A stretch of 64,000 bases of DNA from Paratrimastix pyriformis (Eukaryota; Preaxostyla; Paratrimastigidae). The position numbers and the translations under genes were made by a program. Every line of letters begins with the position of its first letter. The stretch's first letter is position 1. Location of the stretch: positions 1 to 64,000 of the forward strand of contig JAPMOS010000040.1 of assembly GCA_027972325.1 (NCBI GenBank), given 5' to 3'. Under the pieces are notes generated by a model that ran no database searches, had not been told where the DNA came from, and saw only the letters and a list, made by a program, of their open reading frames with translations. Of this stretch, positions 1 through 64,000 are shown piece after piece.

Positions 1-175
1 CAGAATTCTTTTCATCCCAATCCTGATAACTGATGCCACTTTTCTCCATCCAAAATCCAACTGCCGCGGAATAGAGAGTCTGTAACGACCAACTCTCCTT
101 ATAGTTACAGCATTCCCTCAGTCTTTGTATAATCCGCACAACATCTCCCATAAACAAGCCTTTTCCACCCTCCCA

Positions 176-1574
176 CTAGAACCTTCCCACCGAATTTTGA
201 CCCAATTTCATCTTGAGTAAATCCAGTCCGGAACCCTCCCAGACCGCCATCTGGTATTTCGGCTTTACCAGCCAATTATAGATCCTCTCCATCCCACCTT
301 CCACCACCGGATATTTCATCCTCGCTTCCACATTGTCACACACAATTATACTCACAACATGATTTACCGGCCTGACGTATTTCTTCCCCGTCCTCCAAAG
401 TTCCCCGGCCAGCAAGAAGGTGTTCTCATCCATTTTAAAATTTCTGCAATCACAAGCTTCCCGTCCCCCGTCCCCCTAGGTCCTATACCAACCTTCTCAT
501 TCCAATTAACCACTCGGCCATCATGTTCCACCACCACTACACATCGGAATGCTCTACTCTTCCTCCCCTCCGACCACCTCCCATATCCTCCGACCAATCT
601 CCGCATCAGGGAGAAATCCACATTCAGACACGCCATCATATCATAGTCCATTTCAAATTGAGCCAAACTATCAAATCGAGCACCAAAAACATATCACTAC
701 GATTCTCTGTACAGAATTCACTAAAGGACATATCCACGCTCACAGGGTGACTTAGAGCATCATATTCAACGAAAAGACTTCCGCACATATCGACGAAAAG
801 TCCCATGGTATCACACTCCCCCACCATTCCATCTTCTCCATGCCGACCAACCAATCGGCAAACTTCATTTCTCAGTTCAACCATTAACTCAGCCCAGCTA
901 CTCCAGAGTAATTTCCGTCGGCACCTCTCATATAATAGCCAGATGCACTCCTGGGAAATTGTGCCTCCGTTCCCCAGCACTACCAAGCCATTCTTTCTCA
1001 GCCCACCCACCCCTCGAGCACCTCTAGATATTCAGGACACATCACCAGCATCTGAGACTGTCCTTCCACCCACCTCGCCAATTTCTCAATGACCGCTTCA
1101 CTTTCAATCTCCCGGACCATCTCCCTCCAAATCCCACGCACCCTTAAGCACCCATAAACTGTGTTCCAATGTGTCTTTCAGACCACAAGTACACATCAAC
1201 TCCTCCCACCGAAGAATTGCCTTTGTTTTCCTTAGTCATAATCCTTGGAAATAAGCTGCGAAAAGCCACCCAGCCGAGCATTCTCTACAAAACCGAGAGC
1301 AGTTCATCTCGGCATTTCCTGACTTATCATTTATCATCAAAACAGCATTCCTCGTCTTCATTCCCAGCCCCTCTAGCTTTCCAATTCTGCCACCTCGCCA
1401 ATCTTGTCTTATAGTCACCTTGTACTCTTTCGCCACTTGGACCGGGATCAACATAACACCCAATTCCATACTGCAGTCTTCAACTTTCTCAGATTTATTT
1501 GCCTCACCAGCTTCAGAGTCCGCCATATTATTCCTCGAATATCCACTGCATCTCCAGTTTGATGACCCTTTCAT
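176..1574 (-). pseudogene. LINE-A C-terminal domain (methyltransferase-like?), broken
   Basis: Three minus-strand segments (1574-1236, 1010-636, 666-176) follow the RNase H and align with the C-terminal third of LINE-B. Shared blocks are a SHPxxxDxSFxEF-like stretch, a short block read as ACLNVDFS here and as IFANPEYNP in LINE-B, SRAFRCVVVV versus KRAFRCIAIVP, and LWRTGKK versus FWRTGEK. Conservation between an old and a young LINE suggests that the domain was under selection. It resembles PCIF1-type adenine methyltransferases in block order, but the catalytic NPP[FY]-like motif is not preserved here. The assignment is tentative. Confidence 0.45.
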
Positions 1575-1879
1575 ACCATTTCAATTTTCCCCACATAATT
1601 ATCCACAACCTTTTTCAGTCGAACAAGTACACTCCCATTCTTTTTATCCCCATTCCCCAACGACATTCTATCCTTCCTAACCTTCTGAACCCAAGAAATC
1701 GCATACCTCGAATCAGTAGTAATTTGGACATCACCCCCACCCGCCATCTCCAGCGCTCTTACAACCGCATAAAGCTCCGCTTCGTTATTGGTTTGATTTA
1801 GCCACGGCGATCGTTTTGCCTCCTTCTTCACAAACTTGCCATCTATATTTTCAATCACCGCATATGAACCTCTCACCAT
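1571..1879 (-). pseudogene. LINE-A RNase H domain
   Basis: The segment reads NQTNNEAELYAVVRALEMA followed by VQITTDSRYAISWVQK, the Glu and second Asp motifs of RNase H type I. LINE-B has TNNEAELEAILEAI and VRTDSKVAKGW at the same position. The first Asp block should lie just upstream in another frame. RNase H removes the RNA strand after first-strand synthesis. Confidence 0.78.
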
Positions 1880-2524
1880 TTTTCCTTCTCTACATGAAGA
1901 TCCATCCGTGAAGAAGTGGATTTTCCTATCCTACCCAAATTACACGCCCTTTGGCGCTCCTCCTGCACTCCCACCCCATTCTCCACGACCTTCATCACAA
2001 GTGCATATTCTTTCTTCAGTCTTTTCAACACCTTCGAGTATCCTGGCATACAAGTCTTTTCAGCAGCTCCGTGTACCACCGAGGAACATTCCCCTTTACT
2101 CCCACCAGATTTAGTTGTCAGTGATCTCAATAATTTACCATCCCTCGTGGCTAAATCGCTTAATCTCGTCCATCCTTCCCCAAACATTCTCTTTCTTTGA
2201 CCCCTCGGTATCGTGATCAAGTCCCCAAATCCTGATCATTCTCATAGGCGCTACCTTCCTCCCATCTCCCAACTTCCATCCGTACTCCTTGTCTACTAAA
2301 AGCACCCAAGGTTCGCTCTATAAAAGATGGCCACCCCTCGGGACCATCGCTCCGGGTCATTAAACAAGCAAGAGGTTGTATTCTCTCTCTCTTCTCATCC
2401 CTCGCCTCCATCAGAATCTTCCCTCAATTCGATCATCATCTACAACTCTTTTGCCGTCTGCAACACCACTATCTGATCATGCACATCCGTTGGTTTTTCA
2501 CACCCAAACCGCCATTCTCCTTCA

Positions 2525-3765
2525 TCACATAAACCACGTCAACAGGGTCCGACTTTTCAAACGATTTCCTAATGCCTCCCTAATCTTCCTCGAGTACAAC
2601 TTCTCCACCTCATCCAACTCAACCTTCCTGAGAGGCATGCTCCGAGCTATATATTGCAAACACGGCGTCACGCATTCGTTAATCACTTTTCCCAATTCCT
2701 GCATCGGAAAGTATGCTTCGCCAATTCGAGTTAGCTTCTGCGCCAATTTCTCATGAGCTTCCCTAAAATTCACTTTCATGTGCAATTCTTCATCGATCCA
2801 AATCCCGAGATACCTGATCCCTTCTCCCTTCGCCTTACATTTCACTTCCTCTCCCATAATTATGATCCCCGACTTATCATCATCATTTGTCATATAGTCT
2901 GACTTCTTAAAATTAATATCCATATACGCTTCTCGTATCATCCCAACCACCTCACTCCCAATTCTTATCAGCTCTTCCTTTGATTCAGTGATAATAATAA
3001 TATCATCAGCAAACGCTTGAATCAACACTTCTCGAAGGCTTGCCAGAGTATATCCCCTTCCATGAACCCTCCTCAGGATTGTTTCCATAAATGTGACAAA
3101 CAACAAACATGACAGCGGGTCTCCTGACTGATTCCCCTTTGGACCTCAGGGTTCAGTGAGCCCAAAAGATGTAATTACACGAGCCTTCCTACCTTTATAT
3201 AAATCCTCACGTATTCGATGAAGCTTCTCCAATCCCAACTCAAACCCCTCTCTAACGCTGCGAAATCAACCGTATCATAAGCCTTCGATATATCCAGTCC
3301 AAGCATATACCATTTCTTCCCACGCATTTTCGCATCCTCAATCACGCGGATCAGGTTTAAAATGGGGACCTCAATGTGTCTCCCTCTTAGAAATGCAAAC
3401 TGCTTTTCTTCGAAAACCTTATCCCCATGACTCCTTTCCACCTCAGCAATTCTCTCCTGGAATCGATTAGCCAGAATACACTGAAGAATTTTCAACGTTA
3501 CCGAAATAAGGGTAATCGGCCGCCGATTGGTCGGGTCACCAGGATGAACTTCCACCGACTTCATGATCATATGAACATTACTTTGCTTCATATAATCTGG
3601 AACCCTCTCACACAGAATCCTATTATATTCCTTAAGCATCCATTCAAAGACCTCATCCGGGCAAACCTTAACAATTTCTGCCACCACCTCATCTGGTCCC
3701 GCAGCTTTGCCCGACTTCAAGTGCCGAATCACACTCATCAGTTCTTCCATCTCGATTGGCTTCAT
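2525..3765 (-). pseudogene. LINE-A reverse transcriptase
   Basis: Two minus-strand segments (3765-3175 and 3106-2525, different frames) carry the usual LINE RT blocks. These are KAAGPDEV and RRPITLISV at the N side, motif A LDISKAYDTVD, motif B NQSGDPLSCLLF across the frame change, motif C AFADDIII and YLGIWIDEE after it. The order and spacing match the RT of LINE-B in this window. The frame changes near 3110-3175, inside motif B. RT copies the element RNA at the nicked target. Confidence 0.88.
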
Positions 3766-4274
3766 AATTCCATCAATTCTCCTGATACTCCTCTAGGCAC
3801 GTTTCATCATTACCTCTTTTCTTGGCCAGGTTCTCCATAAACAACCTAAATCCTTCCTTAACTTCACCAGGGTCCACCGTTATCCTCATTTTCCCGCCCT
3901 CCCTCTCTCCATAAAGATGCCACGGGAGATTTCAACATTTCATCTTGGAACACCGTTCGATGCCTCCTCCTCCCAGACAAGACCTGCCGAATATTATATT
4001 CCCGGGCTCTCTCCTTTTCTGTCGAAATTCCTGAATCGTCTTCTTCGCCACCCCTTCTCACTCGCACCAGCCTTACCTGAAGCACATCCCTCGCCTTCCT
4101 AACCCTTGCAGGCTCATAATCTTTCTCAGTCAATACCACTTTTACTACTCCGAAAGCACTCTTTGCCTCCATCGTCATCATTTTCGCCAATTCCCAAAGT
4201 CCTTCGGGTTAGCCCTTTCATTCTATCTTGATATTCTTCAATCTGTCGCCCCTTCTCCTCATTCCCTTTCTGAT

Positions 4275-5019
4275 CTACCTCCAGGTAACTTGATCTTTCA
4301 ATTTCAACCGATTGCCGGTATCCTCTGGCAATTTTCCTAAAATCCACAAAATAATGGAGTGATCCGACAATGCATTCCACTCCACCTCTTCATTCCTGAA
4401 GATCTGCATTTTAATGAACAGCTCCGTAGCTACTTCTTCACAACCCAACACCGCGTCAATTTTATTTTCATGCACCACACCTTCTCACTTCCCTTCTTGT
4501 TACAGCCTCCTCAAGGGCCAACCAGTGCGCTTAAAATCCACGAGATCTAACCCTTCAGCCTCTGCACTTCCTTCACCATTGCATTCCCGTCCATCCCCAA
4601 CACAATGACCTCTCCCTCCTCCTTTAATTTACCGATAATCCTTTTCCCTCAAACTCCACCTTCCTTTTCATCTCAGCTTCACTGCTATCTACCGGATAAT
4701 ACATATTTACAAAGGCTACCCTTACTTTATTAAGAATCATATGCACCACCATCAAGTATCCCTCACATTCTGCCACCTTCTCCACACCCACCACAGAGTT
4801 TTGCAATTCTTTCTTCACCATGATTACCACACCACCCTTTCCGTTTGCATTCCGAACGCATGCTCCATAAGAAACAAAACTCCGAGCAAAAAGCGACGTC
4901 TTCACAACGTGAAGCTTTGTTTCTTGGAGCATAATCACGTCCGCCCCACTATCTTCAGCTATCATTTTCACGTTTTGCCTCTTCTCGAGCATTCCTAATC
5001 CCCGGCAATTCCAAGACAT
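4275..5019 (-). pseudogene. LINE-A APE-like endonuclease
   Basis: The minus-strand reading begins MSWNCRGLG and continues to ADVIMLQETKL, the Asn and Glu motifs of the exonuclease-endonuclease-phosphatase fold. It reaches VRVAFVNMYYP, then changes frame. The C-terminal active-site motif is seen as ALSDHSIILW near 4340-4370, the Ser-Asp-His motif of APE-type LINE nucleases. The enzyme nicks target DNA to prime reverse transcription. The reading frame is broken between the two halves, so this copy is not expected to be active. The same domain in LINE-B starts MRVAGWNVRGLG. Confidence 0.8.
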
Positions 5020-5256
5020 TACCCGAAATAAATTCCCTCTTTTCCTCCAGCCCCATCACGAGGGCCGTTTTCTCTATCTTCTCACTCTTTTCCGTCACCC
5101 CACAATTCTCCGCCATCATTTCATTCATTATTGCCTTCTTCGTATCAGCGTCTAGCCGCCGACCCTTTTTAGTACAAAACTCTTTGCCCTTCTTTCAGTC
5201 CTTTGAAGGGGCTTATTCCAACCCCTCTCATTTCTCACTTGCTGGATCATCCCCCT

Positions 5257-5340
5257 ACTATCCATCGTAAGACTCAGGATAGCAGCCGACAGCCTCCGTC
5301 TTCGGCAGTCTAGGTGCTATATCTCCTTGTTCTTCATGAT
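5257..5340 (+). repeat. DIRS-like terminal inverted repeat, left outer end
   Basis: The sequence starting CTATCCATCGTAAGACTC recurs inverted at the right outer end (14545-14628). The inner part, GGCAGTCTAGGTGCTATATC and onward, is also inverted at the central junction near 10496-10536. Three copies of one terminal motif mark the two outer ends and the shared inner end of the paired elements. Confidence 0.85.
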
Positions 5341-8300
5341 AAACACCACACAATGCAGAAAAAAGTCACAAGTCAAACCCAGGTGAAAGCACTTGGAAAC
5401 ATCTCAAAAGTGTCCTGGGTGGAGAACCGGTCAGGATGGACATGGGTCGACCGGTGGACGATAGGTTGGTTCGACCGAAAACCAATCCTAAAATAAAATC
5501 GTATGGTCACGACGGGCAGCGTGACCAATACGTGTCCATAAATCACAACAAAATCGGAGAGAGGTCAAAGGGAGCCAAGAACATCGGGCGAAAAGAAAAA
5601 ATTTAACACGCATCGGAAGGGGTGATTCGGGTTAACGGCCGAGATTCGGCAAATCTCCGATCTCCGAAACCGTTAAGGTAATTGCGGGCCAACGGTCCAT
5701 GATCGAACCGTGAAGTGACCCCGATTTGGGCTCCGGAAGGGGTCCCAGAGGGTAAAACGCACGGATGTCGAAATCACAACAGGGCAAAAGTTGAAAAATG
5801 AGATCCGAAATTTCCCGCCCAATTCCAGTACTTAAGGGGGCGCCCCGGACCCAGCACAATGCCTTCGTTTTTTTCGTGGTGAACACCCGTTTTTCAAGGA
5901 CTACCGACCGAACAGCAACGAAACTCTACTCCAATGGCCTCTACTCATCGACTCCAAGACCCTCCGATGCCCAAGATCACCATCAAGGTTCCAACTCCTG
6001 GGACACCCAATCCGACCCCCAACGGCTCTTCGAGTGGCTCTTCGAGTGCCGTTTCGGCGGGAGGCACCCGCGGCCCGGGCTCGACCTTCTTGGACCGGCT
6101 GATGGTTACGGATGCCCGCGTGTCCGGGCGGCTCCCTGGTGGCCCGGCAAGCCCGGCGCAGGCCCTACAGGCGGCTGCGGCCGTCCACAGAGCTGCTTCC
6201 GCTGCGCAGGCTGCGTCTGGCCTGGCCACCGCGACCGCTCCGCTACCATCCCAGGACCTCGACGACGACGGTGCCGCCCAGAGCGGGCCCGAGGGGACCG
6301 TCCCGCTGCCCCCGCGCCCCTGTGCCCACCCCGGCCCTGCAGATTCACTCTGCCGTCACCCCCCAGCCCCAGGAAGGCCTCGACGTCTACATCCGGCGCG
6401 TGATGGAGGCCTCGCTGGGGACTTTCTCGAGCAGCAGCGGGCCTTGCTCGTGGCCGCAGCTGCTGCCTCCGCGGCCTTGCCTTCCGCTCAGGAGGCCGGC
6501 CTTGCTGCCCGCGGTGCTGCTGGTGCCCCCAGGGTGCCGGTGGCCGCCGCCGTGCCGGCCGCGGATGAGCCTGCTCCGCTCTCGTTTTTCGGCCCGACCA
6601 GGCCACTGCCACCAACGTCCCGTCCAACCAAGTCCCAGCCGCCGCAGCCTTCCGGCGGCTCGCCCGGGCTGCTCCCGGTCCCTTCCGGGAGGCCGACCCG
6701 CCCAGCGGCGACGATGATGCCGCCGGCGCCGAGGGCGAATTTGGACGAGGACGACGCTGCCGCCGCCGGCGACGAGGATGAGCTCCGGCACGCAGCCGAC
6801 CCGCAGCAGCAGCCTGGCGACCGCGAGGCCTCTGACAGGCTCGCACTGGAGCGCGCCCGGCATTTGTCCGGGCGTTGCCGTGCCCAGCGACTTTCCCCAG
6901 CTCGGCTCCGTCACGGGCCTTGCCCGCGAGTCCAGGGCTGAATTCCGCTTTCTCCAGCGCCTTCACCGGGAATCGCTCCAACCTTGAGCGGCTGGCGCGC
7001 CTGCCCTGCACCGAGGAGGACTTTGCCGCCCCTTGTTGCTCCATTGACCGATCGTACCGCGCTTCCGGGCACACAGCACTTGCCCCCGACGGGCCCGCAT
7101 ATTTATGTCCGCACCGCTCCCGAGGTCGCCACGGGCCAGAACCTCCAGCAGCTCGACTTCGCCATCCGCCTGTTTCCGGCCCTGCCTGCCAGCAGCAGCA
7201 ACGCAGCGGCAGGCTGGCGGCGGTCGGCTGGCCGGGATCAGCGACTTCCGCTTCGTCGGGTGGCCGCGGCGGCTTCGCGGGCGCAGCTATGGCGGCGGGC
7301 TTCAATGAGGCGGCGACCGGTTCAACGACTTTGCCCAGCGCCAGCAGCGCAGCTTCCTCTGCAAGCCGTGCCGCTCCCATTTGCCCAACTACGTGCACCC
7401 GAGCACGCCTCCTTCGTCGACCAGGTGGCTCGCCTCCTCGAGACGGGCGCGATCCGACCGTCCAGGCGCCGCCGCACAACATCTCCCGCTGACGTGCGCG
7501 CCCAAGAAGAACGGCAAGTTGAGGCTGTGCATCGACATGCGCTTCGTCAACTCCTTCGTCCAGGCGCCGGCCTTCAAGCTGGAGGACCTGACCACGCTGG
7601 CGCCCCTGCTGCGCGACGGGGACTACATCTCGACGGCGGACCTCTCCGAGGGCTACCATCACCTGCGCATTCACCCCGACGACCAGCAGTTTTGGGCCCT
7701 GGGGCCGCTACTGCGTCTACACGGTTCTCCCGTTCGGCTCTCCTGTGCGCCCTGGGCCTTTACCAAGCTCAGGCCCCTCTGCGAGTACCTCCGGGGCCCT
7801 CGTGCGGCCTGCGGATGCTCTCCTACATCGACGACTTCATCGTGGCCAGTCGGCCGGCCGAGGCCGATCGCGAGTGGGCGCTTCGTGGCCGTGATGGAGC
7901 AGGCGGGCATGAACCTCAAGCTGGAGAAGTGCCATCCGCCCGCCCCGCGGCAGCAGTTCCTGGGTACGAGGTCGAGACCGCTCCCCAGGTGCGCTACTGC
8001 GTGCCCGCCGAGAAGCGGCGCACCATCCGGCACGAGATCGCCCGGCTGCTGCGCTGGTCGCGGCCCCACGTGCGCCGGGTGGTCCACGTGGCGGGCCTCT
8101 GCCTGTCCGTCTCGCGGGCCGTGGCGCCCGCCAAGTTTCTCCTGCGCAACGTCTACCGCGTGGTCGCAGCAGCCCCCAACTGGCACTGCTGCGTGATGCT
8201 GGACGAGCCGGCCGGGGGACCTCCGCTGGTGGCTGGAGGGCCTCGAGGGCTGGAACGGGGCCTGTCCGCTCCCGGCGCCGGCCGATCTGACCTGCGCCAC

Positions 8301-10537
8301 GGACGCCTCGGACATCGGCTGGGGCCTGCTGGCTGGAGCGCAACGAGACGGCCCAGGGCCCCTGGACGGGCGTCATGCGCGAGACGCCCATCAACCAGCG
8401 CGAGAGCATGGCCGTGCTCAACGCCCTGCGCATCTGGGCCGCGACGCCGGCCTGGCGGGGCCGCACGGTGCTCTTCCAGGTCGACAACGCGACGACGGTG
8501 GCCCACCTCAACGGGTTCGGCCGCCTCAACCAGGCCCTGGACGGGATCGCCCGGGCCATCCACGCCCTCGCAGCGCGCCACGGGATCACCTGCAGGCCGA
8601 GCACGTGGCGGGCGTGACGAATACCACGGCGGACCAGCTCGCGGGACTTCGACCGCAGCGACTGGATGCTCCACCCGGCGCTGTTCCGCTCGCTGGACCG
8701 GCTCTGGGGCCCGCACTCGATCGACCGCATGGCCACCTTCGCGACGCGCCAGGTGCCCCGCTACGAGAGCCGCCACCGCGATGTGCAGTCCCTGCGCGCC
8801 GACACTTTTCGGCCCGGTGGGAGCCCGGCGAGAACAGCTGGGTCAACCCGCCCTTTCGCAGATCCACCGCGTCCTGCGCCACCTGCAGCACTCCGGGCCC
8901 GGCTGCTGGCCCCGGTCTGGCCGAGCCAGCCCTGGTGGCCCCTGCTGCTGGCCCTGACGGTGGACTGGCCCGTGCTCCTGCCGCAGGACCCGCGGGCCTT
9001 CCGCCCGGCTGCTTCCGGCCACTCGGAGCCGACGAAGAACCTCAGCTGGCGCGTCTGCGCCTTCAGGATTTCTGGGCGGCCGGAGCGGCCCATTGGAGCG
9101 CCAAGGTCGCCAGCTACTTGTCTCGGCTGCTGTAAAGCCCACCACCGAGAAGAGCCTCACCAACCGGCTGCGTGCCCTGGCGCGGTTCTGCGCCCGCCGG
9201 GGCATCCCGCTGGTGCCCATGCCCGTGAGCGCGCTGGCCGACTACACCGACGAGGCCACCCGGGCCAGCTGCCGGCCCCGGTCGACCCTGTCGCTCATCG
9301 CCACTGTGGTCAATCTGATTCACGACGCGCTTGGGGTGCCTTCCCCGGCGCGAGATCACCCTACGGACGCTGCGCAGGCCATCCGTCTGCGCCGCACCAC
9401 GCAGCCCGTCCAGAAGGCTGCCCGTGCCGCCCACCCTGCTGGTGGAGCTCTTCCACCGGTGGGCCCCAACGACGCGCTTCCGCTGGAGCGCCTCCGCGCT
9501 AAGCTGGTCGCCCTGCTGGCCTTCCTGGCGCTGCTTCGGCCTCGGACGTGACCCTGCCCACCGTGGCGCAGGTGGCCGCCGGCCGCCGATCGCCTGGTCG
9601 TCTGCCTGCTGGGCTTCAAGAACGACTACACCGCCCAGGGCGCCTCCGTCACCATCTGGCGCGCCGCCGATGCGCTGCTCGACCCGGTGAGCTGCTACCA
9701 GTGCTGGCTCCGCCGCACGCGCGCCATGCGCCCGACCCGCCCGGACCGTCGCGGGTCGTCATCCAGCTGCGCCGCCCCTACGAGGGCGTCAAGCCGGCCA
9801 CCATCAGCCACATCCTCAACGAGGTCATCGTCGCCGGCGGGGCGATCGCTCGCTCCCTCGGCCCGCGGCTTCCGCCGTGGCGGGGCCAGCTGGGCCATTG
9901 CGCGCGAGGTCATGCCCGACAAGATCCTGCACCTGGGCCGCTGGGCTTCGGCCAGTGTTTGCGCAGCACTACGTGCAGACGGGCGTCGACAGCAACTTCA
10001 CCGACCTCATGTTCGCCCCGGCGCCGCCGCCGCCGCCGCCCTGTGCCCCTGGCGCCGCCGCGCCGCTCGCCGCCACGGATCTCGTCCAGGCCGTGCGTCC
10101 GGCGCCTCCGCCTCCGCCCCTGCCGCCAGGCTCGCCTGCTTCGTCGCTCTCGCTGTCGGCGGCCACGCCGCGTCACCGCCCGGCCGCTCCGCCACGCCAG
10201 CGCGTTGTGATATGCGACGACGACGTTTCCGATGAGGCGAGTCCTTCGGGCGATGCCACGAGCACGCCTGCTGCGCCTGCTCGCCGCCGCTCGAGCAGGC
10301 GCCTTCTGCTCCGCGCCGCCGCCGCCGGAGCGCTCTGGGCCAGGCCGTCTGATGACGACGACGAGAAGGGACGAGCTCGAGGCGGATTCGTCCAGCCTGC
10401 CCGCCGGCGACTTTGAGCCGCGCGCCGGGCCTCATTTGTCTGCTTTATGTTTTCTGTGTTTCTCCTGCCGCCGGCCGACTAGATGCTGGTTTTGGCATCA
10501 TGAAGAACAAGGAGATATAGCACCTAGACTGCCTCGA
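5257..10537 (+). mobile_element. DIRS-like tyrosine-recombinase retrotransposon, copy A
   Basis: A GC-rich element is bounded by inverted terminal repeats: its left end (about 5257-5340) is the reverse complement of the sequence at about 10496-10536. Parts in order are about 650 bp of leader, a Ser/Pro/Ala-rich gag-like region from 5934, reverse transcriptase (about 7390-7970; KNGKLRLCIDMRFVN, STADLSEGYHHLRI, LSYIDDF), RNase H (about 8280-8760) and a tyrosine recombinase (about 9120-10010). RT, RNase H and recombinase with inverted ends, and no integrase, is the DIRS arrangement. The reading frames are broken in several places, so it is a defective fossil. It is similar to copy B, so not very old. 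Confidence 0.85.
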
Positions 10538-10560
10538 CTTCGGCTGTCGACTCACTTGAC
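10496..10560. repeat. Central junction of the paired DIRS-like elements
   Basis: This stretch holds the terminal motif ATCATGAAGAACAAGGAGAT and onward, as at the right outer end. It is followed by a short divergent stretch (TCGACTTCGGCTGTCGACTC) that resembles the outer flank only loosely. It lies between copy A and the inverted copy B and is the centre of the palindrome. Confidence 0.75.
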
Positions 10561-13500
10561 GCCCTCGTAGGGGCGGCGCAGCTGGATAACGACCCGCGAC
10601 GGTCCGGGCGGGTCAGGCGTCGCGTGCGGCGGAGCCAGCACTGGTAGCAGCTCACCGGGTCGAGCAGCGCATCGGCGGCGCGCCAGATGGTGACGGAGGC
10701 GCCCTGGGCGGTGTAGTCGTTCTTGAAGCCCAGCAGGCAGACCACCAGCCGATCGGCGGCCGGCGGCACGGCCACCTGCGCCACGGTGGGCAGGGTCACG
10801 TCCGAGGGCCGAAGCAGCGCCAAGAAGGCCAGCAGGGCGACCAGCTTGGCGCGGAGGCGCTCCAGCGGAAGCGCGTCGTTGGGGCCCCACCGGTGGAAGA
10901 GCTCCACCAGCAGGGTGGGCGGCACGGGCAGCCCCTTCTGGACGGGCTGCGTGGTGCGGCGCAGACGGATGGCCTTGCGCAGGCGTCCGCAAGGTGGTCT
11001 CGCGCCGGGGAAGGCACCCAAGCGCGTCGTGAATCAGATTGACCACAGTGGCGATGAGCGACAGAGTCGACCGGCCGGCAGCTGGCCCGGGTAGCCTCGT
11101 CGGTGTAGTCGGCCAGCGCGCTCGGGCATGGGCACAGCGGGATGCCCCGGCGGGCGCAGAACCGTGCCAGGGCACGCAGCCGGTTGGTGAGGCTCTTCTC
11201 GGTGGTGGGCTTTACAGCAGCCGAGACAAGTAGCTGGCGACCTTGAGCTCCAATGGCCGCCCGCCCAGAAATCCTGAAGGCGCAGACGCGCCAGCTGAGG
11301 TTCTTCGTCGGCTCCGAGTGGCCGGAAGCAGCCGGGCGGAAGGCCCGCGGGTCCTGCGGCAGGAGCACGGGCCAGTCCACCGTCAGGCCAGCAGCAGGGC
11401 CACCAGGGCTGGCTCGGCCAGACCGGGGCCAGCAGGGTGCACTCCACGCCGGGCCCGGAGTGCAGGTGGCGCAGGACGCGGTGGATCTGCGAAAAGGGGT
11501 TGACCCAGCTGTTCTCGCCGGGCTCCCACCGGGCCGAAAACGTGTCGGCGCGCAGGGACTGCACATCGCGGTGGCGGCTCTCGTAGCGGGGCACCTGGCG
11601 CGTCGCGAAGGTGGCCATGCGGTCGATCGAGTGCGGGCCCCAGAGCCGGTCCAGCGAGCGGAACAGCGCCGGGTGGAGCATCCAGTCGCTGCGGTCGAAG
11701 TCCCGCGAGAGCTGGTCCGCCGTGGTATTCGTCACGCCCGCCACGTGCTCGGCCTGCAGGGTAATCCCGTGGCGCGCTGCGAGGGCGTGGATGGCCCGGG
11801 CGATCCCGTCCAGGGCCTGGTTGAGGCGGCCGAACCCGTTGAGGTGGGCCACCGTCGTCGCGTTGTCGACCTGGAAGAGCACCGTGCGGCCCCGCCAGGC
11901 CGGCGTCGCGGCCCAGATGCGCAGGGCGTTGAGCACGGCCATGCTCTCGCGCTGGTTGATGGGCGCTGGTTGATGGTTGTGCGGCGGCGCCTGGACGGGT
12001 CGGATCGCGCCCGTCTCGAGGAGGCGAGCCACCTCCTGGTCGACGAAGGAGGCGTGCTCGGGGTGCACGTAGTTGGGCAAATGGGAGCTGCACGGCTTGC
12101 AGAGGAGCGGGATGCGGAAGCCGTGCAGGAGCCAGTTGTGCACGGGCGGGCAGTGGAAATGCTCCTCCCAGAAGGCCCGGAAGGGCGGGAGGGAGGGACG
12201 CCCAGTGCTGAAGCGAGCTGGTGGTGGTGGTGGTGGTGGTGGTGGAGATGCGGCCGGCCCGAGAGCGGGGGGATGGTCGCACCGTGGCGGCGGCAGCGGG
12301 GAGGGCGGCGGTGATGGTGGTGGAGAAGGCGGACCCGTTGCTGCCGCGGCGCGCGGGCTCTGCGCGCCGTTACTGCTCGCCGGCGCCGCCCGACTGCGCC
12401 TGCTGGCGCCGCCGGCGGAGCCGTTGTTGCCGCCACCATTGTCGAAGCGGCGCCGCTGCGGGAAGCTGCGCTGCTGGCGCTGGGCAAAGTCGTTGAACCG
12501 GTCGCCGCCTCGGCCAAACCCGCCGCCATAGCTGCGCCCGCCGAAGCCGCCGCGGCCACCCGACGAGCGGAAGTCGCGATCCCGGCCCCGCCCATGCGAC
12601 GCCCGCCAGCCTGGCCGCCGCGTTGCTGCTGCTGCTGGCCGGGCAGGGCGCGCATGCCCTGAGCGAGGCGGATGGCGAAGTCGAGCTGCTGGAGGTTCTG
12701 GCCCGTGGCGACCTCGGGAGCGGTGCGGACATACTCGTACATGCGGGCCACGTCGGGGGCAAGTGCTGTGTGCACCCAGGCGAGCCGCTTGCGGTCCACG
12801 ATGGCGGAGGCAATGGAGCGAGCAAAGCAAGAGAGGGCGGCGCGCAAGTCCTCCTCGGTGCAGGGCAGGCGCGCCAGCCGCTCAAGGTTGAGCGATTCCC
12901 GGTGAAGGCGCTGGAGAAAGCGGAATTCAGCCCTGGACTCGCGGGCAAGGCCCGTGACGGAGCCGAGCTGGGGAAAGTCGCTGGGCACGGCAACGCCCCG
13001 GACAAATGCCCGGGCGCGCTCCAGTGCGAGCCTGTCAGAGGCCTCGCGGTCGCCAGGCTGCTGCTGCGGGTCGGCTGCGTGCCGGAGCTCATCCTCGTCG
13101 CCGGCGGCGGCAGCGTCGTCCTCGTCCGCAAATTCGCCCTCGGCGCCGGCGGCATCATCGTCGCCGCTGGGCGGGTCGGCCTCCCCGGAAAGGGACCGGG
13201 AGCAGCCGGGCGAGCCGCCGGAAGGCTGCGGCGGCTGGGACTTGGTTGGACGGGACGTTGGCAGTGGCCTGGTCGGGCCGAAAAACGAGAGCGGAGCAGG
13301 CTCATCCGCGGCCGGCACGGCGGCGGCACCACTCGCACCCTGGGGCACCAGCAGCACCGCGGGCAGCAAGGCCGGCCTCCTGGGCGGGAGGCAAGGCCGC
13401 GGAGGCAGCAGCTGCGGCCACGAGCAAGGCCCGCTGCTGCTCGAGAAAGTCCCCCAGCGAGGCCTCCATCACGCGCCGGATGTAGAGGTCGAGGCCTTCC

Positions 13501-14628
13501 TGGGGCTGGGGGGTGACGGCAGAGTGAATCTGCAGGGCCGGGGTGGGCACAGGGGGCGCGGGGGGCAGCGGGACGGTCCCCTCGGGCCCGCTCTGGGCGG
13601 CACCGTCGTCGTCGAGGTCCTGGGATGGTAGCGGAGCGGTCGCGGTGGCCAGGCCGGACGCGGCCTGCGCGGCGGAAGCAGCCTTGTGGACAGCCGCAGC
13701 CGCCTGTAGGGCCTGCGCCGGGCTTGCCGGGCCACCGGGAGCCGCCCCTGACACGCGGGCATCCGTAACCATCAGCCGGTCCAAGAAGGTCGAGCCCGGG
13801 CCGCGAGTGCCCCTTCCCGCCGAAACGGCACTCGAAGAGCCACTCGAAGAGCCGTTGGGGGTCGGATTGGGTGTCCCAGGAGTTGGAACCTTGATGTTGA
13901 TCTTGGGCATCGGAGGGTCTTGAAGTCGATGAGTAGAGGCCATTGGAGTAGAGTTTCGTTGTTGTTCGGTCGGTAGTCCTTGAAAAACGGGTGTTCACCA
14001 CGAAAAACGAAGGCACTGTGCTGGTCCGGGGCGCCCCTTAAGTACTGGAATTGGGCGGGAAATTTCAGATCTCATTTTTCAACTTTTGCTCTGTTGTGAT
14101 TTCGACATCCGTGCTTTTTACCCTCTCTTGGGACCCCTTCCGGAGCCCAAATCGGGGTCACTTCACGGTTCGATCATGGACCGTTGGCCCGCAATTACCT
14201 TAACGGTTTTCGGAGATCGGAGATTTGCCGAATCTCGGGCCGTTAACCCCGAATCTCACCCCTTCCGATGCGTGTTAAATTTTTTCTTTTCGCCCGATGT
14301 TCTTGGCTCCCTTTGACCTCTCTCCGATTTTTGTTGTGATTTATGGACGCGTATTGGACACGCTGCCCGTCGTGACCATACGATTTTAATTTTAGGATTG
14401 GTTTTTTTCGGTCGAACCAACCCTATCGACCACCGGTCGACCCATGTCCATCCTGACCGGTTCTCCACCCAGGACACTTTTTGAGATGTTTCCAAGTGCT
14501 TTCACCTGGGTTTGACTTGTGACTTTTCTGCATTGTGTGGTGTTTATCATGAAGAACAAGGAGATATAGCACCTAGACTGCCGAAGACGGAGGCTGTCGG
14601 CTGCTATCCTGAGTCTTACGATGGATAG
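10538..14628 (-). mobile_element. DIRS-like element, copy B, shorter inverted partner
   Basis: This is a second copy of the same family in the opposite orientation, tail to tail with copy A. Its 5' end is at 14628 and the gag-like region starts near 13943 with the same opening residues as copy A. RNase H (INQRESMAVLNALR) and part of the tyrosine recombinase are recognisable. I do not recognise a reverse transcriptase core. It is shorter than copy A and broken, a non-autonomous fossil. Together the two copies form a 9.4-kb imperfect palindrome. Its outer 46 bp (5257-5302 and 14583-14628) match in inverted orientation. Confidence 0.82.
14545..14628 (-). repeat. DIRS-like terminal inverted repeat, right outer end
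   Basis: Inverted match of the left outer end 5257-5340, ending GATGGATAG. Beyond 14628 the sequence no longer mirrors the left flank, which fixes the outer boundary of the composite insertion. I see no target duplication, as expected for tyrosine-recombinase integration. Confidence 0.82.
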
Positions 14629-15060
14629 CTTCAAGATATCCTGGTTTCGTCCTTGCCTTATCTTGTTTATTCTTCTTATAGCTTCTTTTCCCCTTTTTTT
14701 GGATCTTCTCCTCTTCCATTTCGGCTCTCTCAAGATAGCTCCTTTCTTTATCAATGACCAGCAACCATCTCCCACTTTTTTCAATGGATTATTTCGCATT
14801 CCGTCCCACTCCTTTCTTTTCGTCCGAATCCACCACGCAACATGCTTTCCTTCATCTCTACGTTCCGTTTTTCTGGGCAAGTCCAAGATTTCAAGACCGT
14901 TTTTTCCATTGTGAACAACCCCAACTTTCCTTTCCGCGAAGCCTTCCCTGACTTTGTAATGTCTTACTCTGCACGCAGTATTCTTCGTAATTCTTTCAAT
15001 CGATTTCAATTGGTTTTTCAGTTTTCCACAATATAGCCTCATCAATCCTTTGCCTTTTTT
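14629..15060 (-). pseudogene. Probable LINE-A ORF1 remnant split off by the DIRS-like insertion
   Basis: The minus strand is open from about 15150 down to the DIRS-like end. It encodes a Lys/Arg-rich protein (for example KWKRRRSKKRGKEAIRRINK) with a Trp-rich stretch (HVAWWIRTKRKEW). Its composition resembles the basic stretch KARKKRGKKDAQRKRR upstream of the endonuclease in LINE-B, and the fragment lies where LINE-A would continue beyond the insertion. The link is by position and composition, not clear alignment. Confidence 0.45.
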
Positions 15061-16184
15061 ATATCCCGCAGGCCAGCGGCAAAAAGAGAAAAACAAAAAC
15101 AAGATGCAAAAGATCACAAGACAAAGAACAAAGAATCCATCAAATGGCAACCCCCCAATAGCCCGATATGAGTTTGCAAAAGCTCCTCATTGCCTCTCCT
15201 CCTCCTCCTCCTCCTCCTCCTCCTCCTCCTCCTCCTCCTCCTCTTGCTCCTCCGCCTCCTCCGCCTCCTCCGCCATCCTCCTCCGTTCGGGACGCCGCCG
15301 GACTCATCCTTCATTTTTGCTCTGTGCGCAGGACCAGACAGCCTTGCAACAGTCGGTCTCTGACATCCGTCGGTCTCCATCCGCCTCTCACCGCCACTTT
15401 CACCCCTCTGCTCCTCATCCATCCTCCGTCACCCCAGCACTTCACCAGCACATCGCCCAACATCCCACACCATTCCATGCACCGTCACTCACCTCGCTTG
15501 CCCTCCCACCCCACCCCCCTCACCCCCCTCACCCTCGCTGAACATCACCCTCGCATCACTACCGCACATCACCATCATCACCATCACCCATCTGGACACT
15601 CCCCAGCCTCTGTGCTCTCACCAACACCCTCCCTTCCCAACCCTCCTCACCTTCCCTCCTCACCCTCACTCGCTGCCCATCCATCCGTCGCTGAGGCCGC
15701 TGAGCCCCCGGCTGGCCGCTGATCATCCTGCTGCCCGTCCGGTGCGGCCTCGAGCACCTCAACCAGGTCGGCCGCCCCCGCCCCGGCCCTCACGGATCCG
15801 CCCCAACCATCAGCCACCATCGCCAGCCCTCCTTCTGCCCCCACCTCACTTGACCACCTTCCAACTCACAATGGCCCTCGTGCTGAACGCACTCGCCTCC
15901 ACCCTCATCCTCCATTCGCTTCTCTCCTCTTGCCCGGCACCCTCCTCCCCTCATGCGCTTCTTGCCCGCATCTCCCGCTCGCCGTTGCCCGCATCCCATC
16001 TCCCCATCCCCTCGCTGCACTGCCTTCCCTCACCTGCCCTTCGCTGCCACCTCCTTTCACATCTCGACCTCCAGGTTCCTCCGCCACTGACGCTCTCCAT
16101 CGGTTCGCCCGACGCCAAAATCTGCACTGGTGTTTCTCCCGACTACGAAACAACAGCTTCTGCCGACATGGCTCCGCGCCGTTT
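15061..16184. other. Pyrimidine-rich region, no recognised gene
   Basis: The plus strand is strongly C/T-rich. It holds long Pro/Ser/His open frames caused by that composition, a (TCC)n tract at 15194-15282, and CACC-rich stretches. No domain, splice pattern or repeat end convincingly marks a gene. Downstream it runs into the 46-bp tandem repeat. Confidence 0.5.
15194..15282. repeat. (TCC)n microsatellite
   Basis: About 16 nearly perfect TCC triplets are followed by TCC/GCC variants. The tract would read as polyproline, polyserine or polyleucine in the three plus frames. Confidence 0.92.
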
Positions 16185-16192
16185 TCCCGTGG

Positions 16193-16430
16193 GAAAACTG
16201 CCAGTAATATTTTCCTCACGTCTTCTTTGTATGGCCGGTAAAACTGCCAGTAATATTTTCCTTCTGTCTTCTTTGTATGGCCGGTAAAACTGCCAGTAAT
16301 ATTTTCCTTCTGTCTTCTTTGTATGGCCGGTAAAACTGCCAGTAATTTTTCCTTCTGTCTTCTTTGTATGGCCGGTAAAACTGCCAGTAATATTTTCCTT
16401 CTGTCTTCTTTGTATGGCCGGTAAAACTGC
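16193..16430. repeat. 46-bp tandem repeat, left block
   Basis: About five head-to-tail units each begin GGTAAAACTGCCAGTAATAT and end TTTGTATGGCC. The first unit differs slightly (CACGTC for CTGTCT) and one unit lacks an AT. The array resumes at 17785 after the R1 retroposon, so it was continuous before that insertion. Confidence 0.93.
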
Positions 16431-16479
16431 GTGTGTGTGTCATACATGTTTGCAACATAGAGATGCAAAACTCCCGATT

Positions 16480-16503
16480 CCGGCCGAAGCCGGGGGGTAA
16501 CAT
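16480..16503 (-). promoter_or_regulatory. 3'-end UUCG hairpin and GTTACCC box of R1
   Basis: Minus sense: ATGTTACCCCC then CCGGC-TTCG-GCCGG, followed downstream by TGTATGA and (CA)n. Same place and order as in LINE-B. Confidence 0.78.
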
Positions 16504-16860
16504 GACCCCCAGTCCCTCCCATGTTCCCCGCAAGTCTGCGGGCAACTAGGGCTAGGGGCGGGGGCTATGGTGACAGGGAGAGACAGAAAGAAACGGGGGG
16601 GGAAGAGGGACCAAGAAAAGGGATGGAAAGCGCGCAACACAGGAAACGTTGAAACAGTGGGGAACACAAGATCGAACCGAAAGGAACACAATTCCATTAC
16701 ATCGGGACTTCCTGGGCGTTGGGTAACCTCGTTCCCATGTACCATCTTGTACTGGTACGGAAGACGAACATTGGCGCATGTTGCTCGCGGATCCACCACC
16801 CAAAGTCACGCTTCCGCGGCCCGTCCGGTCCCGCGGGCACTCGAGCCGCCCCGCTCCCCT

Positions 16861-17760
16861 TCAACCCCAGATCCGTGGGGCCGAGCGAGGCTCCTTTCGA
16901 AGCTTGCGGCAAAGCCAGCAGCCCTTGCGCAGGGCCCGGGACAAGCGCAGGGGCAGCATGGGCATGGGCATGGGCAGGGGCAGGGGCAGGGTCAAGGGCA
17001 GGGGCCACAGTGGGAGTCGCAGTGGGGGCCGGTACAGATGCCGTGGGGGCTGGTGCAGATGCCGTGGGGGCTGGTGCAGATGCAGTGGGGGCTGGTGCAG
17101 ATGCAGTGGGGGCTGGTGCAGATGCAGTGGGGGCTGGTGCAGATGCAGTGGGGGCTGGGAGGCACCTTGGCGAACGGATTCCCGACCGGCGCGGGCTGCT
17201 GGTGCAAAAGGATTGACAGCATTCTCCTCAACCCTGTCCTTCTTTTTCGCTGGTGAAGGTTCAGGGGATGGCGGGCGTGGCCGACTCGTACCACCTCCAA
17301 GCTGAAGCGGCGCAGCTGAGGGGTCGATGCAATGTGCGGTCACTTTTCCGGGAGGCTGTTTGACAGTGCTCGGTGACTTTGGACACAGGCCGGATTGCGG
17401 CGAAGCAGTGGACGGGTTCACCGAAGCAACAGGTCGGGCGGGAACGGGGGTCGCCATCGATACTTGCGATACAGTAGCGGCCTTGGTGGGAGACTCCAAA
17501 TTGAAAATTGTGGCAGCAAATGAATTGAATCAATTGCGCAAGCTTTTGGCAGCACAGAGAGAATGCTCAAACTGATGCGCTGAAGCAGCTTGGTGAGGAA
17601 GATAGCTCGATGATCGTCGAGCACGTCGATAAAGCACAGGAATGGATCGTCTTCATCAAGAATCGAAGCATGTTTTTCAATAAAAGCACTGGTTTCGTCG
17701 TCCAGATCATCATTCACAGCAGTGATTTCGCAGGCCATAGCCCTGCGTAAATCGTGTTGA
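16861..17760 (-). pseudogene. R1-encoded ORF1-like protein, broken
   Basis: The minus strand near 17760-17600 reads ACEITAVNDDLDDETSAF, then FLCFIDVLDDHRAIF and LTKLLQRI, a helical acidic stretch. The frame then changes, and from about 17499 to 16861 a Pro/Ser/Ala-rich tail continues, with about six PPLHLHQ repeats encoded by a 21-bp minisatellite. R2 has the same plan: a short helical N-terminal domain and then a Pro-rich tail. The function is unknown; an RNA-binding ORF1-type role is inferred from context only. Confidence 0.45.
17036..17158. repeat. 21-bp minisatellite inside R1
   Basis: About six units of GGGGGCTGGTGCAGATGCAGT, preceded by GCCGTG variants. It encodes a heptad PPLHLHQ repeat on the minus strand. 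Confidence 0.9.
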
Positions 17761-17784
17761 ACTGAGAATAGTGCCGGGGAGTGA

Positions 17785-17875
17785 AAAACTGCCAGTAATA
17801 TTTTCCTTCTATGGCCGGTAAAACTGTCAGTAATATTTTCCTCACGTCTTCTTTGTATGGCCGGTAAAACTGTCA
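17785..17875. repeat. 46-bp tandem repeat, right block
   Basis: About two diverged units (AAAACTGYCAGTAATATTTTCC with TATGGCCGG) continue the left array beyond R1. The following AT-rich stretch to about 18060 carries related words (TATGGCC, TTGGCAGTTTATTGG) and may be a decayed extension. Confidence 0.85.
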
Positions 17876-18065
17876 GTAAGGTTTGAATGGCCATTATAGT
17901 GTCAGTTTTATTGTCGTTGAATTTGAATGGGCAATAAATGGCCTGTAAATTTTAATGTCGAAAAATTGTCGATTTATTCTCATTTATTCTCAGTTTTGCT
18001 CGTTCGTATGGCCAATAAACTTTTACAGGGAATAAATTGGCAGTTTATTGGAAAATTTCCCTGTG

Positions 18066-18502
18066 GTGTACACTGCGCCATGAAACAGTGGCTGACCAAG
18101 CGGCCGACGGAAGCAGCGGTTGCGGGTCAGGCAGTGTCGGACACCTTCTTTGTCTTTCCACGGGATCACTCAGTGAAGTGCAGGGTGGGCAAAGCCATCT
18201 CGGCAGACTGGATCCGGAACTGCGTGCGTTCGACGATGACGGTGGCAGGCATTCCCCTGCAGTGGGGTGCCCATTCAATTCGCTCAGCCGCCCCGTCGAA
18301 AGCCGCTGCACTGGGCATTCCACTGCCACAGATTCTGACCAGGTATCGTTGGAGCTCCAGGTCCAGCACCTACCAAATGCACTATGGTCGCACAGTGGAA
18401 GGAGTCACGGATCGCTTCGACGAGGCACTGTTGGCGGGTCGGTTCAGTGGCAAACCTCGTGAAATGTCGGGGGCCGCCGAACCGGACAAGGGGGACCCCT
18501 AG
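18066..18502 (+). pseudogene. Tyrosine recombinase C-terminal fragment
   Basis: The plus-strand frame reads WGAHSIRSAAPSKAAALGI, then QILTRYRWSSRSSTYQMHYGR and stops at 18502. The H-x-x-R motif, the Trp in place of the second His and the Tyr nucleophile are present in order. This matches the C-terminal catalytic part of tyrosine recombinases from DIRS/Ngaro and Crypton elements. The N-terminal half is absent: upstream sequence in the same frame is AT-rich and resembles the tandem repeat. It is not the same subfamily as the recombinase in the DIRS-like pair. Whether it came from a retrotransposon or a Crypton cannot be decided from this fragment. Confidence 0.72.
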
Positions 18503-18570
18503 GGGGTTCCCCCCTTTGGCAGGCACGAGTTGGGAGGCAGTGTGATTCCTTTGGCATGCTGTCTATTTTC

Positions 18571-18677
18571 CTGGGGGTTTGGGAAGATGAAGGTCGTCGA
18601 GATTGATTACTCGTTCGCCGAGGCTCCGAGGCTGAAGCGAGGAATCATCGAGACTCTTCTTCTTCCCAAACCCCCAG
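18571..18677. repeat. 17-bp perfect inverted repeat around a 73-bp loop
   Basis: CTGGGGGTTTGGGAAGA at 18571-18587 is the reverse complement of TCTTCCCAAACCCCCAG at 18661-18677, and pairing can extend outward on the loop side with one mismatch. It could form a stem in RNA or cruciform DNA just downstream of the recombinase fragment. No known element end is recognised. Confidence 0.7.
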
Positions 18678-18800
18678 AAATACTCCCACCCGCCTCCCTG
18701 GCGGCATGGAGCACCACATGGCTTACAGCCTCACTGCCTCACCACCTCCTGAGCCTGCCGACACCACCTTTGCTCTTCCTGCCATTTTGAGGAGCAAAGG

Positions 18801-19325
18801 GTGGGGAGGGGAGACAGGTCATGTTACCTTTCCCCCCCTCTGTCACAACACAACCACACTCGCCCGCACACAGCCCTCGCGCTGGACCCGGGCAAGGAAC
18901 TCTCGGTCTACAACGCCAACCGGCGTCTGACCAAGCAGGGCTACGATCACCCCAAGGCCGCTACGCGCCTCTTCACTCTGGAAGATGGGTCGAGGGTGGT
19001 CGTTTCCAACACCCACCGCGGCCGCAGTGGACATTGGGTCTCGTCGCGCGGACGCGGAGGCTCTGCTGTTCGAGGCGCGACCCGAGGATGGTACTACTCG
19101 TGGTACTCGGGGTACTACTCGGGGTACTACTCGTGGTACTACTCGTGGTACTACTCGTGGTACTACTCGTGGGGTACTACTCGGGGTACTACTCGGGGTA
19201 CTACTCGGGGTACTACTCGTGGCCGTGGCCGTTGCCGTGGCGGCCGCAAGTTCTTTTCGGCCGCCTCTTCTGCCCGTGGCAAGAGCTCCGCTGAGGAGTC
19301 TGCTGCGGAGGGGGGGAAGAAGTGA
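18801..19325 (+). CDS. Hypothetical repeat-containing protein (exon or fragment)
   Basis: One plus frame encodes DPGKELSVYNANRRLTKQGY and TRLFTLEDGSRVVVSNTH. It then crosses an ACTCGTGGT/ACTCGGGGT minisatellite and ends with GRGRCRGGRKFFSAASSARG and a stop after EGGKK. In the repeat the alternative frame gives TTRG repeats continuing the RG-rich style of both flanks, so a length change in the minisatellite may have shifted the frame. The sequence CACACAG just before the conserved part could be a splice acceptor. I do not recognise the family; the RG-rich tail suggests nucleic-acid binding. Confidence 0.35.
   Translation: MGRGDRSCYLSPPLSQHNHTRPHTALALDPGKELSVYNANRRLTKQGYDHPKAATRLFTLEDGSRVVVSNTHRGRSGHWVSSRGRGGSAVRGATRGWYYSWYSGYYSGYYSWYYSWYYSWYYSWGTTRGTTRGTTRGTTRGRGRCRGGRKFFSAASSARGKSSAEESAAEGGKK
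19088..19222. repeat. 9-bp minisatellite (ACTCGTGGT / ACTCGGGGT)
   Basis: About fourteen imperfect units alternate between GTGGT and GGGGT endings. They encode TTRG, YYSW or VLLV repeats depending on frame. Confidence 0.9.
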
Positions 19326-19471
19326 ATGGAAGGCGCTTCGTCCCCCGGGGGTCTTTTTCTGAGGCTTCGCCCCCTCTGTATTTTTTCCTGATTTTTTGCG
19401 TGACCTGGTAAGCCGGAGGTTTCTCCACCCTCCTCTTTCCCTCCGCAGACACATGCTTACCGGGGTGAGCA

Positions 19472-19565
19472 AGCACTGGTTTCGTCGTCCAGATCATCAT
19501 TCACAGCAGTGATTTCGCAGGCCATAGCCCTGCGTAAATCGTGTTGAACTGAGAATAGTGCCGGG
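19472..19565 (-). mobile_element. R1 fragment
   Basis: About 94 bp are nearly identical to the 5' part of R1 (17685-17777), including the stretch encoding ACEITAVNDDLDDETSA. The flanks differ, so this is a separate truncated copy or a local duplication. Confidence 0.8.
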
Positions 19566-20517
19566 CCCGAAGGGACCTCATTCCGACATGTGCATTGCGG
19601 AGACTTCGATTTGCCGAGCGGAAGCAATGTGCGTAGCACAGACCTGGCGCACACCCAAATCGACTGAGCCACTTTTCAGGCTTGCCAACGCAAGGACTTC
19701 CCTGAAATGCTCGGAAGATGATCTTTGGACGACCCGAGACCAGCGTCATTGGGCATCATTCGGTTAGCTTCTCTTCATTTACTCTAGTTCGCCCATGCAA
19801 TTTGGTGCGATTCCGGCCTGAATTGCGAACTCGCCGCTCTGGCCTGTCAAAGTTGCAATAGCCGACCGAACCCCACCGCAAGTCCCACTCGCTCTCCTTT
19901 GCCGGCGTTCTCGTTTCCGGCCTCTCTGATGTGAATCTCTCTTTCACACTCGGCTTTTTCGCAATCTTCTTTTCATTTCTATGATTTTCAATCGATCCGA
20001 CGGCAGGCGGTTTCGTTCGCCTCATTGCATTCGACCGTTTTCGAAATGCTGGGTCCTGCATTGCTGACCATTCGATCCCAGATGTTTTTTCGCATCACTT
20101 TGCGACATTCTTTGAAAAATAGACGATAAGAGTGGTCAGGTCACTTCCGTGCATTTGCATTCTTCACCACCCCGGAATGCTGCGGGTCTCTCTTCTCGCT
20201 TTGTTCCAAAGTTCTTTTGTTTTGGTTTGTGCTTGTTTTGGGCACCAAAAGCGCGCTGAATGAGTCCAGCTGAAAAACGATCGATTGATGTCCGGCTCCC
20301 AACCTTGCCCGGTTGAGGCCATCGCTCGTCCCGTCTGCCGACCACTTATGCCCTACCGGCGAAACGACCACGGGCACGGAGATCACGGGTCCGACAGTCT
20401 CATTCGGCCCCAGCTCACTCCACCGTCTCCGGAGAGCATGCTGTGGCTTCACCACTTTCAGTTGGGTTGTTTTTCTCTAAGACCCCTCGTTTTGAGACCT
20501 CTGCTTTTGACCGAGTG
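19566..20517. other. No recognised gene
   Basis: Only short open frames with no recognisable domain occur, the longest about 100 codons on the minus strand (20061-19756 and 20455-20141). No tandem repeat or element end is seen. The composition is less GC-rich than the neighbouring elements. Confidence 0.5.
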
Positions 20518-20642
20518 GCCAGGGGGCGGGGTGGGGCTGGGGGGGGGGGGTGGGGTGGGGTGTGGAGGGTGGGGGAGGGAGTTGGGGGGTGGGGGGGAGT
20601 GGGAGTGGGGAGTGGGGGGTGGGGAATGGGGGTGGGGGCCGG
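20518..20642 (+). repeat. G-rich tract with G-quadruplex potential
   Basis: About 125 nt are almost only G with T, A or C every 2-6 bases, including runs of 5-11 G. Many overlapping G3+ runs with short loops fit intramolecular quadruplexes on the plus strand. It lies about 340 bp upstream of the E1 start. Confidence 0.85.
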
Positions 20643-20684
20643 GTAAAATGCTCAAAGAAAAAATTTGAGGGAATGATGGAAACC

Positions 20685-20913
20685 CTTTGGGACATGTCGG
20701 ATCACCGATCCAAAAAATTCGATTTCCATTGAAATTCCATACGAGTCGTATGGATTTTAGTACCCCCGACTAACTTCGGGATAGTGGTTCTGATGATGAA
20801 AAACGTCGAGTTCCACCGAAAAAACACTTTGGGACATGTCGGATCACCGATCCAAAAAATTCTTCCATTGAAATTCCATACGAGTCGTATGGATTTTAGT
20901 ACCCCCGACTAAC
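20685..20913 (+). promoter_or_regulatory. Tandem 90-bp direct repeat with palindrome upstream of E1
   Basis: Two nearly identical blocks, 20685-20774 and 20827-20913, start CTTTGGGACATGTCGG and end CCCCCGACTAAC. Each holds the 17-bp perfect palindrome CCATACGAGTCGTATGG and the dyad GGATCACCGATCC. The second block ends 66 bp before the E1 ATG. The repeated palindromes suggest binding sites for a dimeric regulator; this is inferred from structure only. Confidence 0.5.
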
Positions 20914-20979
20914 ATCGGCAGACTCCAGAGGGTACAGTGGCTATTACCCTGGGGAACAGCCGCACTTGATCCCGCCAAA

Positions 20980-21625
20980 ATGCCTAAGGAAAGCACTCAG
21001 GAACTTCGTGAGACTCGCAGCGGCCGCCGTTACCCGACACCGTCTCGTCACTCGCTGGATGACTCGGATGAGGAGCCCCACTCGAGGAAACGTTCTCGCG
21101 CGGAACGCACGTCATCCGATGCTGCGCAGGGGTCCCCTCTCCGCCTCGAGCCTTGCACCGAAGATGAAACTGGACAGTAGGAGGAGACCCAACAGGCCAG
21201 CCAGGATGCCACGGCCGCACAAGAAGAACCCCAACAGGTCAGCCAGGAACTCCAACGTGCCATCGTCTTCATCCCAGCCGAGCAGAACACTGAGTCAGAA
21301 CCCAAGGAAGCCAGCCCATCCGAGGAGACCAGCAGCCTGCCGACCCCGCCGAAGCCGAACAGACCGCCGACCATGAGCAGACCGCCGACCAGGAGCAGAC
21401 CGCCGACCCTGAGGACCACCGCAGACCGCGAGCAGACCACCGCAGCCCGCGGACCCGAGCAGACCGCCGAACCCGAGCATGTCCCCGCCGAACCCGAGCA
21501 GACCGCCCAACCCGAGCCTGTCCCCGCCGAAACCGAGCTGACCCCCGAACCCGAGCAGACTGCCGAACCCGACCAGAGCACCGAACCCGACCAGAGCACC
21601 GAACCCGACCAGAGCGCCTCTCAGG
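20980..21625 (+). pseudogene. E1 gene, 5' part: acidic repeat protein
   Basis: The ATG at 20980 (AAAATGCC, A at -3) opens MPKESTQELRETRSGRRYPT, followed by a basic stretch SRKRSRAERTSS that could be a nuclear signal. After one in-frame TAG at 21178 the same frame continues to 21625 as Glu/Gln/Pro-rich sequence with EQTAEP and STEPDQ repeats. It ends exactly at the R2 insertion, and the frame resumes at 23057. The family is not recognised. The TAG could be a real stop, readthrough or a sequence error, so the gene may have been non-functional before R2 arrived. Confidence 0.55.
21616..21625. repeat. Target duplication of R2, left copy
   Basis: GCCTCTCAGG, repeated at 23047-23056 on the other side of R2. 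Confidence 0.88.
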
Positions 21626-21716
21626 CGTGTGTGTGTGTTGGATACTTGGAGAAACCCCAAAAGGGGTCCCCCGCCCAACACCCCCTGTATTGATCAGCTC
21701 ATAACGGGGGGTGCAT

Positions 21717-21740
21717 CCCACCGAAGCGGGGGGGTAACAT
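21717..21740 (-). promoter_or_regulatory. 3'-end UUCG hairpin and GTTACCC box of R2
   Basis: Minus sense: ATGTTACCCCC then CCCGC-TTCG-GTGGG. The stem keeps pairing through a G-U pair. AAGTATCC and (CA)n follow about 75 bp downstream. Confidence 0.78.
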
Positions 21741-22104
21741 GCGATAAACCACCAACCAACATGGACGACGCACTCGTCCACTGAAGACCGGCAGCAGACG
21801 CATGGAATGGAAGGAGCGGACAGGAGAGAGAGAACACGCAGAACCCCCCGCATCCATGAAACAAAAGAACGAAAAGACATTTTAAAAAGGCCTGAACGGG
21901 GGAGGTTTACTCCCGACATTCCATCGTGCGTGGGTGTAGCACACATAGACAGTGCTCGCGCGCAACCACGAGAAGTCTCTCACCGCCGGTCCATCCGGGG
22001 TTGGAAAAGGAGGACGCCCGGCACGCACCACACGGACGCCAAGATCGGCACACGAGATTGGGGAGGCAGAGGGAAGAGGAGGAGCAGATGGACGTGAAGG
22101 AGGG

Positions 22105-22990
22105 TCAGAAGGGCGAGAAGTGGGAGGAGGTGGTGGAGGGGCGCCAGAACACTCGACTTGGCCGCAGCCGGCTTGGTCGGAGCGGGGCTGCCCGCGCAAA
22201 CGGCCCCTTGATCGCCTTCCATCCCGCCTGGGCGAGACCCAAGGCGGACTGCAGGAGCGGCTTCCCCTGCTCAGTCTGGACCGGACCAGGGGCCGGCACC
22301 GAGGCGGCAGGGGGCGGAGGCGGGGCGGCGTCACCTCCCGGGCAGGTGTGGAGGTCGCCTCCGTACGCGCAGCCTTCTTGGGCGAGGGCGAGGCGAACCC
22401 CCTTGCATCCGCGTGCTTCGGTGAGCGTGAACGGACGCGGGAGCGGGAGTCTTGTTGCGCCTCGTCGCCGATGAATCAGATGATGAGTGAGACCGGGAAT
22501 GGACACGTCCCGGTCCCCACCACGTTGATGGGTACGCGTAGGAAAACGTTCTGGCGAAGTTGGAGGGTCAGACGAGTCGTCAGTTGAGGATGCCGAAGAG
22601 TGGCGAGAATGAGATGGTGGAGCGTCGTCTCGATACTTGAGATAGCACTGCCACATAAACGAGGACAATAGTTTCTGGATCCAGACGGCAATGCGATCCC
22701 GAGACACAGCTGGAGAACAACCCTTCTGCAGCGATTCAATGATGCCCTTCAACAAGGTACTCGAAGGAAGCGCTCCAGAAGAGAAACCCAAATGCCCAAA
22801 GAGTTTGCAAAATTCATCCAGCATCGAATTCTTGAAAGTAGAAATGTGGTCAAGGTCGTGGAAGACCAGATCATCTTCCTCAGCGCGATTGAAAAATTCA
22901 ATAAACACTTCGCGCTTGCCACATTGTGCGTGCTCTTTTAGAAAATGAGCTTGAAAGTCACTAAGGTGATTCTCCTCGGCAATATGCATG
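22105..22990 (-). CDS. R2 ORF1-like protein with SAP-like stretch
   Basis: From a Met near 22990 the minus strand reads MHIAEENHLSDFQAHFLKEH, then FIEFFNRAEEDDLVFHDL, MLDEFCKLFGHLGF and STLLKGIIESL. A Ser/Asp-rich linker (HSSASSTDDSSD) and a long Pro/Arg-rich tail to 22105 follow. The LDEFCKLFGHLGF...LLKGIIESL stretch looks like a helix-extended-helix SAP motif, similar in pattern to the LINE-D ORF1 start. Open for about 295 codons. There are no zinc knuckles. A nucleic-acid-binding or packaging role for the retroposon RNA is inferred. Confidence 0.5.
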
Positions 22991-23046
22991 CACGAGGGAA
23001 GAACAAGCACGCAATTTGAATGTGCTGATCGGCTAGAACCCCGGGA

Positions 23047-24040
23047 GCCTCTCAGGCCTCCAACCCCGTGCCGCCGTCCACACAGCGCGCCCCTCCTCCG
23101 ACGGCCTCGAGGCAGCCACTTCAACGCCGGCCCGCCACTCACCCTCCGAAACCGACACTTCCCGCGCCGACACCACTTCCCGCTCCCGCTCCCAAGAAAC
23201 TGTCGTCCGTCTTCATCCCGCCCAAGACCCCAGGACAGGCCCCCCCGGCTATCAAGAAGTCCGCAGCGGCTGCGGCTCCGCCTGTTGCTCTCAAGACGCC
23301 TCCGCCTCGGGCTGCTGCTGTGTCTCTCAGAACGCCTCCACCTCCGGGCCCGGTCCCCGCCAGGAGCACTTCAACGCCTCCAGCGGTGTCGGCTCGGGCC
23401 ACCGCCACGATCCCTTCGACGCCTCCGGCAGTGGCTCCGGGTCGGGCTCCCGTGGCTACTCCCAGAACGCCACGCCCGGCCCAGGTCACCTCCACCGCAA
23501 CGAGCACTTCGACGCCTCCGGCAGTGGCTCCGGGTCGGGCTGGCGTGGCTACTCCCAAAACGCCACCGGTCACCGCCACGAGGAGCACGACGTCAACGCC
23601 GGACGCCGCAGCGGTCCTTCCCACTTCGAGTACGCTTCCGCCTCCCTTTGCAACTGTCCCCCCGCCCCTCAATCAGTCTGTTTTCTGTTTTTCCTCTCTT
23701 GTGGGTTTCTCATGCCTCTCCAACAGGACCTACCTATTCTACCAACCGGAAACAAAGTCATTGATGAAGCTCAGCCTACAGGCATTTTACGAACGGATCT
23801 TTCCCAAGTTGCTGGGCCGTTGGTTCCCGAACACGAATCATCTGAATCGCGGTGTCATCGTCCCTGTTCACTTTTTCAAGACCTTGGCCGAGTACCAGCT
23901 CTCCGGTGCCATCTGTGTTGAGTTGCACAAGGTACTTACCCGGATGTGTCTCACCTTCGGGAAACTCTTTTTTTCCCTGTCCTGCGGACAATGCGCTGAT
24001 ATCGGCAAGACCTACGAGTTCCTGATCAGCAGAGCCTTGG
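23047..24040 (+). pseudogene. E1 gene, 3' part: Pro/Thr-rich region and E domain, truncated
   Basis: The frame of 20980 resumes at 23057 (QASNPVPPSTQ) as Pro/Ala/Thr-rich sequence. It runs through a 51-bp putative intron (23676-23726, GTCTG to CAACAG, in-frame length) into the conserved E domain: TYLFYQPETKS, LQAFYERIFPKLL, RWFPNTNHLN, VIVPVHFFKTLAEY and ICVELHKVL. E2 at 42649 has the same domain at about 75 percent identity by eye, and also the intron. E1 ends near 24040, where a minus-strand E-family 3' tail begins, so its C-terminal part is missing. The domain is not recognised. Confidence 0.6.
23676..23726 (+). other. Putative 51-bp intron in E1
   Basis: GTCTGTTTTCTG at the 5' end and CATGCCTCTCCAACAG at the 3' end, in a pyrimidine-rich context. 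The E2 equivalent is 54 bp with the same ends, while the flanking exon sequences are more conserved at protein level. Splicing keeps the frame (NQ-TY). Confidence 0.5.
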
Positions 24041-24184
24041 TTGTTGTTGTTGTGATACTATTTCGACTGCCAGTAACTGCGCGCAAAACACAGAAAACTG
24101 AAACAGAAGAAAATCCGTTGATCCGGTCGAAACCGGCGGGTAACATGCCGACCTACACCCCCTCAGGGGTAGGCGCACAGACGG
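24041..24184 (-). mobile_element. E-family 3' tail fragment, left piece
   Basis: This is the reverse complement of the end of E2 (about 44117-44250). It has a GATACTATTTCGACTGCCAG terminal part, the UUCG-type hairpin CCGGT-TTCG-ACCGG (24123-24136, minus sense) and GTTACCCGCC. It continues at 42197-42566 on the far side of LINE-B, which inserted into it with the target duplication GCACAGACGG. Confidence 0.82.
24175..24184. repeat. Target duplication of LINE-B, left copy
   Basis: GCACAGACGG, repeated at 42197-42206. The unit 2 copy of LINE-B has only the right copy (57921-57930), which shows that it arose by segmental duplication. Confidence 0.88.
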
Positions 24185-24236
24185 CGTGTGTGTGTGTGTG
24201 TGTGTGATACTTCCCAGCTTTCGCCGGGTCCGTGCT

Positions 24237-24260
24237 CGGGCCGAAGCCCGCGGGTAACAT
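24237..24260 (-). promoter_or_regulatory. 3'-end UUCG hairpin and GTTACCC box of LINE-B copy 1
   Basis: Minus sense: ATGTTACCCG then CGGGC-TTCG-GCCCG, then a second stem-like region (CCCGGCGAAAGCTGGG), AAGTATC and (CA)n. The copy in unit 2 is at 48085-48108. Confidence 0.82.
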
Positions 24261-24369
24261 GAACCCCCCGGTCCGCCCTCCCCGCGAGATAAACTCGCAG
24301 GATGGGACGTCCCAAGAGGCCCATGGGTCGGCTACCGTCCCCGAGGGACGGTCACCGCCGACCCCCGGA

Positions 24370-27300
24370 CTACGTCTCCTCGTTCATCCCTTCTTCATTT
24401 TTCTCGTTCTTCTTTCGTTGCATGATCGCCAGCAGCATGGTTTTGCGGAGTGCACCAATTTCGCTCCCAATCTCCTTTTGGGTGTCTTCATCCACAATCC
24501 CCAACTCTGCTGCCAGTCTGCAATCATTCGCGTACATCTCTCGAAATCCGCACCGCCTCCGAAGTCTTCCCGCAACTTTCCGCACCACCCCCTCTGAGAT
24601 CCCCCTCCAGTTGTGGAGCACCTCGCCCTCCTTCGGACGCCCCTCGTAGTCAGCCTCCACCTTCCGCGCACCCGCCTCTTTCCGAAGCATATTCTCCAAA
24701 GCCCACAACGGGGCAGGATCCATCGGAAATCTCTCCCGGGCCCTCTGGTTCTCAAAGAGCAGGATGCCCACGTCGAACGGGGCCTTCCCCGCACCTTTCT
24801 CCCCTGTCCGCCAGAAGCTCGGCAGCCAGAAGCCGAAACCCCCTTCCTCAATGATAAACAGCTCCTTCAATCGCATGTCCCCCCTCAAGGCCAATCCGAC
24901 GCCATGCTGCGCCTCCATTCCCTGCACCGGCCGCGTCCGGTTGGGCTTACCCACCCCGTACGGGACGATTGCGATGCATCGGAAAGCTCTCTTCCCAGCT
25001 CTTCCCATTGGACTCTCTGCCCAATCGCCAATTGCCTTAAATAATCGGTCCATCTCTTCCTGGGGGTTGTACTCCGGGTTGGCAAAGATGAGGAGGTCAC
25101 GATTCTCCTTGAACAGCCCATATCCATCCAGTCTTCCACCCAAAAAACAATCATCTTTGCTGGGTGTTCTGAATTCGGGGAAGCTCAAATCGGCATTCCC
25201 AGGATGCGAGAATGCCATCGTTGTCAAACTGCCTGCTTGTCTGAGCAGAGAGGACACCACGTGGGGGGTCGTCCACTGGTTTCGCAGGGTGCTCTTGTGG
25301 GTCTGCCCTTCTGCCATCTCCGTGCTCACTCCATCCGCGTACCGATCGCACAGGTTCGCCACTTCTGTTGAAAATGTTTCCCAGAAGCTGTCCCAGGTTC
25401 GGGCGCGGTACCAGCGCCCCCGCGATCGCTCGATGAGCTCCCAGAGTCTGTCCATCGCTATCTGCTTACCTCTCACCTGCACACTTCGGCCCATAGGCTC
25501 CACCCATTTTTCTTGGAGCAATTGTTCTGCATCTTCTGCTCCTTCCCCCTTGTCCAGCCACGCGATCAGTTTGATCGCGTTGGCACCACTCCACCTTTCC
25601 GCGACACTGCCCATCATCGAAGGGCATTCGAAAACCAAATGGTTTGTACAATCTCTCGCCCCACACCAACATTTCCCATCCCCTTCACCATTGATGTAGA
25701 ATCTGATGTTGGCCGTGATGTAACGCTGCAAGATTGCCATCATGGCCAGTCTGCCCGACATTTCGCATCGCATGGTCTGCGTATTTATTCCGCCATTTCC
25801 CGTCTGAGCATTGATGACCACTAGTGCATTCTTGCACTTCTGGGCTGTCCTGAAGATGCGCCCTTTGCGGCCCCACTCTTTTAGGTTTTCACGAAAATCT
25901 CCCTCCACCGTCTTTCCATCGCTCCGCCGGACAAGCCGAAATCCCCAGGTCTGCTCTTGCGGCTCCTTGGTGCTCTCCAGTTTTATACTCTGGCCTGCAA
26001 TCTTGTCCGCCAACCTATTCCCCTCCGCATCCAGCGATGCCCCTGTCTCCTGGTGCCCCTTTACCCAAACCAGCCTGACCTCGCCCCTATGTTCCTCCAA
26101 GATTCGTTGGCCCCTCCGAAGAAGACCCTCAGCCTTCGACTCGATTAGGTCGGTCGGCGTCCAGTCTCTCCTCATCAGCCCTTCCACCCATCCCTTTGCC
26201 ACCTTGCTGTCCGTGCGCACCTCCACGTTTGCATCCTGTCCCACCCTGATGGCCTCCAGGATGGCCTCAAGCTCTGCCTCATTGTTTGTTTGCCCCCTGC
26301 CCGTGCACCTTCTTCCAACCCGCACTGCCAGCACCCCGTTGGGCAGCCGCTCCACCACCGCCAGTGCCGCTCGCCGGTCCTTCTTCTTCCTGGATGCACT
26401 ACCGTCCGTATAGAATGTCCGCCACTTGAGTTCGGGCTCCTCTACCCGCACTTCCACCTCGTCGCATTCCGCTCGCAGCGCCTCCATTCTGCTCCTCATG
26501 CCGCCATCTTTGTTTCCCTCCTGCTTCAGGCGCCCCCTTGTTGCATTCGTCGTCCCACTCGCCCCTACCTTCTCTTTTTTACCCTCCCTGTCGCCCTGCG
26601 TCTTTCTCCGACACGTCGCCGGCACCACCACCGAGAGCTTCCCACTCTGCCCCAAAGCCAACTTGGTCTGCTTCTTCCCCTTCTTTGCTTCTCCAGTCTT
26701 GCAGCCGGCTCCATTGACCTTGTCCTCGCCATTCCTCTGCTTCAATGCCCTCTGGCTCCCCTCCCTCGCTCTCTCCATCCTTGCTTTCTCTCCGCCGCCT
26801 CTTCCTCTCTAATCCGCCTCGCCAGCTTCACGTACTCCGTCTCCACTCTGTTCCCCAGACGCAGACCCGCTCCATGATGGCTTTGACATACTGTGGCTTC
26901 CTGCCCTTCCACTGGAACCTACCCCCACTATCAGGTCTGCCACGCTCCTGATCCCCCTCCCTCATCAGTGTTTGTCTGTGTTGCTTGGTGATCCTGTGCG
27001 GGCTTGCCAATTCCTCCAGTGTTGTTGGCATCCCAGACCCCTGCTCCTCTTTCAGCTCCTCGCCCTCCCTGAGAATGGCCAGATCATTCCTGGACATGAC
27101 CTGCAGCATCCCCGAGAGGATGCCAGGCATCTTCTCCTTTCCGTGGAGCCTTACCCACTTACCCGGGTCATCCAGCAGGGGTTCACTTGTGGTCCACAAC
27201 TTCTGAAGAAGTGCAATCTCCTCACGGAGCATCACCCCACATCCTTGCTCATCCGCCACTCTCCCCAACAACTGTGTCAGCACCATCATATCATGCACAT

Positions 27301-28030
27301 CCACCGGGTCCTTCAGGCCCATGCCCCTTCATCCTCCGGGAAGAAAAGCACCTCCGCCGGATCGCACTTCCCCAGACAGCCACCAATCTCCTAAAGACCC
27401 TCGCAGATCTTTGCCGTAGGATCTCCAAGTCCTTCTTTGGCATGGGGCACTGTCTGGCCGTGTACTGGAGGCACGTCGACACGCACTCGTTGATCATCTG
27501 CACCATCAACCTCGGGGGACCTTCTTGTCCATCAGCCTGTGCAGCCTCCCGCACATTTTCTGGATGACCTTCTCCGTATTGATCTTCATGTTCATCTCCT
27601 CGTCTATCCAAATCCCCAGGTATCGGATGGCCCCACCCTTCTGCTGGACCTTGATGACTCGACCCTCACCCAGGTCCAGGTCCGTCTTGCTCTTCACCCC
27701 CCCACACAGGTAGTCACACTTGGTCCACGACAGCTGCATGCCCGCCTCCTCCACCTTCCGTCTCACTGTGTTGACCAACCGGACCATCTGCTCCTTGGTT
27801 CGAGTGACCAGCATAACATCGTCAGCAAAGGCAAGGACTTTCACCTTCCTCCCACTATCCAGGATATACCCACCTTCCTGCTTTCGCACCTCTGCCAGCA
27901 CTTCCTCCATGAATGAGATAAAGAGCAGACACGAAAGCGGGTCCCCCTGGCTGATACCCCTTTCTATGTCGTAGCTCTCTGTCAGTCCGTACCCTGTGAT
28001 CACTCTCGCCTTCCTTCCCTCGTACAGACT
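24370..28030 (-). pseudogene. LINE-B copy 1 ORF2, 3' portion (RT palm to C-terminal domain)
   Basis: This portion runs from the RT palm (SLYEGRKARVITGYG, GISQGDPLSC, AFADDVML near 27820) through the thumb, RNase H (YTDGSASRKKK, TNNEAELEAI, VWVKGHQETG), CWCGARDCTNH and the C-terminal domain (SFPEF, IFANPEY, FRCIAIVP). The 802-codon stretch 26778-24370 is open and identical in protein to copy 2. Upstream, frame changes near 26800, 27320 and 27530 coincide with one-base or short length differences from copy 2. The 5' end abuts LINE-D. Confidence 0.88.
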
Positions 28031-28232
28031 AGAGAGAGACATGCTGTGTATTTGCGAGGACGCAGGCGAAGAGAAACTTTACTCCCGCCTTCGCGTCGCG
28101 CGTTACACGTTCCGATGGGGGCCCTGGGCCTAATGACCTCGTGTTGGGCCCTCCTCGGCCGGGGCAGCCGCGGCGAGCGGAGCCCCAGTGGGTGGGTGAT
28201 AGGGGGCGGCGGGGAAGTGGGGGTGCCTTGTG

Positions 28233-28900
28233 TCAGGGGTGCGGCTCGTCGGCAGCCGCCCTGTTCCGCATGGTCATCAGGGCCAGGGCGTCGCGCACGA
28301 GCAGGGTGGCGAGGGAGGAGAGGCACTTCTGGAGGCCCAGCCGGATCTCAGGCGGGGAGGCCGGGGTGGTCCGAGAGAGGGCCTGCAGCGTGGCCCGAGG
28401 GACGACTCCCCGCGCCGAGAGGACGACCGGGACCACGCGGCAGGGTTGCCCGGTGGCTTTCGAGATCGACCGACAAAGCTCGGCGTAGTGGGTGGCTTTT
28501 CCCGCTGCCAGGGCGGGCCAACCCTGGCTGTCGCCCCTGTGATGGCCACGTCCACGAGCCACCAGGCGCCGTCGGGGCCCGAGACTGCAGGACCAGGTCC
28601 GGGTGCAGGTCTCGGAAGGCCGCTGGGATCTCATCCAGCAGGGGTTGCGGGAGGGCCGGCTGACGGTTGGTTGCCGAGACGCCCAGGTAGTGCCGGATCA
28701 CCCAGGCGTCCTGGCCGCCGAACCAGGCCCACAGGCGGCGGACGGCACGGTCGTGCCTGGCCGTGTAGTAGTGGTGGAACCTGCCGCAGGCCGACAGCAG
28801 GTGGGCCATGGTCTCTGGTGCCCCGTGGCAGAGCGGGCAGGGTGTGGTCCAGGCAGCGCCCCCTTGGCCCGCGTAGAGGGCGCGGATGGTTGCCAGGGTG
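28233..28900 (-). pseudogene. LINE-D zinc finger and restriction-like endonuclease
   Basis: After RNase H the minus strand reads CPLCHGAPETMAHLLSACGR (C-x2-C-x8-H-x4-C, near 28845-28805), then HPDLVLQSRAP (28612-28580), LVDVAITGATA (28566-28535) and KATHYAEL (28500-28477). Zinc finger, then PD...D-x-A...K, is the layout of the R2/NeSL-type restriction-like endonuclease of site-selective LINEs. The frame shifts near 28580 and near 28520, splitting the motif over two frames. The chemistry would be first-strand target nicking. Confidence 0.75.
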
Positions 28901-29209
28901 GGGAACGTGCCAAAGAGCAGCCAGACGAGGCGGCGCACCTTCCAGGCGGGGCCGCGAGCTGCCGCCAGGCCGCCGAGGCCAGCTTCTGCTCGAGTGTGTC
29001 GAGGGTCACCCCGATGAGGCCATGCTCCGGCGCTGTAGCCACTCGCGGCTGTCTTCCTCACATTGGAGGGCAAGGCAGAACCCCGGGCCGCGGCGGTGGT
29101 GAACGGTCGAGCAGGGAACGGCAGGGCGCATCCACCGGTCCTGATGGCCGGAACCGGAGCGGGGCTGGGCAGGTGAGGCCGATCTGTTGCGGGGCGGCAG
29201 GCTTCCGGG

Positions 29210-29690
29210 GTTGGTGGCGGGGCGGCGGGTCTGCCGCCGCGGCCTCCCGCCAGGCGGTCAGCTTGCAGGTTCCCCCCACAGTTGGGGGGCATGGGGGACG
29301 GCGACGTCGGCGTGTGATGGGACGTGGTGACAGAGGAGGCGCGGCCAGCGGGAGAGCAGCTCGTCGCGGATCCGGAGGACGGTCTGCTGGCACTGAGACA
29401 GGCCACAGGACCGGCAAAGGGCGCCGAGGGCGTATGAGCTGTCGGAGAGGAGCAGGATGGCTCGGCTCGGTGACACCCGCTCCCTGCTGAGCAGCTCGGC
29501 GGCCAGGCGGATGGCCTCCACCTCGGCCTGTGCGTTGCTGGTGGGCCACAGGAGCGTGCGGCGGAGCGCCACCGCTCTGCCGTCGGGGTGGATCAGGACG
29601 GCGGCCGCGCCCCCTCAGGAGCCCCTCGGGTCCGACCTCGAAGGAGCCGTCCGTGAAAACCTGTATCGAGTCCGCCGGCAAGGTGGGCAG
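29210..29690 (-). pseudogene. LINE-D RNase H domain
   Basis: Blocks in order are IQVFTDGSFEVG (near 29670-29635), NAQAEVEAIRLAAELL (29545-29500), LLLSDSSYALGALC (29455-29410), HVPSHADV (29325-29300) and ADRLA (about 29258). All four catalytic acid positions and the final His/Asp region of RNase H type I are recognisable across two frames. RNase H in an RLE-type LINE is less usual than in the I clade, but LINE-C in this window has it too. Confidence 0.75.
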
Positions 29691-30559
29691 CAGCTCCGCG
29701 AGACCCATCAGGCGGAGCTCCTTCCGGCGGTCGCGGTGGCCGGCCCCTGCGGGAAGACGTGGGCCCCCGGACGAGCTGGTTCCGGAGGAGCCAGCCTGGC
29801 CGCCGGGAGTTGGGGACGAGGCTGTAGGCGTGCCGGGCCTGGTCGTGCGCCAGCCATTGCCACAGGGCCTCAGGGACGGCGATCTCCGTGGCGCAGGACC
29901 TGCGGCGGCGCGGCGGCGGGCTGGGGAGTGAGGGGCGGGCGGCGGCCACCAGGACGCGGGCGAAGGCGTGGGGGCGGGCCCATTGGTCGAGGAAGTGGCC
30001 ACCTGGCGGGGGGTTGAGGAGCCGGGCCACCAGGCCCAGGTGGGCCTGACGCAGGGTGGCTTCGATGCGCGGGAGGCCGGGGCCCTGGCCGGGCAGGAAC
30101 AGGAAGGCCCGCGGGACGCCGGGGAGGAACTTGTCGGTCCCCAGGGGCGGCCCGTGAACCAGGCCGCCGCATAGCGAGCCAGGGTGTCTTCGAGCTTGGC
30201 GCACAGGTCGGCCGACGGGCACGCGGCGGTAAGGCCGTACACCAAAGTCGGAAGGGCCCATTGCTTTGTGGCCTCCACCTTTGCCAGCGGGGGGAGGGCG
30301 CAGCCGTGGATCAGGGCCAGCCTCTTGTCCCAGTTGGCCAGCACCCGCGGCAGGTGCGTGGCGGCGAGGCCCTCGGGGAGATGTCGTAGCCCAGGTAGGT
30401 GTAGGATCCGCTGGCCCCGCGGAGCCCAGTGTTGGGATGGCCTTCCCTTGGAGGAGTGCCCGGGCGCTGGTGTGCGGCTGACCCCCTTCGACTGCCAGCA
30501 GGGCGCACTTGTCGGTGTTGGTCGACTGGCGTGCCCAAGCCAGGAAGGCGTCGACCCGG

Positions 30560-31730
30560 TGGCAGAGGACGGCAAGGGCGGCGTCGCTGGGCGCGAGGAG
30601 TGCGATGTCGTCGGCAAATGCCTGGGTTGTTGCCGCGGTCGTGGGATCCTCGACCAGCCCCGCGCCGAGGTCCCCAGGGCTGGGTCGGCCATCGCCAGCC
30701 AACGAAGGAGTGGGTCGACCGCCAGCAGAAATATGATTGGTGAGAGCGAATCGCCTTGTCGGACGCCTCGGTCCAGGGCGATGCCCTCGGCGTCGTCCGG
30801 CCGGAGGCGCCAGGTCATCCGGAGTCCCTGATGCATCTCCATGATCACGGCCAGCAGGTGTTCAGGGATGCGGGCAAGCTCGAGGCCTTTCCGGATGACC
30901 CACCGCTCCACGCTGCCGAAGGCATTCCGCAGGTCAATGAACGCCACCCTGAGCGGCGCCTTTGCCCGATTGCGGCTTTCCAGCGTGGCCAGGAGGGTCG
31001 ACACGTGGAGCAAGGGCCCAAGCCCTGGGCAAAAGCCATGTTGCGAGGCCGCGAGGCGGCCGCGGTGGCCGAGCAGCACCGTCAGTCGTTGGCCGAGGAT
31101 CGCCCCATAGATCTTGGCCAGGACGTCGCAGAGCGCAATGTGCCGCCAGGAGCTGATCTCCCCCGGTGGCTTGCCCTTCTTGGGGAGGAGCACCGCCTCC
31201 GAGGTGCGCCACCGGGCGGGGGTGGTCTTCGACCGCCAGCAGGCGCGGTACAGGGCCAAGAGGGCGCCCGCGAAGGCCTCCTCCTTCGAAAGGCTCTTGA
31301 CGGCGTCGATCCCCACGCCGTCTGCGCCCGGAGCAGTGTGCGGGGCCGCGTGGGCGACCTGGCCCCGCACTTCGTCCATGCTGATGTCGTCCTCCAGGGC
31401 GGCGACCTCGGCTGCTGTCAGGGCCGGGACCGAGGCGGCCAGGGCAGCCCAGGGGATGTCCGCGTCGGGGCCCGGGCCGCCTCGAGAGGCGGCCTCTCGT
31501 CGGTGGTGCTCGCTGATCTGTTCCCAGGCGATCGGGCATGAGGGCCGGCCATCCTCGGCCGAGGAGAGCGAGGCGAAGAACCTGCGGCGGTTGCCGAAAA
31601 CAAGGCCAGCTGCCGGCGGGCCTTCGACTTCTCGGCGGCCTTCCGGGCCCGGACTCGAGCGGCGGCCAGGGCCGCCCGGGCGCCTCCACCCCGATAGGAG
31701 GCGGGCCGGGGCATTCCAGGGGCGGCGCAC
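30560..31730 (-). pseudogene. LINE-D reverse transcriptase
   Basis: The minus-strand frame from 31730 reads TAPGADGVGIDAVKSL, AVLLPKKGKPPGEISSWRHI, AKIYGAILGQRL, QHGFCPGLG, motif A FIDLRNAFGSVE (30945-30905) and motif B GVRQGDSLSPIIF (30775-30737). Motif C AFADDIALL (30625-30601) follows in another frame. The sequence resembles LINE-C RT (LPKKGKPP versus IHKKGKPP, RQGD-LSP) more than LINE-B. The group is close to R2/NeSL-like elements, judged from motif wording only. Confidence 0.82.
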
Positions 31731-32219
31731 TGAGAGCCCCTGGGCACGGAGCAGGGCGGCAATCCTGTGGGTCCGCCGGAGGGCGACGCGGAGGGTCCTG
31801 GAGCCACCTGTGGTTTGGCCCGCTTGGGTGGTGGCGCGGTGCGGGCGGGCGTCCGTCGGGCGAGGGCCGAGACCAGTGTCGCGAGGATGGCCTCGGGATC
31901 CGCCAGCCCCGCTGCGCCCCGCAGTGCATCCTGTTCGGCCTCGGAGAGCGGCTGGGGCGACCGGGGCTCCGATCCCCGGGCCCGGCGAGGAGGATCAGGC
32001 GGCTCATCGGCCTCTCCCCGGCGGTGGCGACGGCGGCTGACTGGCGGGGCCGCGAGGGGCGAGTCGGGGAAGCTGTGGAGGAGGGGCCTCGGGTGACGGA
32101 CACGGCCACCGTGGCCGTGGCCATGCCGCAGCGGACAGGGGAGATGAGGTGGAGGTGGACGTTGTGGCCGAGTTGGGGGTGAGGAGGGTGCAAAGGGCGG
32201 AGACCGCGGCGGAGATGGT

Positions 32220-32475
32220 GACGGGCTTCCTGAAGTGGCAGTCCCCGTTGGGGCGGTGGAGGAGATCCTCCAGCCGGCGCGTCCGCTCCAGAGGCCCCAA
32301 CAGGCAGCGACAAGTCGCCACGGTCGGCCGCGGGAAGTCTGCAGTGCGCCTCCGGCCCACCATCCGTTGTGCTGGCAGAAGCGCCGGGTCAGGTGGGTGG
32401 TGGAGCCGATGTACAGATGTCGGTGGCGATTGGCCAGGAAGTAGAGAACAGGGGCGTGCCAGTGATCCTGGTGGG
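32220..32475 (-). pseudogene. GIY-YIG nuclease-like domain in LINE-D
   Basis: I translated this stretch directly on the minus strand: PVLYFLANRHRHLYIGST, then THLTRRFCQHNGWWAGGALQ and TSRGRPWRLVAACWG. The LYFL...LYIGST pair is the GIY-YIG signature. RRF-QHN and GGA-T-RGRPW follow with the spacing of the SLX1-like branch. A frame change near 32300 leads to LERTRRLEDLLHRP, where the catalytic Glu would lie. Such domains make single-strand nicks; in retroelements I know them from Penelope-like elements. Here the domain lies upstream of a LINE RT that also has a restriction-like nuclease. Its position between ORF1 and RT is clear; whether it is on the same protein as RT is not, because frames shift. 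Confidence 0.75.
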
Positions 32476-32707
32476 CGTCCAGGCCGCCGGTGGCGCCGGA
32501 GGTGGTGGGAGTTCCGGGGGCCAGAGGGGGCACTCGCGGGGAGCTCTGCGGCCGGTGTTGCAGACGTCGGAGGGGTGGCGGACCGGGGTGTCGCGGGGTG
32601 GGGGCTGGCTCCGGCAAGCGGCTGGGGAGGAAGAGACAGCGGGCCGCCACGCGGAGGTCCGCTGGGGTGGCCGGGTTGGCAGCGGGGCACCCGCGATTGG
32701 GGCCGCC

Positions 32708-34365
32708 TTAGTAGACCGGGAGACGAAAGCACTGGCCACCACCGCATGAGATCAGGGAGCCAGGGGAACAAGGAACGTCTGTGGGGAAGTGCTGGCTGGG
32801 TGGCCGGGCGGCGGGGCGGCTGGGGCGGGAGGGGACGGCCTGGGGAAGGGTGCCCGGGGGAAGCCCGGGACGGCCAGGGGGGATGCCCGAGGCCAGAGAG
32901 CGAGGGAGATGGGAGGAGCGGCGCCCGGTGGCACGGGGGCCCGGATGCGCCGTCGCGGGCCCGCCATTGCTGTGGTGGAGTGCCGGGGCCGTGGCAGCCC
33001 GGGGGATGGCCTCTTCCGGGGGGAGGCGGTTTTGGGCGACGGCCGCCTTGGACCAGGCCACCCTGGAGGTGGAGGTGGAGAGGACGATGTCCAAGTCCCT
33101 CCGCGAGGCAAAGGTCGCCCAGGCGCTGCGGCCCAGGCCGGACTGGCGCACAGTGGTCGGCTTTGCAGCCATGCACTCGGGGAGACCGCGGGGAAGTAGA
33201 GCTCCAGAAGGGGCTCCGGTCCCCGGGCAGCCCTGGGTGGCGCGGGGCAGCTGTCTTGTTGGGCGGCGGCCGGGGAGGTGGGGCCGGGTACTGGCGGCCG
33301 GGAGGGAGTGGGGCCAGCGGGTACTGGGAAGGGGGCCTGGGGCTTCGACAAACCGAGGGCAGCTGCTGTTCTGTTGGACCAGACGGCCGGATACCGCCCC
33401 GGCCGCCGAGATGGCGCCCTCAGCGGCGTCTCTGGTGTCGAAGCGGAGCCAACACCGATGGCCGGGGGTCTGCTCGGCACCGGGGGGCGGCGGACCCTGG
33501 GGAAGAAGACCTCGAAGCGTGGTTTGCGGGCCGGAGGCCCCTGCTCCAGCAAGAGACGGGTTGATCGCGGAGGGTGCGGGCTGGGCAGCGGGGGTCGTCT
33601 GGGCGGTGGGGGCGGTGGTTGCCTTGGGGCCGCCTGAGCGAGGGCCTTCACCACCAAGCCGACGGCGGGGATGGTTGGGGCGGGGCCCCTGGAGGGCGGG
33701 GCTCGTGGGGCTGAGAGGGCCGGCTTTGGAGGGGTTGGCGGGGTGTCGCCATGGGGTGGGGGCCTGGGCGGGCGGACGGGGACCATCCGGCGTTGCGGAA
33801 TGCTGCTGCAGCCGCAGCAGGGTTGTCTGCAAGGAGGAGCAGGAGCCGGACCCCACCGCGGCTTCATTCTCGTCCACAACGGTCCTCTCGGTGCCGGACA
33901 GTACATGGTAGGTGTCAGGGGTGGAGGAGGGGATGATTGCGACTTCATGGCCGCTTCGGGGCTCCCTTGGTGGGAGAGGCAGGCCACGAGGCGGTACCTG
34001 ATCCCGCCGATGCTGACGGCGGCCGCGTGCAGCGCCTGCCGGGCGGAGCCCGCAAGGACCCCGTCCGTGGAAACAGCGATGAGAGGGGCGGCATGGAGGG
34101 CGCAGATGTCGTGTCTCTTGCCCCCGCAGAGGCACTTCGACGAGAAGGCGGTGTCCAGGGCCTCCACTGGGATAAGGGCCCGGGGCTCTCCCACGAGGTG
34201 GCGTGGCCACAGCGGGAGCACAGGGAGGCACCCTGGCCTCAGACCCCAGAGGTCACGCCGGGGTGAGGCTTCAAGTGTGGCCAGCAGGAGCTCCGAAGCG
34301 TCCGCGAAGGCCCCAGGGCGAACGGGACATGACAGCACAGTCGACCGGACCATGGCGGCCATCAT
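32708..34365 (-). pseudogene. LINE-D Pro-rich ORF1 region with Cys/His stretch
   Basis: A long minus-strand open region encodes Pro/Arg/Ser-rich protein. Near its start it has the less biased stretch FSSKCLCGGKRHDICALH and AVSIGGIRYRLVACLSHQG. Several alternative frames stay open because of GC-rich composition, so the true frame is uncertain. By position, between the 5' ORF and GIY-YIG/RT, it would be the gag-like or ORF1 C-terminal part. I recognise no family. Confidence 0.4.
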
Positions 34366-35658
34366 GGGTTGCGGGTCGACCGGCAGGGCGTGGGGTCCAT
34401 GGCCTGCGCAACTGCTCGGCCGATGTGGTCCAGGGCCTCCGAGCCGGCCAGCAGTGTCTCAGTCGCACCCGGGGCCGCCATGCGGACTGCGGCCAGGGCG
34501 TGGATCATGGCGGCATATGCACAGCTCCGGCTGTCAGAGTTGTACACCCCGGGAGGTGGCCAGGCTTCGTGGGGAGGGACTCCTTCGGCGGGCGCGCAAG
34601 CGGGCGAGGCGGCTCAGGGGTCCTCTGAGCGGCGCGGCTGCTGTGAGGAGCTGCTTCACTGTCATGCTCTGGCGCTTGGCACGGAGGCCCTGGATCACCA
34701 CTTTTGTAAGGTGGAGACTTTGCGGTCCAATTCCTTTGGTTTCCGCGTCTCCACCGCTGCCATACATGCCCACAGCCACTGGGAGGGGATCGGGTCGAGG
34801 AGGGCCTGGAGAGCTGGAATCTCCATGTCGGGGTCCAGTACCTTCTCAAGGGCCTCTTCATCCATCGGTGGGAGGCGGACCGCGGGGGCGGAGGGGGCCG
34901 GTCGAGCGCCTGGCGGTTTGTTGGCGGCGGGGCGGGCGCCGCAGTGCCCTCGTCTGCGTCATCGTCCAGGATTGGTAAGGGTTGCGGTGAGTCAGGAGAC
35001 ACAGCGGCGGGGGCGGACGTGGCGGGGTGGGGGATGCTGGGGGCAGAGGCAGGTGCCGGGGGCGGCCCCAGGGGCATGTGTGGCTGCGGGGGTGGCCGGG
35101 GCGGTGACCGCCAGGTGCTCCTGCTGTTGTTGCTCCGTTGCCGCGGCTGCAGCTGTGGGGAGTGGTGTGGTTGGGGCTGCTGCTGCTGCAGGGCGACAGC
35201 GCCGTCTGTGGCTGGGAATGCCCCACCCTCCTTCGGGGCACTGGGCCGGACTGTGGCGTCGTTGACAGGGGAATGGCCCCGTGGGTGGAGGCTGGTGTTG
35301 GGCGGGGCTGGATGGGGGTGTGGATGGGGGTGTGGATGGGGGGGTGGATGGTGGGCGGGGGGTGGGCGGCCCAGCCGGGGAATCTGGCGTAGCCGGGATC
35401 TCGATTGGGAGGCTGGTCCCCGGGCGCGGGCGCTGGGCGAGCTGGCCACCTGCGTCAGGTGAGTCGGACCGGGCGGCCCCAACCTCCGGCACACCACGCC
35501 GAAGCCCCGGCGGCGGGTGGTCGTCGGTTTCCAATCTGTGAGATAGGGTGCGGAGCCAGCATCCGAGGAGAGGGAGAGGGACAGGCCAAGGGAGTTTCTT
35601 GCGCGCCAGAGTCCTGCAGCAGATGGCCCGGGGAGCCGTCAGCAGAGGGCTCCTTCCC
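34366..35658 (-). other. LINE-D Pro/Gln-rich ORF1 middle region
   Basis: All frames are long and biased (Pro, Gln, His, Ser) with no recognised domain. The part near 35060-35220 encodes Gln-rich runs. It links the SAP-like 5' ORF to the Pro-rich region downstream. I cannot choose a single reading frame. Confidence 0.35.
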
Positions 35659-36120
35659 TCATCCGAGGGGGGAAGAAAAATCGGCACCGGTGCCGGGGTT
35701 TGAACCCGAGTCGTCTGCATCACGAGCACCTTCCATTCCACCTGGACCACTGGGCTTCTCTGGGGGAGGATTGGCGGTGGGCGCCTCAGGCGCAGTGAGC
35801 GATGGAGCTGACGCCAGTGTCACAACTTGGGTTGGAGGTACGAAGCCACGCCCGGTCAGATCGATCCAGGAGGCTACACGCAGCAAAATGACGACCATTG
35901 CCGGCGATGCATGTAAAATAGCGAGTCGTTCACTAATCTGTGGCAGGTTGGCGGATTTGGTGGGTGAGAATGAGATGCCCAACGATTTCGCAAGCTCCTT
36001 GAGTCTCTGCGATTGAAAGAAAGTCAGAATCTGATTCCAATACTCCATTGAATATGGTTGATTGAAGGGGTCCTCCGTTGAGGGCGAATTGGTTGATGAT
36101 TGATTTTCGGTCGACGACAT
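35659..36120 (-). CDS. LINE-D ORF1 N-terminal part, SAP-like
   Basis: The ATG at 36120 is 34 bp from the element 5' end and opens MSSTENQSSTNSPSTEDPFN. Then come WNQILTFFQSQRLKELAKSL, GISFSPTKSANLPQISERLA and a Ser/Pro/Glu-rich linker. RLKELAKSLGI...LPQISERLAIL fits the helix-extended-helix pattern of SAP DNA/RNA-binding domains. The R2 protein has a comparable stretch. The frame is open for 153 codons and then probably continues in another frame. The start so close to the 5' end suggests that the copy is full length. Confidence 0.55.
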   Translation of the reverse strand: MSSTENQSSTNSPSTEDPFNQPYSMEYWNQILTFFQSQRLKELAKSLGISFSPTKSANLPQISERLAILHASPAMVVILLRVASWIDLTGRGFVPPTQVVTLASAPSLTAPEAPTANPPPEKPSGPGGMEGARDADDSGSNPGTGADFSSPLG

Positions 36121-36154
36121 GCTGGAAATTCGAATTTCGAAAGTTGAATGGCGA

Positions 36155-38070
36155 ACTATCTACGTACCTGATGAATGCCTCCTCAACCCCCATCCGTCTC
36201 AACCCCCTCCTCAGTGCGTCCATGTCCACCGTGTCGTATGCTTTTTTTATGTCCAATGAGCACATATGGAACTCTCGACCTCCCATAATTTTCGAGTCAG
36301 TGAGCACTCCCATAATCTCTGCGATTGGGGTCTCAATCCTCCGACCCCTCAAGAATCCAAACTGCTCCGCCCCAAACACTTGCTTCTCTACGCACCAGTC
36401 TTGAAACCGCGACGCCACCACCACCTGCAGCCCCTTCAGAAAAACTTGGATCAAAGTGATCGGTCTCCTTCCTGCCGGGTCCCCCGGGTGCTCCGTCTGC
36501 GATTTCGTGGCCATAAACACCGAGCTAATCTTGAGCTCCTGCGGCACCTCACTCTTTTCCAGCATCTCATTATATCTCCTTCTCATCCACTCCTTGATCT
36601 CATCCTGACAGGCGTGAATGTCCGGGCCCGCTGCCTTGCCATCTGGGAGTGCTCCCAGGATCGTTTCAACGTCATGCATGGTAAGGGGGGCCATGATGAC
36701 CCTCTCCTCCTCCTGAGACCTTCCCACCGGTGCCTGCTTCATTCCGCCCATCGGCATCACTCTCCTTGCCAGGTCCGCCATGAATTCCCTCCATCCCCTC
36801 TTCACCAATTCTGGATCTGTCACCACCTTATCCACCTTGCCTTCACCGTTCTTGGTGGCATACGCCGTGACGGGCGCCACCCCGTCAGTCATTATGCCCT
36901 TATATATCCGTTTGCGTTTTCCCTCCAACGCCCTGTCCCGCTTCTTGTAGTGCATGCTTCTCATCTTTGCCAATTGGCGCTGCATCTCCTCCTCCTTTCC
37001 GAGTCCTCTCCTCCACCGCCCTCCGCCGCAGCTTCCTCATGCGGTGGGGTCAGTCCCGATCCGTATTTGTAACCTCCCGGTACCCAAACACATGCCCCGC
37101 CGTTTCCTCAGGATCCGACCCATCTGTTCGAATGACAGCTCTCCCCCTTCCCGATGCCTTTCGAATCATCTCCGCCACCTTCCTCCTATATGAGCCCATC
37201 TTCTCCACCAACACATCGTACTCTTCTCTCCCTTTTTCACGCAGCAACGCGTCCAAGTCCGACCTGGACGGGCAAATGGCCACCTTCCTCCTTGTCGTCC
37301 CCGCCCATGCCGGCAGCATGTTCCTCAAGTCAGTCACGACCATGTGATGGTCTGTAACTTCGCTCCACTGTATCTCCTCATTTCTCCATACCCATAGGTT
37401 ATCGAGCATCCTTGCCATCGTCCCTTGCGTTGCGAGGCAAAGGTCCAACCGAGCCACCCCTTTCATCCCCGGCTGCTTGTCCTTCTCCTCTGCATCCCCC
37501 CCCTTCTTGTTCCGCACAAACGTGATCTCATTCTCCTTGCCTACCATCTTCGCCGTGTCATACAGTCCCAACTTCTCATGCTCTCCGACTTCCTTGGCCC
37601 AGCTATTCGCATCCGTGTACACCACCACTCCCTTCCCTCTGCCGCCCCTCCGCCATGCACTCATCCAGCCTTTCAATAATCACCTTCCTGACCCTCTCCT
37701 TGTCATCTCCATCCCCAGTCGGATAGTACATATTCACCAGCCGGAGGTTGGTCTTTCCCTCCGACCAGTCCATGTACATCAAATAGCCCGGCAGGACCTC
37801 CGTGACACGACGCACCGCCATCTGCAGGGTCCGTCTATATCCTATCATCACCCCCCCCTTGGGGTGACGCTCCACCGCATTCTCCACCACCGAACTCCTC
37901 CACCGCCATCCCCTCATCCACTTCTCCTCCAACTGCTCCTTATTCGCCTTCGTCCCCTTTGTTTCTTGCAACAGGGCAATGTCTACCCGTCCTACCCGCA
38001 ACAGGTCCGCCACATTACTTCGCTTCCACTCTGACCCAAGTCCTCGCACATTCCACCCTGCCACCCGCAT
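36155..38070 (-). pseudogene. LINE-B copy 1 ORF2, 5' portion (APE endonuclease and RT fingers)
   Basis: The ATG at 38070 opens MRVAGWNVRGLG. VDIALLQETKGTK, LRLVNMYYPTGD, VVYTDANSWAKEV, RLDLCLATQG and WSEVTDHHMVV give the complete motif set of an APE-type endonuclease. A basic linker (KMRSMHYKKRDRALEGKRKR) leads into RT: LPDGKAAGPDI, GRRPITLIQVF, FLRGRRIETPI and motif A SLDIKKAYDTVD. Frame changes occur near 37640 and near 37040-36990, at one-base differences from copy 2. The portion ends where LINE-D is inserted, after AFIRYVDS. Confidence 0.85.
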
Positions 38071-38099
38071 CCTGTCCTCCTCCTTCATCGGCAACCCCG

Positions 38100-41000
38100 C
38101 CCTCAGGTTGGCCTCCTTCCTCCCCTGGCACCACTTCTCCACCCCCCGAAACTCCTCCTCCTCCGCCTTCACGTCATATCCCCTCTCAATATCCAACATT
38201 TTTGCTTTTTGCCTCCTCTTCCTTTGTGCATCCTTCTTCCCCCTCTTCTTCCTTGCCTTCCTGCTCATCCCATCCCCAGGTCGCCGACTCACTTCCGGAT
38301 ACGACACGCCCGCTACCAGGACCTGCTCCTCCTGTCCTTCAGGCTTCTCCGCCTTGTCTGCTCCCCGCCCTGTCATCCCTTGACTCTCTTTCCTCACCGC
38401 ACACGATACCTTCTGCAGTCTCCCCTCTGCAGCTCCCCCCCCAAATGCTGGCCCCCTCCCGGACCTTTGCATCCGCGACCCCATTCCAGCTTCAGCCACG
38501 TACACGAAAACATCCCCATGCATAATCTCGCACTCCTCCACCTCATACACCACACTGTCATTGAACCTCCACCACGCCCCATCAATCCTTTCAGTGCCAC
38601 CCAATGACGCCCCCGCCCCTTCTTCCACAGAATTCCGCCTCCGCTTCCAGGTGGTAGCTTGTCCCGAGTACGTCTACTATGTCCGGCTGCACTTTCCACT
38701 GCGTCTGATCCGCCCCCTACCCCTCTGGTTCCGAACCACCTGCACCACCAGGACACTCTCCCCTTCTATCGCACGCTCATCCCGTGCATGCCACTGGTCC
38801 CCACCACACACCGGACACTTCTTCATGACACGGTCATCTGCCATCACTACCCTCCTTACCGCCTCATTCATACTGTCTCCGTCCCTCATCAGACGCACAA
38901 ACAAGCACTCCCGCGCCCTCTGCCAACACTTTCACATCCGCATTCCACACACACGTCCACCACCCTCATCCTGACTCCCACCGGGATCCGCGCCCTTTTC
39001 AGCAGCTCAATCACAGCCACCCCTGCTTCTCCATCCTGCGTCTCATCCAGTCCCTCCGTCCCCCTCTTCCAAATCCTTCTTCTCCATCAGGGTCCCCACC
39101 GACACCTCTGACCACATCAAACAGCGGATCTGCCCCACCAACCGCCTCCGCCGCCTGCAGCCCGGCGCTCAACCAACACCTGTGTCCAGTCGTGTTGGCG
39201 ATGCCACGATATTGCTCGACGTCTCCCTGCACCGGTACCCTATCCATCCCCGGCTGCCCGCTCCTCCCCATCCAAATCGTCCATGCCTCTCCCCTCCAGG
39301 GGTACATCCTCGCCCGGACACCCATCGACACCTCTCGATGCCACCACTTTCACCCCGTCCCTACCAACCGAACCCCCGGCATCCATCCGCCCCGCCCTCG
39401 TCCATGCCGCGCCATCCCCGCACCCTTCTCCGAGCCGTCTTCCGCCCCGTCTCCCCACTCCATCTCCGCACCTTTCTTTGCGCTTCTTCCTTTCCCACAA
39501 TCTCCTCCTCCACCTCACATTCCGCTATCCCCATCGCCAACAACCAATTCCATGTCAGCCCCAACCCTGCCATTACCACCCTCGCCCACCGTGCGATCCA
39601 CTGGCTGATACATCTCCAGTGTCCTTCGTTCATCTTGTTTTCTGAAATATAATGCCAGACCATTGTTGTTCCGCTGCCTTTGCCTGACCGAGATCACCGT
39701 CCCATCGCAGCCCCCAGAGTCCGTTCCCCTGATCAGCAAATGGCACAGAACCCTCATCCTTCCGCTCACATGCCACATCTTCTCGGTCCCCACAGCATCT
39801 TTCAACATGACTCCTCGGGCTCCCCCTACCCCATCGCTCATCCTGCATAAGTTCAGCCTTTTCCGGCAGCCTCCTCCGGCTAGAAGCTATCCCCCACGCC
39901 CAATACTCCTTCAGTTCGCCGGTCAGTTTCTTTTCCCCATCATCCCAGCTTCCCTCAGGTACCAGAACTCTCCTTCCCACATCCACATAGCAGCCATTCA
40001 GCCAACATCCTCTTTGTACCAGCCATCTCTCCAAACGCTCGATTCCATCGATTCTCGCGTTAATTCCTATCCCTTCCTGCCATACTTCATCCACCAGGTC
40101 CACCCATTTTCCCACTTCCAATTTTCCACATCCACTGCCCCATAGCGCTTCTCTCCCAACCATCTCCACCATCTGATCCCGTACCCAGCTCACCTCCATT
40201 GACCCTGCCACGCCCATTGTTCCAGTCTGTTCCGTTCCATACCCTTCTCCGCTCACTTGCCTTACGCAAGACACAATGCAGAGTCCCACCACCTCAAGAT
40301 GCCACGATCGATCACTGTCCCAATTCCATCCCACCGTTCCAGTCTGCCCCTTGTTACCCCTCGTTGTCCCCCATCCATACTCCTCTTCCAGAGACGCACC
40401 AAAATGTTTACAGCGCGATGGCCCGTCTCCATATGCATCTCAGAAGCGCGCCTAGCTTCGAGAGGCCCTCATCGTTACCGATGCGACGACCCATGCCCAT
40501 GTGCATGCGTGTGGTGATGCGAGTGCGACGAACGTCGCTCCCCGCTTGGGCTGGGCTTCCTCTTCTTGCTCTTGGCCGTATCTGTCGCCGAGGCAGTCTT
40601 GGCAGCTGCCGTCCCCTTCTCGCCAGGGCACTCTTCGCCGCCCCATCCTCGGGCTGCATAGCCTGCCCCGTCCCCGGCGTGGCCAGAGTCGGCGTCACCG
40701 GCACTGACGGCGTCGGCGACGTCACCAGGGGCCGGGCTGACGCCGGCGTCACCGCTGCAGGGTGGTCGAACCCTTCGAAGACCGAGGCCAGCTTCGCTGC
40801 AGGGCCTTGCCTCCGATGAAGGCCGGCCTGGCCTTCTCCCTCTTTCCATCCGGAACAGAGCCACTGTCCTCAAAACAGTGAGCCAACGGTAGCGGGATAA
40901 TCAGACCTTTAAGGGAGACCAGGTCCGCTGGCGCTGCAAAGACCATGCCACTGTCCCATTTCACCGCAGATGCATCCGCAATTGTCCCTTCGTCCAGGGC

Positions 41001-42171
41001 AGCCTGGAGGGCCACTTCGAGCTCCATCTCCGACCTTCCGCTGCGCCAGCCCAGGTCTTCGGTCTTCTTCGCAGCGCTTGGGGCCAGCCTCCAACGCACC
41101 TCCACCTCGCGCGACGCTGACCGCACTGGGACCTTCACCGGGCGGGTAACAGCCCGCTCAACCGGGCCACGCACCTCCAGGACCAGGCTCCGGCCGCAAG
41201 GGGTCACTCCAACATTGGTCGTGCTGGTGCGTTGCCGTTTCCACGCAGCAAATAAAGCCTCGGGGCTACCATCTCATTTGATAGGAAGGTTGTCCTCTCG
41301 CCAGCAGAGGGGTGGCCGACATCACCTGGGCACCAACCGACTCCGCCCAGGCCTTCGCCTCATCCAACATGTTCCCCGCACACCCCAGGGACAGAGCCGT
41401 GTTTCCCACCATGGGCAGCGCATCCATCTTTGCTGGGGGTCTCGGCAGACTGCGGGCATCAGGGTGGTGGATTCTGACCAGCCACCTATCCTTGACCACG
41501 GGCCCAAACAATCCCTTCCCTCTGCGCACCGGCTCAGCCTCGTCCACAGCGCCATCCACCGAAACCGTTGGAGACCCGTCCGGACGGACAGCCTCCGCTG
41601 CCCCACCAACAACCGGGGACGGGACCAGCGGGGCAGGAGCCACCGCAGCAACTGGATCGGCCGAACCGGGGGCCAACGCTTGGCCAGGAGCAGGGGAGTC
41701 CAGCACCGAAGTTGACATAGCACCTACCGCACCACAGAAGAACAACAAAGTGAGGATCGTTGCCAGGCCGCAGATCATCGATTGCATCCCCTTCACTACG
41801 GCACCAAAATACGTCCAACACGACGAAAATAGTTCATTCCCATTCCCTTGTTCCCTCCTACTTTCCCGCATTCCCCTGTTCCATCCCTTGCCTCGATGAG
41901 CTCTCTCAGAATAAAGCATTCTTGCCAACACTCGACTGATAGCTGTCATTCTCCTACCAATAATAAAACAATAGATCAGCATTTCCAATTCATTATTTCC
42001 CAGGTTCGTCCTGAGAGCATTCCGCACGATCTGCTCGATCGTTTGCGGTGCAGGTCTCCGAACTGCTTGTTCAGATCCCAAGGCGCAGACTTCTTGTCTG
42101 TAAGCCCATACACGCAACGCAAACATAAGCGGAACTAGGACGGACCAAATGCGCAGATTTAAAGCTTGCAA
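38100..42171 (-). pseudogene. LINE-B copy 1 ORF1 region
   Basis: A 4-kb region upstream of ORF2 is coding-like in shifting frames. The first stretch, 42171-41266, is open for 301 codons. It could start at MQALNLRIWSV or at the internal MSTSVLDSPAPG (41718), which is preceded by a hydrophobic segment ICGLATILTLLFFCGAVG. Later parts include MEVSWVRDQMVEMVGREALWG (about 40190), a Cys/His motif KKCPVCGGDQWHARD (about 38820) and the basic stretch KARKKRGKKDAQRKRRQK (about 38240). CPVCGG-WH may be a zinc-binding remnant. ORF1 would package the element RNA. The exact frame is uncertain because of many length differences. Confidence 0.55.
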
Positions 42172-42196
42172 CAGAGATTATAACGCGGGGGGGGGA

Positions 42197-42566
42197 GCAC
42201 AGACGGCATGGCGGGAAAAAGAGAGACTGGAATGTCGCCAGGAAACAGAATCGTTCAAACACTTGACAGCAAACAGAAGGAACATCAAAAGAAAGAACGG
42301 GGCAAGGGGGGGGACAAAAGGATCCAACACTGAGACACGGGACAAGAAGGACAATGAAAGGGGGCGAAGGAAGCAAAAGACAAGAACAGTTAGAACGAAA
42401 AATATTCCCGAACCCAGCCTGAGGGGGGGGCGGAACCCATCCACCATGACCTACCACCTCGGTAGGACAGGCGTACTGGCCCCTGAATCCACCACCCCCA
42501 CACACGTTGCTCCCTTCCCAAAGGCCCACGGTTGGCAACAGGCGAGAGGTCGGAGAGGCTAATCTT
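42197..42566 (-). mobile_element. E-family 3' UTR fragment, right piece (inverted arm)
   Basis: 370 bp are the reverse complement of 43758-44126, the E2 3' UTR, with high identity. It is the continuation of 24041-24184 beyond LINE-B. It ends at AATCTT, where the truncated E2 copy begins in the opposite direction. It therefore makes an apparent terminal inverted repeat around E2. Confidence 0.82.
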
Positions 42567-42594
42567 CGGAGGCACGGAAGTAGCAGCATGGTCG

Positions 42595-42648
42595 GTCTGT
42601 TTACTGTTTTCCCTGATGTGTTGTGGGTTTCTCATGCCTCTCCTCCAG
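42595..42648 (+). other. Putative 54-bp intron in E2
   Basis: GTCTGTTTACTG to CATGCCTCTCCTCCAG. Both ends and the central GTGGGTTTCTCATGCC are shared with the 51-bp E1 intron. Only about 28 bp of the preceding exon remain. Confidence 0.5.
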
Positions 42649-43483
42649 GACCTACGACTTCTTTCAACCGGAGGACAAGACCGAGGTGCACCTAAGCCGA
42701 CAGGCTTTTTACGAACGGATCTTCCCCAAGCTGCTGGCAAGTTGGTTCCCGAACACGAAACATCTGAATCCCGGCCTCATCGTCCCCGTTCACTTTTTGA
42801 AGCCGTTGACTGAGTACCATTTCTCCGCTCCCATCTGTGTTGAGTTGCACAAGGTACTCGCCCGGATGGTTCTCGCTTTCGGTGGCGTCCTTTTTTCCTT
42901 GACCAGCGGACGCTGTTCTGATACGTCGCAGACCTACAGGGGCCTGTCAGCAAGAGCCGTGATCATTACCCTGCTCCTTGATTCCGAGGCTGCATTCGAC
43001 ATCGACCACCCCATCGAGGGCCCGATGAGGCTCGATGAGATCGTCCTCTGGGAACGCTCTTACCCCTTCTACCTCAGGGTTCTTCGTGACCGTTCCCTGT
43101 TGGAGCGCACTGACTACAACGAAGAACAGTTCCCCAAGGTATTCCTGGCCTGCGAACGTGAATACCTCTCTCTCTCCGCGGAAGAACGGAAGGCCTATGA
43201 CTGGTCGATTCAGTGCCACAAGTTCCGCACCAGCACCTGCGCGCGCGAGCTTCCTACCCTTTGGGACTTCCTCTTAACTGGGCCCCTTCCTCTGCCCCTT
43301 CCTGTCCTTGTGGCTGAGCCCGAACCCGTGCCGGAATCCGTGCCGAAAGATGACGAAGATGATGACGAAGATGATGACGAAGATGAATGGTTTGTCGGCG
43401 ATAACGACTACCCTCCGTCGGATGACGACACTGGCAACAACGACTACAACGCCAATCCCCAAGACGGAGACGAAAGTAATTAA
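42649..43483 (+). CDS. E2 protein, C-terminal exon, unknown family
   Basis: From the splice acceptor at 42648 (CCTCTCCTCCAG) the frame reads TYDFFQPEDKTEVHLSRQAF, YERIFPKLLASWFPNTKHLN, VIVPVHFLKPLTEY-like sequence and ICVELHKVLARM. A second conserved half contains AAFDIDHPIEGPMRLDEIVLW, YPFYLRVLRDRSLLERTDYN, VFLACEREYLSLSAEE and WSIQCHKFRTSTCARELPTLW. The end is acidic (DDEDDDEDDDEDEW) and the stop is at 43483. Open for 277 codons. Only the first half is present in E1. No family is recognised. The acidic tail and mixed alpha/beta text suggest a soluble nuclear protein, but that is a guess. Confidence 0.65.
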
Positions 43484-44126
43484 TCTGGTTCTCTTTATGA
43501 TCCGAAATTAGAGAAAAACAGGCTCGACGTTTTCTCTCGAAAAAAGGAGGAGGAAGTGCGTAAGGGTGAAGCAAGGTCGCGAAGTGCGTGTGCCAGCGGA
43601 CATTCGTGGTGTCAGCGTGTGCCAGCGGACGTCAAGGAGGGATCGAAAAGGAGAAATGAAGTCTGTTTTTTTTAACGTCGTCCCATAATTTTTTGGATGC
43701 TGTTCCACCGTCAAAAGGGCTGCGGAGGGTGTGAGGACTCACGGCAAGGTTCTCCAGAAGATTAGCCTCTCCGACCTCTTGCCTGTTGCCAACCGTGGGC
43801 CTTTGGGAAGGGAGCAACGTGTGTGGGGGTGGTGGATTCAGGGGCCAGTACGCCTGTCCTACCGAGGTGGTAGGTCATGGTGGATGGGTTCCGCCCCCCC
43901 TCAGGCTGGGTTCGGGAATATTTTTCGTTCTAACTGTTCTCGTCTTTTGCTTCCGTCGCCCCCTTTCATTGTTCCTCGTGTCCCGTGTCTCAGTGTTGGA
44001 TCCTTTTGTCCCCCCCCTTGCCCCGTTCTTTCTTTTGATGTTCCTTCTGTTTGCTGTCAAGTGTTTGAACGATTCTGTTTCCTGGCGACATTCCAGTCTC
44101 TCTCTTTCCCGCCATGCCGTCTGTGC
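43484..44126 (+). other. E2 3' UTR
   Basis: Noncoding stretch after the E2 stop. It holds a 13-bp direct repeat (GTGTGCCAGCGGAC, near 43588 and 43617) and, from 43758, the segment that is inverted at 42197-42566. It runs into the shared 3'-end motif. Confidence 0.6.
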
Positions 44127-44154
44127 GCCTACCCCTGAGGGGGTGTAGGTCGGC

Positions 44155-44178
44155 ATGTTACCCGCCGGTTTCGACCGG
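44155..44178 (+). promoter_or_regulatory. 3'-end UUCG-type hairpin and GTTACCC box of E2
   Basis: ATGTTACCCG then CCGGT-TTCG-ACCGG, with TAGTATGA and (CA)n about 70 bp downstream. Copies at 24123-24146 (inverted) and 59869-59892. Confidence 0.78.
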
Positions 44179-44659
44179 ATTAACGGATTTTCTTCTGTTT
44201 CAGTTTTCTGTGTTTTGCGCGCAGTTACTGGCAGTCGAAATAGTATGACACACACACACCGGGAGCGCGAAGAGTGGAGGCCGACTAAGAGGGGCGTCCG
44301 AAGGAGGGAGAAGTGCTTTATAACTGGAGGGGGATTTCAGAAGGTGTGATAAAGTCGCTGGGAGACTGCGGAGACGATGTGGGTTTAGGGAAATATACGC
44401 GAACGACTGCAGACTGGCTGCAGAGTTGGGGATTGTGGATGAAGAGACCCAGAGGGAGATTGGGAGCGAACTGGGTGGACTGAGAAGAACCATGCAGGTA
44501 GCGATCAAGCAACAGAAGAAGAACGAGAAAAACGAGGAAGGGATGGCTGAAGGGACGTAGGCCGAGTGTCGGCGGTGACCGCCCCTTGTGGGCGCGAGCC
44601 GACCCATGACCGTTCCTTCTTGCGAGCTTGTCTCGCGAGGAGGGCGGACCGGGAGGTCT

Positions 44660-44683
44660 ATGTTACCCGCGGGCTTCGGCCCG
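44660..44683 (+). promoter_or_regulatory. 3'-end UUCG hairpin and GTTACCC box of LINE-B2
   Basis: ATGTTACCCG then CGGGC-TTCG-GCCCG, a second stem (ACTTGGCGTAAGCCGGGAAGT), ATCC and (CA)n. Unit 2 copy at 60374-60397. Confidence 0.82.
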
Positions 44684-44713
44684 ATAACGGACTTGGCGTA
44701 AGCCGGGAAGTAT

Positions 44714-44855
<142 letters not shown>

Positions 44856-45109
44856 ATGATCTTTGAGCCTGTTGGGTATACAGTGCTAAGAGGAAAAAAA
44901 ACGCACGCACGAAATCTTACTGGCGGCGTCCTCCTCCTATCGCGCTGTCGTGGCTCGTCCCACCCCTGCGCGGATCAGGGCGACCCGTGAAGGTGTCGTA
45001 GGGGGATGGAGAAATCCACTTGGGGCTGCGGCCGGGCGGTGGATCTGGGTGCTGGCTCGGTCCCTGCGGTCACTGTCGCGCATGAGGAACAGTGCCAGTA
45101 TGCTCCGCG

Positions 45110-45895
45110 TCAAGTCCCCGCTGATCCTCCGCAGGCCTCGCAGAGCGTCTTGTGTTCAGTGCCAGGGACGAGCTGGAGGAGGTCCCGAACCGACTGTCCC
45201 GGGATGCACCCGGTGGCCCCGAAGAGAAGGGGCTCGGTTGTCGAACCCCGCCGCCTGGCAGTAGCCCCGATACTGGGCGAGCTTCCCGTCCCGCGCTTTT
45301 GCCAGGTCCTCGTCCCGCACGGCAGTGGTGACGGCCAGCTCGATGACAGTGGGGTCTCCGGCCCTCCCTCGCCGGGGCACACCAGCAGGTCGGGTCGGAG
45401 GTGGCGCAGGTGGGCCGGGATTCGCGCCTGGAGCTCCTCCGGGATCTGGGTTGCCTTGCGTGCGTTGGCTGCCGAGTCGTGGACGACCACCTTCAGGCCG
45501 GCGGCCGTGAGGGCCCTGGCCAAGGCCCGGAGCACCTGGTCATGGCGCTTCACATAGAATAGCCGGAAGTGGCGGCAGCCCCCAGGAGGTGGCTCTGGGT
45601 CTCCACGGTCCCGCACCCGAATGGACAGAGCGCGGATCCCCGGCCCCCCCGAGCCGGGCCTTGACCTGATTGACCCCCAGAAGGCCTGGCACTTGGCTGC
45701 ACACAGCTTGCGCACCGTGGAGAGTGGCTCGCCGCGCCTGGTCCACCAGGTGTTGCTGACCCGGGCCGAGATGGGTTCAAGTGGGTGGTAGGCGTACGGA
45801 CACGCCAGCCAGTCGCGTGCCTCCTCCTCCTCGTGGGCCAGCCTTGCCAGGGTCGTGAGCAGTGAGCGTGTGAGGAATTTGTGCGAGAAGGGCAA
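45110..45895 (-). pseudogene. LINE-C zinc finger and restriction-like endonuclease, copy 1
   Basis: The minus strand reads ALCPFGCGTVETQSHLLG (45625-45577), RHFRLFYVKRHDQVL, LRPDLLVCPGEGG (about 45400-45370), TVIELAV (45351-45332) and KARDGKLAQYRGY (about 45295-45260). CCHC-like finger, then PD...E-x-A...K-x-x-QY, is the R2-type restriction-like endonuclease. The frame shifts between PDLLV and VIELAV in this copy, while the second copy (63681-62911) reads through. Confidence 0.8.
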
Positions 45896-46049
45896 TGGGG
45901 ACTCGGCTGGGCCTGAGGGCCACTGGGCGGGGCCGATTGGGCCGCAAAGCTCTTGTGTTGGGAATGTGGCCTGGATGCCCCCTCTGTCTGGTGGTCCCCG
46001 AGGCGCGCCGCCTCAGCCAGGCGGTCGGCCAGCTGGTTGCCAGGGATGG

Positions 46050-46450
46050 AGGGGATCACCAGGGCCCCGGGATCCGGTCCACGTGCGCCGGGACGTAGCG
46101 GAGGACCACAGGCTTGGCCACTTGGAGGGCCTCCCGGAGGGCCAGCACCCGCGCGTGCGCAAACTGGATTCGCGTCCACCCCGCCGCAGCGCCCAGGGCA
46201 TACTGGCTGTCCGCACAGATGGCCACCGGCTGGTGTGGAGGAGGCGCCCGTCGGCCCGGGCGGACTTGATGGTGGCCGCGGCGAGCTCCAGCGCGGCTAG
46301 CTCCGCGTCGCCGTTCCCCGCGCCTGTGGGGAGGCGCACGGCGGCCGCGGTCGTCCGGTCTCGGGTCATGAGCACTGCCGCGGCGCCGCCGCCCTGTCCT
46401 TGTTGGAACGATCCGTCCGTGAAGAGGAGCGCCGCATTTCGCGGGACCGT
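46050..46450 (-). pseudogene. LINE-C RNase H domain
   Basis: AALLFTDGSFQQGQGGGAAA, GNGDAELAALELAAATIK, ICADSQYALGAAAG and RYVPAHVDRIPG, followed by IPGNQLADRLAEAA in the neighbouring frame, give all RNase H type I blocks in order. Confidence 0.82.
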
Positions 46451-46639
46451 GCTCAGCCAGCAGAGGTACGTCTGGAGCTCCGTCAGCTTGTTGAGGGCCG
46501 GGTGGCGCTCCGGTGCCTTTCGGGAAAAGAGCTTGGATGCCCGGATGGTCCGCTGCTGGACCGCCCATCGTCCAGCTATGCGACCGATGCGGATCTTCCG
46601 TCGGTCTTCGTACCAGGCCACCCAGGTCCACAGGTCCCA

Positions 46640-47972
46640 GTTGTTGGCCGGTGCCTCGTGTCCCCGTGGTGCTCTCGGTGCCGGAACTCCTCTGCCAGGG
46701 GGACTGCTGCCGCGGCCCAGTGCTCGCGAGCCGCGGGGTCGGTCGGTGGTATCAGGATCCGGCCGATCAGTCCGAGTTTGAGGGTCTCCTCGAGCCGGTC
46801 CAAGTGGGGCCCCCAGCCCCCATGCGCGGCAGGAGTGAAGAGCAGGAGCTCCGGCATGCCCGGCAGGCACCAGCGTTTCCGGGTGGGCGCCATCTCTCGG
46901 GGGTTCAATAGCCAGTTGTTGCACGAGTCCCGGATGCTCCGTTGGACCCCAGCCATCCAGCTTGGGGGCGGGGCAGACAGCGAGGACATGCTGCAGGACG
47001 GGCAAGGCAAGGGAGGCCAGCGTATCGATCTTGGCCAGCGGGGAGGTGGGATGTGCCGATGGCGGTGAGGCGAGCTTCGAATTCGATCCGGGCGGCCTCC
47101 AGCGCCGGCGTCGAGTCCAGCTCCCAGCCCACCTCGACCCCAAGGTAACGGAACGTCCCGCCCAGGGCCAGTGGGGGATCCGGCCGGCCGGCGCGCAGAT
47201 GTCCACGTCCGCAGGTGGGCACTGGCGGCCCTGGCTGGCCACCAGGGCGGCGCACTTGGGAGGTTCAGGTGAAGGCCCGACCAGGCCCCGAACTCCGCGA
47301 TCACTCGCAAGGCTCGGGTCAGGGCCTCCTTGTCGCGCGCGGCCATGGCTAGGTCATCGGCAAATGCCAAAACGAGGAGGCCATCGATCCGGGAGAGCGC
47401 ATGTAGTAGCGGCTCCAGCGCGAGAATGAAGACAGTTGGACTCAAGGGGTCCCCCTGCCGAGTGCCACGGCCCAGCGGGATGGGGGCGCCGGCTTCTCCT
47501 TCAAAGGGCAGGCACATCTCAATGTCGCGGTAAGTGCCCATGATGGCGCGCCGCAGTGTCGGTGGGACCCCACCCCACCGGAGACTGCCTCCAGGGCGTC
47601 CCGCCCCAGGGTCCCGAAAGCATTGGTGATATCGAGAAAAAGTACGCCCGCGAAAGGGGGGCGCTCACGGCGGGCCCTGGTGATCCAGGCCTGCAAGCGG
47701 AGCACGGAGAAGTGGCTCTCCTGGCCCCGGATGAAACCCGCCTGTGCCCCACTGATCCGGCCGGCCCTGAGCAGGAAGTCCTCGAGGCGGCGCGAGAGCA
47801 GGGCTCCGTAGATTCGCGAGAGTTGGGCCGTGAGGACCACATGGCGCCAGCTCCGGATCTCCTCCGGCGGCTTCCCCTTCTTGTGGATGAGGACGGCCAC
47901 GGCCCGGGCCCAGCTGCGCGGGACTGTTCCTTCGGCCAGGCACATGTTGAAGAGGTGGAGCAGGGCGGCCAT
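46640..47972 (-). pseudogene. LINE-C reverse transcriptase
   Basis: Blocks are AVAVLIHKKGKPPEEIRSWR, LSRIYGALLSRRL, SGAQAGFIRGQES, motif A VLFLDITNAFGTLGRD (about 47640-47600), motif B GTRQGDPLSPTVF (47470-47431) and motif C AFADDLAMAA (47372-47341). Thumb-region sequence (LALPVLQHVLAVCPAP) follows in another frame. The N-terminal RT blocks are lost at the unit boundary. Confidence 0.85.
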
Positions 47973-48217
47973 GAACGGGGAGGGGGGGCCGTCCCGGGCA
48001 CGCAGCTCCTCGCCTTCGTCCAGCAGTCGTCGTGTGTGTGTGTGTGTGTGTGTGATACTTCCCAGCTTTCGCCGGGTCCGTGCTCGGGCCGAAGCCCGCG
48101 GGTAACATGAACCCCCCGGTCCGCCCTCCCCGCGAGATAAACTCGCAGGATGGGACGTCCCAAGAGGCCCATGGGTCGGCTACCGTCCCCGAGGGACGGT
48201 CACCGCCGACCCCCGGA

Positions 48218-51200
48218 CTACGTCTCCTCGTTCATCCCTTCTTCATTTTTCTCGTTCTTCTTTCGTTGCATGATCGCCAGCAGCATGGTTTTGCGGAGTG
48301 CACCAATTTCGCTCCCAATCTCCTTTTGGGTGTCTTCATCCACAATCCCCAACTCTGCTGCCAGTCTGCAATCATTCGCGTACATCTCTCGAAATCCGCA
48401 CCGCCTCCGAAGTCTTCCCGCAACTTTCCGCACCACCCCCTCTGAGATCCCCCTCCAGTTGTGGAGCACCTCGCCCTCCTTCGGACGCCCCTCGTAGTCA
48501 GCCTCCACCTTCCGCGCACCCGCCTCTTTCCGAAGCATATTCTCCAAAGCCCACAACGGGGCAGGATCCATCGGAAATCTCTCCCGGGCCCTCTGGTTCT
48601 CAAAGAGCAGGATGCCCACGTCGAACGGGGCCTTCCCCGCACCTTTCTCCCCTGTCCGCCAGAAGCTCGGCAGCCAGAAGCCGAAACCCCCTTCCTCAAT
48701 GATAAACAGCTCCTTCAATCGCATGTCCCCCCTCAAGGCCAATCCGACGCCATGCTGCGCCTCCATTCCCTGCACCGGCCGCGTCCGGTTGGGCTTACCC
48801 ACCCCGTACGGGACGATTGCGATGCATCGGAAAGCTCTCTTCCCAGCTCTTCCCATTGGACTCTCTGCCCAATCGCCAATTGCCTTAAATAATCGGTCCA
48901 TCTCTTCCTGGGGGTTGTACTCCGGGTTGGCAAAGATGAGGAGGTCACGATTCTCCTTGAACAGCCCATATCCATCCAGTCTTCCACCCAAAAAACAATC
49001 ATCTTTGCTGGGTGTTCTGAATTCGGGGAAGCTCAAATCGGCATTCCCAGGATGCGAGAATGCCATCGTTGTCAAACTGCCTGCTTGTCTGAGCAGAGAG
49101 GACACCACGTGGGGGGTCGTCCACTGGTTTCGCAGGGTGCTCTTGTGGGTCTGCCCTTCTGCCATCTCCGTGCTCACTCCATCCGCGTACCGATCGCACA
49201 GGTTCGCCACTTCTGTTGAAAATGTTTCCCAGAAGCTGTCCCAGGTTCGGGCGCGGTACCAGCGCCCCCGCGATCGCTCGATGAGCTCCCAGAGTCTGTC
49301 CATCGCTATCTGCTTACCTCTCACCTGCACACTTCGGCCCATAGGCTCCACCCATTTTTCTTGGAGCAATTGTTCTGCATCTTCTGCTCCTTCCCCCTTG
49401 TCCAGCCACGCGATCAGTTTGATCGCGTTGGCACCACTCCACCTTTCCGCGACACTGCCCATCATCGAAGGGCATTCGAAAACCAAATGGTTTGTACAAT
49501 CTCTCGCCCCACACCAACATTTCCCATCCCCTTCACCATTGATGTAGAATCTGATGTTGGCCGTGATGTAACGCTGCAAGATTGCCATCATGGCCAGTCT
49601 GCCCGACATTTCGCATCGCATGGTCTGCGTATTTATTCCGCCATTTCCCGTCTGAGCATTGATGACCACTAGTGCATTCTTGCACTTCTGGGCTGTCCTG
49701 AAGATGCGCCCTTTGCGGCCCCACTCTTTTAGGTTTTCACGAAAATCTCCCTCCACCGTCTTTCCATCGCTCCGCCGGACAAGCCGAAATCCCCAGGTCT
49801 GCTCTTGCGGCTCCTTGGTGCTCTCCAGTTTTATACTCTGGCCTGCAATCTTGTCCGCCAACCTATTCCCCTCCGCATCCAGCGATGCCCCTGTCTCCTG
49901 GTGCCCCTTTACCCAAACCAGCCTGACCTCGCCCCTATGTTCCTCCAAGATTCGTTGGCCCCTCCGAAGAAGACCCTCAGCCTTCGACTCGATTAGGTCG
50001 GTCGGCGTCCAGTCTCTCCTCATCAGCCCTTCCACCCATCCCTTTGCCACCTTGCTGTCCGTGCGCACCTCCACGTTTGCATCCTGTCCCACCCTGATGG
50101 CCTCCAGGATGGCCTCAAGCTCTGCCTCATTGTTTGTTTGCCCCCTGCCCGTGCACCTTCTTCCAACCCGCACTGCCAGCACCCCGTTGGGCAGCCGCTC
50201 CACCACCGCCAGTGCCGCTCGCCGGTCCTTCTTCTTCCTGGATGCACTACCGTCCGTATAGAATGTCCGCCACTTGAGTTCGGGCTCCTCTACCCGCACT
50301 TCCACCTCGTCGCATTCCGCTCGCAGCGCCTCCATTCTGCTCCTCATGCCGCCATCTTTGTTTCCCTCCTGCTTCAGGCGCCCCCTTGTTGCATTCGTCG
50401 TCCCACTCGCCCCTACCTTCTCTTTTTTACCCTCCCTGTCGCCCTGCGTCTTTCTCCGACACGTCGCCGGCACCACCACCGAGAGCTTCCCACTCTGCCC
50501 CAAAGCCAACTTGGTCTGCTTCTTCCCCTTCTTTGCTTCTCCAGTCTTGCAGCCGGCTCCATTGACCTTGTCCTCGCCATTCCTCTGCTTCAATGCCCTC
50601 TGGCTCCCCTCCCTCGCTCTCTCCATCCTTGCTTTCTCTCTTTCCTTCTCCGCCGCCTCTTCCTCTCTAATCCGCCTCGCCAGCTTCACGTACTCCGTCT
50701 CCACTCTGTTCCCCCAGACGCAGACCCGCTCCATGATGGCTTTGACATACTGTGGCTTCCTGCCCTTCCACTGGAACCTACCCCCCACTATCAGGTCTGC
50801 CACGCTCCTGATCCCCCTCCTCATCAGTGTTTGTCTGTGTTGCTTGGTGATCCTGTGCGGGCTTGCCAATTCCTCCAGTGTTGTTGGCATCCCATACCCC
50901 TGCTCCTCTTTCAGCTCCTCGCCCTCCCTGAGAATGGCCAGATCATTCCTGGACATGACCTGCAGCATCCCCGAGAGGATGCCAGGCATCTTCTCCTTTC
51001 CGTGGAGCCTTACCCACTTACCCGGGTCATCCAGCAGGGGTTCACTTGTGGTCCACAACTTCTGAAGAAGTGCAATCTCCTCACGGAGCATCACCCCACA
51101 TCCTTGCTCATCCGCCACTCTCCCCAACAACTGTGTCAGCACCATCATATCATGCACATCCACCGGGTCCTTCAGGCCCATGCCCCCTTCATCCTCCGGG

Positions 51201-52528
51201 AAGAAAAGCACCTCCGCCGGATCGCACTTCCCCAGACAGCCACCAATCTCCCTAAAGACCCTCGCATATCTTTGCCGTAGGATCTCCAAGTCCTTCTTTG
51301 GCATGGGGCACTGTCTGGCCGTGTACTGGAGGCACGTCGACACGCACTCGTTGATCATCTGCACCATCAACCTCGGGGGGACCTTCTTGTCCATCAGCCT
51401 GTGCAGCCTCCCGCACATTTTCTGGATAACCTTCTCCGTGTTGACCTTCATGTTCATCTCCTCGTCTATCCAAATCCCCAGGTATCGGATGGCCCCACCC
51501 TTCTGCTGGACCTTGATGACTCGACCCTCACCCAGGTCCAGGTCCGTCTTGCTCTTCACCCCCCCACACAGGTAGTCACACTTGGTCCACGACAGCTGCA
51601 TGCCCGCCTCCTCCACCTTCCGTCTCACTGTGTTGACCAACCGGACCATCTGCTCCTTGGTTCGAGTGACCAGCATAACATCGTCAGCAAAGGCAAGGAC
51701 TTTCACCTTCCTCCCACTATCCAGGATATACCCACCTTCCTGCTTTCGCACCTCTGCCAGCACTTCCTCCATGAATGAGATAAAGAGCAGACACGAAAGC
51801 GGGTCCCCCTGGCTGATACCCCTTTCTATGTCGTAGCTCTCTGTCAGTCCGTACCCTGTGATCACTCTCGCCTTCCTTCCCTCGTACAGACTATCTACGT
51901 ACCTGATGAATGCCTCCTCAACCCCCATCCGTCTCAACCCCCTCCTCAGTGCGTCCATGTCCACCGTGTCGTATGCTTTTTTTATGTCCAATGAGCACAT
52001 ATGGAACTCTCGACCTCCCATAATTTTCGAGTCAGTGAGCACTCCCATAATCTCTGCGATTGGGGTCTCAATCCTCCGACCCCTCAAGAATCCAAACTGC
52101 TCCGCCCCAAACACTTGCTTCTCTACGCACCAGTCTTGAAACCGCGACGCCACCACCACCTGCAGCCCCTTCAGAAAAACTTGGATCAAAGTGATCGGTC
52201 TCCTTCCTGCCGGGTCCCCCGGGTGCTCCGTCTGCGATTTCGTGGCCATAAACACCGAGCTAATCTTGAGCTCCTGCGGCACCTCACTCTTTTCCAGCAT
52301 CTCATTATATCTCCTTCTCATCCACTCCTTGATCTCATCCTGACAGGCGTGAATGTCCGGGCCCGCTGCCTTGCCATCTGGGAGTGCTCCCAGGATCGTT
52401 TCAACGTCATGCATGGTAAGGGGGGCCATGATGACCCTCTCCTCCTCCTGAGACCTTCCCACCGGTGCCTGCTTCATTCCGCCCATCGGCATCACTCTCC
52501 TTGCCAGGTCCGCCATGAATTCCTCCAT
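48218..52528 (-). CDS. LINE-B ORF2: RT, RNase H, Cys/His motif and methyltransferase-like C-terminus
   Basis: 1436 codons are open. Residues about 30-370 are RT (AAGPDIHACQDEI, GRRPITLIQVF, motif A LDIKKAYDTVD, motif B GISQGDPLSC, motif C AFADDVML at about 281, LGIWIDEE). Residues about 755-895 are RNase H (YTDGSA, TNNEAELEAI, VRTDSKVAKG, VWVKGHQETG, GNRLAD). Around 1005-1020 is CWCGARDCTNHLVFECP. Residues about 1140-1345 form a domain with SFPEFRTPSKDDCFLGG, IFANPEYNPQEEM (about 1200), RAFRCIAIVP and FDVGILLFEN. Block order there resembles PCIF1-like N6-adenine methyltransferases (FGS-G, NPP[FY]-EE-M, IVP, VxFLQN). The real ORF2 start is upstream at the endonuclease ATG (53799); the Met at 52528 is only where the frame reopens. 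Confidence 0.88.
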   Translation of the reverse strand: MEEFMADLARRVMPMGGMKQAPVGRSQEEERVIMAPLTMHDVETILGALPDGKAAGPDIHACQDEIKEWMRRRYNEMLEKSEVPQELKISSVFMATKSQTEHPGDPAGRRPITLIQVFLKGLQVVVASRFQDWCVEKQVFGAEQFGFLRGRRIETPIAEIMGVLTDSKIMGGREFHMCSLDIKKAYDTVDMDALRRGLRRMGVEEAFIRYVDSLYEGRKARVITGYGLTESYDIERGISQGDPLSCLLFISFMEEVLAEVRKQEGGYILDSGRKVKVLAFADDVMLVTRTKEQMVRLVNTVRRKVEEAGMQLSWTKCDYLCGGVKSKTDLDLGEGRVIKVQQKGGAIRYLGIWIDEEMNMKVNTEKVIQKMCGRLHRLMDKKVPPRLMVQMINECVSTCLQYTARQCPMPKKDLEILRQRYARVFREIGGCLGKCDPAEVLFFPEDEGGMGLKDPVDVHDMMVLTQLLGRVADEQGCGVMLREEIALLQKLWTTSEPLLDDPGKWVRLHGKEKMPGILSGMLQVMSRNDLAILREGEELKEEQGYGMPTTLEELASPHRITKQHRQTLMRRGIRSVADLIVGGRFQWKGRKPQYVKAIMERVCVWGNRVETEYVKLARRIREEEAAEKEREKARMERAREGSQRALKQRNGEDKVNGAGCKTGEAKKGKKQTKLALGQSGKLSVVVPATCRRKTQGDREGKKEKVGASGTTNATRGRLKQEGNKDGGMRSRMEALRAECDEVEVRVEEPELKWRTFYTDGSASRKKKDRRAALAVVERLPNGVLAVRVGRRCTGRGQTNNEAELEAILEAIRVGQDANVEVRTDSKVAKGWVEGLMRRDWTPTDLIESKAEGLLRRGQRILEEHRGEVRLVWVKGHQETGASLDAEGNRLADKIAGQSIKLESTKEPQEQTWGFRLVRRSDGKTVEGDFRENLKEWGRKGRIFRTAQKCKNALVVINAQTGNGGINTQTMRCEMSGRLAMMAILQRYITANIRFYINGEGDGKCWCGARDCTNHLVFECPSMMGSVAERWSGANAIKLIAWLDKGEGAEDAEQLLQEKWVEPMGRSVQVRGKQIAMDRLWELIERSRGRWYRARTWDSFWETFSTEVANLCDRYADGVSTEMAEGQTHKSTLRNQWTTPHVVSSLLRQAGSLTTMAFSHPGNADLSFPEFRTPSKDDCFLGGRLDGYGLFKENRDLLIFANPEYNPQEEMDRLFKAIGDWAESPMGRAGKRAFRCIAIVPYGVGKPNRTRPVQGMEAQHGVGLALRGDMRLKELFIIEEGGFGFWLPSFWRTGEKGAGKAPFDVGILLFENQRARERFPMDPAPLWALENMLRKEAGARKVEADYEGRPKEGEVLHNWRGISEGVVRKVAGRLRRRCGFREMYANDCRLAAELGIVDEDTQKEIGSEIGALRKTMLLAIMQRKKNEKNEEGMNEET

Positions 52529-53799
52529 CCCTCTTCACCAATTCTGGATCTGTCACCACCTTATCCACCTTGCCTTCACCGTTCTTGGTGGCATACGCCG
52601 TGACGGGCGCCACCCCGTCAGTCATTATGCCCTTATATATCCGTTTGCGTTTTCCCTCCAACGCCCTGTCCCGCTTCTTGTAGTGCATGCTTCTCATCTT
52701 TGCCAATTGGCGCTGCATCTCCCTCCTCCTTTCCGAGTCCCTCTCCTCCACCGCCCTCCGCCGCAGCTTCCTCATGCGGTGGGGCTCAGGTCCCGATCCG
52801 TATTTGTAACCTCCCGGTACCCAAACACATGCCCCGCCGTTTCCCTCAGGATCCGACCCATCTGTTCGAATGACAGCTCCTCCCCTTCCCCGATGCCTTT
52901 CGAATCATCTCCGCCACCTTCCTCCTATATGAGCCCATCTTCTCCACCAACACATCGTACTCTTCTCCCTTTTCACGCAGCAACGCGTCCAAGTCCGACC
53001 TGGACGGGCAAATGGCCACCTTCCTCCTTGTCGTCCCCGCCCATGCCGGCAGCATGTTCCTCAAGTCAGTCACGACCATGTGATGGTCTGTAACTTCGCT
53101 CCACTGTATCTCCTCATTTCTCCATACCCATAGGTTATCGAGCATCCTTGCCATCGTCCTTGCGTTGCGAGGCAAAGGTCCAACCGAGCCACCCTTTCAT
53201 CCCCGGCTGCTTGTCCTTCTCCTCTGCATCCCCCTTCTTGTTCCGCACAAACGTGATCTCATTCTCCTTGCCTACCATCTTCGCCGTGTCATACAGTCCC
53301 AACTTCTCATGCTCTCCGACTTCCTTGGCCCAGCTATTCGCATCCGTGTACACCACCACTCCCCTTCCCTCTGCCGCCCCCTCCGCCATGCACTCATCCA
53401 GCCTTTCAATAATCACCTTCCTGACCCTCTCCTTGTCATCTCCTCCCCAGTCGGATAGTACATATTCACCAGCCGGAGGTTGGTCTTTCCCTCCGACCAG
53501 TCCATGTACATCAAATAGCCCGGCAGGACCTCCGTGACACGACGCACCGCCATCTGCAGGGTCCGTCTATATCCTATCATCACCCCCCCTTGGGGTGACG
53601 CTCCACCGCATTCTCCACCACCGAACTCCTCCACCGCCATCCCTCATCCACTTCTCCTCCAACTGCTCCTTATTCGCCTTCGTCCCTTTGTTTCTTGCAA
53701 CAGGGCAATGTCTACCCGTCCTACCCGCAACAGGTCCGCCACATTACTTCGCTTCCACTCTGACCCAAGTCCTCGCACATTCCACCCTGCCACCCGCAT
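52529..53799 (-). pseudogene. LINE-B copy 2 ORF2 5' part: APE endonuclease
   Basis: The ATG at 53799 matches the copy 1 start MRVAGWNVRG. Recognisable pieces are GGVMIGYRRTLQMAVRRVTE, LRLVNMYYPTG, VVYTDANSWAKEV and WSEVTDHHMVV, in different frames. The breaks coincide with one-base length differences from copy 1 (for example in CCC or GGG runs near 52530, 53150, 53230, 53370 and 53590). The basic linker before RT is at 52775-52600. Confidence 0.78.
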
Positions 53800-56700
53800 C
53801 CTGTCCTCCTCCCTTCATCGGCAACCCCGCCCCTCAGGTTGGCCTCCTTCCTCCCTGGCACCACTTCTCCACCCCCCGAAACTCCTCCTCCTCCGCCTTC
53901 ACGTCATATCCTCTCAATATCCAACATTTTTGCTTTTTGCCTCCTCTTCCTTTGTGCATCCTTCTTCCCCTCTTCTTCCTTGCCTTCCTGCTCATCCCAT
54001 CCCCAGGTCGCCGACTCACTTCCGGATACGACACGCCCGCTACCAGGACCTGCTCCTCCTGTCCTTCAGGCTTCTCCGCCTTGTCTGCTCCCCGCCCTGT
54101 CATCCCTTGACTCTCTTTCCTCACCGCACACGATACCTTCTGCAGTCTCCTCTGCAGCTCCCCCCCCAAATGCTGGCCCTCCCGGACCTTTGCATCCGCG
54201 ACCCCATTCCAGCTTCAGCCACGTACACGAAAACATCCCCATGCATAATCTCGCACTCCTCCACCTCATACACCACACTGTCATTGAACCTCCACCACGC
54301 CCCATCAATCCTTTTCAGTGCCACCCAATGACGCCCCCGCCCCTTCTTCCACAGAATTCCGCCTCCGCTTCCAGGTGGTAGCTTGTCCCGAGTACGTCTA
54401 CTATGTCCGGCTGCACTTTCCACTGCGTCTGATCCGCCCCCTACCCCTCTGGTTCCGAACCACCTGCACCACCAGGACACTCTCCCCCTTCTATCGCACG
54501 CTCATCCCGTGCATGCCACTGGTCCCCACCACACCGGACACTTCTTCATGACACGGTCATCTGCCATCACTACCCTCCTTACCGCCTCATTCATACTGTC
54601 TCCGTCCCTCATCAGACGCACAAACAAGCACTCCCGCGCCCTCTCTGCCAACACTTTCACATCCGCATTCCACACACGTCCACCACCCTCATCCTGACTC
54701 CCACCGGGATCCGCGCCCTTTCAGCAGCTCAATCACAGCCACCCCTGCTTCTCCATCCTGCGTCTCATCCAGTCCCTCCGTCCCCCTCTTCCAAATCCTT
54801 CTTCTCCATCAGGGTCCCCACCGACACCTCTGACCACATCAAACAGCGGATCTGCCCCACCAACCGCCTCCGCCGCCTGCAGCCCGGCGCTCAACCAACA
54901 CCTGTGTCCAGTCGTGTTGGCGATGCCACGATATTGCTCGACGTCTCCCTGCACCGGTACCCTATCCATCCCCGGCTGCCCGCTCCTCCCCATCCAAATC
55001 GTCCATGCCTCTCCAGGGGTACATCCTCGCCCGGACACCCATCGACACCTCTCGATGCCACCACTTTCACCCCGTCCCTACCAACCGAACCCCCGGCATC
55101 CATCCGCCCCGCCCTCGTCCATGCCGCGCCATCCCCGCACCCTTCTCCGAGCCGTCTTCCGCCCCGTCTCCCCACTCCATCTCCGCACCTTTGCGCTTCT
55201 TCCTTTCCCACAATCTCCTCCTCTGCACCTCACATTCCGCTATCCCCATCGCCAACAACCAATTCCATGTCAGCCCCAACCCTGCCATTACCACCCTCGC
55301 CCACCGTGCGATCCACTGGCTGATACATCTCCAGTGTCCTTCGTTCATCTTGTTTTCTGAAATATAATGCCAGACCATTGTTGTTCCGCTGCCTTTGCCT
55401 GACCGAGATCACCGTCCCATCGCAGCCCCCAGAGTCCGTTCCCCTGATCAGCAAATGGCACAGAACCCTCATCCTTCCGCTCACATGCCACATCTTCTCG
55501 GTCCCCACAGCATCTTTCAACATGACTCCTCGGGCTCCCCCCTACCCCATCGCTCATCCTGCATAAGTTCAGCCTTTTCCGGCAGCCTCCTCCGGCTAGA
55601 AGCTATCCCCCACGCCCAATACTCCTTCAGTTCGCCGGTCAGTTTCTTTTCCCCATCATCCCAGCTTCCCTCAGGTACCAGAACTCTCCTTCCCACATCC
55701 ACATAGCAGCCATTCAGCCAACATCCTCTTTGTACCAGCCATCTCCTCTCCAAACGCTCGATTCCATCGATTCTCGCGTTAATTCCTATCCCTTCCTGCC
55801 ATACTTCATCCACCAGGTCCACCCATTTTCCCACTTCCAATTTTCCACATCCACTGCCCCATAGCGCTTCTCTCCCAACCATCTCCACCATCTGATCCCG
55901 TACCCAGCTCACCTCCATTGACCCTGCCACGCCCATTGTTCCAGTCTGTTCCGTTCCATACCCTTCTCCGCTCACTTGCCTTACGCAAGACACAATGCAG
56001 AGTCCCACCACCTCAAGATGCCACGATCGATCACTGTCCCAATTCCATCCCACCGTTCCAGTCTGCCCCTTGTTACCCCTCGTTGTCCCCATCCATACTC
56101 CTCTTCCAGAGACGCACCAAAATGTTTACAGCGCGATGGCCCGTCTCCATATGCATCTCAGAAGCGCGCCTAGCTTCGAGAGGCCCCTCATCGTTACCGA
56201 TGCGACGACCCATGCCCATGTGCATGCGTGTGGTGATGCGAGTGCGACGAACGTCGCTCCCCGCTTGGGCTGGGCTTCCTCTTCTTGCTCTTGGCCGTAT
56301 CTGTCGCCGAGGCAGTCTTGGCAGCTGCCGTCCCCTTCTCGCCAGGGCACTCTTCGCCGCCCCATCCTCGGGCTGCATAGCCTGCCCCGTCCCCGGCGTG
56401 GCCAGAGTCGGCGTCACCGGCACTGACGGCGTCGGCGACGTCACCAGGGGCCGGGCTGACGCCGGCGTCACCGCTGCAGGGTGGTCGAACCCTTCGAAGA
56501 CCGAGGCCAGCTTCGCTGCAGGGGCCTTGCCTCCGATGAAGGCCGGCCTGGCCTTCTCCCTCTTTTCCATCCGGAACAGAGCCACTGTCCTCAAAACAGT
56601 GAGCCAACGGTAGCGGGATAATCAGACCTTTAAGGGAGACCAGGTCCGCTGGCGCTGCAAAGACCATGCCACTGTCCCATTTCACCGCAGATGCATCCGC

Positions 56701-57897
56701 AATTGTCCCTTCGTCCAGGGCAGCCTGGAGGGCCACTTCGAGCTCCATCTCCGACCTTCCGCTGCGCCAGCCCAGGTCTTCGGTCTTCTTCGCAGCGCTT
56801 GGGGCCAGCCTCCAACGCACCTCCACCTCGCGCGACGCTGACCGCACTGGGACCTTCACCGGGCGGGTAACAGCCCGCTCAACCGGGCCACGCACCTCCA
56901 GGACCAGGCTCCGGCCGCAAGGGGTCACTCCAACATTGGTCGTGCTGGTGCGTTGCCGTTTCCACGCAGCAAATAAAGCCTCGGGGCTACCATCTCATTT
57001 GATAGGAAGGTTGTCCTCTCGCCAGCAGAGGGGTGGCCGACATCACCTGGGCACCAACCGACTCCGCCCAGGCCTTCGCCTCATCCAACATGTTCCCCGC
57101 ACACCCCAGGGACAGAGCCGTGTTTCCCACCATGGGCAGCGCATCCATCTTTGCTGGGGTCTCGGCAGACTGCGGGCATCAGGGTGGTGGATTCTGACCA
57201 GCCACCTATCCTTGACCACGGGCCCAAACAATCCCTTCCCTCTGCGCACCGGCTCAGCCTCGTCCACAGCGCCATCCACCGAAACCGTTGGAGACCCGTC
57301 CGGACGGACAGCCTCCGCTGCCCCACCAACAACCGGGGACGGGACCAGCGGGGCAGGAGCCACCGCAGCAACTGGATCGGCCGAACCGGGGGCAGGGGCC
57401 AACGCTTGGCCAGGAGCAGGGGAGTCCAGCACCGAAGTTGACATAGCACCTACCGCACCACAGAAGAACAACAAAGTGAGGATCGTTGCCAGGCCGCAGA
57501 TCATCGATTGCATCCCCTTCACTACGGCACCAAAATACGTCCAACACGACGAAAATAGTTCATTCCCATTCCCTTGTTCCCTCCTACTTTCCCGCATTCC
57601 CCTGTTCCATCCCTTGCCTCGATGAGCTCTCTCAGAATAAAGCATTCTTGCCAACACTCGACTGATAGCTGTCATTCTCCTACCAATAATAAAACAATAG
57701 ATCAGCATTTCCAATTCATTATTTCCCAGGTTCGTCCTGAGAGCATTCCGCACGATCTGCTCGATCGTTTGCGGTGCAGGTCTCCGAACTGCTTGTTCAG
57801 ATCCCAAGGCGCAGACTTCTTGTCTGTAAGCCCATACACGCAACGCAAACATAAGCGGAACTAGGACGGACCAAATGCGCAGATTTAAAGCTTGCAA
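53800..57897 (-). pseudogene. LINE-B copy 2 ORF1 region
   Basis: Same content as 38100-42171. The first open stretch is 57897-57043 (MQALNLRIWSV, with MSTSVLDSPAPG inside), followed by 56928-56194, 56092-55517 and 54480-54121, in changing frames. Copy 2 joins parts that are separate in copy 1 and the reverse. It has an extra APAPG unit (6 bp near 57393) relative to copy 1, a true in-frame difference. Confidence 0.55.
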
Positions 57898-57920
57898 CAG
57901 AGATTATAACGCGGGGGGGA

Positions 57921-58290
57921 GCACAGACGGCATGGCGGGAAAAAGAGAGACTGGAATGTCGCCAGGAAACAGAATCGTTCAAACACTTGACAGCAAACAG
58001 AAGGAACATCAAAAGAAAGAACGGGGCAAGGGGGGGACAAAAGGATCCAACACTGAGACACGGGACAAGAAGGACAATGAAAGGGGCGAAGGAAGCAAAG
58101 ACAAGAACAGTTAGAACGAAAATATTCCCGAACCCAGCCTGAGGGGGGGGCGGAACCCATCCACCATGACCTACCACCTCGGTAGGACAGGCGTACTGGC
58201 CCCTGAATCCACCACCCCCACACACGTTGCTCCCTTCCCAAAGGCCCACGGTTGGCAACAGGCGAGAGGTCGGAGAGGCTAATCTTCGGA
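57921..58290 (-). mobile_element. E-family 3' UTR fragment, unit 2
   Basis: Copy of 42197-42566, inverted relative to 59472-59840. It begins with the right target duplication of LINE-B. Confidence 0.82.
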
Positions 58291-59974
58291 GGCACGGAAG
58301 TAGCAGCATGGTCGGTCTGTTTACTGTTTTCCTGATGTGTTGTGGGTTTCTCATGCCTCTCCTCCAGGACCTACGACTTCTTTCAACCGGAGGACAAGAC
58401 CGAGGTGCACCTAAGCCGACAGGCTTTTTACGAACGGATCTTCCCCAAGCTGCTGGCAAGTTGGTTCCCGAACACGAAACATCTGAATCCCGGCCTCATC
58501 GTCCCCGTTCACTTTTTGAAGCCGTTGACTGAGTACCATTTCTCCGCTCCCATCTGTGTTGAGTTGCACAAGGTACTCGCCCGGATGGTTCTCGCTTTCG
58601 GTGGCGTCCTTTTTTCCTTGACCAGCGGACGCTGTTCTGATACGTCGCAGACCTACAGGGCCTGTCAGCAAGAGCCGTGATCATTACCCTGCTCCTTGAT
58701 TCCGAGGCTGCATTCGACATCGACCACCCCATCGAGGGCCCGATGAGGCTCGATGAGATCGTCCTCTGGGAACGCTCTTACCCCTTCTACCTCAGGGTTC
58801 TTCGTGACCGTTCCCTGTTGGAGCGCACTGACTACAACGAAGAACAGTTCCCCAAGGTATTCCTGGCCTGCGAACGTGAATACCTCTCTCTCCGCGGAAG
58901 AACGGAAGGCCTATGACTGGTCGATTCAGTGCCACAAGTTCCGCACCAGCACCTGCGCGCGCGAGCTTCCTACCCTTTGGGACTTCCTCTTAACTGGGCC
59001 CCTTCCTCTGCCCCTTCCTGTCCTTGTGGCTGAGCCCGAACCCGTGCCGGAATCCGTGCCGAAAGATGACGAAGATGATGACGAAGATGATGACGAAGAT
59101 GAATGGTTTGTCGGCGATAACGACTACCCTCCGTCGGATGACGACACTGGCAACAACGACTACAACGCCAATCCCCAAGACGGAGACGAAAGTAATTAAT
59201 CTGGTTCTCTTTATGATCCGAAATTAGAGAAAAACAGGCTCGACGTTTTCTCTCGAAAAGGAGGAGGAAGTGCGTAAGGGTGAAGCAAGGTCGCGAAGTG
59301 CGTGTGCCAGCGGACATTCGTGGTGTCAGCGTGTGCCAGCGGACGTCAAGGAGGGATCGAAAAGGAGAAATGAAGTCTGTTTTTTTTAACGTCGTCCCAT
59401 AATTTTTTGGATGCTGTTCCACCGTCAAAAGGGCTGCGGAGGGTGTGAGGACTCACGGCAAGGTTCTCCAGAAGATTAGCCTCTCCGACCTCTTGCCTGT
59501 TGCCAACCGTGGGCCTTTGGGAAGGGAGCAACGTGTGTGGGGGTGGTGGATTCAGGGGCCAGTACGCCTGTCCTACCGAGGTGGTAGGTCATGGTGGATG
59601 GGTTCCGCCCCCCCTCAGGCTGGGTTCGGGAATATTTTTCGTTCTAACTGTTCTCGTCTTTTTGCTTCCGTCGCCCCTTTCATTGTTCCTCGTGTCCCGT
59701 GTCTCAGTGTTGGATCCTTTTGTCCCCCCCCTTGCCCCGTTCTTTCTTTTGATGTTCCTTCTGTTTGCTGTCAAGTGTTTGAACGATTCTGTTTCCTGGC
59801 GACATTCCAGTCTCTCTCTTTCCCGCCATGCCGTCTGTGCGCCTACCCCTGAGGGGGTGTAGGTCGGCATGTTACCCGCCGGTTTCGACCGGATTAACGG
59901 ATTTTCTTCTGTTTCAGTTTTCTGTGTTTTGCGCGCAGTTACTGGCAGTCGAAATAGTATGACACACACACACC
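58291..59974 (+). mobile_element. E2 unit, unit 2 copy
   Basis: Copy of 42567-44260 with a 53-bp intron (58315-58367), coding exon 58368-59199, the hairpin at 59879-59892 and a short (CA)n tail. It differs from the first copy by a few short length changes. Confidence 0.75.
58368..59199 (+). pseudogene. E2 protein, unit 2 copy
   Basis: Same protein as at 42649. The frame is interrupted near 58660 (one G fewer in ACAGGGGCC) and near 58890 (a CT-repeat length change in CTCTCTCTCC). The acidic C-terminus and the stop at 59199 are unchanged. The two differences lie at a homopolymer and a dinucleotide run, so they may be sequence errors. Confidence 0.65.
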
Positions 59975-60812
<838 letters not shown>

Positions 60813-60895
60813 TGTTGTGGGAATAGGGTTGTTTCCCCCTGGTTTGCCCCACCAAGAGATTCAGCCATTGCCAACGTCCCTTGAGAGTGACTACA
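60813..60895 (+). repeat. 5' terminal direct repeat (83 bp)
   Basis: TG...CA ends, identical to 62967-63049. I recognise no standard tRNA primer site right after it. Confidence 0.92.
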
Positions 60896-62547
60896 GTAAT
60901 ATTACTCGTCGAATTTTGAACGAAACCCATGTTTTCCTTTTCCGCCGCCAGCGGAAAGCCATCTTCACAACGTGCCAACACCGCCTTGCATTCAGACATT
61001 CCCAACCGCGTCCAACTGGTCCAAGAGCTCTGTTTCCCAGAGTTTTCCATGTCCCAATGCACCTTCGACGGCCTACTCAAATTCAAGAAAGAGTGGGACC
61101 GCTTTTCTCTCATTCACCGGAATGTTGAGATGCCACCTCTCTGTGAGCACTTGCCAATGGAGCTCATCGACACTCTACCACTTGATTCGTTTGACGATGA
61201 TCAAGCCGTTTTTTCCGCTCTTTTTGAGATGCTTCGTCCGCGTGATGCCCATCAGCGCATTGCGGAGTTGGAAAAGCTGACTTTCAAAGCCTCCTTTGCC
61301 TCTCCAGTGCCTCTTCACTTCCAGCTGACCCAGTTTATTCACAGCTACAAGGCACTTGGTGAAGCATTGGGTCTCCCGACTTTCTGCCTCAGGGAGCGCT
61401 TTCCACGCGCCATCCTTGGCGAGTTCGGCCGCGCCTTCAAGCGCGAACTCCGTGCGCAGTCGTCGCTGCGTCCTGACCGCGTTCTTGCAGAGCGTCAGGA
61501 AGCCTCAGTGGAAGCCGCGGTTCTCAAGTTCTTCCACGCCACTGACACCGCGGCTGCCTCCACCGCCCCGGCTCCCTCCACCGCCCCGGCTGCCACCGCC
61601 ACCGACACCGACACCGCTGAGGAGCCGGAAGAGCAGGCACTCAAGGCTTGCTTCGACTGCTCCCTGGCGCTCGCCAAGCGCCTACACGAGGCGAAGGAGA
61701 CGCTCGTCTCCTCGGGCCTTCAGCTCCCGACCAGCACCCCGCCTCGCCCCGCCAACAAGCCCCCAGCCCGTCGCCCCTCCTGCCTCGGACCCGGCCGCCC
61801 CTCCTGCCTCGGACCCGGCCGATTCAGCCTCCATGTCCTCCTCCGGTGACGATGAGACAATCGCCGCCGTCCCCTCCTCACGCCCGTTCTTCCCGTCGCT
61901 TCCCAAGCTGACGTTTGAGGAGAAGGCCCGCCTGCGCGCCCTCGGCATTTGTGTCAGGTGCCGGCAGCCCGGCCATCATGAGAGGGAATGCCCCCGTGCG
62001 GTCTCGGACCCCCCCGCACCCTCCCCTCCCACCAACCCAGCCCCAGCCGCCACCAGTGGTCCAGCCCTTCAGCGCTTCCGCCGGCTGATCCCCAGTCCGG
62101 CGGAGTGCCAGGCTCGCCGCTAAGGGCGACCCCAAGCACTTCCTCTGTGTCATGGTCGCCAACCCAGCCCCGGACCCCCTACCCGCCTTGCGGTACCCTT
62201 GACAGGAACTTCCGCACCACCGCGGTCCTCCCGGACGGGCGCCCTGTCCATGCCATCCTGGACAGCGGTGCCCAAGCCAACGCCATCAGCCAAGCCCTGG
62301 CAACGCATCTCGGCCTCGTTCCCTCGGCCCCTCCGGAAGCCGTTCCCATCGTGACAGCCGGCGGACAGAGACTCGAGAGTGTCGGCACCCTGGAGCTTCC
62401 GCTCCGTTTCTCTCCTTTGGAGGAGGCTGCCCCGACCGTCGTGCACACGCATGTCATTTCTTCTCTGTGCCCGTCAGATGCCATCGTGATAGACCCCCGC
62501 GGTCTCACGGACTACGTTGTCCAGTCCAACCCGCCTTCCCTGACCCT

Positions 62548-62650
62548 GCTCCGTCCCCTGCCCCTGCCCCTGCCCCTGCCCCTGCCCCTGCCCCTGCCCC
62601 TGCCCCTGCCCCTGCCCCTGCCCCTGCCCCTGCCCCTGCCCCTGCCCCCG
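62548..62650. repeat. CCCTGC hexanucleotide repeat
   Basis: About 16-17 CCCCTG units within the LTR element, encoding Pro/Leu or Pro/Ala repeats; several frames stay open because of it. Confidence 0.92.
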
Positions 62651-62966
62651 CCTCCGCGCCCCCGTCTGACTTGTCCCTTCCTCCACCTCCGCCCATGTCT
62701 CCGCCCACGTCTCCGTCCATGTCTCCGCCCATGTCTCCGCCCATGTCTCCATCTGCCTCTTCGCCCGCCCCTGTCCCAGTCGCCCCTGTGGACTCTACGG
62801 GTGGAACCCACGGCAAGCGCCGCCGTCGCCATCGTCGCTAATCCGTGTGGGTTTTTCGTTGGCCCTCTTCCTTCCTTCCAAGGGGGGGAGGAACCTTCGG
62901 AACTCCCTACCTACCAACCCTCTTCCAGCCTCATCCTTGCGTGAAACCCGTCCCTAAGGAGGGTGG

Positions 62967-63049
62967 TGTTGTGGGAATAGGGTTGTTTCCCCCTGGTTTG
63001 CCCCACCAAGAGATTCAGCCATTGCCAACGTCCCTTGAGAGTGACTACA
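62967..63049 (+). repeat. 3' terminal direct repeat (83 bp)
   Basis: Identical to 60813-60895, preceded by the purine-rich AAGGAGGGTGG. Confidence 0.92.
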
Positions 63050-64000
63050 TCCCCGCTGATCCTCCGCAGGGCCTCGCAGAGCGTCTTGTGTTCAGTGCCA
63101 GGGACGAGCTGGAGGAGGTCCCGAACCGACTGTCCCGGGATGCACCCGGTGGCCCCGAAGAGAAGGGCTCGGTTGTCGAACCCCGCCGCCTGGCAGTAGC
63201 CCCGATACTGGGCGAGCTTCCCGTCCCGCGCTTTTGCCAGGTCCTCGTCCCGCACGGCAGTGGTGACGGCCAGCTCGATGACAGTGGGGGTCTCCGGCCC
63301 TCCCTCGCCGGGGCACACCAGCAGGTCGGGTCGGAGGTGGCGCAGGTGGGCCGGGATTCGCGCCTGGAGCTCCTCCGGGATCTGGGTTGCCTTGCGTGCG
63401 TTGGCTGCCGAGTCGTGGACGACCACCTTCAGGCCGGCGGCCGTGAGGGCCCTGGCCAAGGCCCGGAGCACCTGGTCATGGCGCTTCACATAGAATAGCC
63501 GGAAGTGGCGGCAGCCCCAGGAGGTGGCTCTGGGTCTCCACGGTCCCGCACCCGAATGGACAGAGCGCGGATCCCCGGCCCCCCGAGCCGGGCCTTGACC
63601 TGATTGACCCCCCAGAAGGCCTGGCACTTGGCTGCACACAGCTTGCGCACCGTGGAGAGTGGCTCGCCGCGCCTGGTCCACCAGGTGTTGCTGACCCGGG
63701 CCGAGATGGGTTCAAGTGGGTGGTAGGCGTACGGACACGCCAGCCAGTCGCGTGCCTCCTCCTCCTCGTGGGCCAGCCTTGCCAGGGTCGTGAGCAGTGA
63801 GCGTGTGAGGAATTTGTGCGAGAAGGGCAATGGGGACTCGGCTGGGCCTGAGGGCCACTGGGCGGGGCCGATTGGGCCGCAAAGCTCTTGTGTTGGGAAT
63901 GTGGCCTGGATGCCCCCTCTGTCTGGTGGTCCCCCGAGGCGCGCCGCCTCAGCCAGGCGGTCGGCCAGCTGGTTGCCAGGGATGGAGGGGATCACCAGGG
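63050..64000 (-). mobile_element. LINE-C copy 2, 5' piece, runs off the window
   Basis: Copy of 45116-46080. It contains the zinc finger and the restriction-like endonuclease (63590-63190) with RPDLLV and TVIELAV in one frame: the minus strand is open from 63681 to 62911, unlike copy 1. The RNase H end (IPGNQLADRLAEAARLG, near 63990-63940) is at the window edge. Confidence 0.85.

Follow-up and report, generated by a model that had tools for sequence, protein, structure and literature searches.

A 64,000-nucleotide stretch of DNA from the anaerobic protist Paratrimastix pyriformis (here called the window) contains a damaged copy of a LINE from a clade with restriction-like endonucleases (RLEs), and the second open reading frame (ORF2) of this LINE encodes an SLX1-type GIY-YIG nuclease as well as the RLE. 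We think it fairly probable that the two nucleases divide the work of insertion, so that the RLE would nick the target and the GIY-YIG nuclease would cut the second strand or a junction. No description of this pair of nucleases in one LINE was found in the literature searched.

Domain order in the window copy and its intact relatives

The insertion belongs to family D and lies on the minus strand, as do all of its features given below. The original prediction had placed its bounds at 28031 and 36154; blastn comparison with other copies agrees with the first of these and moves the second to 36155. The window copy is 5' truncated, falling ~95 bp short of L010, L011, L017, and L019. Its frame shifts several times between 28031 and 36155, in one case through the loss of 4 bases within the GIY-YIG domain when compared with L011, L012, L017, and L019. 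The host of the insertion is another LINE, the reverse transcriptase halves of which lie in ORFs 35933-37036 and 27506-28078, and L010 contains a copy of this host LINE that has no insertion and so shows the empty site. Judged against this site, the target-site duplication of the window copy, which is the one insertion for which a duplication is readable, is 2 to 3 bp (TAG or AG at 28029 to 28031 on the 3' side; TAG at 36156 to 36158 on the 5' side, or AG if the T is the element's). The conserved 3' terminus, GCAAATACACAGCATGTCTCTCT, occupies 28033 to 28055 and occurs with ≤2 mismatches at 419 places in the genome; together with the scattered 5' breakpoints, this common terminus constitutes an insertion pattern in the style of target-primed reverse transcription.

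All of the parts that had been named from the window are present, in the predicted order and on the predicted strand, as determined by Pfam searches and by tblastn against L015, an intact relative in the same 56-Mb genome. The start of ORF1 (MSSTENQ...) is a conserved N-terminal segment (35815 to 36120) that is 100% identical over 102 residues to that of L017, and a further ORF1 region (33851 to 34710) tentatively resembles a USP-type cysteine protease (Pfam UCH, 15.6 bits, which is below the cutoff of 23.9). The SLX1-type GIY-YIG nuclease domain (32196 to 32452) is frame-shifted and was recognized by Pfam, by profile, and by tblastn against L015 in two frames; its Pfam score is 23.1 bits in the ORF at 31418-32707 (cutoff, 22.6) and 26.4 bits at 32303-32449 in a scan of the genome. 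It is followed by the LINE reverse transcriptase (RT) (30165 to 31424; RVT_1, 4.8e-12 by Pfam; 77% identity to L015 by tblastn) and, by tblastn against L015, by RNase H (29270 to 29675), a CCHC zinc-binding motif (28741 to 28893), and the RLE (28236 to 28773; main segments 88 to 97%), which also has an R2 profile match.

In L015, GIY-YIG, RT, RNase H, CCHC, and RLE form a single frame of 1519 amino acids (RVT_1, 1.6e-20 by Pfam), and L029 likewise has GIY-YIG, RT, and RLE in one unbroken frame. Based on this intact relative, on the profile matches with SLX1 and R2 chains of solved structure, and on the RT tree described below, we conclude that the original prediction of a LINE with both a GIY-YIG nuclease and an RLE was correct. 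ORF1 and ORF2 are joined in one 1317-amino-acid frame in L010 but not in other copies.

Identity, constraint, and possible roles of the two nucleases

The GIY-YIG domain had been called SLX1-like from its wording, and its profile bears this out, matching SLX1 at 3e-17, with two UPF0213 proteins as the only remaining matches at E ≤ 1. A small GIY-YIG tree, which contains a subset of the viral rows and in which the label of row virus_L023 is wrong (this locus, L023, is a family-E LINE), places the LINE domains with SLX1 and apart from giant-virus relatives (93/80); as a group of their own, the LINE domains are weakly supported (85/71). What the LINE domain has in common with SLX1 is the GIY-YIG core. 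It differs in being fused into a LINE polyprotein and in the RING finger, for which Pfam gave no match in L015 ORF2 at E ≤ 1. In a 2006 survey (PMC1564403), a C-terminal RING finger is the mark of orthodox SLX1, and RING-less SLX1-like proteins also exist. Elsewhere, the genome has a separate SLX1-like exon (C463:709703-709873) and ~30 copies of stand-alone 254-amino-acid GIY-YIG proteins (L005-L009) that are not parts of LINEs.

At the other end of ORF2, the C-terminal profile matches region 945-1162 of an R2 chain, the endonuclease region, at 2.8e-17, with two unrelated chains at E values of 0.29 and 0.98, and the C-terminal alignment has invariant C, H, C, R.D, PD, and K positions (CCHC/RLE). 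In the GIY-YIG domain, Y17, Y27, G29, R37, H41, and E76 are invariant in an eight-row alignment that covers three families with 26 to 30% identity across families. Between families D and E, dN/dS is 0.27 for GIY-YIG, 0.29 for RT, and 0.27 for RLE, at a dS that is close to saturation, and deeper pairs say little; within family D, dN/dS for GIY-YIG is 0.11. For both nucleases, the protein is more constrained than silent sites.

Target-primed reverse transcription is established for R2, in which both cuts are made by the RLE. In the LINEs described here, the RLE would nick the target strand, and the RT would copy the element RNA from this nick. The GIY-YIG nuclease would then act on the insertion intermediate, cutting either its second strand or its 4-way junction, and this cut would provide the primer for second-strand synthesis. 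Cellular relatives of the SLX1-type domain are structure-specific and cut branched DNA, and the partner of SLX1 in this action is SLX4. Several points count against this proposal. Since the R2 RLE makes both cuts, a second nuclease is not needed, and the failure to find a RING finger, together with the fact that SLX1 works with SLX4, counts against a junction-cutting role for the LINE domain. The first Met of the intact family-D frame is residue 465, downstream of GIY-YIG, which makes the translation of that part hard to explain and also counts against the proposal, although in L025, a Met lies 7 residues upstream of the domain. In favor of the proposal, the second cut by R2 in vitro occurs on an open 4-way junction; it is thought to be made by the same RLE (PMC6895275).

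Elements of families D and E insert preferentially at (GAT)n, which is present in 21 of 40 3' flanks compared with 620 of 19841 background windows (3.1%), where the flanks are a nonrandom set from the first 48 of the 419 listed places (skipping two already in the locus set, five on C78, and one on C87) and the background windows, drawn from the window and loci L009-L032, are element-rich. This preference bears on whether the roles could be reversed, with the GIY-YIG nuclease making the initial nick from which reverse transcription is primed, as has been proposed for Penelope-like elements, and the RLE making the second cut. We regard such a reversal as unlikely: both nucleases are indeed conserved in these LINEs, but the GIY-YIG domain is of the SLX1 type, the cellular members of which are structure-specific. 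According to PMC11167929, GIY-YIG is the sole endonuclease of Penelope-like elements and its active-site mutants do not cleave DNA in vitro, which favors the reversal. However, RLE LINEs that have no GIY-YIG typically target microsatellites, and the flanks described here agree with what is seen in RLE LINEs in general (PMC4640811); the RLE side is therefore the likelier chooser of the target.

We give a little less credence to the reading that target cleavage at insertion is not the work of the GIY-YIG domain, which would instead serve a different purpose, for example to bind branched DNA or to act on host DNA or the nucleic acid of the element itself. The absence of a RING-finger match in ORF2, the broken domain of the window copy, and a locus on C460 that begins inside the domain are all consistent with such a use, but the invariance of every catalytic position in eight aligned rows from three divergent families argues for catalysis and not for binding alone.

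The preferred reading, in which the RLE nicks the target and the GIY-YIG nuclease makes the later cut, can be tentatively extended: it is plausible that a hitherto undescribed LINE clade acquired a junction-cutting nuclease of the SLX1 type at an early stage and has retained it while diverging into three or more families, with target nicking by the RLE and resolution of a branched second-strand intermediate by GIY-YIG placed in separate active sites. Second-strand cutting and priming by LINEs are still poorly understood. If an SLX1-type nuclease is present as a distinct activity in a LINE, the two cuts could be switched off singly, and the second-strand question would become directly testable; the pairing could thus help show how such elements complete insertion.

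Retention of the GIY-YIG domain among genomic copies

The original prediction had named other family-D copies without the GIY-YIG domain as the finding that would count against it. Of the family-D and family-E loci, 63 extend to the RT side, and GIY-YIG sequence is retained in 47 of these (46 beginning at query position ≤14 and one, on C460, at position 36, inside the domain), the other 16 end within the linker (one of them where its contig begins), and none of the loci showed an internal loss. Because the 16 loci without GIY-YIG stop inside the linker, the pattern is that expected from 5' truncation, and the prediction holds. These loci come from clustering 98 of the 126 rows of the main listing (the 28 omitted comprise 11 rows of family A and 17 overlapping pieces of loci already included), with 19 of 117 rows of a second listing used solely for extending loci; 4 of the 67 clusters formed did not reach the RT side and were set aside. 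By counts read by eye, GIY-YIG is kept in 8 of 10 family-A loci (≥74% identity; a further locus begins within the domain, and an isolated 52-residue fragment at C39 was left out) and in 11 of 13 family-C loci (≥61% identity), the rest starting further 3'. Both nucleases are retained in three divergent LINE families, and chance is excluded because the domain set recurs in many loci and in all three.

It is very improbable that the GIY-YIG domain is a fragment of host SLX1 caught by chance near the window copy, or an artifact of an assembly in which the copies differ by many small indels. The separate SLX1-like exon shows that a host sequence of this kind exists, but the domain has a constant position in dozens of loci that lie on different contigs and represent three families, it is under constraint, and in L015 and L029 a single uninterrupted frame joins it to RT and RLE. 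We rejected both a nested host gene and an artifact on the ground of this common position.

Placement among LINEs and other retroelements

The best PDB matches of the RT are R2 (~1e-27), and the 15 sequences matched by ORF2 at E ≤ 0.1 are R2, LINE-1, and SLX1 sequences (five of each), with no telomerase chain among them. The original prediction had looked to an RT phylogeny for placement with respect to several groups. The GIY-YIG LINEs group together with support of 100/100 and are joined to other RLE LINEs at 97/90, in a tree in which R2 is the only labelled one of the named clades (CRE, R2, R4, NeSL, and Hero) and which carries warnings of long branches for five rows outside the GIY-YIG clade and of letter composition for ten rows, two of them GIY-YIG rows. 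With a LINE RT, a C-terminal CCHC motif and RLE, and a fixed 3' end with variable 5' truncation, the element is an RLE LINE of the R2-type group. It resembles other members (R2; P0002, P0004-P0007) in RT, in the C-terminal CCHC and PD...K endonuclease, in having a target preference, and in its short duplication; it differs in having an extra SLX1-type GIY-YIG domain before the RT, an RNase H between RT and CCHC, and an ORF1 with a protease-like region.

Dualen/RandI elements, which pair an APE with an RLE, are similar in having a second, N-terminal nuclease ahead of the RT as well as an RLE, and RNase H is reported in them too (PMC3636483 and PMC4640811). Here, in contrast, the second nuclease is GIY-YIG; L015 ORF2, two pieces of L025, and the ORF1 frame of L010 gave no APE (PF03372) match at E ≤ 1, and membership in Dualen was rejected on this ground. 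Least probable of all, and rejected on its RT matches, is that the element is a Penelope-like element: such elements also have GIY-YIG and RT within one protein, but the RT here is of the LINE (R2/L1) kind by PDB matches, none of the 15 being telomerase, it groups with RLE LINEs in a tree without Penelope-like rows, RNase H, CCHC, and RLE are present, and the GIY-YIG is of the SLX1 type, a family from which Penelope stands apart in the 2006 survey (PMC1564403). The pairing would imply repeated recruitment of GIY-YIG nucleases by retroelements, each time from another branch of the superfamily, and more than one origin for LINEs with two nucleases, with APE plus RLE in Dualen and GIY-YIG plus RLE here.

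Among 47 viral-contig loci holding GIY-YIG relatives, there was no RT or RLE profile match at E ≤ 0.01, and neither the RT alignment nor P0002 found a relative when viral contigs were scanned. Protein searches for relatives, two of which limited scoring to the 8000 candidates with the most words in common, gave 22 proteins (14, 1, and 7), and a GIY-YIG profile built from this genome matches 4 of them, all from Paratrimastix; nonmatch in the other 18 is not proof of absence, since gene models may start late. The gene model of P0002, a metagenomic RLE LINE, starts at the RT. The RT tree places P0002 inside the GIY-YIG LINE clade, a position which suggests that this clade probably reaches beyond Paratrimastix.

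Architecture of the LINEs carrying two nucleases

An intact relative of the family-D LINE, at locus L015, contains a 1519-residue uninterrupted frame in which Pfam detects a reverse transcriptase (RVT_1, 1.6e-20), an RNase H domain (4.2e-6), and a weak zf-RVT. The GIY-YIG domain of this frame has a Pfam score of 21.4 bits, slightly below the cut-off of 22.6; elsewhere the domain scores 48.9 (contig C484), 27.5 (locus L025), and 23.1 (the window ORF). A profile built from 8 GIY-YIG domains of the 3 families matched 5 SLX1 chains, the best at 3e-17, with two UPF0213 proteins as the sole non-SLX1 matches at E<=1, which agrees with the SLX1-like wording that had been read in the window sequence. 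A second profile, of 6 C-termini (3 from the P. pyriformis genome and 3 from database proteins), matched the CCHC-endonuclease region of R2 at 2.8e-17, and its alignment has invariant CCHC, R.D, PD, and K. The original prediction of a LINE with both a GIY-YIG domain and a restriction-like endonuclease (RLE) is thus borne out by the presence of both in the L015 frame. The second family (L029) has the same domain order within a 1744-residue frame, and the third (L030 and L073) has the same parts spread across frames. We hold this architecture to be established with high confidence.

The ORF1 region upstream of GIY-YIG contains a Cys box, DASEL, two Cys pairs, and a GH box, and in these motifs it resembles a USP-type cysteine protease. 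Families D and E are 41% identical in this Cys-box region, and the motifs are kept. Because the Pfam UCH score is 15.6 bits versus a cut-off of 23.9, the resemblance to a USP-type protease is tentative. The candidate protease differs from those of NeSL and Utopia LINEs, which are of another type, Ulp1-like (PMC4640811). The first Met of the family-D ORF2 frame is residue 465, downstream of GIY-YIG; in L025 there is a Met 7 residues ahead of the domain. The gene model of database protein P0001 (C488), publicly named E3 ubiquitin ligase hectd1, joins LINE ORF1 and GIY-YIG to RING-like and F5/8 domains, and this fusion is probably a gene-prediction artefact.

Retention of and constraint on the GIY-YIG domain

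The genome was searched for D/E loci with the GIY-YIG-plus-linker segment. The match runs into GIY-YIG in 47 of the 63 loci that reach the RT side, starting at query position 14 or earlier in 46 of these and at 36 in one. The other 16, one of which starts at a contig start, have breakpoints scattered within the linker (query 99 to 284), the pattern predicted by 5' truncation. The check for family-D copies without GIY-YIG, which the original prediction had proposed, therefore favors the domain as part of the element. By eye, GIY-YIG is kept in 8 of 10 family-A loci, with a ninth starting inside the domain, and in 11 of 13 family-C loci; the rest begin further 3'.

Although the domains of families A and C are just 26 to 30% identical to that of L015, the eight-row alignment has invariant Y17, Y27, G29, R37, Q40-H41-N42, W58, E76, and P82. 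Within family D, the GIY-YIG core has a dN of 0.019 and a dS of 0.175 (ratio, 0.11). Between D and E, which are near saturation, the values are 0.289 and 1.064 (ratio, 0.27), with ratios of 0.29 for RT and 0.27 for RLE; deeper comparisons hold little information.

Other occurrences include a divergent domain at L077 (C135:484500-485500) with SCG instead of YIG as its second motif, and a stand-alone protein of ~254 amino acids (MKYYIYKIVNT...ELYIGSTKNI; ~30 near-identical copies, including L005 to L009) that is unlike the LINE domain. At L012, L013, and L016, divergent relatives (~68 to 69% identity), apparently 5' truncated, lie head to head with family-D copies, only a few bases apart at L013 and L016.

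Relationships and proposed roles of the two nucleases

An RT tree of 28 rows unites the families with GIY-YIG, three in all, and the metagenomic RLE LINE protein P0002 in one clade (100/100). This clade joins the RLE LINEs P0004 to P0007 (97/90), and together they join a group holding the R2 rows (83/85). By profile match, RLE is present in 10 of 22 database proteins, one of them weakly, and GIY-YIG in 4 of 22, all from Paratrimastix. We found no description of GIY-YIG and RLE in one LINE among the best-matching abstracts listed from the open-licence literature or in parts of PMC5753468, PMC3636483, PMC4640811, PMC11167929, PMC8226300, PMC1564403, and PMC6895275; it may be described elsewhere. 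RLE LINEs themselves are known, and what would be new here is the addition to one of a second nuclease of a new type.

A 2006 survey of the GIY-YIG superfamily places Penelope in a family apart from Slx1 and takes a RING finger as the defining feature of orthodox Slx1 (PMC1564403). No RING finger was found in the LINE ORF2 by domain search at E<=1. In a small GIY-YIG tree, the LINE domains group with SLX1 and a host SLX1-like exon and are separated from giant-virus relatives (93/80), with weak support for the LINE group itself (85/71). The exon (C463:709703-709873, locus L127; FYCCYLL...YIGFTVNPPRRIRQHNG) is probably from the host's own SLX1 gene.

SLX1 enzymes are structure-specific. For R2, target-primed reverse transcription from an RLE nick is established, and an open 4-way junction was found in vitro to be the substrate of the second cut (PMC6895275). 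By analogy, the RLE would nick the target and prime reverse transcription as in R2, and GIY-YIG would act on a branched intermediate; we judge this division of labor about as likely as not. The junction cut of R2 and the structure specificity of SLX1 lead us to put most weight on the branched intermediate. A first nick made by GIY-YIG would come second, and a role without target cutting last.

Insertion site and target preference

Comparison with other genomic copies by blastn places the family-D LINE at 28031-36155 of the window, on the minus strand. It interrupts a host LINE whose RT halves lie in ORFs 35933-37036 and 27506-28078, so this site is a LINE, not a microsatellite. An uninterrupted host-LINE copy in L010 serves as the empty site, and comparison with it reveals a 2- to 3-bp duplication, either AG or TAG. 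The 3' end of the element has no poly(A) tail and reads GCAAATACACAGCATGTCTCTCT followed by a further CT. Relative to L010, L011, L017, and L019, the window copy is ~95 bp shorter at its 5' end. Its frames are broken, and its GIY-YIG domain has lost 4 bases in comparison with L011, L012, L017, and L019.

The 23-base 3' terminus occurs at 419 places in the genome with <=2 mismatches, and the reversed terminus, as a control, at 0. Among 40 3' flanks drawn, non-randomly, from the first 48 of these places, 21 are rich in (GAT)n/(ATC)n, versus 620 of 19841 background windows from element-rich loci (Fisher, 2.5e-21). The preference is partial, since 19 of the 40 are not rich in the repeat. In family C, L030 and L074 end next to (TG)n, and the repeat lies on the 5' side of L073; related LINEs with both nucleases are thus found at different microsatellites, (TG)n for family C (few copies) and (GAT)n favored by D/E. 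No target was recognized in the inspected flanks of family-A copies. Microsatellite targeting is in keeping with what is described for RLE LINEs as a group (PMC4640811).

Two family-C LINEs of the same clade lie on the minus strand of the window. One, at 45078-48047, has no GIY-YIG match, looks 5' truncated, and adjoins an APE-type LINE frame (48221-52534). The other (63043-63998) continues beyond the window end, where a GIY-YIG domain is present at C333:66410-66970.
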